Source: a virus. From it: a stretch of 41,728 bases of DNA. Positions 1-41,728 of the stretch are shown piece after piece (the first letter of the stretch is position 1; each line of letters starts with the position of its first letter). Below the pieces are notes generated by a model. The model saw only the letters and a program-made list of their open reading frames with translations, was not told the origin of the DNA and did not search any database. The DNA lies in the IMG/VR virus record IMGVR_UViG_3300032240_001952, positions 1-41,728 of that record; one strand, given 5' to 3'. Position numbers and translations under genes: made by a program.

Positions 1-40
1 CATTGTCTATGATTGGTTAGTTATATGTCCGAATTGTCTA

Positions 41-56
41 TGTGAGAAATCTCACA
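41..56. promoter_or_regulatory. Crp/GlxR-like palindrome (control region A)
   Basis: The sequence is a perfect TGTGA-N6-TCACA palindrome (TGTGAGAAATCTCACA). This is the consensus of the cAMP-receptor family (E. coli CRP, mycobacterial Crp, corynebacterial GlxR). It is one of eight such sites in the left 5.6 kb. The promoter it would serve probably lies beyond the window edge or in 1-35, where I see no convincing one. Binding is inferred. Confidence 0.6.
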
Positions 57-73
57 GATCTGGGGGTTGTGGA

Positions 74-134
74 CGACACGCCGTAAGCCTGTGGATAACC
101 CCGCAAACATACGGGCGGCCAACCGATTTGTCAA
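74..134 (-). promoter_or_regulatory. P1-type leftward promoter with DnaA-like box and CGACACGCCG repeat
   Basis: On the minus strand TTGACA (134-129) is followed by a 17-bp spacer ending in GCCCG and by TATGTT (111-106), giving a predicted start near 99. Just downstream lie TTATCCACA (minus strand, 98-90, the DnaA-box consensus) and a CGACACGCCG repeat (74-83). The same order of elements recurs in other control regions of this arm. Confidence 0.55.
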
Positions 135-136
135 AT

Positions 137-286
137 CTATTTTCTAATTGACCATTTGATGTCGCTTTTACCATCACCATCAACATCAATTTTACTTTTT
201 CTAATCATATAAATAATTAATGCGAGAGGGCTAATCAAAAATGCAATTAACCCCCAAGCAACTAATTCACCGATAACGTTATACAT
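137..286 (-). CDS. Small membrane protein with Asp-rich loop (49 aa)
   Basis: A 49-aa reading frame starts at the ATG at 286, overlapping the end of the upstream gene by 8 bp. Residues about 8-28 form one hydrophobic transmembrane segment (LVAWGLIAFLISPLALIIYM). A short basic stretch (RKSK) follows, then DVDGDGKSD at residues 34-42, which resembles a calcium-binding EF-hand or dockerin loop. The positive-inside rule would place the loop in the cytoplasm. No family is recognised. Tight overlap with its neighbour and codon use like the adjacent genes support it being real. It is the last gene before control region A and probably belongs to the operon that includes 279-512. Confidence 0.6.
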   Translation of the reverse strand: MYNVIGELVAWGLIAFLISPLALIIYMIRKSKIDVDGDGKSDIKWSIRK

Positions 287-512
287 TTACTTTGCGGTTT
301 CTATGATTAGCAAGAACATCCATTGGATAATAAACAGCCATTGTTTTCTTTTTCTTTAAACTATCATATACATATGCTTTTACATTACCTTGAAACTTAT
401 CAACATTAGACCAAACTAATTGTGATAGTCCTTCTTTATCAAGACCTTCATCAGAAAAAATTCTGATGTCGTTAGCTTTTACTTCATCATAGATGTCAAT
501 ACGAAATCGCAT
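279..512 (-). CDS. Hypothetical protein (77 aa)
   Basis: This is a charged, soluble 77-aa protein starting MRFRIDIYDEVKAND. It may be a small alpha/beta fold with a basic C-terminus (NHRNRKVNV). I recognise no family and no catalytic motif. Upstream, a hairpin with a T run (536-557) and a possible -10 box (TACAAT, 577-572) separate it from the preceding gene. The ribosome site before ATG 512 is weak (GGAT). It overlaps the 49-aa membrane protein downstream by 8 bp, which suggests translational coupling. It is in the run of small leftward genes assumed to be expressed early. Confidence 0.7.
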   Translation of the reverse strand: MRFRIDIYDEVKANDIRIFSDEGLDKEGLSQLVWSNVDKFQGNVKAYVYDSLKKKKTMAVYYPMDVLANHRNRKVNV

Positions 513-532
513 TTTGATCCATTTCTCTAGTA

Positions 533-557
533 GGGATAAAAAGAGCAGTTTTAACTC
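533..557 (-). terminator. Hairpin plus T run downstream of the 60-aa gene
   Basis: Read leftward, GAGCA, an 11-nt A/T-rich loop and TGCTC are followed by TTTTTA. The stem is only about 5 bp, so it is a weak intrinsic terminator or attenuator. It lies between genes 579-761 and 279-512. Confidence 0.45.
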
Positions 558-578
558 ATGCTCAGGAGTATTGTAACA

Positions 579-761
579 TTACTTACCGATTTTGACCATT
601 GCCCAGCGAAGTCCGCCCTCAGTCATTAAACCGAGTTTAGTTAGGTTAGGACGCACAGCAATAATTTCTGTGATTGTTCCTGTTACACCTGACTTGCCAG
701 TTGTAAAGATGTCACCTCGTGAGTAGAAGCGACCTTTTGTTACATCTAGGATTGGAGACAT
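579..761 (-). CDS. Hypothetical small protein, paralogue of 1355-1516 (60 aa)
   Basis: This 60-aa protein starts at ATG 761 with a good ribosome site (AAAGGAAATAAA before ATG). Its central part, GDIFTTGKSGVTGTI, closely matches GDLFTTQKSGVTGTI in the 53-aa product of 1355-1516, so the two are paralogues. The Gly/Thr-rich turn pattern with alternating hydrophobic residues suggests a small beta-barrel such as an SH3 or KOW-like fold. This is inference, and no named family was identified. It lies downstream of 853-1269. Confidence 0.75.
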   Translation of the reverse strand: MSPILDVTKGRFYSRGDIFTTGKSGVTGTITEIIAVRPNLTKLGLMTEGGLRWAMVKIGK

Positions 762-852
762 TTTATTTCCTTTTCTAATAGTTGGGTAAGGGTTCTTACT
801 TACGACATTGGGCGAGGACTCCCTCTAAACTGCCCCTGTTTCGTTTATTTAA

Positions 853-1269
853 TTACAGATAACGAGCAATTTGCTTCATTGTAGAAGCATTTACTGTTTC
901 CTCATCTGTCATTTTTAAGATGTTGAGGGCATTGTTAATTTCCTCTACCATCTCACGATAAGTGTGGTCGTGGATAGTTGTGAACTCACGCTGTGGTTCA
1001 GCAGGAAAATCAGTTCCATTTGTAGTAATATCAAAATCTACATTTAGAGTTTTGTTCCAAGAACGATAATTTGTGCGGAGATTTTCAGCCTTAGTAAAAT
1101 TAGCAATAGCATACTTACCAATTTCCTTACGCCACTTTTCCATATCTTTTTGGAACTTTGCTTCGTTGCTTGCTTCGCTCTCTTTATCTTTCTTGAGAGT
1201 TGCCAACTTTGTTTCCAAAGCCTTGATTACCTTTGGTGTTGCCACCTTTACTGTTATTGCTCTACTCAT
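853..1269 (-). CDS. Hypothetical coiled-coil protein (138 aa)
   Basis: This is the largest gene of the left arm. Residues about 12-60 are rich in Lys, Glu and Ala with heptad-like spacing (ALETKLATLKKDKESE), indicating a coiled coil. The second half (ITTNGTDFPAEPQREFTTI onward) looks globular with a helical end. No enzyme motif is seen. It has its own TGTCAG-N10-TATAAT promoter with a start near 1305, and a good ribosome site (TAGGAAATAAA) before ATG 1269. The predicted leader is about 35 nt. The function is unknown. A scaffold or host-protein-binding role would be a guess. Confidence 0.8.
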   Translation of the reverse strand: MSRAITVKVATPKVIKALETKLATLKKDKESEASNEAKFQKDMEKWRKEIGKYAIANFTKAENLRTNYRSWNKTLNVDFDITTNGTDFPAEPQREFTTIHDHTYREMVEEINNALNILKMTDEETVNASTMKQIARYL

Positions 1270-1311
1270 TTTATTTCCTATTCTTTAGTGTGGTTGATTG
1301 TTGTTGAGAGT

Positions 1312-1333
1312 ATTATAGCAGGGAGGTCTGACA
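1312..1333 (-). promoter_or_regulatory. P2-type promoter (TGTCAG-N10-TATAAT) for 853-1269
   Basis: Minus strand: TGTCAG (1333-1328), 10 bp, TATAAT (1317-1312) preceded by TGC, with a predicted start near 1305. It is one of eight promoters with the identical TGTCAG-to-minus-10 spacing. This copy has TTGTCAG instead of ATGTCAG. Confidence 0.75.
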
Positions 1334-1354
1334 ACCCCCCTGCCAATTCTTACT

Positions 1355-1516
1355 TTAGAACTTTACTGTTGTAAAGCGTTCTTGTCCATCTACATCAAGC
1401 AAAACTCTTGTTGTGCTTGCGTTGATTGGCTCGATTGCTACGATAGTGCCTGTTACACCTGACTTCTGTGTGGTGAATAGGTCGCCTACCTGATAGGTTT
1501 GTGTTCCGATTGTCAT
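1355..1516 (-). CDS. Hypothetical small protein, paralogue of 579-761 (53 aa)
   Basis: A 53-aa frame (MTIGTQTYQVGDLFTTQK onward, ending RFTTVKF) starts at ATG 1516 behind a good ribosome site (CAGGAAATAA). GDLFTTQKSGVTGTI aligns with GDIFTTGKSGVTGTI of the 60-aa product of 579-761. The conserved DLFTT-KSGVTGTI core with hydrophobic alternation suggests a compact beta fold. The function is unknown. It is expressed from the P2 promoter with a start near 1546, with the palindrome at 1613-1628 upstream. Confidence 0.75.
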   Translation of the reverse strand: MTIGTQTYQVGDLFTTQKSGVTGTIVAIEPINASTTRVLLDVDGQERFTTVKF

Positions 1517-1552
1517 TTATTTCCTGCTTTCTGTTTGTTGTTGATAGAGAGT

Positions 1553-1574
1553 ATTATAGCGGATAGGGCTGACA
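1553..1574 (-). promoter_or_regulatory. P2-type promoter for 1355-1516
   Basis: Minus strand: ATGTCAG (box 1574-1569), 10 bp, TATAAT (1558-1553) with TCCGC before it, start near 1546. A weak -35 (TAGACA) lies just upstream of the box. Confidence 0.78.
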
Positions 1575-1612
1575 TTTGTCTATCCCTATCCCACTATTTG
1601 AGACGGAATTAG

Positions 1613-1628
1613 TGTGATAAAAATCACG
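1613..1628. promoter_or_regulatory. Crp/GlxR-like palindrome
   Basis: TGTGA-TAAAAA-TCACG, one mismatch from TGTGA-N6-TCACA. Its centre is about 74.5 bp upstream of the predicted start at 1546. The site partly overlaps the end of gene 1624-1869. Confidence 0.5.
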
Positions 1629-1869
1629 CCAATTCTAGAAACATTTCTGTTCCGCCTGCGTTAATGTGTGCAAGTTGTGAGATAATGTATTCGTTGGTAG
1701 AATTCTCGTCAATAGTCATGCACTCATCTATTGCTGATTTATTCATTTCAATAAATGCGTCTCCCATTGTTGCAATTTGCTTTGCAAAACGAGAGTCCTT
1801 AGAAATGCGAGACACAAAGTTAATTCCCTTGTATGTAAATGGATAAAGATTAAATTGTGTTGTTGCCAT
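1624..1869 (-). CDS. Hypothetical protein (81 aa)
   Basis: This 81-aa protein starts at ATG 1869 with ribosome site AAAGGACAACAA. It begins MATTQFNLYPFTYKGINF and is rich in Ile, Asn and acidic residues towards the end (IDECMTIDENSTNEYI). No family is recognised. It is the first gene behind the P2 promoter at 1900-1921, with a leader of about 24 nt. It looks monocistronic, because the next gene (1355-1516) has its own promoter. Confidence 0.78.
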   Translation of the reverse strand: MATTQFNLYPFTYKGINFVSRISKDSRFAKQIATMGDAFIEMNKSAIDECMTIDENSTNEYIISQLAHINAGGTEMFLELA

Positions 1870-1899
1870 TTGTTGTCCTTTGTTCGTGTGAATAAGAGT

Positions 1900-1921
1900 A
1901 TTATAGCGTAATGGGCTGACA
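1900..1921 (-). promoter_or_regulatory. P2-type promoter for 1624-1869
   Basis: Minus strand: ATGTCAG (box 1921-1916), exactly 10 bp, TATAAT (1905-1900), start near 1893. TTAAGA occupies the -35 position. The CGACACGCCG repeat (1938-1947) and the palindrome at 1955-1970 lie directly upstream. Confidence 0.8.
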
Positions 1922-1937
1922 TTTCTTAATCCATTTA

Positions 1938-1947
1938 CGGCGTGTCG
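1938..1947 (-). repeat. CGACACGCCG dispersed repeat
   Basis: This is one of eight copies of CGACACGCC(G/C) in the left arm (74-83, 1938-1947, 3512-3521, 3563-3572, 4332-4341, 4448-4457, 5188-5197, 5530-5539). Both orientations occur. Every copy is in a control region between genes. Confidence 0.7.
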
Positions 1948-1954
1948 CCAACTT

Positions 1955-1970
1955 TGTGAGATTTCTCACA
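1955..1970. promoter_or_regulatory. Crp/GlxR-like palindrome
   Basis: TGTGA-GATTTC-TCACA is a perfect TGTGA-N6-TCACA match and the same core as the site at 41-56 read on the other strand. Its centre is about 69.5 bp upstream of the predicted start at 1893. Confidence 0.62.
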
Positions 1971-1980
1971 GGATCCAGGG

Positions 1981-2013
1981 TTTTCCACAGGCTCCGCTTA
2001 AACCTGTGGATAA
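1981..2013. repeat. Inverted DnaA-box-like repeat
   Basis: TTTTCCACAGG (1981-1991) and CCTGTGGATAA (2003-2013) form an 11-bp inverted repeat with one mismatch around an 11-nt spacer. The right arm is a perfect DnaA-box consensus (TTATCCACA on the minus strand). A similar pair occurs at 5581-5601 and a single box at 90-98. Confidence 0.6.
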
Positions 2014-2046
2014 GTCCTCAAAAGAGCGGGCATGCATATTTATGCA

Positions 2047-2160
2047 TTACTCTGCATAATTATTTTTATATTTATTTTTGCGAGTATATTTTTTCTTATT
2101 GCGAACAGGAGTTGCGGCGTTACTACGCCGCAGCTCTTGTACACGTTTTACTTTTTCCAT
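2047..2160 (-). CDS. Very basic small protein (37 aa)
   Basis: The frame from ATG 2160 encodes 37 residues (MEKVKRVQELRRSNAATP onward), more than a third of them Lys or Arg, ending NKKKYTRKNKYKNNYAE. Such composition suits a nucleic-acid-binding or host-inhibitory peptide, but no family is recognised. The start is chosen because GAGGAA lies 8 nt upstream and the upstream gene stops 4 nt before it. An in-frame ATG at 2175 would add five residues. It is the last gene of the operon 3188-2047. Confidence 0.6.
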   Translation of the reverse strand: MEKVKRVQELRRSNAATPVRNKKKYTRKNKYKNNYAE

Positions 2161-2164
2161 AATT

Positions 2165-2446
2165 TTATTCCTCATAGTATTCGTCATCTTGACACCATGC
2201 TTCCAAGTGATGACTTTCAATAATTGCCCATGCAGGTGCATAAGTTTCACCACGCCAACTTACGCCTTCAGGTAATTCAATTTTGCGTTCTTGACTATCT
2301 TCCCAGTACGCATCAATAGCATCAATACATGGTTGCACCATTGAAAGTGGAACGGGTGGATAGTGATTAGAACGCAATTGTATTGCAATTGAACTTTCTA
2401 AATCTAAATTCATTGTAGCAAGATCAGTGGAGAGATTATTACCCAT
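2165..2446 (-). CDS. Hypothetical acidic protein (93 aa)
   Basis: A 93-aa acidic protein begins MGNNLSTDLATMNLDLES. It has two Trp-containing stretches (WEDSQERKIELPEG, WRGETYAPAWAIIES) and a strongly acidic end (CQDDEYYEE). No family is recognised. It starts 2 nt after the stop of 2449-2634, so it is probably translationally coupled in the leftward operon driven from 3096. Small acidic phage proteins of this kind often bind host proteins, but nothing here shows a target. Confidence 0.75.
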   Translation of the reverse strand: MGNNLSTDLATMNLDLESSIAIQLRSNHYPPVPLSMVQPCIDAIDAYWEDSQERKIELPEGVSWRGETYAPAWAIIESHHLEAWCQDDEYYEE

Positions 2447-2448
2447 TA

Positions 2449-2634
2449 TTATTTACCTACCTTTGTGTTGTAATTAATTGCGTCATAGAATCGGGTGACA
2501 TCGAAGTTAGAATTATCTTTGCCAAACATTACTGCAAACTCTCTCGCTAAGTATCCATAGACTGCGGGGTGAGTTTTATCCTGCACACTTGCAAGAATTT
2601 CAGCGGTTGAAATATAGTCTTTACGGCTCATCAT
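2449..2634 (-). CDS. Hypothetical protein, paralogue of 4517-4696 (61 aa)
   Basis: This 61-aa protein starts MMSRKDYISTAEILASV. Gene 4517-4696 starts MMTRKDYVNTAEILSSY, and both continue with a shared pattern (FA-MF--DN--FD--RF). They are clear paralogues. The pattern implies a small all-helical domain. The start overlaps the previous stop as TAATG at 2634. The second paralogue sits in a different operon under a different control region. The function is unknown. Confidence 0.78.
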   Translation of the reverse strand: MMSRKDYISTAEILASVQDKTHPAVYGYLAREFAVMFGKDNSNFDVTRFYDAINYNTKVGK

Positions 2635-2849
2635 TATTTTTCTACCACCCTTCTACCTTCACGATAGAATATTTTAGTGTAACACTTGCCTGAAGGCGTG
2701 TAGAGATTTACAGTAGAATATTTATCTGCGAATCCCCAGTCAATAAATTTTGCAAACTCTTTATGAGCCTGCAATTCATCTGAGTATTGGAATGAAAAAT
2801 CTGGAGATTTATTTTCATCATAGGTTACAGTAATTTTATAATTAGTCAT
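2634..2849 (-). CDS. Hypothetical protein (71 aa)
   Basis: This 71-aa protein (MTNYKITVTYDENKSPDF onward) shows alternating beta-strand-like residues, a helix (ELQAHKEFAKFIDWG) and a second beta segment (STVNLYTPSGKCYTKIFY), consistent with a small alpha/beta fold. No named family is recognised. It overlaps 2842-3066 by 8 bp and shares a base with the start of 2449-2634, so it is an internal gene of the compact leftward operon. Confidence 0.75.
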   Translation of the reverse strand: MTNYKITVTYDENKSPDFSFQYSDELQAHKEFAKFIDWGFADKYSTVNLYTPSGKCYTKIFYREGRRVVEK

Positions 2850-3066
2850 TATCTACACCTACCCACATTGTTGCCCAAAAATCTGAACCCCAAGTAGAAA
2901 TTTTTTCAGGGTTGTAAGTAGGGCGAACCTTTACTTTATAGCAGAAAGAATTATCCTCATCTAACTGAGAATAACGCTCTGCGTATTGGATAATTCCATC
3001 ACGATTTTTTCTAGCGAAGGAACGGCTACGATAGTATTTGCCTTCTAAGGCTTGTGAGATTAGCAT
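2842..3066 (-). CDS. Hypothetical protein (74 aa)
   Basis: This 74-aa protein (MLISQALEGKYYRSRSFA onward) has an Arg-rich N-terminal third and a C-terminal part rich in Trp (STWGSDFWATMWVGVDND). Its start overlaps the stop of the 40-aa gene 3066-3188 as TAATG. The nearby P2 promoter with a start near 3096 gives it a leader of about 30 nt, so it can also be made without the upstream gene. The function is unknown. Confidence 0.75.
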   Translation of the reverse strand: MLISQALEGKYYRSRSFARKNRDGIIQYAERYSQLDEDNSFCYKVKVRPTYNPEKISTWGSDFWATMWVGVDND

Positions 3067-3188
3067 TATTTGCTACCTTCTTTCTTTGTTGTGTTAGGGG
3101 ACATTGTAGCAGATAGGACTGACATCGCCTTTTCTGCATTAGCCTTGCGTGTCGCAAGGACTAGGGCTTTATACTCATCTAATTTCAT
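3066..3188 (-). CDS. Small basic protein with an internal promoter (40 aa)
   Basis: The frame from ATG 3188 encodes 40 aa (MKLDEYKALVLATRKANA onward, ending TTKKEGSK), helical and rich in Ala and Lys. The stop overlaps the next start as TAATG, the coupling pattern used throughout this arm, which supports it being a real gene. The P2 promoter at 3103-3124 lies inside the frame, so part of the coding sequence doubles as a promoter. The function is unknown. Confidence 0.6.
   Translation of the reverse strand: MKLDEYKALVLATRKANAEKAMSVLSATMSPNTTKKEGSK
3103..3124 (-). promoter_or_regulatory. P2-type promoter inside gene 3066-3188
   Basis: Minus strand: ATGTCAG (box 3124-3119), 10 bp, TACAAT (3108-3103) preceded by TGC, start near 3096. 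The spacer TCCTATCTGC matches the one at 3396-3417 in 9 of 10 bases. No Crp-like palindrome lies close by. Confidence 0.7.
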
Positions 3189-3205
3189 TATTTAGACTCT
3201 TTCTA

Positions 3206-3361
3206 CTAGAGGCAATTTATGCAATTGCAAGACTTAGAACGGATAAGGTAACGGAATAACTCTAAGCGAGTTTCCTTATCTAATCCATAAGAGGATTTTA
3301 CTCCGCCGTTATGGAAATCATGAACGATAGTAGAGAATAGAGTTTCATTTAGTGTAGTCAT
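3206..3361 (-). CDS. Small protein with C-terminal Cys motif (51 aa)
   Basis: The start is placed at ATG 3361, where AAAGGTGG provides a ribosome site and the predicted transcript begins at 3389. An upstream in-frame ATG at 3418 would lie inside the promoter. The 51 aa (MTTLNETLFSTIVHDFHN onward) are helical and end in KSCNCINCL. The C-x-C-x2-C ending could bind a metal. No family is recognised. Confidence 0.7.
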   Translation of the reverse strand: MTTLNETLFSTIVHDFHNGGVKSSYGLDKETRLELFRYLIRSKSCNCINCL

Positions 3362-3395
3362 TTGAGACCACCTTTCTTTAGTAGTTAATAATGGA

Positions 3396-3417
3396 AGTAT
3401 AACAGATAGGACTGACA
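3396..3417 (-). promoter_or_regulatory. P2-type promoter for 3206-3361 and following genes
   Basis: Minus strand: ATGTCAG (box 3417-3412), 10 bp, TATACT (3401-3396), start near 3389. It probably heads the operon running to 2047. Confidence 0.77.
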
Positions 3418-3465
3418 TTTCTCTACTTACTAGCCAGTAATTCCAAATATTGAGACGCTCAGCCG

Positions 3466-3504
3466 TGTGAGATACGCCACATTCCAGGTGTGATAAATAT
3501 CACT
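3466..3504. promoter_or_regulatory. Pair of Crp/GlxR-like palindromes
   Basis: TGTGA-GATACG-CCACA (3466-3481) and TGTGA-TAAATA-TCACT (3489-3504) each differ by one base from TGTGA-N6-TCACA. Their centres are 23 bp apart, about 84.5 and 107.5 bp upstream of the start near 3389. CCTGGA flanks the first site on the minus strand, as it does at 4354-4369 and 1955-1970. Confidence 0.5.
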
Positions 3505-3511
3505 CCATAAG

Positions 3512-3572
3512 CGACACGCCCGAGCCCGTGTCTTTTGCGGGCCGAGCTGACATTTGTCAACTCGACACGCCG
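3512..3572 (-). promoter_or_regulatory. Upstream half of control region C, degenerate P1 promoter
   Basis: Two CGACACGCC(G/C) copies (3512-3521, 3563-3572) flank a minus-strand TTGACA (3560-3555) followed by AATGTCAG and a 17-bp spacer ending in GGCCCG. The -10 position reads CAAAAG, which is poor. The element resembles P1 promoters at 106-134 and 4417-4445 but may be inactive, or serve only as a binding site. Confidence 0.35.
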
Positions 3573-3737
3573 TTACATTCCTAAAATATATTCGGCGGGA
3601 TCTTCATCAGCGGGAACACAATCACACACCATTACATCAAAGTCATTGTTATCACCAAAGAAAACAAATCCTGCACCATTACATTCCTCGCAAGAAATTG
3701 CAATTACATTTTTTAATTCATCTAAAATGTTTCCCAT
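3573..3737 (-). CDS. DnaJ-type zinc-motif protein (54 aa)
   Basis: The 54-aa product begins MGNILDELKNVIAISCEE. It contains C-x2-C-N-G-A-G-F (CEECNGAGF), the half-site pattern of DnaJ/RPA12-like zinc ribbons, then CDC about 20 residues later, so four Cys could hold one zinc. The rest is acidic. It starts 2 nt after the preceding gene stops and is the last gene of the operon that starts at 4241. The role is unknown. Small zinc ribbons in phages often bind RNA polymerase or nucleic acid. Confidence 0.7.
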   Translation of the reverse strand: MGNILDELKNVIAISCEECNGAGFVFFGDNNDFDVMVCDCVPADEDPAEYILGM

Positions 3738-3739
3738 TA

Positions 3740-3865
3740 TTATTTCTCCTCTATATCTGATACATATGTATCTAAGCCTTTTGTTTTATAATCAAACCAA
3801 GAAATTGCGGAATCATAGTCTTCCGCTTCTATTGTTATGAAAGTTGTAAATTCAAATACTGGCAT
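3740..3865 (-). CDS. Hypothetical acidic protein (41 aa)
   Basis: This 41-aa acidic protein (MPVFEFTTFITIEAEDYD onward) has a beta-strand, helix, strand pattern (FITIEAEDYDSAISWF, then KGLDTYVSDIEEK). That pattern resembles the first half of a ferredoxin-like fold. Its ATG overlaps the stop of the upstream gene as TAATG at 3865. No family is recognised. It lies in the four-gene operon 4241-3573. Confidence 0.6.
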   Translation of the reverse strand: MPVFEFTTFITIEAEDYDSAISWFDYKTKGLDTYVSDIEEK

Positions 3866-4008
3866 TAGTCTGCCTCCCTAGTATTAAATAAAGCACCTTC
3901 TTGAAATAAACCAATTTCAAGGTCAAGCATTTCTTTTGGTGTTGCTTCGGATAAATCTACCCAACCAGCACCATTTTCATCTAAACGAAAAATTTCAATG
4001 TATCCCAT
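3865..4008 (-). CDS. Hypothetical acidic protein (47 aa)
   Basis: This 47-aa product reads MGYIEIFRLDENGAGWVD onward and ends LFNTREAD. It is acidic, with a beta hairpin-like start and a helix (PKEMLDLEIGLFQEGAL). It starts 5 nt after the end of 4014-4241. I did not identify a family. Coupled TAATG spacing to the next gene supports the frame. My reading of the bases around 3841-3900 should be confirmed against the record, because a single base changes the frame here. Confidence 0.55.
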   Translation of the reverse strand: MGYIEIFRLDENGAGWVDLSEATPKEMLDLEIGLFQEGALFNTREAD

Positions 4009-4013
4009 TAGGA

Positions 4014-4241
4014 TTACTCCCAACTTCTAGTAGTAGCAACTACTACACGATTAGAAGGTACATAATTTGGAAGGTATTCCAAATTAGTTTCGAGGATAGT
4101 TCCTCTTTTTGCTAGAAGGTCTAGCATTTCATTAGCAGAGTATTCATCTTTTACGAGAACACCTAAGCAAGTACCGAAATTTTTGCTTAGTGGATAAGCA
4201 GGGTCGGTATTGTATTCTATTTTATAACTTAGTGAAAACAT
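4014..4241 (-). CDS. Hypothetical protein (75 aa)
   Basis: This 75-aa protein (MFSLSYKIEYNTDPAYPL onward) has an alternating hydrophobic pattern and a helix ANEMLDLLAKRG, consistent with a small alpha/beta fold. It is the first gene of the operon 4241-3573. A good ribosome site (AAAGGAAAACAAA) precedes ATG 4241. The P2 promoter with a start near 4287 gives a leader of about 46 nt. The function is unknown. Confidence 0.78.
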   Translation of the reverse strand: MFSLSYKIEYNTDPAYPLSKNFGTCLGVLVKDEYSANEMLDLLAKRGTILETNLEYLPNYVPSNRVVVATTRSWE

Positions 4242-4293
4242 TTTGTTTTCCTTTCTTTAGAAGTAACCTTTACTTCTTTATCTTTATGACTAA

Positions 4294-4315
4294 AGTCTAA
4301 CATAGACCACTGACA
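4294..4315 (-). promoter_or_regulatory. P2-type promoter for 4241-3573 operon
   Basis: Minus strand: ATGTCAG (box 4315-4310), 10 bp, TAGACT (4299-4294), start near 4287. The -10 is weaker than in the other copies, but the box spacing is identical. Confidence 0.68.
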
Positions 4316-4353
4316 TTTTGACCCCTTTTTCGGGCGTGTCGGAAATCTTTTTT

Positions 4354-4369
4354 TGTGATTTACGCCACA
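4354..4369. promoter_or_regulatory. Crp/GlxR-like palindrome
   Basis: TGTGA-TTTACG-CCACA, one mismatch from consensus. Its centre is about 74.5 bp upstream of the start near 4287, the same distance as the site at 1613-1628. A CGACACGCCC repeat (4332-4341) lies between it and the promoter. Confidence 0.5.
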
Positions 4370-4416
4370 TCCAGGCAATAATACAAATCGGACATAAGGT
4401 ACAAATCGGCCCTCAA

Positions 4417-4445
4417 AAGATACGGGCAGCATCGCCTTTTGTCAA
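4417..4445 (-). promoter_or_regulatory. P1-type upstream promoter
   Basis: Minus strand: TTGACA (4445-4440), 17 bp ending in GCCCG, TATCTT (4422-4417), start near 4410. The spacer end and the following TTTTGAGG resemble the element at 106-134. A CGACACGCCG repeat (4448-4457) abuts its upstream side. Confidence 0.6.
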
Positions 4446-4458
4446 GGCGACACGCCGT

Positions 4459-4530
4459 CTAGTCTAAAATATCTTCTAGAAGCTTTTCAATGTCTTCTAA
4501 GATCTCTTCTAGATCTTTATCGGGCCCCAT
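4459..4530 (-). CDS. Acidic helical micropeptide (23 aa)
   Basis: The frame from ATG 4530 encodes MGPDKDLEEILEDIEKLL followed by EDILD, a 23-residue amphipathic acidic helix with Leu/Ile heptad spacing. It overlaps the end of 4517-4696 by 14 bp, so it would be made by coupled re-initiation. It is short enough that coding is not certain, but the clean amphipathic pattern is unlikely by chance. It is the last frame before control region D. Confidence 0.4.
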   Translation of the reverse strand: MGPDKDLEEILEDIEKLLEDILD

Positions 4531-4696
4531 TTAGGCAGGCCTCTCTAAACTTTTCAAAATCAAATCTTTCGTTATCTGCAGAGAACATGCTAGCAAATTC
4601 ATCCACGAGGTCTTCAAATAAAAATTCGTCAGCTATGAGGTCCCTATACGAGGAAAGAATCTCAGCGGTGTTGACGTAGTCTTTACGTGTCATCAT
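4517..4696 (-). CDS. Hypothetical protein, paralogue of 2449-2634 (59 aa)
   Basis: This 59-aa product starts MMTRKDYVNTAEILSSY, matching MMSRKDYISTAEILASV of 2449-2634, and shares the later FASMFSADNERFDFEKF-type segment. The second copy has more acidic residues and lacks the THPAVYGYLARE segment. It starts with TAATG overlap on 4696-4806. The duplication within one arm suggests diversification of a useful small helical protein. The function is unknown. Confidence 0.7.
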   Translation of the reverse strand: MMTRKDYVNTAEILSSYRDLIADEFLFEDLVDEFASMFSADNERFDFEKFREACLNGAR

Positions 4697-4806
4697 TAGT
4701 TAAGTCCGCCATTCTTTAGGTCCTTTATCATGAGCACTACTAGTGGGACGGTTACCCCTACTAGGGCCAATTGTACTAGGCTAGTTAGTATACGGTTAAT
4801 AGTCAT
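4696..4806 (-). CDS. Single-span membrane peptide (36 aa)
   Basis: A 36-aa peptide reads MTINRILTSLVQLALVGV onward, with one hydrophobic segment of about 20 residues (ILTSLVQLALVGVTVPLVVL) and a short polar tail (KDLKNGGLN). It is predicted to span the inner membrane once. Its start and stop overlap both neighbours as TAATG, supporting it as part of the operon 5118-4459. The function is unknown. Confidence 0.6.
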   Translation of the reverse strand: MTINRILTSLVQLALVGVTVPLVVLMIKDLKNGGLN

Positions 4807-4898
4807 TAGTTACACTCCCCACAATAGCACTTGCCTAGTTCTTTATTATTGCATTCGTCTTTAGTTAGTGACGGCTCCCATTTATTCATTGTATCCAT
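4806..4898 (-). CDS. Cys-rich micropeptide (30 aa)
   Basis: A 30-aa frame (MDTMNKWEPSLTKDECNN onward) ends GKCYCGECN. The C-x7-C-x-C-x2-C arrangement could hold a zinc or iron atom. The stop overlaps the start of 4696-4806 as TAATG, and the start is 4 nt after the previous stop. No family is recognised. Confidence 0.55.
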   Translation of the reverse strand: MDTMNKWEPSLTKDECNNKELGKCYCGECN

Positions 4899-4902
4899 TT
4901 AA

Positions 4903-5118
4903 TTATTCTCCAAACATTGCTAGTAGTTCATCCACTTGCTTATCGCTTAAGTGGTCTATCTGTATTGCGTTAGCAAAACCGAAGATGTCCTCTTCTGTAG
5001 GGTCTACCTCTACCTCTACCTCTTCATCTAGGTAGATGTATGCGTCAGCGATGTCTGACTGTATAGTCTCCCACTTATTAGCAGGGCGGTTATTGAAAGA
5101 GTTGTATGTGTATGACAT
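4903..5118 (-). CDS. Hypothetical acidic protein (71 aa)
   Basis: The start is placed at ATG 5118, which has ribosome site AAAGGAAAT and follows the predicted transcript start at 5151. The longer frame to 5193 would run through the promoter. The 71 aa (MSYTYNSFNNRPANKWET onward) contain a very acidic run (DEEVEVEVDPTEEDIFGF) and a C-terminal helix (SDKQVDELLAMFGE). Such charge suits a DNA-mimic or protein-binding role, but this is speculation. It is the first gene of its operon. Confidence 0.72.
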   Translation of the reverse strand: MSYTYNSFNNRPANKWETIQSDIADAYIYLDEEVEVEVDPTEEDIFGFANAIQIDHLSDKQVDELLAMFGE

Positions 5119-5157
5119 TGAATTAATTTCCTTTTCTTTTAGTTTGTTATGTATGGA

Positions 5158-5179
5158 ATTGTAGCCTATAGGACTGACA
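5158..5179 (-). promoter_or_regulatory. P2-type promoter for 5118-4459 operon
   Basis: Minus strand: TTGATA, then ATGTCAG (box 5179-5174), 10 bp, TACAAT (5163-5158) preceded by GGC, start near 5151. This copy also has a fair -35 hexamer 17 bp from the -10. Confidence 0.8.
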
Positions 5180-5187
5180 TTATCAAG

Positions 5188-5223
5188 CGACACGCCGTTA
5201 GGCGTGGTGTGAATTACTTCACA
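5188..5223. promoter_or_regulatory. CGACACGCCG repeat and Crp/GlxR-like palindrome
   Basis: CGACACGCCG (5188-5197) forms a short hairpin with the following GGCGTG. TGTGA-ATTACT-TCACA (5208-5223) is a perfect match to the Crp-type consensus. Its centre is about 64.5 bp upstream of the start near 5151. The palindrome overlaps the stop codon of gene 5214-5444. Confidence 0.6.
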
Positions 5224-5444
5224 CCCATTACTAGCGAACGATAACGCTTAGCGATTAGAACCGCTTTAGGGTTAGGTGTACCCCAACGAGAGCCATTGTC
5301 TACGCTAGGGTATTTGTCAGCAATACGCTGAGCGATTCTAATAGGTATCATTTTAGGCTGTGGAGCATAGCCACCAGCCTCTAGTCCGAACTCTTTAGCA
5401 ATGTCGGAACGGATTTCATTATAGTATTCATTTAGTGTAGACAT
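5214..5444 (-). CDS. Hypothetical protein (76 aa)
   Basis: This 76-aa protein (MSTLNEYYNEIRSDIAKE onward) is mostly helical with a basic C-terminal half (NPKAVLIAKRYRSLVMGVK). It is the first leftward gene after the divergent promoter region. ATG 5444 has ribosome site AAAGGTAGATAAA and a leader of about 41 nt from the P2 start near 5485. No family is recognised. Confidence 0.78.
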   Translation of the reverse strand: MSTLNEYYNEIRSDIAKEFGLEAGGYAPQPKMIPIRIAQRIADKYPSVDNGSRWGTPNPKAVLIAKRYRSLVMGVK

Positions 5445-5491
5445 TTTATCTACCTTTCTTTATTGACACCTTGTCAATTTCTTATAAGAGA

Positions 5492-5513
5492 ATACTAGCA
5501 TACCCCTCTGACA
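5492..5513 (-). promoter_or_regulatory. P2-type promoter for 5214-5444
   Basis: Minus strand: TTGAAA, ATGTCAG (box 5513-5508), 10 bp, TAGTAT (5497-5492) preceded by TGC, start near 5485. Confidence 0.78.
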
Positions 5514-5529
5514 TTTTCAAGTTGAAACA

Positions 5530-5557
5530 CGGCGTGTCGTTTGTGATTTACATCACA
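5530..5557. promoter_or_regulatory. CGACACGCCG repeat and Crp/GlxR-like palindrome
   Basis: ACACGCCGTGT on the minus strand is an 11-bp palindrome containing the dispersed repeat (5530-5539). TGTGA-TTTACA-TCACA (5542-5557) is a perfect Crp-type match whose TTTACA centre also fits the TGTGANNTANNTCACA form used by actinobacterial Crp/GlxR. Its centre is about 64.5 bp upstream of the start near 5485, a class-I-like position. Confidence 0.65.
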
Positions 5558-5580
5558 TCTATTATGGTCGCACTATCTAT

Positions 5581-5601
5581 TTATCCACAGGCTGTGGAAA
5601 A
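5581..5601. repeat. Inverted DnaA-box-like repeat
   Basis: TTATCCACAG (DnaA-box consensus) and TGTGGAAAA are arranged head to head around GC. It is the same two half-sequences as at 1981-2013, in the opposite order. Confidence 0.6.
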
Positions 5602-5613
5602 CTCGTATCATAC

Positions 5614-5642
5614 ATCATAAAAATATATTAACATTTTGTGAA
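5614..5642 (-). promoter_or_regulatory. P1-type leftward promoter at the divergence point
   Basis: Minus strand: TTCACA (5642-5637), 17 bp, TATGAT (5619-5614), start near 5607. It is back to back with the rightward promoter at 5654-5682 and would transcribe through the DnaA-like repeat and Crp-like site. Confidence 0.5.
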
Positions 5643-5653
5643 ATCTGAATTCC

Positions 5654-5682
5654 TAGTCAACCAGAACAAAATATGCTATTAT
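5654..5682 (+). promoter_or_regulatory. Rightward promoter giving a leaderless start
   Basis: TAGTCA (5654-5659), 17 bp, TGC-TATTAT (5677-5682). The ATG of the next gene begins 6 nt after the -10 box, at the expected +1, so the mRNA should be leaderless. Confidence 0.65.
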
Positions 5683-5688
5683 GTAGTA

Positions 5689-5796
5689 ATGGCATCACAC
5701 AGAATAGTAAAATGCGAAACATGTGAGCGGGAACTAGAAGTAAGATCTGGTTTTGCTCATAAGACACTATACAATCATATGAAAGAGCATAAATGA
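5689..5796 (+). CDS. C2H2-like zinc-finger micropeptide (35 aa)
   Basis: The 35-aa frame (MASHRIVKCETCERELEV onward) contains C-x2-C at residues 9-12 and His at 24, 31 and 35-type positions (FAHKTLYNHMKEHK), the pattern of a single C2H2 zinc finger. It starts exactly at the predicted transcription start of the promoter at 5654-5682 and ends with ATGA overlap on the 227-aa gene. This suggests a DNA-binding or protein-binding regulator made first from the rightward promoter. It lies at the divergence of two operons, a usual place for a regulator. The role is inferred. Confidence 0.65.
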   Translation: MASHRIVKCETCERELEVRSGFAHKTLYNHMKEHK

Positions 5797-6476
5797 AAAA
5801 GAAAATTTTAGAGTTTGGATCTAATCAAGATTACTTTGATGATATGGGCCCCATGAAGAAAGTAATTCCTGATTGGTATAAAAAAATAGAAGGTTTTACT
5901 GGGGGCAAATTAGATATAGATCCACCTACAATATCAGTAAAACATTGCATGCCATTTCTAGATGGATTAACAGCGGGATACTACATTCCTTTGGCAGTAG
6001 ATCTACTTGTAAAAAATGTTGATGGTGTTCCTACATTTAAGTGGAGGGCACCAACTAAGTTAGTAGCTGGAAGAGATCATAAAGAATTTCCATCATTGCC
6101 AGTACCTGCAGGATATAATGGATCACATTTTATTTGGGAAATGCAACACTGTATAAAAGTAGAAGATGGATACAGTTTGTTAATCATGCATCCATTAAAT
6201 AGATATGATCTTCCATTTATAACTCTGGGAGCTATTGTAGATGCAAACTACGCAATGAATGGTGGAAATGTACCATTCTTCCTAAAAGACGGATTTGAGG
6301 GAATTATTCCAGCAGGAACTCCAATTGCACAAGTTATTCCTATTAAGAGAGATAGATGGGAATTAGTAAAAAATCAACAGGTAGCTAAAGATGCAGAAAC
6401 TGCAAATAGTCTTTCATACAAATACATTATTGGTTGGTACAAAAAGTATATATGGAATAAAAAAGAGTATAATTAA
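5793..6476 (+). CDS. Conserved phage protein of unknown function (227 aa)
   Basis: The 227-aa soluble protein starts MKKKILEFGSNQDYFDDMG and contains IPDWYKKIEGFTGG (about 26-39), a Pro/Gly-rich middle (FPSLPVPAGYNGSHFIWEM) and FEGIIPAGTPIAQVIPIKRD (about 173-192). The last motif resembles proteins found widely in aquatic phages. I think it may be the DUF6065 type, but I cannot confirm this. IPAGTPIAQVI recalls the G-x-x-IAQ strand of dUTPase-like beta folds without the catalytic residues. It overlaps the zinc-finger peptide by 4 bp, so the two are translated together. Confidence 0.8.
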   Translation: MKKKILEFGSNQDYFDDMGPMKKVIPDWYKKIEGFTGGKLDIDPPTISVKHCMPFLDGLTAGYYIPLAVDLLVKNVDGVPTFKWRAPTKLVAGRDHKEFPSLPVPAGYNGSHFIWEMQHCIKVEDGYSLLIMHPLNRYDLPFITLGAIVDANYAMNGGNVPFFLKDGFEGIIPAGTPIAQVIPIKRDRWELVKNQQVAKDAETANSLSYKYIIGWYKKYIWNKKEYN

Positions 6477-6479
6477 GCT

Positions 6480-6557
6480 ATGAATCTATTACAAGCTGCA
6501 GTCATCTTTGGTCCTATGATCATATTAACTATTGTATGGTGGGACGATATTAAGTGA
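6480..6557 (+). CDS. Single-span membrane micropeptide (25 aa)
   Basis: The frame from ATG 6480 encodes 25 aa (MNLLQAAVIFGPMIILTI followed by VWWDDIK), one hydrophobic segment with a short acidic tail. It starts 3 nt after the 227-aa gene and overlaps the next start as GTGA. Coupling on both sides supports expression. The function is unknown. Confidence 0.5.
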   Translation: MNLLQAAVIFGPMIILTIVWWDDIK

Positions 6558-6847
6558 TTAATGACAAATTCATTACTGAATTTGCTACAGCATTAAAATT
6601 AGCTAAATATGAACACAAAAGCTATTACCTATCTGATGAGAACCTTGCTGAAGCAATGCTAGAGCACACTGTAAAATTGCTAGAAGGCTATCTGAGACGT
6701 TGTGAGAATGTCTCTGAGGGTAACTGTACAATCTGGTGGAAACATGAAGAATGCTTGACCCTACAGGGTATTCTTTTTGATATTACAGGAAATGAAAAGT
6801 ATATGCGGGGATCCATGCATCAAGAAAGAATTTGGATGAGAAGATAA
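6554..6847 (+). CDS. Hypothetical protein (97 aa)
   Basis: A GTG start at 6554 overlaps the previous stop (GTGA). The 97-aa product (MINDKFITEFATALKLAK onward) is helical with two Cys flanking an acidic loop (RRCENVSEGNCTIWW) and a further Cys (HEECLTLQG), so metal binding or a disulfide is possible. The C-terminus is basic (QERIWMRR). No family is recognised. It is the last rightward gene before the convergent terminator. Confidence 0.72.
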   Translation: MINDKFITEFATALKLAKYEHKSYYLSDENLAEAMLEHTVKLLEGYLRRCENVSEGNCTIWWKHEECLTLQGILFDITGNEKYMRGSMHQERIWMRR

Positions 6848-6885
6848 TAATTTTAGTCAACTAGAATATTTGTGTAGATAAACGA

Positions 6886-6919
6886 AAATCCCTTCGGAGG
6901 CGGATCCTAGGGGATTTTC
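6886..6919. terminator. Bidirectional terminator between convergent operons
   Basis: GAAAATCCC (6886-6894) pairs with GGGATTTTC (6911-6919) over 9 bp. The A/T flanks give a U-rich tail in both directions. It lies between the rightward gene ending at 6847 and the leftward genes ending at 6992. Confidence 0.65.
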
Positions 6920-6991
6920 TAATGTAAGGGAGAATGGTGGTTCTCAACCAAACACTACTATAAGAATAACATAAGTGTAATTTCTAGTCAA

Positions 6992-7081
6992 CTAGATACA
7001 TGGATTAGCTTCAATAAAATCTACACCATCATCTATATTATGAGTATGTTCTTTAGAACAATCTCCACAACTCTTACACAT
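6992..7081 (-). CDS. Cys-rich micropeptide (29 aa)
   Basis: The frame from ATG 7081 encodes MCKSCGDCSKEHTHNIDD onward, ending NPCI. It has C-x2-C-x2-C plus two His and a C-terminal Cys, so a metal-binding peptide is likely. Its start overlaps the stop of 7081-7272 as TAATG. The stop lies in a CTAGTCAACTAG sequence that recurs nearby. The function is unknown. Confidence 0.55.
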   Translation of the reverse strand: MCKSCGDCSKEHTHNIDDGVDFIEANPCI

Positions 7082-7272
7082 TAAAAATTTCCAATTGGAC
7101 AATCAAAAGCGGGATCAGAGTAATATCTCTTTGAGTGTATATCTACCATAGTACACTTTAACTCAGTATGATCAAACTCTACACAAGATGTACAGATCTC
7201 TTGTCTAAATTCTGCTAATAGTGTTCTTTGCAGTTTAGGATCTAATGGGTTATTAGGGTTTGATGTCATCAT
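7081..7272 (-). CDS. Zinc-binding phage protein (63 aa)
   Basis: The start is placed at ATG 7272, giving 63 aa (MMTSNPNNPLDPKLQRTL onward). A longer frame to 7380 lies inside the upstream gene. Cys at residues 27, 30, 40 and 58 (ICTSC, LKC, DCPIGNF) form a C-x2-C-x9-C-x17-C pattern like small structural zinc proteins of tailed phages (compare gene 17904-18152). It overlaps the end of 7253-7474 by 20 bp. The function is unknown. Confidence 0.68.
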   Translation of the reverse strand: MMTSNPNNPLDPKLQRTLLAEFRQEICTSCVEFDHTELKCTMVDIHSKRYYSDPAFDCPIGNF

Positions 7273-7474
7273 TTTCTGAAAGTCCCGCCAATGCTGGATT
7301 TGGACCCAGGATTTGCCCTTCTGCATGCATATTGACCACATTCTGCACAAGTTCAGGGTTCTCTGTAATTCCTGTTGCAATGATGGTCATAATGTCATAG
7401 ATTCGGGCTAACTGGATGTATGTAGCCATTGCTAAATTATCTTCAATATTTTCTTTATTTACTTCTTCTGACAT
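7253..7474 (-). CDS. Hypothetical helical protein (73 aa)
   Basis: The start is placed at ATG 7474, with AGAGG about 7 nt upstream (an in-frame ATG at 7489 has no ribosome site). The 73-aa product (MSEEVNKENIEDNLAMAT onward) is acidic and helical with a hydrophobic middle (YIQLARIYDIMTIIATGI). It is the first gene after the promoter with TATAAT at 7551-7556. No family is recognised. Confidence 0.7.
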   Translation of the reverse strand: MSEEVNKENIEDNLAMATYIQLARIYDIMTIIATGITENPELVQNVVNMHAEGQILGPNPALAGLSENDDIKP

Positions 7475-7550
7475 TTCTCGCCTCTTCATAATATTTTCTC
7501 AAATGCCCCCGCACATATTTGTGTGAGGCTAAATGCTTTCTTATCTTTCT

Positions 7551-7579
7551 ATTATAGCAAATGGATGAATTAATTGGAA
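7551..7579 (-). promoter_or_regulatory. Leftward promoter with extended -10
   Basis: Minus strand: TTCCAA (7579-7574), 17 bp, TGC-TATAAT (7556-7551), start near 7544. It lacks the TGTCAG element of the left-arm promoters. The upstream stretch 7580-7696 has no convincing gene. It holds a hairpin GTGCT/AGCAC followed by seven T on the plus strand (7580-7608). Confidence 0.55.
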
Positions 7580-7696
7580 GTGCTTCTACGCCGCCGAGCA
7601 CTTTTTTTCGCACTAATTTAAGCCCATATAATTATTGTGAAATAAATGTTCCGTGTATATGGAATGTGGACTCCTTATTTTTTTCGCCGACTTATA

Positions 7697-7927
7697 TTAT
7701 ATCGCATGGATAACCTTAGTGAGAATTGATTTAACATTTTCTGGAATTTCACGCTCATTGTTAACCCATGTCCAGGGTCCATATGCAGTTATCTTATCAG
7801 CACCCTTATAAACTTGACCAGTCTCTGAATCAATTAAGATCCATTTGGAAGGAGCTTTTGTTTTTACAGAAAGATGAACCGCTTGATTATGTTCTAATGC
7901 TTCTCCGCCATTTATTAACTTTCTCAT
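7697..7927 (-). CDS. Hypothetical protein (76 aa)
   Basis: This 76-aa protein begins MRKLINGGEALEHNQAVH. It contains KWILIDSETGQVYKG, a beta-hairpin signature often seen in small phage proteins, and a Trp motif (YGPWTWVNNE), ending in a helix (PENVKSILTKVIHAI). The start overlaps the stop of 7924-8106 as ATGA. The function is unknown. Confidence 0.75.
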   Translation of the reverse strand: MRKLINGGEALEHNQAVHLSVKTKAPSKWILIDSETGQVYKGADKITAYGPWTWVNNEREIPENVKSILTKVIHAI

Positions 7928-8106
7928 AGCAATCCAAATTTCTTAAGGTACTTTGAAACCTTGTCATAAAGTTCAATGCCTACAAAATTTTTGTAGGAAC
8001 AATCTAAACAATAAAGATAAAGTTCATCTTCTAAAGTTAAATTTGGCATCAATAGACTTTGATCTATTGGACAAGTAAGCGGGGGAACTTTTAATTCCCC
8101 CGCCAA
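7924..8106 (-). CDS. Possible zinc-ribbon protein (60 aa)
   Basis: The frame opens at a TTG (8106), since no ATG or GTG lies further upstream in frame. It encodes 60 aa (MAGELKVPPLTCPIDQSL onward). Cys residues in LTCPIDQSLL and YCLDCSYKNF resemble an incomplete zinc ribbon (three Cys). The tail is helical (DKVSKYLKKFGLL). The gene is 43 bp after the lysozyme-like gene and is coupled to 7697-7927. The start is uncertain, because an internal ATG would give about 41 aa. Confidence 0.55.
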   Translation of the reverse strand: MAGELKVPPLTCPIDQSLLMPNLTLEDELYLYCLDCSYKNFVGIELYDKVSKYLKKFGLL

Positions 8107-8149
8107 CTTCTGATACTCAACGATTAATTGTGTTTTAATTCTACTGTCT

Positions 8150-8698
8150 CTATTCTTTTATCATCGTTAAACACTTTGCAGGAAAATCTTTCAGAAATTC
8201 CTTATATCTTACAGTTCCGTAACTAGGCCAAGAACTCCAGTCCTCGCCCGCCTTACTCATCCTATAAACGACCTCTGCGTTTAAAATGGGGTTAAATAAT
8301 TTAGAATTGGAAATGAGCCCATATTGTGCTCTTCTGTCCACTCCAAGATACCCAAGCATGTTTACTTGAAAAATCCCGTATGAGTGATCCCCTGTTCTTA
8401 AGTTTCCGTTATAAGCAAGCGGTCTTCCGTTAGACTCTGTCTTTGACACAGCCCACGCTTTTTTTAGAGCCTGACCATTAAAGCCAGCAATGCTTAAAAC
8501 TTCCACTAATTCGCAATCTGTTAAATTCGTTGCCGAACCAAAATAGACTGCTTTTTGTTGCATAATCTCTGACTTGCTCAAAGACAATGCATTTGCAGGA
8601 ACAAATGTATGTGTTACAAAAATAGCTGCTACCGCAAACATTACTAATATGGTAGAATTACTAAGTAACTCATACAAACGTTTCATACTTTTCTCCAT
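8150..8698 (-). CDS. Membrane-anchored lysozyme/transglycosylase-like endolysin
   Basis: This 182-aa protein starts at ATG 8698 behind GGAGG. Residues 15-33 form a signal-anchor (STILVMFAVAAIFVTHTFV), which may be cleaved near PANALS. The remainder is a compact lysozyme-like/SLT domain. KTESNGRP (86-93) carries the probable catalytic Glu88. SYGIFQVNMLG (106-116) is the conserved substrate-groove motif. NAEVVYRMSKAGEDWSSWPSY (140-160) is the terminal helix pattern of the family. It would cleave peptidoglycan glycan strands. The secretion signal suggests holin-independent export or a role in wall remodelling. It has its own TTGACA-17-TAAGAT promoter. Confidence 0.85.
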   Translation of the reverse strand: MEKSMKRLYELLSNSTILVMFAVAAIFVTHTFVPANALSLSKSEIMQQKAVYFGSATNLTDCELVEVLSIAGFNGQALKKAWAVSKTESNGRPLAYNGNLRTGDHSYGIFQVNMLGYLGVDRRAQYGLISNSKLFNPILNAEVVYRMSKAGEDWSSWPSYGTVRYKEFLKDFPAKCLTMIKE

Positions 8699-8730
8699 TG
8701 GCAAAACCTCCTTTAGAGACAGTAAATACA

Positions 8731-8759
8731 ATCTTACAGAATTACAACAACTCTGTCAA
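8731..8759 (-). promoter_or_regulatory. Leftward promoter for the lysozyme-like gene
   Basis: Minus strand: TTGACA (8759-8754), 17 bp, TAAGAT (8736-8731), start near 8724 and a leader of about 26 nt with AAAGGAGG. Confidence 0.65.
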
Positions 8760-8781
8760 GCCAGTCGACCAGAAAGTTATA

Positions 8782-9774
8782 ATGAATATTTCTTATTATA
8801 CAATTAAAGCAGGATTAAATCCCGCAGTTGGTTTTGGTTATGCAGGGCAAAACATAGTTAAATCATTACAACAGCTTGGACATACAGTAAGTTATGCAAA
8901 TCCAAAAGCTGATTTACAATTAAATTTTACACAACCAGATAACTTTAAGTTTCATAAAAATCAATATCAAATTGGTTATACTCCATGGGAATCAACAAAA
9001 ATTGACAAAGAATGGGTTGCAAAATTTAATGCATGTGATGAAGTTTGGGCAACTTCTCAATGGACTGCAAATGTTTTTCAAGATGCAGGTATTGATAAAA
9101 AAGTAAAAGTTTACATGCATGGAATTGAAGACATTTGGAAACCAAAACAAAGAATTCAAAGAGATGTTATTAAATTTTTGCATGTTGGAGAACCTTCACC
9201 AAGAAAAGGCGGACAACAAGCTGTAGATACTTTTATTAAGTTATTTGGAAATAATCCAGATTATCATTTAACTATCAAGTGCCATCTTAATAATACTATT
9301 AGAGTATATACAAATAATAACATATTATCTTTACCTAATATATATAATAATATATCAATTATAACAGAGGAATATGAACCTTGTCAACTAGTAAATCTTT
9401 TTCACTCTCATGATATACTTTTGTATCCTAGTTGGGGAGAAGGTTTTGGTTTTATTCCGCTTCAAGGTTTAGCAACTGGAATGCCAGTAATATCAACTTA
9501 TGATTGGTCACCCTACAAAGAATTTCTTGGACCATTAAAGTTAAAGTCTAAACTTTCAAGTGAAACTTTACCAAGATCACTTGGACATACATATGTTGGC
9601 GAAATGTACAAGCCAGATCAAGAACATCTTGAGTTTCTTATGTATGATGCAGTTATAAATTTTAAAATGTATTCTGATTTTTATTTTTTTCAGTCAACTA
9701 GAGTACATGATAACTTTAACTGGTTGCAGTTGACTAAGAATGCTTTTGCAGATTTGGATAAAAAATTTTCTTAG
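8782..9774 (+). CDS. GT-B glycosyltransferase (GT4-like)
   Basis: The start is placed at ATG 8782 (MNISYYTIKAGLNPAVGF), which begins directly with the first beta strand and Gly-rich loop of a GT-B fold. A TTG at 8698 would add 28 unrelated residues. The 330-aa protein has a donor-binding C-terminal domain: HVGEPSPRKGG (134-144) and YPSWGEGFGFIPLQGLATG (215-233). The usual E-x7-E signature is E220-x7-Q228, so the second Glu is replaced. It would transfer an activated sugar, perhaps onto phage DNA bases, virion proteins or host surface glycans. The acceptor is unknown. It is divergent from the lysozyme-like gene. Confidence 0.85.
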   Translation: MNISYYTIKAGLNPAVGFGYAGQNIVKSLQQLGHTVSYANPKADLQLNFTQPDNFKFHKNQYQIGYTPWESTKIDKEWVAKFNACDEVWATSQWTANVFQDAGIDKKVKVYMHGIEDIWKPKQRIQRDVIKFLHVGEPSPRKGGQQAVDTFIKLFGNNPDYHLTIKCHLNNTIRVYTNNNILSLPNIYNNISIITEEYEPCQLVNLFHSHDILLYPSWGEGFGFIPLQGLATGMPVISTYDWSPYKEFLGPLKLKSKLSSETLPRSLGHTYVGEMYKPDQEHLEFLMYDAVINFKMYSDFYFFQSTRVHDNFNWLQLTKNAFADLDKKFS

Positions 9775-9777
9775 CCC

Positions 9778-9806
9778 TTGCCCTCTAAAAAAATTTTAGG
9801 TATACT
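9778..9806 (+). promoter_or_regulatory. Promoter for the ribonucleotide reductase gene
   Basis: TTGCCC (9778-9783), 17 bp, TATACT (9801-9806), start near 9813. The 50-nt leader contains AAGGTGG about 20 nt before the ATG, too far for a normal ribosome site. Confidence 0.55.
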
Positions 9807-9862
9807 TAGAATCTCAACAAAAAACTATTAACCGTTAAGGTGGAAGCGAGTACTCAAAAAAA

Positions 9863-11797
9863 ATGTCTAAAACTATTGAAAACCCATATGAAAACTTCAT
9901 TGCTTTATCTCGATATGCGAGATGGATCTCTGAAGAAAATCGTCGTGAAACATGGGGAGAGACAGTAGATAGATATTTTGATTTTATGTTAAACCATCTT
10001 AACGAAAATCATTCATATGTTCCAGATGCAAAACTCGTTGAAGAGTTAAAGTCTGCAGTATTTAGTAGAAGCGTTATGCCATCAATGCGTTCTGTTATGA
10101 CTTCAGGTCCAGCTCTTAGCAGAGACCATGTTGCAGGATATAATTGTTCTTTTGTTCCAGTTGATTCACCAAGATCATTTGACGAAACAATGTATATTCT
10201 TATGTGCGGCACAGGAGTAGGATTTTCTGTTGAATATAAGTATGTTAATAAACTTCCTTCCGTTCCAGAAACTTTTGAAAAATCAACAACTACAATTGTT
10301 GTAGAAGATTCAAAACAAGGTTGGGCAAAAGCATACCGTGAGCTTTTAGCACTTCTTTGGTCTGGTCAAATTCCAGCAATTGATGTTTCAAAACTTCGCC
10401 CAGCTGGTGCAAGATTAAAAACTATGGGAGGAAGATCATCAGGTCCTCAACCATTAATTAATCTTTTTGATTTTACAATTGCAAAGTTTAAGTCAGCAGC
10501 AGGTCGTCAATTAAAGCCAATTGAGGCACACGATATTATGTGTAAGATTGGAGAGATTGTTGTAGTTGGAGGAGTTCGTCGTTCTGCAATGATTTCACTT
10601 TCAAATATTAATGATATTGAAATGGCAGCCGCAAAATCTGGTAATTGGTGGGAAAGCAATTCTCAACGTGCATTATCAAATAATTCTGTTGCGTATTCTC
10701 GCAAACCAGACATGGAGCAATTTATTGCAGAGTGGAAATCTTTATATGATTCTAAGTCAGGCGAAAGAGGCATCTACAATGTGGCAGCAGCCCAAAAGCA
10801 AGCAGCCAAATATGGTCTTCGTGATCCAGAAATTCATTACGGAACAAATCCTTGCTCGGAAATCATTCTCCGTCCCTATCAGTTTTGTAATCTTTCAGAA
10901 GTCGTATTACGTGAAAAAGATACAGTTGAAGATGTATCAAATAAAGTACGCCTTGCAACAATTCTTGGAACATGGCAATCAACATTAACAGACTTTAAAT
11001 ATCTTCGTAAAATTTGGAAAGACAATACAGAAGAAGAAAGACTTCTAGGAGTTTCACTTACTGGACAATTTGGTCATAAGTTCTTTTCTGGTAAAGAAGG
11101 TCTAGATAAACTTGAATCAGCTCTTAACGGTCTTCGTGAATATGCAAGAGATATAAATTCTAAAGAGGCTGGGAAAATTGGGATTCCTGAGTCTGCCGCA
11201 ATTACTTGTGTGAAGCCTTCTGGCACTGTGTCTCAATTGGTCGGGGTATCTTCAGGAATGCATCCATGGCATTCACAATATTACACACGTACAGTACGTG
11301 GAGACAAAAAAGATCCACTTTCAACATTCCTTAAAGAAGTTGGAATTCCAGTAGAAGATGATGTTATGAAGCCAGATGACACTTATGTATTTTCATTTCC
11401 AGTAAAGGCACCAGAAGGTGCAATTCTTAGAAATGATTTAACAGCATTAGAACATCTTGACACCTGGCTAGTTTATCAACGTGCATGGTGTGAGCATAAG
11501 CCTTCAATTACAGTTTCTGTAAAAGAAGAAGAATGGATGGAAGTAGGTGCTTGGGTTTATAAGAATTTTGATGAAGTATCAGGAATCTCATTCCTTCCTT
11601 ATTCTGATCATACATATAAGCAAGCTCCATATCAAGAAACAACAGAAGTTGAGTATTTAGAGTTATTGGCTAAAATGCCTTCTAATATTCGTTGGGAAGA
11701 TTTGTCTTTTTATGAGACAGAAGATGGAACCAGCGGAACACAAACACTCGCCTGTACATCTGACGGGAATTGTGAGATTGTAGATATTTCTGCCTAG
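9863..11797 (+). CDS. nrdJ: Adenosylcobalamin-dependent ribonucleoside-triphosphate reductase (class II)
   Basis: The 644-aa protein matches the monomeric class II ribonucleotide reductases (Lactobacillus leichmannii RTPR type), which reduce NTPs to dNTPs using coenzyme B12. The expected residues are visible: N329-P-C331-S-E333 (radical Cys, Glu and Asn), C95 (YNCSF) and C342 (FCNLSE) as the reducing pair, and a C-terminal shuttle pair C631/C637 (ACTSDGNCEI), here separated by five residues. GERGIYN (300-306) and PSGT-SQLVG motifs complete the barrel. Oxygen independence and reliance on host B12 are typical of the class. It supplies deoxynucleotides for phage replication. The gene is full length and stands alone behind its own promoter. 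Confidence 0.95.
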   Translation: MSKTIENPYENFIALSRYARWISEENRRETWGETVDRYFDFMLNHLNENHSYVPDAKLVEELKSAVFSRSVMPSMRSVMTSGPALSRDHVAGYNCSFVPVDSPRSFDETMYILMCGTGVGFSVEYKYVNKLPSVPETFEKSTTTIVVEDSKQGWAKAYRELLALLWSGQIPAIDVSKLRPAGARLKTMGGRSSGPQPLINLFDFTIAKFKSAAGRQLKPIEAHDIMCKIGEIVVVGGVRRSAMISLSNINDIEMAAAKSGNWWESNSQRALSNNSVAYSRKPDMEQFIAEWKSLYDSKSGERGIYNVAAAQKQAAKYGLRDPEIHYGTNPCSEIILRPYQFCNLSEVVLREKDTVEDVSNKVRLATILGTWQSTLTDFKYLRKIWKDNTEEERLLGVSLTGQFGHKFFSGKEGLDKLESALNGLREYARDINSKEAGKIGIPESAAITCVKPSGTVSQLVGVSSGMHPWHSQYYTRTVRGDKKDPLSTFLKEVGIPVEDDVMKPDDTYVFSFPVKAPEGAILRNDLTALEHLDTWLVYQRAWCEHKPSITVSVKEEEWMEVGAWVYKNFDEVSGISFLPYSDHTYKQAPYQETTEVEYLELLAKMPSNIRWEDLSFYETEDGTSGTQTLACTSDGNCEIVDISA

Positions 11798-11806
11798 TGG
11801 TAGAAT
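11778..11806 (+). promoter_or_regulatory. Promoter for the holin-like gene
   Basis: TTGTAG (11778-11783), 17 bp, TGG-TAGAAT (11801-11806). A GGGAC-AAA-GTCCC hairpin (about 11814-11826) lies in the leader, immediately before the ribosome site AAAAGGAG. Confidence 0.5.
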
Positions 11807-11841
11807 ATTGTTAGGGACAAAGTCCCAAAAGGAGAAAATAT

Positions 11842-12033
11842 ATGAATAAGCAATTACAAGCAGCACTTGCATCATATGCACGTACTGCAATATCAGCAGG
11901 AATCGGTATGTATATGGCTGGGCACACAGATGCTAAGTCAATTGGAATGGCAGCACTGGGTGCAGTTGCAGGTCCATTACTACGTGCATTAAATCCAAAG
12001 GATGGATCATTTGGAATTGGTGCAGCTAAGTAA
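11842..12033 (+). CDS. Small membrane protein, putative holin
   Basis: This 63-aa protein starts at ATG 11842 with ribosome site AAAAGGAGA. Two short hydrophobic helices (TAISAGIGMYMAG and SIGMAALGAVAGPLLRAL) flank a polar turn (HTDAKS), followed by NPKDGSFGIG. Proteins of this size, with a Gly/Ala-rich double helix and an LNPKD-type tail, are frequent in actinophages and are often labelled holin or membrane protein. If so, it would form the membrane lesion that triggers lysis. It is monocistronic, between its own promoter and the terminator at 12054-12090. Confidence 0.65.
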   Translation: MNKQLQAALASYARTAISAGIGMYMAGHTDAKSIGMAALGAVAGPLLRALNPKDGSFGIGAAK

Positions 12034-12053
12034 TTAACAAATACTTTAGAACG

Positions 12054-12090
12054 GCCTCTATGATAAAATGAGCATAGAGGCTTTTCTATT
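12054..12090 (+). terminator. Rho-independent terminator
   Basis: GCCTCTATG (12054-12062) and CATAGAGGC (12073-12081) form a perfect 9-bp stem around a 10-nt loop, followed by TTTTCTATTT. This is the clearest intrinsic terminator in the window. It separates the holin-like gene from the virion gene array. Confidence 0.9.
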
Positions 12091-12107
12091 TATATAAGGT
12101 GGTAATT

Positions 12108-12458
12108 GTGGCTGCAACCAAAAATTTTGATGTTGATCAAAACGCTACTTTTTCATTTTATGTAGAATATAAAGATTCTCTAGATAATCCAATTGATTTA
12201 ACTGGAGCAACTGCTAAAATGCAGGTTAGAGATTTAAAGGGTGGAAAGCAATTAGTTGCTACTGTCTCAACACCACATTCAAGTGGAATTACTATTGATG
12301 GTCCAAATGGTATTGTTAATGTTGTAATTCCCGCCGCTTCTACAAATAAATTTATTTATCCAAAATCAGCTTATGACCTTGTAATTACAGATACAAATGG
12401 AAATAAAATTAGACTGCTTGAAGGATTTTTAACTCTCAATAGATCGGTAACAATTTAA
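12108..12458 (+). CDS. Baseplate upper-protein-like Ig domain protein (116 aa)
   Basis: The start is placed at GTG 12108 because AAGGTGG lies 5 nt upstream. A GTG at 12099 would be inside that ribosome site. The 116 aa form one beta-sandwich domain: NATFSFYVEYKDSLDNPIDL, TGATAKMQVRDLKGGKQLVA, a NGIVNVVIPA strand, and DLVITDTNGNKIRLLEG near the end. This is the pattern of the N-terminal domain of BppU-type baseplate/fibre proteins that connect fibres to the tail. It opens the fibre array and is coupled to the next gene (stop/start overlap at 12458). Confidence 0.78.
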   Translation: MAATKNFDVDQNATFSFYVEYKDSLDNPIDLTGATAKMQVRDLKGGKQLVATVSTPHSSGITIDGPNGIVNVVIPAASTNKFIYPKSAYDLVITDTNGNKIRLLEGFLTLNRSVTI

Positions 12459-12901
12459 TGACAGAAAAAGTAGTTGTTCATGAAACTGTAAACCAGGTAG
12501 TTGTTGGTTCATCTGGACTTCAAGGTCCTAGAGGACGTACTATCCTTAATGGTCACGGGGTTCCAGCAGCAGGCCTTGGGTTAGCAGGAGATTTTTATTA
12601 CGACAAAGATACAACCAGATTTTATGGTCCCAAAGATGTAGATAGCACATGGACTGGTGTTACCAGTTATTTACTATATACAGAAACAGCATTGAGATAT
12701 CCATGGGAGCTTTCTCAAGTTACTGGTCCAGTAAATGGAGTATATTCTTTAAGAATAGAACACAATTTACACTTCCAGCCAAATGTTACTGTTAAATCTA
12801 GTACAGGTGACGTATTAGAGACGGGAATAGACTATAATAGTATTGATGTCTTGACATTGACAATGTCACAGGCATTTTCTGGGACAGCTTACCTGTCTTA
12901 A
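12458..12901 (+). CDS. Small tail-fibre-associated protein with collagen-like start (147 aa)
   Basis: The 147-aa protein begins MTEKVVVHETVNQVVVGSSG and continues GLQGPRGRTILNGHGVP, a short collagen-like G-x-y stretch. GDFYYDKDTTRFYGPK, a module common in fibre proteins, follows. The C-terminal 70 residues (VYSLRIEHNLHFQPNVTVKS onward) form a beta domain similar to the last domain of 12917-14641 (HNL-TRDV-IQVY). It overlaps the previous gene by one base. It is probably a fibre tip or connector. Collagen-like repeats in phages usually drive trimerisation. Confidence 0.75.
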   Translation: MTEKVVVHETVNQVVVGSSGLQGPRGRTILNGHGVPAAGLGLAGDFYYDKDTTRFYGPKDVDSTWTGVTSYLLYTETALRYPWELSQVTGPVNGVYSLRIEHNLHFQPNVTVKSSTGDVLETGIDYNSIDVLTLTMSQAFSGTAYLS

Positions 12902-12916
12902 AAGGAGATAACACAG

Positions 12917-14641
12917 ATGGCAAGAAAATTTTTAGTTAGTTTAGACTTAAACAAGAATGAGTTATTGAATGCAAGAGTTCAAAACCTTCCCACAGCATCT
13001 AAGCCAACAAGTCCTGTAACAGGTCAGATTTATTATGACACTACAGACAATTTCCTTTATTTCTGGAACGGCACAGTTTGGCTAAGAGCCTCTGGTGACT
13101 TTGGTGCCGCAGGACAAACAACAGCATTAAAATTTGGTAATACAAAATCTGACGGAACTTCTACATCAGTAGCAAGAGCAGATCACACACACTCAATCCC
13201 AGACATTTTGGGAACATCTTCTTATGTTGGTGTTGCAAAAGATGCCACAACTGGCAATGCAACAATTTCTCTTGTTGATTCTGGCGTAACAGCTGGATCA
13301 TACGGTTCAACAACAAAGATCCCAACATTTACAGTAGATGCAAAAGGTCGTTTAACTGCAGCTGGTGAAACAAACGTAGCAACCAACCTTTCTATTGCTG
13401 GAGAAACTGGCACAGACACAGTAAATCTTCTTACAGACACACTAACTGTAACTGGTGATACAGCAATTGATACAGCGGTAACAGATAATACAATTACAAT
13501 TACTGCAAAAAATGCAACAGCAACTCAAAAGGGTGTTGCTTCATTTGATTCAACAGACTTTACAGTAACATCAGCAGCAGTAACATTAAATGCTGAGCGT
13601 GTACAAGATATTGTTGGTGCCCTTGTAATTAATGGAACTGGAATTACAGCTACATATAATGATGCTGGAAATACAGAATCACTTAATATTACAAATACTG
13701 GTGTAACAGCTGGAACTTACGGATCAGCAAGCAAAACTTCAACAGTAACAGTAAATGCACAAGGACAATTAACTTCTGCAACACATCAAGATATTTCAAT
13801 TCCATCAACACAAGTAAATGACTTCCAGGAAGCCGTTGAAGATGTTGTTGGAGCAATGGTTTCAGGTAATACTGAAAGTGGTATCAATGTAACTTATGAT
13901 GATCCAACAGGTAAACTCAACTTTGATGTCAATGACCCAGTAATTACGCTTTCTGGAGATGTAGTTGGTTCTGCAACAATGACCAACCTTGGCAATGTAA
14001 CAATTAGCACAACAGTTCAACCAAATTCCGTAGCCCTTGGCACAGATACAACTGGAGATTATGTAGCTGGTATTCAAGGTACTACAAATCAAGTTGTTGT
14101 TACAAATTCAGGCGGAGAAGGATCAACAGTCACAGTAGGTCTACCAGACAATGTTGAGCTTGTTGGAAACCTAAGAGTTGGCGGAAATCTTAATGTTGTA
14201 GGAACAGTTAACTCTGTAAATACAACTCAAATAAATATTGTTGATAATAAAATTAATCTTAATACCGACTTTACTGGAACTCCTACAACAGATGCTGGCA
14301 TTCGTGTAGAGCGTGGAGCAGAAGCAGACGTAGAAATTCTTTGGAATGAAACAGCAGATACTTGGACACTTACAAACAATGGTACAAACTATTATGGTAT
14401 TGCAAGAAAGTTTGCAGCAGATTTATCTGCTAGTTCAAATGTAGTTGTTTCAGGAGCAGGAACAGTATTTACAGTAACACATAATTTAAATACAAGAGAT
14501 GTTCAAATTCAAGTTTACGAAGCAGCAGCAGAATGGAATAACGTTGAAGTTGATACAGAAAGAACAACTGTTAATACAACAACAATTAGATTTGGTACAG
14601 CACCAGCAGCTGGAGCATATAGAGTCGTTATAACTGGCTAA
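12917..14641 (+). CDS. Tail fibre protein (574 aa)
   Basis: The 574-aa fibre is rich in Thr, Val and Gly. An attachment module comes first (GQIYYDTTDNFLYFWNGTVW, about 36-55). It is followed by repeats of the form TAGSYGSTTKIPTFTVDAKG / TAGTYGSASKTSTVTVNAQG (about 130-160 and 265-285), a pattern shared with many long-tail-fibre proteins. FNVTYDDPTGKLNF-type segments and a lever-like LVGNLRVGGNLNVVGTVNSV come next. A C-terminal beta domain (FTVTHNLNTRDVQIQVYEAA) probably caps the fibre. AAAAGGAGA precedes ATG 12917. It is likely a homotrimer involved in host binding. Confidence 0.85.
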   Translation: MARKFLVSLDLNKNELLNARVQNLPTASKPTSPVTGQIYYDTTDNFLYFWNGTVWLRASGDFGAAGQTTALKFGNTKSDGTSTSVARADHTHSIPDILGTSSYVGVAKDATTGNATISLVDSGVTAGSYGSTTKIPTFTVDAKGRLTAAGETNVATNLSIAGETGTDTVNLLTDTLTVTGDTAIDTAVTDNTITITAKNATATQKGVASFDSTDFTVTSAAVTLNAERVQDIVGALVINGTGITATYNDAGNTESLNITNTGVTAGTYGSASKTSTVTVNAQGQLTSATHQDISIPSTQVNDFQEAVEDVVGAMVSGNTESGINVTYDDPTGKLNFDVNDPVITLSGDVVGSATMTNLGNVTISTTVQPNSVALGTDTTGDYVAGIQGTTNQVVVTNSGGEGSTVTVGLPDNVELVGNLRVGGNLNVVGTVNSVNTTQINIVDNKINLNTDFTGTPTTDAGIRVERGAEADVEILWNETADTWTLTNNGTNYYGIARKFAADLSASSNVVVSGAGTVFTVTHNLNTRDVQIQVYEAAAEWNNVEVDTERTTVNTTTIRFGTAPAAGAYRVVITG

Positions 14642-14653
14642 GGGAGATAGTAA

Positions 14654-14905
14654 GTGTCTGTAAAAAGATTAGTACCCTTAAATACAGTTGAATTAGCTAA
14701 CAATCCTGCAACAGGTCGCATTGGCGATATTTATTACAATACAACATCACAAGAGTTAAGAGTATATACTGGAACCGATTGGATTTCTGTTGGTGGAAAT
14801 CAAACTGGAATTCTAGAACACATTCATACTTATGATGGTGATATATTTTCTGTTGGATCCTTTAATGTTCAATCAACAAATACAATTGATGGAGGACTCG
14901 CATAA
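14654..14905 (+). CDS. Small fibre-module protein (83 aa)
   Basis: The GTG start at 14654 follows AGGGAGATAGTAA. The 83 aa carry GRIGDIYYNTTSQELRVYTG followed by TDWISVGG, the same "IYYN/WxxV" module that starts larger fibres in this array, then a beta tail (HIHTYDGDIFSVGSFNVQ). It overlaps the next gene by one base (TAATG). It may be a detached connector domain that plugs onto the fibre encoded by 14905-16386. Confidence 0.72.
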   Translation: MSVKRLVPLNTVELANNPATGRIGDIYYNTTSQELRVYTGTDWISVGGNQTGILEHIHTYDGDIFSVGSFNVQSTNTIDGGLA

Positions 14906-16386
14906 TGGATATGACAATCCAAGTTCGCAGAGGAACTACATCGCAATGGGCAGCATCTACAAGAATTTTAAAACAAGGCGAAATAGCTTTAGATACAACA
15001 TTAAATAAAATAAAATTTGGTGATGGAACTTCTTTATGGTCAGCTTTGCCTTTTGCAAATATTCTTCCATCAGAACTTAAAGAATTAACTCAAGATTATA
15101 TTGGTGAGGCATTTGCAGCTGGTACACATAGTCATATAACAGTAACTTATGATGATGCAACAAATAAGTTTAGTTTTGCTACCGCTCCAGAAGTTGTTTT
15201 ATCAACTGGTTTAAGTAACACACTTGGAGATTATTTAACTGCATCCGCATTTAATGCTCAATTAGATTCTGCTGGTGGAACACCAACATTAGATCAAGAT
15301 TTTTATATTAGAGATATAGAAATTTCTCCAAGAATAGCAAGAATTGCTTCTCCTACATTTACTGGAACCGTAAGCGGCATTACAAAAACAATGGTCGGAC
15401 TTGGCAATGTTGATAATACATCTGATGCAAATAAACCACTTTCAACAGCAGACATAGCAGCACTTGCCCTAAAAGCACCAATTGCTTCTCCAACATTTAC
15501 TGGAACTGTTTCTACAGGAAATCTTTCTGTTTCTGGAAACTTAACAATTACAGGAACAACAACAACTCAATCAACACAAAATCTTTCTGTTACAAATCCA
15601 CTTATTTATGTTGGAAGTAATAATCAAGCAAATATAATTGATGTTGGAATAGTTGGAAGTTTTAATAACGGAACATATCAACACACAGGCTTAGCAAGAG
15701 ATCACTCTGCAAATAAATGGAAATTATTTAAAGGCGTAATAGATGAGCCATCAACTACAATAAATTGGAATCAATCTGTTTTAGATGATATTGCCGTTGG
15801 AAACCTTACAGGAACAACAATTTCTTCTCCTACAATTTCATCTACAACACAATTAAATGCTGTAGGTTTAACAGTTACTGGAACAGTTGTTCTTCCAGAT
15901 AATGCAATTAAAAGTTCTCTTTTAGACTGGGAACATTATAATACTGAAGCAGATCTTCCATTAGCAACATTAAAACATGGAATGTTTGCACACGTTCATG
16001 GAACTGGTTCAGCTTATTATGCACATTCTGGTGGTTGGTACAAACTTGCAAAAACTTCTGATGTTGAATTAATTTCATATGGCACAGCAGCAAGTGGAGC
16101 CACATATTTAATTACATCTGCAAATACATCAAAAGTAACAGAACTTACAAACACAACAGAAATAACAGTTACAATTCCATCAGACCCAACAGATTCAATT
16201 TATCCAATTGGATCAACAGTTGAATTTAGACAAATGGGTGACGGAAGATTAAAATTTGTTCCTACTTCACCAGCAACACTTGTATCAACTGACTCCTACA
16301 TAAGAACAAGAACAAAATATTCTTCTGCCGTACTTGAAAAACGAGCATCAAATTCTTGGATTTTAGTAGGGGACATTGATGCATAA
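14905..16386 (+). CDS. Tail fibre with tropism-determinant-like N-terminus (493 aa)
   Basis: Residues 4-50 (IQVRRGTTSQWAASTRILKQ, then GEIALDTTLNKIKFGDG and WSALPF) match the N-terminal attachment domain of the major tropism determinant/hyaluronate-lyase-like fibre family. Residues about 75-150 (ITVTYDDATNKFSF onward, LSTGLSNTLGDYLT) are shared with 18477-20735. A repeat ASPTFTGTV, with TMVGLGNVDNTSDANKPLS (typical of fibres), precedes a long beta region and a C-terminal tip ending NSWILVGDIDA. The protein is predicted to be a receptor-binding trimer. Its start and stop overlap both neighbours. Confidence 0.85.
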   Translation: MDMTIQVRRGTTSQWAASTRILKQGEIALDTTLNKIKFGDGTSLWSALPFANILPSELKELTQDYIGEAFAAGTHSHITVTYDDATNKFSFATAPEVVLSTGLSNTLGDYLTASAFNAQLDSAGGTPTLDQDFYIRDIEISPRIARIASPTFTGTVSGITKTMVGLGNVDNTSDANKPLSTADIAALALKAPIASPTFTGTVSTGNLSVSGNLTITGTTTTQSTQNLSVTNPLIYVGSNNQANIIDVGIVGSFNNGTYQHTGLARDHSANKWKLFKGVIDEPSTTINWNQSVLDDIAVGNLTGTTISSPTISSTTQLNAVGLTVTGTVVLPDNAIKSSLLDWEHYNTEADLPLATLKHGMFAHVHGTGSAYYAHSGGWYKLAKTSDVELISYGTAASGATYLITSANTSKVTELTNTTEITVTIPSDPTDSIYPIGSTVEFRQMGDGRLKFVPTSPATLVSTDSYIRTRTKYSSAVLEKRASNSWILVGDIDA

Positions 16387-17885
16387 TGTTTAAAAGAAAT
16401 AGATCTAGCGTAATAACATCTCGTTTAAAAGCATTTCAAACTTTTGCAGATTCTTTTAGCCTTACTTCGGGTTTAAAAAATGGTTGGAAAACTTATCGTG
16501 GAACCTGGTCATCAACAGGAACTTTAGCAAATTCTTCAGATACCGCACAAACTTATACTTTAGCTGGAACCAAAATGGCTTCAACAAATGTAATTGCTTC
16601 AGCAAATGTTACTGGCGGGACAGGAGTAGCATTTTGGATAACAGATGCTCAATCTTGGTATGCTACAGTAGCATATAATAATACAACAACCTCTTATCCT
16701 TGTAATGCTTCATATGTAACCTCTGGATCAAATCCAGCTTCAGGAAGCTGTTGTTCATCCACCTCTCTTGTTTCTGCAACTCAACCAGCATATAGCTATT
16801 CTGTAGCTGCTAATTATCAAAATGCATATTCTTATACATATGGTGCATCATATCAACAGGCATATTCTTATAGTTATTCTGCACAATATAATGCTGCATA
16901 TTCATATACTTATTCAGCACAATATAATGCTGCATATTCATATACATATTCTGCTGTTTATCATCCTTCAACATCGTACTCATATAATTATGCTGCAACC
17001 TTAGTTACTTCAGGCGGTGGAACAACTTCAATTGGTTGCTATTCAGCTTTTTCTGGATGTCCTACAACATATAATGGATATGCCGTTACAGAAACAAGTG
17101 CTCCAGGATTTTGTGGTTGTCCTACTGGATCAAATAAACATTGTTGTACATATAATGCCCCAGGAACAGCCTCTTATACTTGTCCATCTGGTGGAAGTTT
17201 GTCTGGGGGTATTTGTTATGGAGCAACTGGACAAACTGGTTCATATTATGCATGTGATTATGGAGGAACATTATTTGCAGGAACATTATGTCAAGTAAAT
17301 GTTGGTGCATCATATTCATGTCCATCTGGTGGAAGTTTGTCTGGAGCAACCTGTACAGTAAGCGTAGGAGCATCATACTCTTGTCCATCTGGAGGTTCTG
17401 TATCTGGAACTAGCTGTATAGTAAATGTAGGAGCATATTATTATTGTTCTGGATCAGACTCAATATCTGGAACTACATGTACACGTCAAGTTCCTGGATA
17501 TTATTATTGTAATTCTGGAACATTAAATGGTTCAAATTGCACTATTCAAGTTGCAGCAGTGCCAGCAGTTTATGGATGTTATACGGCAACAACTCCAACA
17601 CCAGTAAATAATTATTATCTTAGAGTAATTCAATCTTCAGGAGGTGCAATTAGTACAGTGGGATCAGATGTTGCACTATCAACAGCCCCATTTGCTATTC
17701 GAATTGCTTCTTCTGAAAATTCTGTAGTTTCAACAGCATATTCAGACTCTGCATTATTAACACAATTAGGAACAAGAACAGATAATTTTACTTCTCCAAA
17801 TAAAACTGGTATAACTGGAATTATTAAATCTCCAGCAGACTATATTCAGGGCTCGACAGTATCGAACTTTTCTGCTACAATATAA
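16386..17885 (+). CDS. Virion adhesin with Tyr-rich and Cys-rich repeat insertion (499 aa)
   Basis: The ends of this 499-aa protein form one lectin-like beta-sandwich: residues about 20-100 (GWKTYRGTWSSTG, VAFWITDAQSWYATVAYNN) and about 405-499 (YYLRVIQSSGG, IRIASSENSVVSTAYSD, GITGIIKSP). Between them lies a ~300-residue insertion. Residues 134-202 are about five copies of a 12-residue Tyr repeat (AYSYTYSAQYNA). Residues 262-398 are Cys repeats of the form YSCPSGGSLSGATC-x-VxVGA. The whole is probably a host-surface-binding protein. The repeat insertion may be exposed and disulfide-linked or aromatic-stacked. No described family with this architecture is known to me. Confidence 0.8.
   Translation: MFKRNRSSVITSRLKAFQTFADSFSLTSGLKNGWKTYRGTWSSTGTLANSSDTAQTYTLAGTKMASTNVIASANVTGGTGVAFWITDAQSWYATVAYNNTTTSYPCNASYVTSGSNPASGSCCSSTSLVSATQPAYSYSVAANYQNAYSYTYGASYQQAYSYSYSAQYNAAYSYTYSAQYNAAYSYTYSAVYHPSTSYSYNYAATLVTSGGGTTSIGCYSAFSGCPTTYNGYAVTETSAPGFCGCPTGSNKHCCTYNAPGTASYTCPSGGSLSGGICYGATGQTGSYYACDYGGTLFAGTLCQVNVGASYSCPSGGSLSGATCTVSVGASYSCPSGGSVSGTSCIVNVGAYYYCSGSDSISGTTCTRQVPGYYYCNSGTLNGSNCTIQVAAVPAVYGCYTATTPTPVNNYYLRVIQSSGGAISTVGSDVALSTAPFAIRIASSENSVVSTAYSDSALLTQLGTRTDNFTSPNKTGITGIIKSPADYIQGSTVSNFSATI
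16806..16990 (+). repeat. Tandem 36-bp repeats coding the Tyr-rich segment
   Basis: A 36-bp period codes for the 12-residue repeat. Two adjacent units (from 16881 and 16917) share an almost identical stretch of at least 28 bp, while the outer units are diverged. Such repeats can change copy number by slippage. Confidence 0.75.
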
Positions 17886-17903
17886 AAAAAGAAAGAGTGT
17901 AAA

Positions 17904-18152
17904 ATGACAGACCCATTTGACCGCCCAGCTAGACCATGGGATTTATTTAATAGAAATCTTGGAAGAGTTTCAACTCAAGTTGCAGATAAGAGGTTTGAAA
18001 TCTGCAAAGCTTGCCCAGAATTATTACCGACTGGCAATTGCAAAAAGTGTGGTTGCTTTATGTCTGCTAAGGTAAAGTTGCCTAATGCAGAATGCCCATT
18101 ACATAAATGGGAACAAGAAAGAGTATCTTACAAGGAGGAAATGAATGACTGA
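17904..18152 (+). CDS. Small zinc-binding virion-cluster protein (82 aa)
   Basis: The 82-aa protein starts MTDPFDRPARPWDLFNRN. It carries C-x2-C (CKAC), then CKKCGC and a final C before PLHKW, six Cys that fit one or two zinc sites. This pattern occurs in small conserved proteins of tailed phages located near fibre genes (DUF6171-like, tentatively). Its end overlaps the next start by 8 bp. A structural or chaperone role is possible. The related spacing in 7081-7272 suggests a distant paralogue. Confidence 0.72.
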   Translation: MTDPFDRPARPWDLFNRNLGRVSTQVADKRFEICKACPELLPTGNCKKCGCFMSAKVKLPNAECPLHKWEQERVSYKEEMND

Positions 18153-18441
18153 AGATTCAGACTATATTGGCCCAGGAAGAGACGCTCCAGCACTTGAGCC
18201 ATCAAGAATAACACCCCCAAACAAAATTGCTTTTGTTATTGATGCAACAGTTGTTGATGTTTTACATACAGATGATAGACTTGCAGCAATATTTTTAAGT
18301 GAGCCTAAAGTAATTGATGTAACAGAACATTATGAAAATAACCCTAATTTAAATATGAGTGGTTGGCTTTATGATGGTCAAAACTTTTTAGACATAACAA
18401 ATAGAGAAGAAAGTGTCCCTTTATTACAGGATAATCAATAA
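18145..18441 (+). CDS. Hypothetical fibre-associated acidic protein (98 aa)
   Basis: The 98-aa acidic protein begins MTEDSDYIGPGRDAPALE. Its core (KIAFVIDATVVDVLHTDDRL, then VIDVTEH and NMSGWLYDGQNF) has the beta-strand layout of the small proteins that accompany fibres elsewhere in this array. The N-terminal "VID--VV--" strand resembles MYAQVIDEKIIQVV of 25979-26479. It is probably a fibre-assembly factor or minor virion protein. It overlaps the zinc protein by 8 bp. The next gene has its own leaderless promoter. Confidence 0.65.
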   Translation: MTEDSDYIGPGRDAPALEPSRITPPNKIAFVIDATVVDVLHTDDRLAAIFLSEPKVIDVTEHYENNPNLNMSGWLYDGQNFLDITNREESVPLLQDNQ

Positions 18442-18462
18442 ATGGGTTATATACCTCAAAAT

Positions 18463-18477
18463 GGTATAATTTATAGA
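18463..18477 (+). promoter_or_regulatory. Extended -10 promoter with leaderless start
   Basis: GG-TATAAT (TGG-TATAAT with the T at 18462; -10 at 18465-18470), then 6 nt and the ATG at 18477, so the A of ATG is the predicted +1. There is no ribosome site. The -35 position (GGGTTA) is poor. Confidence 0.65.
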
Positions 18478-20735
18478 TGAGCTCAACTACCACAGATTAT
18501 CCAGTTTCTATAGATACTTTTGTAAATCCTTTATCTACTGATTCAGTAAAAGCCGTATCTCATGCTGCTCAACATTCAAAGGTAAACGATGCTTTACATG
18601 CCATAGAGCTTAAGCTTGGTGTAAGCGGCTCAACAGATGCTACTTCTATAGAAAATAGACTTACAACATTAAAGTCTTTTGTTGACAATATAAATACTTC
18701 TCAAATTATTGAAAACTCTGGTTATCTTTTCTTTACTAAAGAAAGGGCACAAGATGCAATTGCTGAATCATTTAATAATACAGATCACCAAAATATAAGT
18801 GTAGTATATGATGATGCAGCAAATAAATTTATTTTTTCTACTGGCCCAAGGGTAGTTCTTTCAGATGGCTTGTCAAATACTCTTGGTGGATATTTAACAG
18901 TCTCTAATTTTGAGGCACAAAAAGATCAACCTGGTGGAGTTCCAACTTTAGATCAAAATGGTTTTATTAGAGATTCTGAAATTCCAGATTCAATAACAAG
19001 AGATACAGAATTAAGCACAGCAAGCAATGCTGCTAGATTAGCCGCAATTACAGCTGCTTCTGCAGATGCAACAACAAAGGCAAACAATGCTATTTCAACT
19101 GCAGTTTCAGCCGCAGCAGCAGATGCAACAACAAAAGCAAATGCAGCACAACAAAATGCTATAGCTGCAGCATCACAAGAATCAGAAACTAGAAATGCCG
19201 CAACATTAGCAGCAGCTGGAACATATACTGATAATAAAGTTGCTGGAATTGTTAATTCAGCACCAGCAGCATTAGATACTCTTAAAGAGTTAGCAGATGC
19301 TTTAGGTTCAAATCCTAATTTTGCCACTACAGTAACAAATAATTTAGCAGGCAAATCTAACGTAGGTCATGGCCATGTATCTACAGATATAACAGATTTT
19401 ATTGAAGCAGCTCAAGATGCTTCGGCAGTTCTTTTTAATCATGCAAATCATAATAATGTTACTGCCACATATGACGATCAAAATAATAAGATTATTTTAA
19501 CTGTAAGTCCACAACTTACACAAGAACAGGTTCAAGATTATATTGTTCCACTTTTCCAAAGTGCTAACAACAAAAATATGAACATCATGTATGATGATGA
19601 ATCAAATCAACTTATTTTAGAAGCTATTACAGAGCCATCTAAGGCTGTTATGTCAGATACCCCACCATCAAGTCCAGCACACGGTGCTTTTTGGTTAGAT
19701 ACAGATGAGTTTAGAAGCGGTGTTAGAGCACTTAAGATTTATAATAAGTACCCAGCTGCTTATAAGGGAGACTATAATAACGGCGGGTATTATGCATTAA
19801 ACGATGTTATTTCTATTCCAGTTGGTAGTCCATATGGAACTGCTGGAGAATTTTATATAAGAAGTGGCAATCCAGGAAATCCTGGATACCCACCAGGAAC
19901 TTTATCAAGTTGGACTCTTTATTCATTTACTCCAAATTGGGAATATGCATCAACCGCATTAAGCTTAACTACAGAAAATGTTTGGACAACTAAAAATACT
20001 TTTAATCAAGGTATTATTATGGGCATGGATGTTGCTCCAAGCAATCCAGTTGAAGGACAAATTTATTACAATCTTGCAGCAGAAAAGCTTAGAGTATTTG
20101 ATGGTTTAGTTTGGAAAGATGTTTCAGGGGGAGCTGGCGGAGGTGGACTTCCAAGTATTTCTACAGATGGAACAGCAACTCCAGCAACTCTTTTCTTTGG
20201 AATGATTGCTCCACCAAATGCAGCGGCACTTGAAGGAGACATTTGGTTTGATATTGATGACAATGGAATTCCATTTAATCAATTCTTTACTGGAACAACA
20301 GCACCAGATCCAACTCAATATGAATTTTGGGTTGATCCGAGTATTGCTCCTGGAGAATTAATATTTAGTGATACAGTCGCTCCTACTCCACAATATGTCG
20401 GAGACCTTTGGATTAAGACAGATGACCAAGAAGGTGAACTTGTAAGAATAGATTCAGTTAGTCCAGATCCAGCATTAGTTCAATTATGGGTTGACACACA
20501 AGATTTAGATACTCCTTCATATTATTCTAATTTATATTTTCCAACATATGCTTCAATAACTAATTTTCCATCAGCTTCCACAAAGCCAGGAATGTTGGCG
20601 GTTGATGGATCTAGCGGAATAGTTTATGTTTCAATAGGAAATTCTTGGATTCCTCAGCCACAAAAAACTGATTTAGATTTAACTACAACAGTTTCTAGAG
20701 GAAACGAAGCATTAATTTGGATGGGCTTTTTATAA
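18477..20735 (+). CDS. Large modular tail fibre protein (752 aa)
   Basis: Residues about 20-50 (STDSVKAVSHAAQHSKVNDA) form an N-terminal helix-rich attachment segment. Residues about 95-170 (ISVVYDDAANKFIF, LSDGLSNTLGGYLT) repeat the module of 14905-16386. An Ala-rich helical shaft (AAITAASADATTKANNAIST, then AAAADATTKANAAQQNAIAA, about 185-250) probably forms a trimeric coiled coil. Further YDD modules follow. Then GQIYYNLAAEKLRVFDGLVW and five DIWFD/LWIKTDD-type short repeats (about 580-690). The last module (GMLAVDGSSGIVYVSIGNSW) is a probable tip. The mRNA is predicted to be leaderless. Confidence 0.85.
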   Translation: MSSTTTDYPVSIDTFVNPLSTDSVKAVSHAAQHSKVNDALHAIELKLGVSGSTDATSIENRLTTLKSFVDNINTSQIIENSGYLFFTKERAQDAIAESFNNTDHQNISVVYDDAANKFIFSTGPRVVLSDGLSNTLGGYLTVSNFEAQKDQPGGVPTLDQNGFIRDSEIPDSITRDTELSTASNAARLAAITAASADATTKANNAISTAVSAAAADATTKANAAQQNAIAAASQESETRNAATLAAAGTYTDNKVAGIVNSAPAALDTLKELADALGSNPNFATTVTNNLAGKSNVGHGHVSTDITDFIEAAQDASAVLFNHANHNNVTATYDDQNNKIILTVSPQLTQEQVQDYIVPLFQSANNKNMNIMYDDESNQLILEAITEPSKAVMSDTPPSSPAHGAFWLDTDEFRSGVRALKIYNKYPAAYKGDYNNGGYYALNDVISIPVGSPYGTAGEFYIRSGNPGNPGYPPGTLSSWTLYSFTPNWEYASTALSLTTENVWTTKNTFNQGIIMGMDVAPSNPVEGQIYYNLAAEKLRVFDGLVWKDVSGGAGGGGLPSISTDGTATPATLFFGMIAPPNAAALEGDIWFDIDDNGIPFNQFFTGTTAPDPTQYEFWVDPSIAPGELIFSDTVAPTPQYVGDLWIKTDDQEGELVRIDSVSPDPALVQLWVDTQDLDTPSYYSNLYFPTYASITNFPSASTKPGMLAVDGSSGIVYVSIGNSWIPQPQKTDLDLTTTVSRGNEALIWMGFL

Positions 20736-20742
20736 AAACTTT

Positions 20743-20757
20743 GGTATACTTTGTAAA
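20743..20757 (+). promoter_or_regulatory. Extended -10 promoter
   Basis: TGG-TATACT (20742-20750), start near 20757, 14 nt before ATG 20771 with AAAGGAG between. No clear -35. Confidence 0.45.
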
Positions 20758-20770
20758 GGAGTAATATACT

Positions 20771-21400
20771 ATGTCACTTAAAAGATGGGATGGCTCTTCA
20801 TGGGTCGTCGTAGCAGGATCTAGACCAGGACCACAGGGTCCAACTGGTGCAACTGGTCCAGCTGGTACAAATGCAACTATTTCTATTGGTTCGACTAATA
20901 CTACTTCTTCTGGTACAAATGCAACTGTAACGAATTCTGGAACAGCAACTGCAGCAGTACTTAATTTTAATATTCCTAGAGGTGCAACAGGTACACAAGG
21001 AACACAAGGAATTCAAGGAATCGCTGGAACTAGAGGAAGTTATATCTATGCTGGTATAAATGCTCCAACAGATTCAAGTCCAGCAAAATCTGGTTTACTA
21101 GGTAATGATCAATATCTTGCAACATTAACTGGAAACTGGTATATCTATGATGCATCTGGTTCAGGTGCATGGTCTTTGCAAGGAAACGTAAAGGGGCCAA
21201 CTGGTTCACAAGGTCCAAAAGGTGACACTGGAGCAACAGGTCCTTCAGGAAGTGCTTTAGCAAACTCAACATATGCACAAATGCAACTTTATGCAATTGA
21301 TGCACAGTTTAATTTGGGTATTTATTATCCAAAGTACACAAGTACATTAACACAAACACAGCTAAACAGTAGATTTGCTGCAAGCAGTTACTTATTTTAG
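20771..21400 (+). CDS. Collagen-like fibre protein (209 aa)
   Basis: The 209-aa protein starts MSLKRWDGSSWVVVAGSRPG, a short module common to actinophage fibres. It has two collagen-like segments, GPQGPTGATGPAG (about 20-32) and GPTGSQGPKGDTGATGPSG (about 146-164). Between them are an N-terminal NATISIGSTNT-type beta module with RGATGTQGTQGIQGIAGTRG, and a globular insert (LLGNDQYLATLTGNWYIYDA). The C-terminal 45 residues may form the trimerisation or tip domain. It is probably a flexible fibre. AAAGGAG precedes the start. Confidence 0.82.
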   Translation: MSLKRWDGSSWVVVAGSRPGPQGPTGATGPAGTNATISIGSTNTTSSGTNATVTNSGTATAAVLNFNIPRGATGTQGTQGIQGIAGTRGSYIYAGINAPTDSSPAKSGLLGNDQYLATLTGNWYIYDASGSGAWSLQGNVKGPTGSQGPKGDTGATGPSGSALANSTYAQMQLYAIDAQFNLGIYYPKYTSTLTQTQLNSRFAASSYLF

Positions 21401-21411
21401 GAGAATAAAAG

Positions 21412-24400
21412 ATGGCAAGAACACAGATAGAAGACACATACTATACATTTACTCCAAGTACAAATACTATTGTAGTTCCTAGAGTAATTAAGCCTGAGCG
21501 TTTGATGCTTATCACCAACGTTACTCAAGGCATTGTAATTTATAACTTCTCTGATTCAAATTTGGGTGCAGTATCTTTTACACAAAATAATACTCTTCCA
21601 AACGACCCTTGGACAACAATTGTTCTTAAGTACAACTGTTCAACAATGCTTGCAACAGACAAACTTGCTATTATTTATGATGAGTTATCTCAGCAAACAA
21701 CCTTTGAAGCACCACTCCTAGATGCTGTTCAAAAGCTTCGTGTAGCACCACCACAATCATTAATGGATACAGACTTTGAATATGGTGTACAGCCATCCAA
21801 GTGGGAAGCTTTAGTTACATGCGACAATTACCCTACATTTTTTTCAAGAACAACAGGCGGAAATTCATATGACCTTATTTCAATTGCTGGAGATGGAGCT
21901 TCTCCACGATCAGTAATTACAGTTGTAACAGCTTCAGCACATGGACTTAGTACAGGAGATGTTGTTTCAGTTCAAGAAACAACAGGAAACGTTACAGATG
22001 GAACTTTCCCAATTTTGGTAGTAGACTCAACAACATTTACATACACAGCTCGTGGAGTTGCTTCTGGTACTGTAAAAGACGGAAATATGACTGGCGTTTA
22101 CGGAGGTGGAATTTATGACAATGCACATATTACTGGTGGATTAAATGGACTCTACAACTCTTGGACAGCAATTTCTGATCAAGCTACTCCTTCAGTAATT
22201 ACAGTTCAGACACCAAGACCTCACGGACTTCTTCCAGGTACTCCTATTCTTATTGGTGATCTTACATCTCCAATCGGTGGAAATCAATTTATTACAAACG
22301 TTTCTCAACCAAATCAATTTAAGTTTACAGTAGCATCTGGTCTTCAGGTAACAAACCCAATTAATACTTCAAATGTTGGTTTGTTTACTCGCCCAGAAGG
22401 TTACATAGATCATCGCCCATTTGACGGCGGAGTTATTTTAACAACAGCAAATAACGTTTGCGGAGTTCAAACAGTTCGTCAAACACGTCGTTATTTCCGT
22501 TATCAATCAGGTAAGTCAATTCAGTTTTCAACTGGTGCAAAACTTACCCCAACATATGATATTGATTCAATTTATGCAGATTTAAATGCAGTTGGAGTTG
22601 TAAATGTTTATGTTACAACAAGACAAGATCATGGACTTCAACCAGGAGCTGGAATTAGAGTTGAAAATGCAACCGTAACTGGTTCATATAATCCATGGAA
22701 TAATAACTTTGTAGTTTCAGAAACAACTGGAACAAATTCATTTAAATATCAAATGACTTTAACTTCAGTTCTTCCTTCAACAGACCAATTCCCAGGCGGA
22801 ACCGACCTTAAGATTACAGTTACAAAATGGAAGGGTGCAGCAACTCGTTGCGGACTTTTTGATGATCAAAACGGATTTTTCTTTGAATACGATGGTGGAC
22901 AATTCCACTGTGTACGCAGATACACAAAGAAAGAACTTTTTGGAAGACTTAACGTAACACAGTATTCAAATTATGTTCAGGGAATAAATACAAGATTTAG
23001 AAAGCAACTTGTTGTTGGAGATCAAATTACAATTAGAGGTGCTCATTATAAAATTATTCAAATTAATAGCGATACAGATATGTATATTGCTCCAGCATAC
23101 AAGGCTCAGTCTGTTTCTTCAGCAAGATATTTGAAAACAGAACAGGTTAAAGTTCCACAATCTCAATGGAATATTGATAAGATGGATGGAACAGGACCTT
23201 CAGGTTATGTAATTGATCCAGGTCGTATGCAGATGGTTTATATTGACTATACTTGGTATGGTGCAGGATTTATTCGTTTTGGATTTAGAGCAGTAGATGG
23301 AAATATTTACTATTGCCACAAGATGCCTAATAACAATGCTAATACAGAAGCATACATGCGTTCTGGTAACCTTCCTGCTCGTTATGAAGCAGTTAATGAG
23401 CCAACAAAGTTTGCTCGTTTGGTATCAGGCGGAACAGCAATTAGTGGTGCAAATCTTAATGCAACAGAAATTGCAATGTATGTTGATAACGTAGATTTCT
23501 GGCCAACAGATGGATATTTGATGATTAAAGATGATCAAAACTGTGAAATCGTTTCGTATTCATCAATTGGTGCATATAATGCAACAGCAGGCGGATACCT
23601 TGTAAATATTGCACGTCGTCAACCAATGTCAATTAATTATTCAGGTTCAATGGTTAACTTAACTGGAACATCTACATCAGTAGTATTTTCTCCAGATGCA
23701 ACAATTTCTGGAGGAGCTGGAACAGTACAGGTTTCAGTACAACCAATTTCACAACAATGTGCACCAGTTATTTCACACTGGGGATCCTCGGTTATCATGG
23801 ACGGAAGATTTGATGATGATAAGTCATACATCTTCACTGCTGGTATGCAGAGATTCTTACAGATTTCAGGATCTGGTACATTTACTGCAAAGATTGCATC
23901 TCGTTCAGCAACAGGTGGTGTAGCAACTCTTACAACATCTACAGTACATACAATTCAGCCAGGATATAACGTTTCTATATCTGGTGTTAATACAACTGCT
24001 ACAGTAACTGCAGCATCAATTACATCAAGCGTAGCAACAATTACAACTTCTGGTGCTCACAATATTTTAGCTGGACAAACAATTTCTGTAACTGGTGTAA
24101 TTGCTTCAACAAATACAACATTTAACGGTACATATCTAGTTGCATCAGTTCCAACATCAAATACACTTACATATACAAGAGCATGGCCTTCAAATGTTAG
24201 CTATACTTCACTAAATGGAACAGTTACAGAGTCTGCAACATTTAATGGAACATTTTCTGTAACAGCTGTTACATCAAATACAATTACATATAATATCTCA
24301 AATGCAAATACATTTGGAACATTGATTGTATCTGGTACAGCCACACAGTCATTCGGTACATCTTCACAAGCAAGACCACTAGTATCAATTAGAATTGCTC

Positions 24401-24906
24401 CTTCTGTAGATAATGGTTTGGGAAGAAACTATGGAATTCGTGAACTTATTAACCACATGCAGTTAAACTTAAGCTCAATTGGTATTCTTTCATCTGGACA
24501 GTTCCTTATTCAAGGATTTTTGAATCCAGCAGCACTTTCTGGAGTTTCAATACCAAATGATTGGGAAACAACAAGAGTTGCAGGTGGATCACTTGCACAG
24601 GTAATTTATCATGATAGTTCTGGAGTTCCAGGTTCAACAATTACCAACCCAACAAATACAATTACGGGAGGTGACCAGGTGTTTGCGTTCTATACTGAAA
24701 ACTCTGGTGGTGATAACCTTTCTGTTACAAACTTTGATCTTTCAAAGGTAAGAGATCTTGGAACATCTATTCTTTCTGGAAATGGTAATACATCTGCTCC
24801 AGGATTCCCAAATGGTCCAGACATTCTTACAATCGTAGCAACTAACCTTGGTGCTACAACTGGTAACATTACTTGCCGTCTATCTTGGACAGAAGCACAA
24901 GCTTAA
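21412..24906 (+). CDS. Large virion structural protein with repeated beta modules (1164 aa)
   Basis: This is the largest gene in the window (1164 aa). The N-terminal ~140 residues (MARTQIEDTYYTFTPSTNTI onward) form a distinct domain seen in structural proteins of large actinophages and cyanophages. A short beta module with HGL-(S/L/Q)-G-x(2-3)-V (SAHGLSTGDVVSVQETTG; RPHGLLPGTPILIGD; QDHGLQPGAGIRVEN; AHNILAGQTISVTGV) recurs at least four times and ends in FTYTARG/LTYTRAW. It resembles the FCCH-type modules found in phage proteins. The middle (about 480-690) contains a lectin-like region. It is probably a baseplate or central fibre protein. The next genes look like its accessory proteins. Confidence 0.8.
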   Translation: MARTQIEDTYYTFTPSTNTIVVPRVIKPERLMLITNVTQGIVIYNFSDSNLGAVSFTQNNTLPNDPWTTIVLKYNCSTMLATDKLAIIYDELSQQTTFEAPLLDAVQKLRVAPPQSLMDTDFEYGVQPSKWEALVTCDNYPTFFSRTTGGNSYDLISIAGDGASPRSVITVVTASAHGLSTGDVVSVQETTGNVTDGTFPILVVDSTTFTYTARGVASGTVKDGNMTGVYGGGIYDNAHITGGLNGLYNSWTAISDQATPSVITVQTPRPHGLLPGTPILIGDLTSPIGGNQFITNVSQPNQFKFTVASGLQVTNPINTSNVGLFTRPEGYIDHRPFDGGVILTTANNVCGVQTVRQTRRYFRYQSGKSIQFSTGAKLTPTYDIDSIYADLNAVGVVNVYVTTRQDHGLQPGAGIRVENATVTGSYNPWNNNFVVSETTGTNSFKYQMTLTSVLPSTDQFPGGTDLKITVTKWKGAATRCGLFDDQNGFFFEYDGGQFHCVRRYTKKELFGRLNVTQYSNYVQGINTRFRKQLVVGDQITIRGAHYKIIQINSDTDMYIAPAYKAQSVSSARYLKTEQVKVPQSQWNIDKMDGTGPSGYVIDPGRMQMVYIDYTWYGAGFIRFGFRAVDGNIYYCHKMPNNNANTEAYMRSGNLPARYEAVNEPTKFARLVSGGTAISGANLNATEIAMYVDNVDFWPTDGYLMIKDDQNCEIVSYSSIGAYNATAGGYLVNIARRQPMSINYSGSMVNLTGTSTSVVFSPDATISGGAGTVQVSVQPISQQCAPVISHWGSSVIMDGRFDDDKSYIFTAGMQRFLQISGSGTFTAKIASRSATGGVATLTTSTVHTIQPGYNVSISGVNTTATVTAASITSSVATITTSGAHNILAGQTISVTGVIASTNTTFNGTYLVASVPTSNTLTYTRAWPSNVSYTSLNGTVTESATFNGTFSVTAVTSNTITYNISNANTFGTLIVSGTATQSFGTSSQARPLVSIRIAPSVDNGLGRNYGIRELINHMQLNLSSIGILSSGQFLIQGFLNPAALSGVSIPNDWETTRVAGGSLAQVIYHDSSGVPGSTITNPTNTITGGDQVFAFYTENSGGDNLSVTNFDLSKVRDLGTSILSGNGNTSAPGFPNGPDILTIVATNLGATTGNITCRLSWTEAQA

Positions 24907-24918
24907 TAGGAGGAATAA

Positions 24919-25587
24919 ATGCCTGATTTTAGTACATTATCAAGCCAGGTAACAACTTTTAAAACAAAAGTTGATGCATTGACTGCATCTGGCACATTAA
25001 GTGCTAACGACTTATTGCTATTAGCAGAAGCTCTTCAGGTTATTGGAACATCCCTAGGGGTTCAAGACGTTATTGCTGCTACAGCAGATCAAATTACTAA
25101 AATTCAAGCTGCGGGAACATCAACAATTGCAACTGTTAATGGTACAGCAAATGGTACAGCGGTATCTAATTTGCAATCATCATATAACACATTGCAAGCA
25201 TCATATACAAACCTTTCTCCTCGTGTAACATCACTTGAAGCAACAAGCACATCACAAGCTTCATCAATTGCCACCGCATCAGCATTGGCATCACTTGGCG
25301 GATGGAATGCATGGAAGATTGTTACTTCAAATACAACTTTAGCAGATAAAGATAGAGTATTTGTAGTACCAGCAGCAAGCATGATAATTACATTACCAAT
25401 TACTCCATCAATTGGACAGGCAGTAAGAATTGTAGATGCAGCAGGAACAGCAGGAACAACAAACTTTACAATTGCAAGAAATGGTTCTACAATTATGGGT
25501 ACAGCTCAAGACATGACTGTAAATACAAACTCTGCTAGACTACATCTTGTGTATGCTGATTCAGCGAAAGGTTGGAGATTAGTATAA
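24919..25587 (+). CDS. Fibre protein with helical N-terminal module (222 aa)
   Basis: The 222-aa protein has an N-terminal helical module (MPDFSTLSSQVTTFKTKVDA, about 1-70) with LLAEALQVIGTSLGVQDVIA, also found in 31377-31709. A Thr/Ser-rich shaft (TLQASYTNLSPRVTSLEATS) with heptad-like spacing follows. The C-terminal beta domain begins near 125 (GGWNAWKIVTSNTTLADKDR), of the type seen in phage fibre tips. It is predicted to be trimeric. AGGAGGAAT precedes ATG 24919. It overlaps the next gene as TAATG. Confidence 0.8.
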   Translation: MPDFSTLSSQVTTFKTKVDALTASGTLSANDLLLLAEALQVIGTSLGVQDVIAATADQITKIQAAGTSTIATVNGTANGTAVSNLQSSYNTLQASYTNLSPRVTSLEATSTSQASSIATASALASLGGWNAWKIVTSNTTLADKDRVFVVPAASMIITLPITPSIGQAVRIVDAAGTAGTTNFTIARNGSTIMGTAQDMTVNTNSARLHLVYADSAKGWRLV

Positions 25588-25979
25588 TGGCACTTTATAG
25601 CGATGTTGTTAATTCAACAATGAACTTTACAAATATTACTACAACTGGTGCTACTCTTACCACATATTCAACTGGAAGAAGAGATTTAGGTACAGTTTCT
25701 GGAACAGTTAATTTAGATCTTTCAGTCTCAAATGATTTTACAGCAACAGTAAACGCAAACACAACATTTAATATTACAAATACTCCATCAACTGGAGTTG
25801 TTGGATTTTCTCTACAACTTAACGGTGGAGGAGCTTATACAATTACATTTACAAATGCAAAGTATCCAGGAGCAACAGCTCCAGCTTTAACTTCAGGTGG
25901 AATTGATGTTATTACATTTATTACTTATGATAATGGAACATCTTGGAGAGGCACAGTAGCAATGAAGGACTCAAAATAA
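25587..25979 (+). CDS. Small beta-domain fibre protein (130 aa)
   Basis: The start is placed at ATG 25587, which overlaps the previous stop. A TTG at 25572 would add five residues. The 130 aa contain DLSVSNDFTATVNANTTFNI (about 45-64), VVGFSLQLNGGGAYTITFTN and a C-terminal VITFITYDNGTSWRGTVA, the pattern of a fibre C-terminal beta domain. The product of 33347-33784 shares it (FWQVEIKSGGSYTITWPSAV). It is probably a detachable tip that attaches to the preceding fibre. Confidence 0.75.
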   Translation: MALYSDVVNSTMNFTNITTTGATLTTYSTGRRDLGTVSGTVNLDLSVSNDFTATVNANTTFNITNTPSTGVVGFSLQLNGGGAYTITFTNAKYPGATAPALTSGGIDVITFITYDNGTSWRGTVAMKDSK

Positions 25980-26479
25980 TGTATGCACAAGTTATAGACG
26001 AAAAAATTATTCAAGTTGTAGACGAGCAATCTTTAAGAGAGCTTTATCCTTCAACACATTTTCCCTCACCAATCCTTCAGGCACATTTAGAAGATTTTGA
26101 TAACTGGTATGTAACTCAAGACGATATTACTATTCCAGAATACAATAACTCAACAAAAAAAATTGTATGGACATATGAATGGAATGCAGGAGCAGTTAAG
26201 GGATATTACAAAGTATTAAATTTAACTGCTGCAGAAAAAACAGCAGAAAAAGAAGCTAAATTAAGCACAGTAAAATATCACAGAGATAACACACTTGCTT
26301 CAACAGATTATTTAATGATGCCAGATGTATTTGCAAAGTTTTCAGAATCAGATCAAGCAAAGATTACAGAATATCGTCAAGCATTAAGAGATATTACAAC
26401 TCAAGAAGATCCATTTAATATTACATGGCCTTCATTAGGAATTGGATCTATTACTTTAAAGTATAATGTGGAGGGATAA
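25979..26479 (+). CDS. Tail-fibre assembly chaperone-like protein (166 aa)
   Basis: The start is placed at ATG 25979 (TAATG overlap). The 166 aa begin MYAQVIDEKIIQVVDEQSLR. The C-terminal third (VKYHRDNTLASTDYLMMPDV, then ITEYRQALRDITTQEDPF and ITWP) matches the layout of phage tail assembly chaperones (PF16778 type): an Arg-containing helix, a TD/SDW-like turn, the YRQALRDI core and a final WP. It would help fold or trimerise the neighbouring fibre and is not expected in the virion. Related short versions follow other fibres (33018, 34771). Confidence 0.78.
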   Translation: MYAQVIDEKIIQVVDEQSLRELYPSTHFPSPILQAHLEDFDNWYVTQDDITIPEYNNSTKKIVWTYEWNAGAVKGYYKVLNLTAAEKTAEKEAKLSTVKYHRDNTLASTDYLMMPDVFAKFSESDQAKITEYRQALRDITTQEDPFNITWPSLGIGSITLKYNVEG

Positions 26480-27414
26480 TGCCTTTTCCACCAGCCAGAT
26501 ATCTGTCATCACCAACAGCTAAATCTTTTCTTTTAAGACAAATTATTACAACTGGTTATGTTATTTGTGGATATAACTCTGGCAGCCCTTGGCAAAATGT
26601 TAATCAAGTAACTCATTCAACCGATACAACAATTGATATGGGTAACGTTATGGTAAACTCTACTGGTTATCCAGGTGGACTTTCTGACGACACTTTTGCG
26701 TATGCAGTAAAGTTAAACGGCGGTGTTGGAGGTTCTGGTACTGGCGTAGGGCAATATAATATGCGTACTAACACCTGTGTTTCATTTACTGCTACACCAG
26801 TTACTGTAGGAAATACAGGAACATTTATGCATAAAGAACAAACCTATGCTTGGGCAACCCCATTTGGAGGTACAACAAGTACATTGCTTAAATTTAATTT
26901 TGCAACAAAAACATGGTCTACAGCAACAGCAAGTTATGGAAGAACAGACGGTGCTGGAACTGGCGGTAGCACAATTTATGGAGAATTTATTGGATGGAAT
27001 TGGGGAGATGGAAACTCATCTTCTTATAGTATGAAACTAGTATTTGCAACAGAAACACAATCTAGTGGTGCATTTTTTGGAAACTATGGACAGCAAAAAG
27101 GAATTTCTTCAAAAGTAAATTTTGGTTATGCTGGAAATGAAGGCGACTACGCAGGCGGCAACTCATTTAGAAAATGGAATTTTACTACCGAATCAATTGT
27201 TTCTTATCCAGGAAAACCTATTGGTAACTCTGGTGAAGAAAATTTTGATATGGGTCAAGATCACCAATACATGTTAGGAATGTACAACGGCACTCAAAAC
27301 AATCGTTCTTGGAGATTTAATTATGCAACAGATTCTGGATTTGAAGGATCCTCAACAATGCAGTCTAAAGGTGTAAGTGGAAGAAGCTCTGCATATTCTG
27401 CACAGCGTTCTTAA
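26479..27414 (+). CDS. Possible beta-propeller receptor-binding protein (311 aa)
   Basis: The 311-aa protein has a short N-terminal fibre-attachment-like segment (RYLSSPTAKSFLLRQIITTG). Repeated strands with aromatic and Gly turns follow: TTIDMGNVMVNS, FAYAVKLNGG, KFNFATKTWSTATASYG, MKLVFATETQSSG, RKWNFTTESIVSYPG, WRFNYATDSGFEG. The five to six units with W/F-N-F-A/T spacing of about 45-50 residues resemble a Kelch-like beta propeller. The C-terminus is Ser-rich. It is probably the distal receptor-binding domain of the fibre cluster 24919-26479. It overlaps the previous gene by one base. Confidence 0.7.
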   Translation: MPFPPARYLSSPTAKSFLLRQIITTGYVICGYNSGSPWQNVNQVTHSTDTTIDMGNVMVNSTGYPGGLSDDTFAYAVKLNGGVGGSGTGVGQYNMRTNTCVSFTATPVTVGNTGTFMHKEQTYAWATPFGGTTSTLLKFNFATKTWSTATASYGRTDGAGTGGSTIYGEFIGWNWGDGNSSSYSMKLVFATETQSSGAFFGNYGQQKGISSKVNFGYAGNEGDYAGGNSFRKWNFTTESIVSYPGKPIGNSGEENFDMGQDHQYMLGMYNGTQNNRSWRFNYATDSGFEGSSTMQSKGVSGRSSAYSAQRS

Positions 27415-27429
27415 TAGATAGGAAATAAA

Positions 27430-28161
27430 ATGCGTTATATTAACGATTTAACATCGGATGTTCAGGCTTACTCAAAAGAACAAAAAGACATACTTTTGTA
27501 TGCAGTCAATAGGCAATGGGGAAGTCCAGTGTTTAAAATTGATAATTTTGTTGGTAATGCACAATATACACCATTTGGAAAACTAAGACAATTTTTATTA
27601 GAACTAGGATCAAGAGAAAATGCAATTATTGATCATGAGTTTAGTCTTGAAAAAACTAAATTAGAAATAGAATTAGAGTTAGAGATGAAAGATCAAACAA
27701 AGTCTCCAGTTCAAAAAAAGATTCATGACCTTAAAGTAAAAGAATTACAAAGAAAACTTTCTGGTCAAAGGGTGACGGTATCTCTTGCTTATGAAGAAAG
27801 AGACAAGTATATGCTTTTAATTACAAAGTTTAATGAGTCTCCAGAAGGAAGACTTCCAGATGGAAGATTAATAATGGATATTATTGGAGACACAGAAGAA
27901 GAAGAAAGATTAGAGGCGGAATTGTGGGCAACAAGATTAGGTGCTCAAGCTGGATATGATTTAATGTTTTATGGAAAAGTAAATAATGGAAATATGGAAG
28001 CAATAGATCAATTGCCAGAAAATGTTAGAATATTGGCAATAGAAAATGCAGTATCAAAAGCTATTTCAAATTCAACAACAATTCAAGCAATTGAAGGAAA
28101 AGTAATAGAGCAATTAAAATTAAATGCACCTCAAGAAGATAATTGGGTAGAGATAGAGTGA
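27430..28161 (+). CDS. Hypothetical protein with coiled-coil centre (243 aa)
   Basis: The 243-aa protein is soluble and charged. Its N-terminal domain (MRYINDLTSDVQAYSKEQKD, YAVNRQWGSPVFKIDNFVG) is followed by a long coiled coil about residues 66-120 (KTKLEIELELEMKDQTKSPV, KIHDLKVKELQRKLSGQRV). A C-terminal helical domain (GDTEEEERLEAELWATRLG, SKAISNSTTIQAIEGKVIEQ) ends it. No family is recognised. It resembles the cytosolic, non-virion type in composition, unlike the Thr/Gly-rich fibres around it. It opens the accessory block 27430-31274 and overlaps the next gene as GTGA. Confidence 0.8.
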   Translation: MRYINDLTSDVQAYSKEQKDILLYAVNRQWGSPVFKIDNFVGNAQYTPFGKLRQFLLELGSRENAIIDHEFSLEKTKLEIELELEMKDQTKSPVQKKIHDLKVKELQRKLSGQRVTVSLAYEERDKYMLLITKFNESPEGRLPDGRLIMDIIGDTEEEERLEAELWATRLGAQAGYDLMFYGKVNNGNMEAIDQLPENVRILAIENAVSKAISNSTTIQAIEGKVIEQLKLNAPQEDNWVEIE

Positions 28162-28709
28162 TATATTTTTTGCATGATGTTGACGATAAACGTCCATACA
28201 TTAATGAAGTAGGAGACTGGAATGGAATTCTGGTTGGATCAATAGATGAGTCTTTAATGCTATACATAAAGCTTCCAGAATGCTTAATCATTCCTAAAGA
28301 AGTTGGTATGGCATATAAATTTGCAAATAAATATAAAGGAACAATTAATGTAAGAGAAGGACTGCCTCAATACGAGCAATTAGATAATTCACTACTTGTC
28401 CCATACAAAGACAAGTTTAAATACACCTTAACTGATGAAGATAAAGTAAACGCCTGCCTATTTCATAAAGCTGCAATGCATTTTCTTTTAAATAAACATT
28501 ATTATAATAAAATATCTATATCTTTATCTACTCCAAAAATTTTTAGAAATGAATTATGGCAATCAGAACATGTTCTTATTGAAAAGAAAAAAATGATTAT
28601 GAGCGAGATAGATGCTTGCCAAGATTGGCATGAAACTGGTATACTTTTACATAAACGTTTTGGAGTTTATTATTCTCCAGATATGGAAACACAACCAGTA
28701 GATTTGTAG
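28158..28709 (+). CDS. Hypothetical protein (183 aa)
   Basis: The start is placed at GTG 28158, which overlaps the previous stop (GTGA). An upstream TTG at 28143 would lie within the previous gene. The 183-aa product (MIYFLHDVDDKRPYINEV onward) is acidic N-terminally, has a possible beta region (LMLYIKLPECLIIPKEVG) and a helical, His/Lys-rich middle (KAAMHFLLNKHYYNKISISL), ending DMETQPVDL. No family is recognised. It sits 5 nt before the Cys-cluster/methyltransferase fusion, so it probably works with it. Confidence 0.75.
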   Translation: MIYFLHDVDDKRPYINEVGDWNGILVGSIDESLMLYIKLPECLIIPKEVGMAYKFANKYKGTINVREGLPQYEQLDNSLLVPYKDKFKYTLTDEDKVNACLFHKAAMHFLLNKHYYNKISISLSTPKIFRNELWQSEHVLIEKKKMIMSEIDACQDWHETGILLHKRFGVYYSPDMETQPVDL

Positions 28710-28714
28710 GAAAA

Positions 28715-30358
28715 ATGTTTAGCGTACCGTTAAATCCAAAGCTCAATGAAAATCAATTAAATGAGTTTATTTCTTTTTTAAAAGAATATAAACCTTTTAT
28801 ATATGATTTTTACTTTACATGCAGAGTTTCCCCTTTTGATCAAGATGCTATGGGCGATGTTTTTATTGGTGGGCAAGAAGATTATGATTATTTAATATCA
28901 CTTGCTTTATTTATTCAAAATGAAACTGGAATAACAGCTTCAGCTGTATTTAACAATATTGAAGTTAGACCAGATCAACAAAATTTAGATTTATTTATTA
29001 AAAACTTTAAAAAAATATATGATGCTGGAATTAGGTCAGCTACAATTCCCCATACTCATTGGATGGCTACTGGACAAATTAAAAAGGCTTTCCCAGAGTT
29101 GTTTGTAAAAAATACTATTCTTCGAAATGTGTCAGAACCAAGAGATATAGAAAAACTGGCACAGGCTGGTTTTGATTACATTAATCTGGATAGAGATCTT
29201 ATGAGAGATCATGACAAGCTTAAAAGGTTTAAAAAAGCTAAGACTCAATTTGGAGTTAAGTTATCGCTTTTGGCAAATGAATCATGTGCAGGCGGGTGCA
29301 TTATGATGGATGAACATTATCAATTTAATAATACCCGCACAGATGGGCCTCAATATTTTAATGACCCAATAAGCAGAGTTTCTTGCCCTAAATGGAACCA
29401 TGAAGATTTTTCAATTGCTTTAAAGACTGCTAATTTTCCACCGTGGCGTGAAGATTGGCAAGAATTTTTAGATGACCTAGGTATTGATGTAATTAAAATG
29501 CATGGGCGAGAATCTCATATTAGACTTAAAGAAACTATGGATATTATTAAAAGATATGCTAATAATGAAGAGATACTTTTCGACAGCTTTAATGATTTTA
29601 TTGAAGAAACTAATATGGTTGATAAGCCAATTACGGTCTGGCGTAATAAAATCAAAAACTGCAAATTTGATTGTTGGGATTGTGGATATTGCGACAAAAT
29701 AATGGCAGTTAAATATGGAGATCATATTCATCCAAAGGTAAAACTTGTTGCAAAAGAACTAGTTGATTCTGTAAATGCTCCAATTAAAATTGATATACCA
29801 GGACTTACATCAACAAGAGTTCAATCTTTAATTAATGGTTTGGCCAAAGGTTCTTCTAAATATTTAGAAATTGGTTCTTATCAGGGTGCTACAGCTGCCA
29901 GTGCATTGATGGGTAACAATCTATCTGCTTATTTTGTTGACATGTGGCAGGAAGCCCCACAAGCCGTTAGAGAGGGGTGGGAGACACCAGTCACCAACAC
30001 ACTTGATGAATTTAAAAATAATATTAAGCCTTACATAGGAAGTAATAAAATATTTATATCTAACTCTGATATGTTTAAGGTTAATGTTTTTAAGATTTCA
30101 GATATTGATCTTTTCTTTTATGATGGACCTCATGATTTTGAGTCCACAAAAAATGCAGTCAAATATTATTCACCTTCATTTGCTAATCAATCTATTTTAA
30201 TATTTGATGATGCAAATTGGACGGAAGTGGTACAGGGTGCTCACAAAGGTATAATTGAATCTGGATTAAAAATATTGTATAGTAAGAAGATATTAAATAG
30301 CTTAGAATCCGACACCGATTGGTGGAATGGACTATATATAGTAGTAACGGAAAAGTAA
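28715..30358 (+). CDS. U32-peptidase-like Cys-cluster domain fused to class I methyltransferase (547 aa)
   Basis: Residues 1-330 look like a TIM barrel of the peptidase U32/UbiV type: beta strands with FYFTCRVSP, YDAGIRSATIPH, YINLDRDLMRD and VKLSLLANESCAGGC. C191, C195, C224 and the cluster C316-x3-C320-x2-C323-x2-C326 could hold an Fe-S cluster or zinc. Residues about 365-547 are a class I SAM methyltransferase of the Methyltransf_24 type: LEIGSYQGATAAS (384-396, SAM loop), FYDGPHDFEST (468-478) and IFDDANW (496-502). U32 relatives act in RNA or ubiquinone hydroxylation. The substrate here is unknown. The fusion and its position in a fibre array are unusual. The translation is coupled by GTAATATG to the permease-like gene. 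Confidence 0.78.
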   Translation: MFSVPLNPKLNENQLNEFISFLKEYKPFIYDFYFTCRVSPFDQDAMGDVFIGGQEDYDYLISLALFIQNETGITASAVFNNIEVRPDQQNLDLFIKNFKKIYDAGIRSATIPHTHWMATGQIKKAFPELFVKNTILRNVSEPRDIEKLAQAGFDYINLDRDLMRDHDKLKRFKKAKTQFGVKLSLLANESCAGGCIMMDEHYQFNNTRTDGPQYFNDPISRVSCPKWNHEDFSIALKTANFPPWREDWQEFLDDLGIDVIKMHGRESHIRLKETMDIIKRYANNEEILFDSFNDFIEETNMVDKPITVWRNKIKNCKFDCWDCGYCDKIMAVKYGDHIHPKVKLVAKELVDSVNAPIKIDIPGLTSTRVQSLINGLAKGSSKYLEIGSYQGATAASALMGNNLSAYFVDMWQEAPQAVREGWETPVTNTLDEFKNNIKPYIGSNKIFISNSDMFKVNVFKISDIDLFFYDGPHDFESTKNAVKYYSPSFANQSILIFDDANWTEVVQGAHKGIIESGLKILYSKKILNSLESDTDWWNGLYIVVTEK

Positions 30359-30359
30359 T

Positions 30360-31274
30360 ATGCCAAGTTTATTTATTTTATTTCAAGAATGGTATTACAT
30401 TCTTATGTTGGGTACCGTTTTAGTTCTTTCTTATAACGCCAAAAAATATGATGTATTTCAGCCGCTTTATTTAACTATATCTAAAATCTTTAAATCTAAA
30501 AGGGCAGTAATTGCAATCACATCAGCTATTTCTGGAGTACTTCCAATTAATGGTCGTGTAGTAATTTCAGCGGGAGTTTTAAATACTGTAGCTCCAGAAG
30601 ATAAAGAAAAACGTAAGAAGTACGCCGTTATTGATTACTTGGCTACACATCATTTTTATTTTTGGTCGCCACTAGAACAAACAGTAATTATTCCAATGGC
30701 TGCCCTACATATTAGCTACTGGACATTCTTAGGACGCACCTGGGCTATTTTGGCTACAGCAATCACATGTGCTCTTTGGTATATTTTTGGTGTTTTAAAA
30801 GAAGAAGATGTTGAAATTAACTTTAGAAAAGAACGTCAGAGACAGGATATGGATCCAGCTAAAGCATTAAAAGAGGGTGTAAAAACAATGCTAGTTGTTA
30901 CTGGATTATTAGTTGCTGGTAATTTTGTTGGATATCATCATGAGGCATTTCAACATATTTTTGACAATGCACAAAAAACAAGTCTTTTGGTAGTAGTGCT
31001 TTTGGCCTCATTTGTAATCAGCTGGCTACTTGGAAGTAGCGAAAAATTTTCAGGCCTTATTGGAATTTCTTCAGCAGCATTTGGACTTCAGTACCTCCCA
31101 CTTCTTTTTGCAGTAAATTGGGCTGGGTACTTTTTGTCCCCAATGCACAAATGCATGCTTTTGGGAAGACAAATTTTTGGGGCTTCATTTAAGGACTACT
31201 ACAAGGTTTTGGTGGGAGTCGTATCAATGGTTATTTTGGTGGGTATAGTTCATACATATACCACAGGGCTTTAG
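30360..31274 (+). CDS. Multi-pass permease-like membrane protein (304 aa)
   Basis: The 304-aa protein has about eight hydrophobic segments: WYYILMLGTVLVLSY, RAVIAITSAISGVLP (then INGRVVISAGVLNT), SPLEQTVIIPMAAL, WAILATAITCALWYIF, MLVVTGLLVAGNFVGY, LLVVVLLASFVISWLL, LIGISSAAFGLQYLPLLFAV and VVSMVILVGIVHTY. Repeated hydrophobic blocks with a Pro-Ile-Asn-Gly-Arg re-entrant-like loop (about 61-66) recall DUF401/CitM-type permeases. I cannot assign a substrate. It begins 1 nt after the methyltransferase fusion stops, so the two are likely made together. A permease-like gene inside a virion gene array suggests an auxiliary metabolic or superinfection role. Confidence 0.75.
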   Translation: MPSLFILFQEWYYILMLGTVLVLSYNAKKYDVFQPLYLTISKIFKSKRAVIAITSAISGVLPINGRVVISAGVLNTVAPEDKEKRKKYAVIDYLATHHFYFWSPLEQTVIIPMAALHISYWTFLGRTWAILATAITCALWYIFGVLKEEDVEINFRKERQRQDMDPAKALKEGVKTMLVVTGLLVAGNFVGYHHEAFQHIFDNAQKTSLLVVVLLASFVISWLLGSSEKFSGLIGISSAAFGLQYLPLLFAVNWAGYFLSPMHKCMLLGRQIFGASFKDYYKVLVGVVSMVILVGIVHTYTTGL

Positions 31275-31298
31275 TAGGCTTCTTAAGACTTACTAAGG

Positions 31299-31358
31299 TA
31301 TAATAAGAAGTATTGTAGGCTGGCGGAAACCTAAACAATAATCGAATTATGCTATAAT
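31299..31358 (+). promoter_or_regulatory. Intergenic promoter region before 31377
   Basis: The 102-bp gap holds an inverted repeat TTAGTA/TACTAA (31271-31296), a first TATAAT (31299-31304), a bulged hairpin ATTGTAGG...CCTAAACAAT and an extended TGC-TATAAT (31353-31358). The second gives a start near 31365, 12 nt before ATG 31377 with CAGGAG between. It is the largest gap in the array, and a fresh transcription unit probably starts here. Confidence 0.55.
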
Positions 31359-31376
31359 TTAGTACAGGAGAAATAT

Positions 31377-31709
31377 ATGCCAAGTTATGACAGTTTATCT
31401 AGTCAGATCACTACTTTTAAATCAAAAGTAGATGCTCTAAGCAGCAGTACCCTTACTGCTCAAGACCTTGTGTTTCTTGCAAAAGCAATTGAAGCAATGG
31501 GAAATCTTTTAGGGGTAAATGATATTGTCGCTGCTACTTCATCTAGCATCAATTCAATTCAGTCTTCTGGAACAGGACAAATCACTAGCGTTCAAACAGC
31601 TGGAGCTACACAAATTGCTGCAGTAAATACAGCTGGAACACAAAACATTGCTAACTTAGCAGCACAGATTAGCAACTATACTTTATACACAAATATGGGA
31701 GTAATTTAA
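31377..31709 (+). CDS. Short fibre-base protein, paralogue of the start of 24919-25587 (110 aa)
   Basis: The 110 aa begin MPSYDSLSSQITTFKSKVDA and match the first ~90 residues of 24919-25587 (MPDFSTLSSQVTTFKTKVDA). LLGVNDIVAAT is also shared. A Thr/Ala-rich repetitive tail (SVQTAGATQIAAVNTAGTQN) follows, but the beta tip is missing. The two copies bracket the accessory block 27430-31274 and fibre genes. This suggests a duplication, or a pair of exchangeable fibre bases, with the new copy linked to genes 31711 onward. Confidence 0.75.
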   Translation: MPSYDSLSSQITTFKSKVDALSSSTLTAQDLVFLAKAIEAMGNLLGVNDIVAATSSSINSIQSSGTGQITSVQTAGATQIAAVNTAGTQNIANLAAQISNYTLYTNMGVI

Positions 31710-31710
31710 T

Positions 31711-32028
31711 ATGGCAACAGTAAGCTTACCAGCACGTTTTGCTGCAGGAACAGCAACAACCTCAGAAACAACAATTTTAACAGTTCCTGGCGGAGAATCA
31801 GATGTAATTACTTCTGTTTGCTTCGATAACATTACAGATGCAGCTAATCAAGTAACACTAAAGATGGCTGGAATCAACTTCGCAAAGAATTTAGATCTTG
31901 CACCAAGATCTTTAACAGTTTTAGACTTTAAGCAAGTACTTAATACAGCAGAGACAATTACAATACAAGCATCAGTTAACTCTGGTGTTACATACTTTAT
32001 CTCTGGCGTAAAGATTACAAATTCATAA
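31711..32028 (+). CDS. Small beta-sandwich virion protein (105 aa)
   Basis: The 105 aa (MATVSLPARFAAGTATTS onward) show beta-strand alternation through TILTVPGGESDVITSVCFDN, NQVTLKMAGINFAKNLDLAP and SVNSGVTYFISGVKITNS. The product of 35913-36272 shares the layout (start with PARF, middle TFSIYLVPSG, end GLNFIISGVEIYN). It is a probable paralogue pair. It starts 1 nt after the previous stop. It is likely a fibre connector or tip protein. Confidence 0.72.
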   Translation: MATVSLPARFAAGTATTSETTILTVPGGESDVITSVCFDNITDAANQVTLKMAGINFAKNLDLAPRSLTVLDFKQVLNTAETITIQASVNSGVTYFISGVKITNS

Positions 32029-32052
32029 TTAGAAATTAGAGGAGTTTAACCA

Positions 32053-33018
32053 ATGGCTGTAGCAAATTCAACTACACAAATCTTAGTACCTGGGCTTGAT
32101 AAAAGCGTACAAGATAACCTTAATACATCTTTAAATACAAACGCTACATTGTTGTCTGTTCTTGCAGCTGCAGGAAACGTTCCGCTTAAAGTTGTAAAGC
32201 CAGTAACAGTCAAGTTAGATTCAACTCAATATTGGACACGTCCATCAAACACAATAGGGTCAGTTGAGGTTATTCTAGTAGGTGGCGGTGGTGGAGGCGG
32301 ACAAAGCCATTCATCACACTATGATTCAGGTGGCGGTGGTGGAGGCCAAGTTGTAAGAAGAAATATTGATATATCTTCAGTTGCACCACTTTCAACAATT
32401 CTTGTAACAATTGGTGCAGGCGGTGCAGCAGTCGGTGGTAATGGATCTTCAAATGGGGGAAATGGTTCAGCTTCAACATTTGGTTCATTTTTAACAGCTG
32501 GTGGCGGTGGCGGAGGTGCTGGTTATGGAAACCATGCACCACAATCAGTTGGTTCTACTGGTGGCGGTGGAGGAAGATCTTCTCATTCAGCTGGCGGTGG
32601 TGGCGGTGGAGCATCAGAAGCAGGATTGCAAGCAGAATGTCAATATCAAAATAGTGGTTGGTATATTAGATCAGGACATTCAACTCACACCCCTACAGGT
32701 GATGAAGGTGCATCATCTGGAGGTCAAGGACAACGTGGCGAAGCATCTTCAAGCCAAACATGTTCTGGTGGAAGAGGTGGTAATGGTCTCTATGGATTTG
32801 GCGGAGGCGGCGGAGGATCAGGACATCACGCTGGTGGTCCTGGATCAAATGGTGGTGGAACTGGCGGATCAGGCAACGGAAATCCTTATGGAGCAAATGG
32901 TGCTCAAGGAGTTGATGGATCAGGTGGCGGTGGCGGAGGCTGCGATAATGGTGCAACATCAGGACGTGGTGGAAATGGCACTTGCGTCATTACATATTGG
33001 TTGAAGGAGAATGCATAA
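32053..33018 (+). CDS. Gly-rich adhesin, copy 1 (321 aa)
   Basis: Residues 1-75 (MAVANSTTQILVPGLDKSVQ onward, then WTRPSNTIGSVEVILVGG) form a conserved N-terminal domain. From about residue 77 the sequence is dominated by runs of Gly (GGGGGGG, GGGGGGGA) separated by short polar segments (QSHSSHYDSGG, RSSHSAGGGGGG), ending in NGTCVITYWLKENA. This is the signature of polyglycine-II sandwich adhesins such as gp38 of T-even phages. Loops between Gly runs would contact the receptor. The paralogue is 33798-34769. It is preceded by an AGGAGTTTAACC ribosome site. Confidence 0.8.
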   Translation: MAVANSTTQILVPGLDKSVQDNLNTSLNTNATLLSVLAAAGNVPLKVVKPVTVKLDSTQYWTRPSNTIGSVEVILVGGGGGGGQSHSSHYDSGGGGGGQVVRRNIDISSVAPLSTILVTIGAGGAAVGGNGSSNGGNGSASTFGSFLTAGGGGGGAGYGNHAPQSVGSTGGGGGRSSHSAGGGGGGASEAGLQAECQYQNSGWYIRSGHSTHTPTGDEGASSGGQGQRGEASSSQTCSGGRGGNGLYGFGGGGGGSGHHAGGPGSNGGGTGGSGNGNPYGANGAQGVDGSGGGGGGCDNGATSGRGGNGTCVITYWLKENA

Positions 33019-33347
33019 TGTCATTTAGCAGAGTAGCAGCAATTAAAAATAAAAAAGTTGAAAATGTAATTATTCTTAGTTTAGAAAATTATGATGAAAC
33101 TTTAGAGATGTTAAAGAAAGATATGCCAGACGTAGAACTTGTCAATGCTGATGATTTTGAACATGAAACATTTAGCAATGTTAGTGCTGGCTGGGATTAT
33201 ATTGATGGCAAGTTTATTGCACCAGTATCAGATATAAAGCCTACAGATGAAGAAATTGCAGCAGCTATTGCAATGCTTCAAAAAGATAAAGAAGAGGGCA
33301 ATTTTGTAGGACAAAACCCTCCAGAAATTCCAGGAGGAACAAACTAA
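33018..33347 (+). CDS. Acidic fibre-assembly-like protein (109 aa)
   Basis: The start is placed at ATG 33018 (TAATG overlap). The frame opening at 32982 lies inside the adhesin gene. The 109 aa (MSFSRVAAIKNKKVENVI onward) carry a beta-rich start, an acidic centre (DMPDVELVNADDFEHETF) and a helical, charged end (DEEIAAAIAMLQKDKEEG). Position and composition match the small proteins following other fibres (25979-26479, 34771-35175). It is probably an assembly chaperone for the Gly-rich adhesin. Confidence 0.68.
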   Translation: MSFSRVAAIKNKKVENVIILSLENYDETLEMLKKDMPDVELVNADDFEHETFSNVSAGWDYIDGKFIAPVSDIKPTDEEIAAAIAMLQKDKEEGNFVGQNPPEIPGGTN

Positions 33348-33784
33348 TGCCAATTACATCTATTCCGCAAACAGTAAGCCCAGCACTTTGGACCTATACT
33401 TATTTGCAAGCACCAATTAACGGTCAAGGATATACATATTTTAATATCCCATCAGCAGTACAAGCACTTGGAAATATTGCAGCAAGCGGTACAGCAACAT
33501 GTGATATTTCTTCATACAATGTGTTTGCTATGACAGTACTTGGAAATGCAACAATCGCATTTTCAAATATTCCTTCAACAGCTAAAGCAGCATTTTGGCA
33601 GGTTGAAATTAAGTCTGGTGGATCATATACAATTACATGGCCATCAGCAGTTAAGTGGGATGGTGGTGGAGCTTCTAACGTAGCACCACTTCTTTCTACA
33701 AATACAACAGTATTAAATTTTTACACCCGTGATGGCGGAACCACTATTTATGGTGCTTACGCTTTCGCAGACTTGAACGTATAA
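33347..33784 (+). CDS. Beta-domain fibre tip protein (145 aa)
   Basis: The 145 aa (MPITSIPQTVSPALWTYT onward) include VFAMTVLGNATIAFSNIPST and FWQVEIKSGGSYTITWPSAV, strongly like the C-terminal beta domain of 25587-25979. The N-terminal half (QGYTYFNIPSAVQALGNIAA) is distinct. It overlaps the previous gene by one base. It may be a detachable fibre tip, alternative to the one at 25587. Confidence 0.75.
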   Translation: MPITSIPQTVSPALWTYTYLQAPINGQGYTYFNIPSAVQALGNIAASGTATCDISSYNVFAMTVLGNATIAFSNIPSTAKAAFWQVEIKSGGSYTITWPSAVKWDGGGASNVAPLLSTNTTVLNFYTRDGGTTIYGAYAFADLNV

Positions 33785-33797
33785 GGAGAAACATTAA

Positions 33798-34769
33798 ATG
33801 GCAGTTAGTACAACAACAACACAATATGTCTTGCCAGGATTCGATACAACTATGCAAAATAATATGCAGGTTGCATTAAACTCAAACTCTACACTAGCAT
33901 CTGTTCTTGCAACAACTGGTGCAATTGCAAGCAAGGTATTGAGACCAGTAACTGTCAAATTTAATGCAACTGGAAACTGGACACGTCCAGCAAATACTAC
34001 TTCTTCTGTTGAAGTTTTAGCAGTTGGCGGAGGCGGCGGAGGCGGAGGTTCTCACAACTCTGGTCACGCTGGAGGCGGTGGAGGCGGTGGACAAGTAGTT
34101 CGTCGTTTTGTTGATATTTCTTCTGTTGCTGTTGGTCAAAACGTTACTGTTACTATTGGAGCAGGTGGAGGTTCAGTTTCAGGAAACACTAATACAAATG
34201 GTGGAAATGGTGGAAATACAACATTTGGATCTTTTGTAACTGCATACGGCGGAGGCGGTGGAGGTTCATATGGACAACACTCACCAGCATCACCAGGTGG
34301 TTCTTGCGGTGGCGGTGGCGGACAGTCAACTCACTCTGGAGGCGGCGGAGGCGGAGGAGCTGGAGGAGCTGGCCAAAATGGTAAATGCTTCTCACAAAAC
34401 AATGGTTGGTATATTTATCCAGGATATTCTTCACATGTTCCTTCACAGTCAGAAGGTGCTTCTGGTGGAGGATATGGAATGTATAAAGGATCTTCTTCAG
34501 ATCAAAACTGCATGGGCGGTAATGGAGGAATGGGATTATATGGATTTGGCGGCGGAGGCGGAGGTGGTGGAGACCATGGTTCTGGTTCTGGATCAGCTGG
34601 AGGAGGACTTGGTGGAAATAGAGTTAGCTATTCTCCATATGGAACTTCTGGATCTCAAGGAGTAGATGGCACTGGCGGAGGCGGCGGTGGAGCACAAGAA
34701 GGTGCAACATCAGGTCGTGGCGGTAATGGTACCTGCTTAATTACATACTATGTAAAAGAGACGGCGTAA
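33798..34769 (+). CDS. Gly-rich adhesin, copy 2 (323 aa)
   Basis: The N-terminus (MAVSTTTTQYVLPGFDTTMQ onward) is homologous to copy 1 (32053-33018), and the Gly-rich body from about residue 77 follows the same order: GGGGGGGGSHNSG, GGGGGQVVRRFVDISSVAVG, GGGGGGSYGQHSPASPG, and a shared NGTCLITYYVKETA end. The loops between Gly runs differ (GYSSHVPSQSEGAS against GHSTHTPTGDEGAS), as expected for receptor-contact variation. At least two adhesin alleles are thus encoded side by side. Ribosome site AAGGAG precedes it. Confidence 0.8.
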   Translation: MAVSTTTTQYVLPGFDTTMQNNMQVALNSNSTLASVLATTGAIASKVLRPVTVKFNATGNWTRPANTTSSVEVLAVGGGGGGGGSHNSGHAGGGGGGGQVVRRFVDISSVAVGQNVTVTIGAGGGSVSGNTNTNGGNGGNTTFGSFVTAYGGGGGGSYGQHSPASPGGSCGGGGGQSTHSGGGGGGGAGGAGQNGKCFSQNNGWYIYPGYSSHVPSQSEGASGGGYGMYKGSSSDQNCMGGNGGMGLYGFGGGGGGGGDHGSGSGSAGGGLGGNRVSYSPYGTSGSQGVDGTGGGGGGAQEGATSGRGGNGTCLITYYVKETA

Positions 34770-34770
34770 C

Positions 34771-35175
34771 ATGTACGCCGTAATCGAAGACAATAGAATT
34801 GTCGCATACGGCACTGTAGAGCAAATATTAAATGTATCTATTGGTGAAAACGGATTAGAAGAAGTAATCAAGCAAAATAACCTTTTAGAAGTTGTTACAA
34901 CTTTAAAGCATGATTCTGATACAGAAAAACTTGTTTTTACAGAACCATACATTAAAGATAAAAAAGTTTATTCAATAAAAAAAGAAAAACTTTCTAAAGA
35001 AGAAATTAAATCAAATATTGAAGCACATGTTGATTTTGAACTTCTATCAATGGAAGGAAGAAAAGACAAGGCTGCAAAAGATTATGTTAAGGCCTTGCAG
35101 ACTATTAAAGCTCAGGCAGAAACTTTCTCAACGATTGAATGGCCAACCAAGCCATTGGAGGATAAAGCAGAATAA
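34771..35175 (+). CDS. Acidic fibre-assembly-like protein (134 aa)
   Basis: The 134 aa begin MYAVIEDNRIVAYGTVEQIL, matching the first strands of 25979-26479 (MYAQVIDEKIIQVV). The C-terminal part (VDFELLSMEGRKDKAAKDYV, then KALQTIKAQAETF and IEWPTKPL) has the helix-plus-WP ending of phage tail assembly chaperones, though shorter. It is placed 1 nt after adhesin copy 2. It is probably its folding helper. Confidence 0.7.
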   Translation: MYAVIEDNRIVAYGTVEQILNVSIGENGLEEVIKQNNLLEVVTTLKHDSDTEKLVFTEPYIKDKKVYSIKKEKLSKEEIKSNIEAHVDFELLSMEGRKDKAAKDYVKALQTIKAQAETFSTIEWPTKPLEDKAE

Positions 35176-35903
35176 TGTTAGGTAATCAACGTTCTATTTT
35201 TAAAAGAAATCGTTTTACTCAAACTGGTTTACAACTTTGGGTTGATGCAGCACTTCCAGGAACTGTTACAAAAGATGGAAGCAATAAAGTTTCTGTGTGG
35301 AAAGACAAAACTATTAATGCTAGAAACTTTACTCAGGTAACAACAGCACAACAACCTACTTATTTGGCAACTGGTATTAATGGTTTAGGTGCAGTTTACT
35401 TTGATGGATCTGCATCAAATATGCCATTCTCAGATGCCACACTTGCATATATTGCAAACAGCTCATTTACAATTGCTTTTGTTGCCACAAAAACAGCAGG
35501 ATCAGCAAATCAGTTTGTTGTTGGCGGACAAGGAACAGGAACAAGAAACAACCTCACACTAGGATATGTTTCTTCAAATACATTTAAGTTTGGTCTAGGA
35601 AATGACGATATGAACTCTATTGTTAACGTAGTTAACGCAGGTGTTCCAGAACTTTATGTTATGACTTTTGATGGATCTACTTATGCTAGAAAGACTCGCA
35701 GAAATGCATCAGATGTTGCAATTGGTGCAGCATCAGGAGCTTTATCTGGAATGTCAGGACAAGCATTAGGAAAGTATCTTTCAGCATTTGGCAGCTTTGC
35801 ACTAGGAGAATTGTTAATCTATAACAGAGTTTTGACTGCATCACAAATCACAGGATTAGAACGTGATATGATGTCTAAATGGTCAATTACATATGGAAGC
35901 TAA
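35175..35903 (+). CDS. Laminin-G/concanavalin-like lectin protein (242 aa)
   Basis: The 242 aa contain the hallmark strands of a LamG_3-type lectin: GLQLWVDAALPGTV (about 18-31), KVSVWKDKTINARNFTQ, AVYFDGSASNMPFSDATLAY, FTIAFVATKTAGS, PELYVMTFDGSTYARKTRR, and AFGSFALGELLIYNRVLTAS followed by QITGLERDMMSKW at the end. Such domains bind glycans. It is probably a receptor-binding fibre component. It overlaps the chaperone-like gene by one base. Confidence 0.85.
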   Translation: MLGNQRSIFKRNRFTQTGLQLWVDAALPGTVTKDGSNKVSVWKDKTINARNFTQVTTAQQPTYLATGINGLGAVYFDGSASNMPFSDATLAYIANSSFTIAFVATKTAGSANQFVVGGQGTGTRNNLTLGYVSSNTFKFGLGNDDMNSIVNVVNAGVPELYVMTFDGSTYARKTRRNASDVAIGAASGALSGMSGQALGKYLSAFGSFALGELLIYNRVLTASQITGLERDMMSKWSITYGS

Positions 35904-35912
35904 GGAAACTAA

Positions 35913-36272
35913 GTGGCAATTACAGCAACAACTTATGTCCCAGCAAGATTTGGTGATCCTACTACATTAACAACAAGCCCTATCAATGTTTATACATTTG
36001 ATCAGGTATCAATTTTAAAACAATTATTAGTTGCTAACGTATTTAACGGATTGCTTACATTTTCAATATATTTGGTTCCATCAGGGATGACGCTTCAAGA
36101 TAAATACAAAATTTTTGGTGACGTACAAGTTGATGGAAATACAGTGCTTACAATTGATTTAAATCAAGTTACATATCCAGGAGAACAATTGTACGCATCT
36201 GCTAACGTGTCAAATGGACTTAACTTTATTATTTCTGGAGTGGAAATATATAACCCACCAGTTGTAGAGTAA
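35913..36272 (+). CDS. Small beta-sandwich virion protein (119 aa)
   Basis: The GTG start at 35913 follows AAGGAAACTAA. The 119 aa (MAITATTYVPARFGDPTT onward) share start, middle and end strands with 31711-32028, although similarity is low. The ending (LYASANVSNGLNFIISGVEI) matches the other copy's SGVTYFISGVKI. It probably connects adjoining fibres. Confidence 0.7.
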   Translation: MAITATTYVPARFGDPTTLTTSPINVYTFDQVSILKQLLVANVFNGLLTFSIYLVPSGMTLQDKYKIFGDVQVDGNTVLTIDLNQVTYPGEQLYASANVSNGLNFIISGVEIYNPPVVE

Positions 36273-36286
36273 GTTAGGAGTGCCAT

Positions 36287-38575
36287 ATGGCGTATAAACA
36301 ATATGGAAAAGTTCTTAATACTCTAAACATCAAAGCAAAAAATGTTTTTAATTGGAATCAAAACTATAATAATGGTTATGGTCAAATAAATCTAAATCAT
36401 AAAGATGCTCATAGCTATATTAATAGAAAACTAATCAGAGTTGCAACAAACGAATCACTGCTTGGATATGTTCCATCAGTTAAAAATATTGATTACAATA
36501 CTGCATCTTTAATTTTAAGAAATTCTGGTTTTACTCCAGATCCAGTTTATTCTTATACTAATTCTACTTCATTTCAACAATACAATACATCTGGTGGATA
36601 TGTAACAGCTCAATCCCCAGCTCCTTCAGCATCTTCTGGAACTCTTTTGCAGTATGGTTCTAGCGTAAGACTTGACGTTTTGTTATATACTTCTGCCCCC
36701 ATAGATTCAAGTACAGTTCCCAACGCACCACTTTGGAGTAATGCTACTGCTGCAGATTCCTCTGTAATTTTAACTTTTGTAACTCCATCAAATGGTGGAT
36801 CTGCTATAACAAGATATGAATACAGCATAACAAATGGTGCAACGTGGATTGCTATTGGTTTGCCAGCAAATAATACATTTACTGTTTCTGGTTTAACAAA
36901 TAATGTTTCTTACACATTTTATATTAGAGCAGTAAATGCAAAAGGAAATTCTGCATCTTCATCTGGAGTAAGTAAATCTCCATCAGCAGGCTCTAGCGGA
37001 GGAACCATAACTACTCCAGCAGCACCAACATTTACTGTTTCGTTTATTACCAATACTTCTTTTAGAATTAATTTAACAGCACCAACAAATACTGGCGGAG
37101 CAGACATAACAAGATATCAACATACTTTAGATGGTGGAACCACTTGGACAAATGACTTTACAAATACTGGTCCTATAACAATATCATCTCTTAACCCAGG
37201 ACAAACATACCAAGTTGCAATTAGAGCTGTAAATTCAGCGGGTTCAGGATTAGCTGCAGTAACTCAAAATGTTACAACTACAAAGGTTGTTCCAGATGTA
37301 ACTGGAATAGCTTTAAATACTGCCAAAACAATTATTACATCAAATGGCTATATTTATGGAGATGGAACAGTAAGTGCTTCAAATAACCAGTTTTATTTAA
37401 ATTATTCTGGAGGATACACTAGTGCTCAGTCCCCAGTTGCTGGATCAACATTAACTGGAGGATCAACAATTCGTGTTGACTACACAACATATTTGGCAGC
37501 ACCTTCATATGGAACAGTTCCAAACGTTGTTGGGTTATCTTACTCAAATGCTATTTCTCAAATACAGCAGGCTGGATATTCTAATATTACTCAAGTAACA
37601 CAATCTGATGCTACAAAAAATTATGGAATTGTTTATGCTCAAACACCTTCAGCTGGAACCGCAGCCCTTGTTAATACTGTAGTTACAATTACATATTCAG
37701 ATTTTACAGGAACCTTACAGCCTCCTACAAATAGAACATTGCCATCAATAACATATGACAATCTTTATATTGGATCGGTGTTCACATTGAACCCAGGATT
37801 ATGGACTGACTCTCCAACATCTTATACATACCAGTGGTACGATTCAAATGGAAATAACTTTATTAATGCAACAGGTTCAACTTATACAGCAAATGCAACA
37901 ACAGTTTCTAGATATGTAACTGCAAAAGTTGTAGCTACAAATGCTGCGGGTTCTTCTGCAGTTACTCCAGTTGGAACTTCATATGGTCCAATCAGATCTT
38001 TGGTAAAACCATCAGATATTGGATATATTTCAGTAAATCCAAGAGCCGCAAATTCAATTTCAATACAATGGTCTGGCGGAGATTCACCATTTTATTTTGT
38101 TGGTATCTACAAAGCTGGAACGTCAGCATATGTTGGTACAAAAATTACAAATCAACAGACAACAACATTTACTGGTTTAGACCCTGCACAAAATTATTTT
38201 GTTCAAATATTTGGAAATAATAATTCAGAATATACAAATGACTCAACTACAAGTTCAGTATTGTCAACATTTTTTTCAGCCGCACCAAGTACACCAGTTT
38301 TAAATTCTGCAACAAAGTCTGGAAATGTAATAAACTTTTCTACAACCAGAGGGTCTAATGATGCAAGAATAAGAATTCAATTAGAAAATTTAGACGGATC
38401 CCTTGCTACTGGTGCAGGTTATACAGATTATGGATTTGATTTAACTCAGGGAACAGTTTCTGGATCATATTCAATTAACGGTATATCTTCTGGAACCTAC
38501 AAACTCGCAGCTTATGGGTATAATGAAGATTACGGGGTTGAAACTACTGGATCAAAAGTTCAGATTAGTATATAA
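36287..38575 (+). CDS. Fibre with PASTA and fibronectin type III domains (762 aa)
   Basis: The 762-aa protein is modular. Residues about 60-134 form a first PASTA-like domain (YVPSVKNIDYNTASLILRNS with TAQSPAPSASSGTLLQYGSS). Residues about 146-232 and 244-330 are fibronectin type III domains (VSYTFYIRAVNAKGNSASS; YQVAIRAVNSAGSGLA). Two further PASTA domains follow at about 333-405 (VPDVTGIALNTAKTIITSNG) and 413-480 (VPNVVGLSYSNAISQIQQAG). An Ig-like region and one or two fibronectin-like domains complete it. PASTA domains normally bind peptidoglycan stem peptides in bacterial PknB-type kinases. Their presence here suggests wall recognition. Confidence 0.82.
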   Translation: MAYKQYGKVLNTLNIKAKNVFNWNQNYNNGYGQINLNHKDAHSYINRKLIRVATNESLLGYVPSVKNIDYNTASLILRNSGFTPDPVYSYTNSTSFQQYNTSGGYVTAQSPAPSASSGTLLQYGSSVRLDVLLYTSAPIDSSTVPNAPLWSNATAADSSVILTFVTPSNGGSAITRYEYSITNGATWIAIGLPANNTFTVSGLTNNVSYTFYIRAVNAKGNSASSSGVSKSPSAGSSGGTITTPAAPTFTVSFITNTSFRINLTAPTNTGGADITRYQHTLDGGTTWTNDFTNTGPITISSLNPGQTYQVAIRAVNSAGSGLAAVTQNVTTTKVVPDVTGIALNTAKTIITSNGYIYGDGTVSASNNQFYLNYSGGYTSAQSPVAGSTLTGGSTIRVDYTTYLAAPSYGTVPNVVGLSYSNAISQIQQAGYSNITQVTQSDATKNYGIVYAQTPSAGTAALVNTVVTITYSDFTGTLQPPTNRTLPSITYDNLYIGSVFTLNPGLWTDSPTSYTYQWYDSNGNNFINATGSTYTANATTVSRYVTAKVVATNAAGSSAVTPVGTSYGPIRSLVKPSDIGYISVNPRAANSISIQWSGGDSPFYFVGIYKAGTSAYVGTKITNQQTTTFTGLDPAQNYFVQIFGNNNSEYTNDSTTSSVLSTFFSAAPSTPVLNSATKSGNVINFSTTRGSNDARIRIQLENLDGSLATGAGYTDYGFDLTQGTVSGSYSINGISSGTYKLAAYGYNEDYGVETTGSKVQISI

Positions 38576-38584
38576 TGGATAATA

Positions 38585-40333
38585 ATGTCTTACTACCTTA
38601 AAATTATAAAAGATAATCCAATAGCATTTTTGCCATTGGATGAGTCTACATTTACCACCGCATATGATATTTCTGGATGCGGAAATAATGGAACTTACAA
38701 TGGATCATTTTCAAACAAAATTATGCCTTTGGTTTATGGGGGATCAAACTCTACTTTAATTACTGATACTTCATATGTGACATATTCAACAGCAAAAGAT
38801 TTTTATTTATTAACTGCTAAAGGAGGTTTAGCAACAAAAGACTATTCTGATAATGATTTTGCCCTAGAAATATGGTTTAAACAAAATATTTTAACTCAAG
38901 ATTTAAATCCAATTTTAGCTGACTCTACAAATCAGGTAGGATTATTTTATCAAAATGGAAATATTATTTTTAAAATTCCAGGACAGTTTTTAACATATAA
39001 ATTATCTTTTTCAAATAAAGCAATGCATATTGTAGCAAACTATAGTATTCATGCTATGGAGCTTTATATAGATGGATCTCTAGTAAAAGCACAACAGCTT
39101 TCACAATATACATTTACAAATTCATCAGTGTCGTTTGCCTCTGGTCCAACACAATCTGGAAATTCTTTTATTATTGATGCTCCTGCTATTTACCGAAATG
39201 CATTAAGTAAAGAGCAAGTGGCAAATCATTTTTATGCTGGAGTAGAACATACAAATCCTTCTCAAATTGTTTCTCCAGACAAAGGTATACTGTTGCCATT
39301 GCATGGTGGTAATTTAGCACCAGTATTCAAATATGAGTATCAAACTGAAAAACAATGGAAAAGAATTTTAAATGATACTGTTTATTATGATTCCACATAC
39401 GGATACGTTTCTTTTGTTCAAACATTAGATGTTCAATCAAAAACATTTGTTGGTCAAGATATTATTAATATTCCATCAACACTTTCAATAAACTCTTCTA
39501 AAATTGAATGGCGGGCGGATAAAGGAATTACAGTTGAAACAAGTATAGACGGAACAACATATGTGCAATGTACAAATGGATCAGCTCTTCCACAATTTAA
39601 TAAAGAAACATCAACAGCTACAAATATTTTATATGTTAGAATAACAATGACATCCTCAGACACATCCACGGATCTTCCTAGACTATCTGGATTTAAAATT
39701 TATTTTTATGCTAATAAAGATTTGTATGCACAAAATTACGGATACTTTGCGACTTCTACAAAAGAATATGATTTATCTTTATTTAATTATCCAGTACTGC
39801 TAAGACATCCAAATGTTGGATTAAAAACAGTAGGCACAGGCGGATTTGATATTGCCGTAGATCAAGAAATTAAAACAATTGAACTTATGTTTACTCCATC
39901 AACTACAGCAAATAATATTTTGTTTTATTCTACAGCAAATGACTCTTATCCAGAAACAAAATTGGGGTGGAATGGAACGGGCACATTAAAGTCCAATATC
40001 TCTAAGATATATATTAATGGAGTAGATAAGACATCTGCAAATATTAAAAATGAACTAATTGCTGGACAACCCCATTATATTGTTTTAGTTTTAACGGCAC
40101 CGATTAAAAATACTCTACAATTTAACTATTTATCTTTATCTAATTATGGACCAGCCTGCAATTACCATAATCTGGCTATGTATTTATATGAATTAACCTC
40201 AACTCAAGTAAATACTCATTATAACCTTTATGTAGGAAAGCCTTCAACATCAATATCAGATTCGTCATTCTCCTTGACAGAATCATCCACAAACTACTAT
40301 AATAATCAGTGGTTAGTGGTTTCCAGTGCATAA
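38585..40333 (+). CDS. Laminin-G-domain tail fibre protein (582 aa)
   Basis: The 582-aa protein begins MSYYLKIIKDNPIAFLPLDE, a LamG-type opening ("YLP-DE-sxxA-D-SG"). Residues about 20-215 (AYDISGCGNNGTYNG, FALEIWFKQN, MHIVANYSIHAMELYIDGSL, NALSKEQVANHF) form a laminin-G/pentraxin-like lectin. A discoidin-like beta segment follows (IEWRADKGITVETSIDGTTY, about 305-350). A second LamG-like domain (about 415-560) ends in the IYLYELTSTQVNTHYN-type strand. It is probably a glycan-binding fibre. It is the last gene of the array. Confidence 0.8.
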   Translation: MSYYLKIIKDNPIAFLPLDESTFTTAYDISGCGNNGTYNGSFSNKIMPLVYGGSNSTLITDTSYVTYSTAKDFYLLTAKGGLATKDYSDNDFALEIWFKQNILTQDLNPILADSTNQVGLFYQNGNIIFKIPGQFLTYKLSFSNKAMHIVANYSIHAMELYIDGSLVKAQQLSQYTFTNSSVSFASGPTQSGNSFIIDAPAIYRNALSKEQVANHFYAGVEHTNPSQIVSPDKGILLPLHGGNLAPVFKYEYQTEKQWKRILNDTVYYDSTYGYVSFVQTLDVQSKTFVGQDIINIPSTLSINSSKIEWRADKGITVETSIDGTTYVQCTNGSALPQFNKETSTATNILYVRITMTSSDTSTDLPRLSGFKIYFYANKDLYAQNYGYFATSTKEYDLSLFNYPVLLRHPNVGLKTVGTGGFDIAVDQEIKTIELMFTPSTTANNILFYSTANDSYPETKLGWNGTGTLKSNISKIYINGVDKTSANIKNELIAGQPHYIVLVLTAPIKNTLQFNYLSLSNYGPACNYHNLAMYLYELTSTQVNTHYNLYVGKPSTSISDSSFSLTESSTNYYNNQWLVVSSA

Positions 40334-40354
40334 TTTGTCACACAGCCTGACAAA
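40334..40354. promoter_or_regulatory. Inverted repeat upstream of the portal operon
   Basis: TTTGTCA (40334-40340) and TGACAAA (40348-40354) form a perfect 7-bp inverted repeat around a 7-nt spacer. It begins directly after the stop of the fibre gene and ends 3 bp before the -35 at 40358. It may be an operator or a weak transcript hairpin. Confidence 0.5.
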
Positions 40355-40357
40355 ATC

Positions 40358-40386
40358 TGGACTTATGCACCACGAAATGGTAAAAT
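40358..40386 (+). promoter_or_regulatory. Promoter with leaderless start for the portal operon
   Basis: TGGACT (40358-40363), 17 bp, TGG-TAAAAT (40381-40386), then 6 nt to ATG 40393, which is the predicted +1. There is no ribosome site, so the mRNA should be leaderless. Confidence 0.65.
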
Positions 40387-40392
40387 AAACTA

Positions 40393-40728
40393 ATGGATAT
40401 CAAAAGACTTAATTCTGAATTTATCGAAGAGACAACCCTAGGACTTTATGTTTGGGAAATGCCAGACGGAAGATGGGTGGGAGATGATGAAGGAAACTTC
40501 ATGACAATCCAAGCATTCAAAGGCGATAAAACCAAAATGGATATGCTTGCGACGGCGGTAAGAGGATATGGAATTTACGAAGGTAAACCAACATTCTTGT
40601 CAGGAAGAAGAAAAGTTACAAATGAAGAATTCGAAGAACAGCAATCAAGATTAAAGTGGGGCCTTGTTCCAGATCCATACGACATGGGTGTATACAAGGA
40701 GAATAAGGCAAAGGGTCTAATCGTATGA
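40393..40728 (+). CDS. Hypothetical protein upstream of portal (111 aa)
   Basis: The 111-aa acidic/basic mixed protein (MDIKRLNSEFIEETTLGL onward) contains LYVWEMPDGRWVGDDEGN (about 18-35) and a basic loop (FLSGRRKVTNEEFEEQQSRL), ending YKENKAKGLIV. Small proteins with this VWEMPDG-type motif are found next to portal genes of large actinophages. The function is unknown. It overlaps the portal start by ATGA, and its own start coincides with the predicted transcription start. Confidence 0.72.
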   Translation: MDIKRLNSEFIEETTLGLYVWEMPDGRWVGDDEGNFMTIQAFKGDKTKMDMLATAVRGYGIYEGKPTFLSGRRKVTNEEFEEQQSRLKWGLVPDPYDMGVYKENKAKGLIV

Positions 40729-41728
40729 CAAAAGTAGTTTATGAAGAAGATAGCAATATCGTAGATAACGATGTTCGCATTAATACTTATGCGGATATGG
40801 TTAGATTTAGCAAGGCTCAAGAAGAAACCACAACTGACCCTTTCGCAGCAGATGCTGAAGAATTAAAAAAGTTTACTGGCCTATCTCCTGCATTTAGACG
40901 CAAATTAGGTAGAGAGCTAACAAAAGCATTTACTGGCCAAGATGGTGCACAAACACAACAAAGTCTTCTAGCCCAGGCAATCACTGGATATGCACTTTTA
41001 GATGTAATTGAACCAACATACAATATGGAATATCTCTCACGACTTTATGAAATTTCAACATATAATTATTCTGCTTGTAATGCTAAGACATCAAATATTG
41101 TTGGCTTGGGACACATGTTTATTGAAACAAGAAAAACAAATGACGCTCTTGATGGAATCACAGATGAAAAGCAATTAGACCGTGCACGTAGAAAGCTTGC
41201 AAAGTTAAAGCAAGATTTACAAGACTGGCTAGATGAATGTAATGATGAAGATACATTTACAGAAACTTTAATTAAGGTATGGACTGACTATGAAGCTACT
41301 GGTAATGGCTATCTGGAAGTCGGTAGAACGGTTCGTGGAGACATTGGATACATAGGACATGTCCCATCAAAGACAATGCGTGTACGCCGCCTTAGAGACG
41401 GTTTTATACAGCTTCTGTATGGCAAGCTAGTTTACTTTAGAAATTTTGGAGATCAAGAAACTCCTAACCCAATCCTTGGCGGAGCAGATCGTCCTAATGA
41501 AATTATTCATTTAAAGAAATATACACCAGTAAATATGTATTATGGTGTTCCAGATATTATTGCTGCACAGAATTCTTTGGCTGGAAATGAATTTGCTGCT
41601 AAATACAATTTGGATTATTTTGAAAATAAAGCTGTCCCTCGCTATATTATTACAGCAAAGGGTGCTAAACTTTCTCCAGAATCAGAGCGTAAGTTGCTTG
41701 AATTCTTCCAAGTCGGATTAAAGGGAAA
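40725..41728 (+). CDS. Portal protein (PBSX-type), partial
   Basis: The gene starts at ATG 40725 and runs off the window after 334 codons. Residues about 60-334 (LGRELTKAFTGQD, GNGYLEVGRTVRGDIGYIGH, NEIIHLKKYTPVNMYYGVPD, EFAAKYNLDYFENKAVPRYI) match PBSX-family phage portal proteins: the clip-to-stem region with the conserved N-E-I-I-H-x-K and Y-G-x-P-D motifs. Portals form the 12-subunit ring through which DNA is packaged and to which the neck and terminase bind. It is the second gene after the leaderless promoter at 40358. Confidence 0.9.
   Translation, partial: MTKVVYEEDSNIVDNDVRINTYADMVRFSKAQEETTTDPFAADAEELKKFTGLSPAFRRKLGRELTKAFTGQDGAQTQQSLLAQAITGYALLDVIEPTYNMEYLSRLYEISTYNYSACNAKTSNIVGLGHMFIETRKTNDALDGITDEKQLDRARRKLAKLKQDLQDWLDECNDEDTFTETLIKVWTDYEATGNGYLEVGRTVRGDIGYIGHVPSKTMRVRRLRDGFIQLLYGKLVYFRNFGDQETPNPILGGADRPNEIIHLKKYTPVNMYYGVPDIIAAQNSLAGNEFAAKYNLDYFENKAVPRYIITAKGAKLSPESERKLLEFFQVGLKG

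Follow-up and report, generated by a model that had tools for sequence, protein, structure and literature searches.

A distinct promoter class is present throughout a large virus family of freshwater actinobacteria, in which a TGTCAG box is held at a fixed distance from a sigma70-type -10 hexamer. It was recognized in a stretch of 41,728 nucleotides (the window) comprising IMG/VR virus record IMGVR_UViG_3300032240_001952, and the consensus across the family is WWW-TGTCAG-HSS-...-TATAAT. On balance, we favour the reading that these promoters are specific to the phage family and are used by the host polymerase, with a box-bound factor replacing the -35 contact and host CRP assisting. In this model the core would be an asymmetric WWW-TGTCAG-HSS element at approximately -31 to -20, with exactly 10 bp between TGTCAG and the -10 hexamer. 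A sequence-specific factor touching RNA polymerase or sigma would allow the box to substitute for the -35 contact and would recruit polymerase to a single block of leftward genes that are probably expressed early, while in most freshwater lineages a host protein of the CRP/GlxR family would boost activation from phased upstream sites. We infer that the sites are active promoters and that the reader of the box is an activator.

The pattern TGTCAG-N10-TANNNT occurs eight times in the window, always on the minus strand, whereas shuffled sequences contain 0.44 copies on average and never more than 3. These are the eight leftward boxes reported in the initial annotation, and their -10 hexamers (TATAAT, TACAAT, TATACT, TAGTAT and TAGACT) also agree with its list. 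When the box was kept and the spacing was varied from 4 to 21 (10 excluded), each spacing gave 0-4 matches in the window. TGTCAG alone is not over-represented there (16 copies versus 21.5 expected), and half of its copies lie at the promoter position; a ninth leftward copy in this region, at 3547-3552, has no -10. Each of the eight -10 boxes is followed, 30-52 nt downstream, by an ATG that has a purine-rich ribosome-binding site.

The leftmost core, at 1312-1333 (box 1328-1333, -10 TATAAT 1312-1317), is followed after 42 nt by the ATG of the gene at 853-1269. The cores at 1553-1574 (box 1569-1574, TATAAT 1553-1558) and 1900-1921 (box 1916-1921, TATAAT 1900-1905) precede the genes at 1355-1516 and 1624-1869, respectively. 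The core at 3103-3124 (box 3119-3124, TACAAT 3103-3108) precedes the gene at 2842-3066 and probably also serves the genes behind it. Farther along the minus strand are the cores at 3396-3417 (box 3412-3417, TATACT 3396-3401; start codon at 3361), 4294-4315 (box 4310-4315, TAGACT 4294-4299; gene 4014-4241), 5158-5179 (box 5174-5179, TACAAT 5158-5163; start codon at 5118) and 5492-5513 (box 5508-5513, TAGTAT 5492-5497; gene 5214-5444).

The exact 10-bp distance, first noted for the window and found there in 8/8 promoters, extends to the relatives. With the spacing left free, IMG/VR relatives yielded 647 unique sites with a gap of 10 and none with a gap of 9 or 11, counts in which sites from related phages are not independent observations. 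A control pattern with a gap of 11 returned only singleton-level matches in IMG/VR, while the gap-10 pattern returned clusters. The sites are confined to one strand of a single leftward gene block, where a dozen or more such promoters per genome stand ahead of a block of small genes; judging by gene position, these are probably early genes. TGTCAG matches near the WhiB gene in three genomes (G004, G009 and G013) were rejected as promoters, since they look like chance matches in the WhiB start codon region, where ATGTCAGAT encodes Met-Ser-Asp.

Conservation of the -35 region does not exceed 0.07 bits over 713 sites. TTG is found at spacer 17 or 18 in 135 of these 713 sites (~19%), so replacement of the -35 by the box is not total. 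This region is almost unconserved in the family. As a correction to the initial description of true -35 hexamers as often weak, some of the eight window promoters do have a recognisable -35 (TTGATA-17-TACAAT at 5186-5158 and TAGACA-18-TATAAT at 1582-1553). In a divergent clade (G025-type) the conserved sequence consists only of AATGTCAGTGGT-N6-TATAAT: the box is even longer, there is no conserved -35 and no TGn (extended -10), and CRP sites are absent from these promoters. The rigid spacing, together with a clade that has neither -35 nor extended -10, favours a factor acting with RNA polymerase.

A second element was found upstream. The palindrome TGTGA-N6-TCACA precedes 402 of 710 promoters (57%), compared with 3 and 7 for spacing controls, and the other 308 carry the box with no CRP site. 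Assuming that transcription starts 7 nt after the -10, the palindrome centres are in 10-bp helical phase, at -54.5, -64.5, -74.5, -84.5 and -95.5. The regulatory picture initially drawn was right about a class-specific box but incomplete, as it missed these phased CRP/GlxR sites. Within the window six of the eight promoters carry an upstream palindrome, all on the minus strand. Perfect sites lie at 1955-1970 (~-69.5 of the 1900 promoter), 5208-5223 (~-64.5 of the 5158 promoter) and 5542-5557 (~-64.5 of the 5492 promoter); sites with one mismatch lie at 1613-1628 (~-74.5 of the 1553 promoter), 4354-4369 (~-74.5 of the 4294 promoter) and 3466-3481 (~-84.5 of the 3396 promoter), the last being accompanied by a second such site at 3489-3504 (~-107.5). 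Another perfect site on the same strand, at 41-56, may belong to a promoter beyond the left edge of the window. No CRP-like site was found upstream of the 1312 and 3103 promoters.

A phage CRP was considered as reader of the palindrome and rejected, as no CRP-type HTH was detected in 13 phage records by searches whose controls were positive. The palindromes are therefore probably bound by the host's own CRP (CRP/GlxR family), and these phased sites point to one host-encoded activator that is independent of the box. The arrangement resembles class I CRP activation and GlxR regulation in Corynebacterium (GlxR consensus TGTGANNTANNTCACA; PMC4254451) in its palindrome, its helical-turn steps and its position upstream of a weak promoter. 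It differs in the added fixed box within the spacer and in being carried by a phage with no detectable CRP gene. The optimum for class I CRP sites in E. coli is at -61.5 and -71.5 (PMC6301791); with the start assumed as above, the phase observed here (-64.5, -74.5, -84.5) is about 3 bp farther upstream, a point against the favoured reading.

The phages have a Stanwilliamsviridae-like gene order and share core genes with that family (RNR, portal, capsid, terminase, DnaE and WhiB). The window matches Paradiddles at 66% in RNR and 55% in portal, and the relatives match it at 58% in terminase, 56% in DnaE and 43-54% in WhiB. In the annotated phages Paradiddles, Coruscant, Anedea and Mandalore, leftward promoters occupy the same genome position and orientation, and 17 of 43 Streptomyces-phage promoters have TGYC at the corresponding distance from the -10, other offsets giving 0-3. 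Unlike their freshwater relatives, these early leftward promoters retain a strong TTG -35, have a degenerate box (the weaker TGYC) and have no CRP palindromes. Our literature search found no paper dealing with promoters of Stanwilliamsviridae or with phage promoters that contain TGTCAG.

We searched the phages for a factor that might read the box. Sigma70_r2 (PF04542) was not detected in 13 records with a positive control, and the matches to Sigma70_r4 (PF04545) all stayed below threshold and fell on an HTH protein of 48 aa; a phage sigma factor was rejected, and the HTH protein remains as a weak candidate. Single-subunit RNA polymerase (PF00940) had no match in the phages, in a search whose control was silent too. 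Paradiddles gp029, annotated as a DNA binding protein, was set aside because the gene at the matching position in Coruscant carries the annotation Dps. The phages do encode a WhiB protein, with four cysteines and a GVWGG-like motif. Leaving aside the window, itself a fragment, WhiB is present in most long motif-bearing records, the exceptions being fragments or unrelated, and it is also present in Paradiddles. WhiB proteins bind region 4 of sigmaA, the part that would otherwise read the -35. The phage WhiB is one candidate for the box-reading factor. WhiB7 contacts DNA upstream of the -35, whereas the box lies within the spacer. Phage WhiB seated on host sigma region 4 might make polymerase read WWWTGTCAG at -31 to -23 in place of the -35, a MotA/AsiA-like sigma appropriation integrated with host cAMP through CRP; we put this forward only tentatively and regard it as unlikely in this specific form. 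WhiB is also common among actinophages generally (PMC6802176).

Could the box be read in some other way? The host holoenzyme might recognize it alone, the box then being a spacer element not described before. Absolute spacing to the -10 is what one would expect if one machine recognizes both, and TGYC recurs at the corresponding offset in phages infecting Streptomyces, which is also an actinobacterium. However, no specific polymerase contacts are known for spacer bases upstream of -15 (PMC2613000), for which reason a protein probably reads the box, and in promoter position the box hardly occurs outside the leftward block of these genomes, whereas an intrinsic element would serve other promoter classes as well; we consider this explanation rather unlikely. 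The initial annotation had proposed an activator or repressor acting on a whole regulon. The class-specific box and its coverage of the whole leftward block bear this out, but a pure repressor is unlikely, since occlusion tolerates 1-bp shifts and none of the 647 sites is shifted. It is thus improbable that the box is a phage repressor operator which later shuts the block off by covering the promoter, as temperate actinophage operators do. Binding between -35 and -10 would indeed obstruct polymerase, and TGTCA resembles the L5 stoperator core, but TGTCAG shows no excess away from promoters, and the divergent-clade promoter, lacking a conserved -35 and extended -10, would be weak without an activator.

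If CRP were the sole relevant regulator, the box might be a DNA-shape or bending feature that phases CRP and polymerase. The CRP sites do step by 10 bp in phase with the box and the -10, and some geometric reason would have to account for their displacement by 3 bp from the E. coli optimum. On the other hand, a shape feature would not demand six fixed bases, the 308 freshwater promoters mentioned above have no CRP site, and the G025-type clade combines a longer box with none at all, which makes this very improbable. Some boxes lie within perfect inverted repeats, such as GGATACTA-AATGTCAG-TAGTATCC, and pairing arms are slightly in excess (22 sites versus 9.9 expected), as they might be if the box belonged to a hairpin in RNA or DNA (a terminator, a processing site or a single-strand promoter). 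Yet only a few per cent of sites pair, this weak excess has a variable centre, no T runs follow the sites and the exact tie to the -10 would be left unexplained. No covariation about a fixed centre was seen, and a hairpin or operator palindrome with TGTCAG at its centre was rejected; we give the hairpin explanation hardly any credence.

The preferred reading, an activator replacing the -35 contact, can be compared with two known systems. T4 middle promoters, to which the layout was initially likened, share an asymmetric, class-specific box at about -35 to -23, a sigma70-type -10 that is often extended, a weak or missing -35 and one box for a whole gene set; the combination of weak or absent -35 and good -10 is present here. 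The likeness in layout holds, but homology does not follow: the box sequence differs, its distance to the -10 is 10 bp instead of the 12-13 bp of the MotA box in T4, the spacing is far stricter, CRP sites lie upstream, and the MotA domain (PF09114) had no match in 13 relatives, in a search in which control genomes gave none either. The stoperators of the cluster A mycobacteriophage L5 are asymmetric, have a TGTCA core and lie in one orientation in short intergenic gaps. The box resembles them in core, asymmetry and repetition in one orientation; stoperators have no fixed distance to a -10, whereas here only a spacing of 10 is found and TGTCAG is not commoner than expected elsewhere than in promoters.

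In lakes, actinobacteria and the phages that infect them rank among the most abundant of their kind, and we found no paper that covers transcription control in these phages. A spacer element at an absolute distance implies a polymerase-contacting factor that has not yet been described. Judging by the phased CRP sites, the block may be expressed in step with the cAMP state of the host, which would link host physiology to infection. If the WhiB proposal is true, an actinobacterial iron-sulphur protein would be the basis of this sigma appropriation. Because a diverged box is present in phages whose Streptomyces hosts can be cultured, the element is experimentally accessible now.

The window is an IMG/VR virus fragment of 41,728 bases with 36% GC, whose ribonucleotide reductase is ~66% identical to that of Stanwilliamsviridae Streptomyces phages. 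It shares its gene order with one of these, Paradiddles: small genes form a leftward block, which is followed by rightward glycosyltransferase, reductase and structural genes. In Paradiddles the leftward block belongs to the terminal repeat, the genes at 878-7256 having second copies at 123,586-129,964, and the position of the block suggests that its genes may be early. Two adjacent small minus-strand genes of the window, 579-761 and 1355-1516, resemble paralogues with FTT-KSGVTGTI-like stretches in both; a box promoter is present at only one of them.

All eight leftward promoters proposed in the initial annotation at 1312-5513, each with TGTCAG 10 bp upstream of a -10 hexamer (TANNNT), were recovered on the minus strand, against 0.44 expected in shuffled sequence, and other spacings in the window showed no comparable enrichment. 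Each -10 box lies 30-52 nt upstream of an ATG with a ribosome-binding site. The family, comprising 80 relatives found through the reductase and loci listed by a pattern scan, yielded 713 distinct sites. When spacing was left free within the blocks, TGTCAG occurred 647 times at a gap of 10 bp and never at 9 or 11; these sites are related by descent and do not represent 647 independent events. Within one genome there are nevertheless between 12 and 25 copies, identical in spacing although their flanks differ. TGTCGG accounted for 69 further cases at gap 10, with the remaining one-letter variants at or near background. Rather than being spread genome-wide, sites in whole records occupy one strand and one block (12 of 12 within 12,987-22,148 in relative G001; 16 within 30,261-41,758, plus three stray matches, in G003), and a reversed-pattern control gave 0-2 matches per strand and record. 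Collection-wide, gap 11 returned 71 stretches, every one a single match, and gap 10 up to five per stretch among the matches listed.

That an asymmetric box keeps exactly the same distance to the -10 element argues that the two are recognized jointly with polymerase. The initial annotation had allowed for an activator or a repressor; a factor acting with polymerase is the favoured part of that proposal, and a plain repressor site is a poor fit, as it would tolerate shifts of one or two bases. Polymerase might instead read the box intrinsically, without an extra factor, but spacer contacts upstream of -15 are not known for it (PMC2613000), and elsewhere in the genomes that carry it the box is essentially missing in promoter position. 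On both grounds we favour a dedicated factor, which would bind the box and read it and the -10 element jointly with polymerase. Candidates are a phage WhiB, a host protein and a 48-residue HTH protein. WhiB, a class that binds sigmaA region 4, is encoded in all lineages compared and most long records, and it retains the four cysteines as well as a GVWGG-like motif. Since WhiB proteins are common in actinophages (PMC6802176, PMC10914622), their co-occurrence with the box is weak evidence. The HTH protein (locus L110, 13956-14102; G001, 93956-94102) and its homologues adjoin a RuvC-like gene, show faint sigma70 region 4 similarity and are conserved in freshwater phages and, as gp162, in Paradiddles.

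The consensus of the 713 sites reads WWW-TGTCAG-H-S-S, a variable stretch, and mostly TGC-TATAAT. The weak -35 noted originally extends to the whole family, in which this region is nearly blank (<=0.07 bits). In the 135 promoters (of 713) that have TTG at spacer 17 or 18, the -10 boxes are slightly weaker and TGn motifs less frequent. Uniformly strong promoters would show the opposite, and the pattern is consistent with elements compensating for each other. A minority of boxes (window 1328, 1569 and 1916; promoters of loci L033 and L070) lie within long inverted repeats whose arms differ per promoter, and pairing around boxes shows a small but present excess over shuffled sequence.

The annotated box and spacing thus stand, but an upstream element had been missed: the palindrome TGTGA-N6-TCACA, which matches the GlxR consensus (PMC4254451), occurs with <=1 mismatch at 402 of the 710 promoters with sufficient upstream sequence (255 perfect), against 3 and 7 when the gap between the half-sites is lengthened or shortened by one base. 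Assuming a start 7 nt after the -10 box, site centres fall at about -54.5, -64.5, -74.5, -84.5 and -95.5, in steps of one DNA turn; a smaller group, at -69.5, is out of phase. All eight such copies in the window lie in its first 5.6 kb (41-56, 1613-1628, 1955-1970, 3466-3481, 3489-3504, 4354-4369, 5208-5223 and 5542-5557), and six of the eight box promoters have a predicted site at -64.5 to -84.5. A domain search of 13 phage records found no CRP-type HTH domain, all control genomes being positive, so a host CRP/GlxR-type protein is the likely binder. TTG is kept in 26% of promoters with a CRP site vs 11% without, and -10 boxes are weaker in the former. With the start so assumed, the main phase deviates by ~3 bp from the optimum for class I promoters of E. 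coli (PMC6301791), which could reflect a different start, a geometry that differs in actinobacteria or the influence of the factor on the box.

Other repeats accompany the promoters. The 9-mer CGACACGCC has 10 matches (<=1 mismatch, either strand; 1.0 expected) between leftward-block genes of the window, among them 74-82, 1939-1947, 3512-3520, 3563-3571, 4333-4341, 4448-4456, 5188-5196 and 5531-5539; family-wide it peaks at -50/-51 of box promoters and, in inverted orientation, at -42 to -40. The window's three perfect copies of the DnaA-box-like TTATCCACA are all in the first 5.6 kb (90-98, 1981-2013 and 5581-5601), two paired with an inverted near-copy, and this motif also lies upstream of many promoters in relatives.

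The likeness to T4 middle promoters holds for layout, whereas box sequence and the distance between box and -10 element differ; a MotA profile search gave no match, nor did it in control genomes. The palindrome has the sequence expected at CRP class I promoters, but its position does not clearly agree. Box promoters are best called a variant of promoter kinds already known, working like T4 middle or CRP class I promoters, and not a shown member of the T4 middle class.

Lineages differ in what surrounds the box. A divergent clade (L173, L345 and G025, which contains L179; 11-25 box promoters per record) has neither a conserved -35 nor a conserved extended -10 (n=52 sites), its box is extended to AATGTCAGTGGT, and the CRP site is absent at box promoters of L173 and L179. 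Several of the clade's box promoters begin right at the preceding gene's stop codon (TAATGTCAG, TGATGTCAG). Four Streptomyces phages (Paradiddles, Coruscant, Anedea and Mandalore) keep a TTG -35. Of 43 of their promoters, selected for having a -35 of TTG or TAG type, 17 have TGYC at offset -16 relative to the -10 box, against 0-3 at any other offset. The box core is thus common to phages of different hosts, while its weight relative to the -35 varies by lineage.
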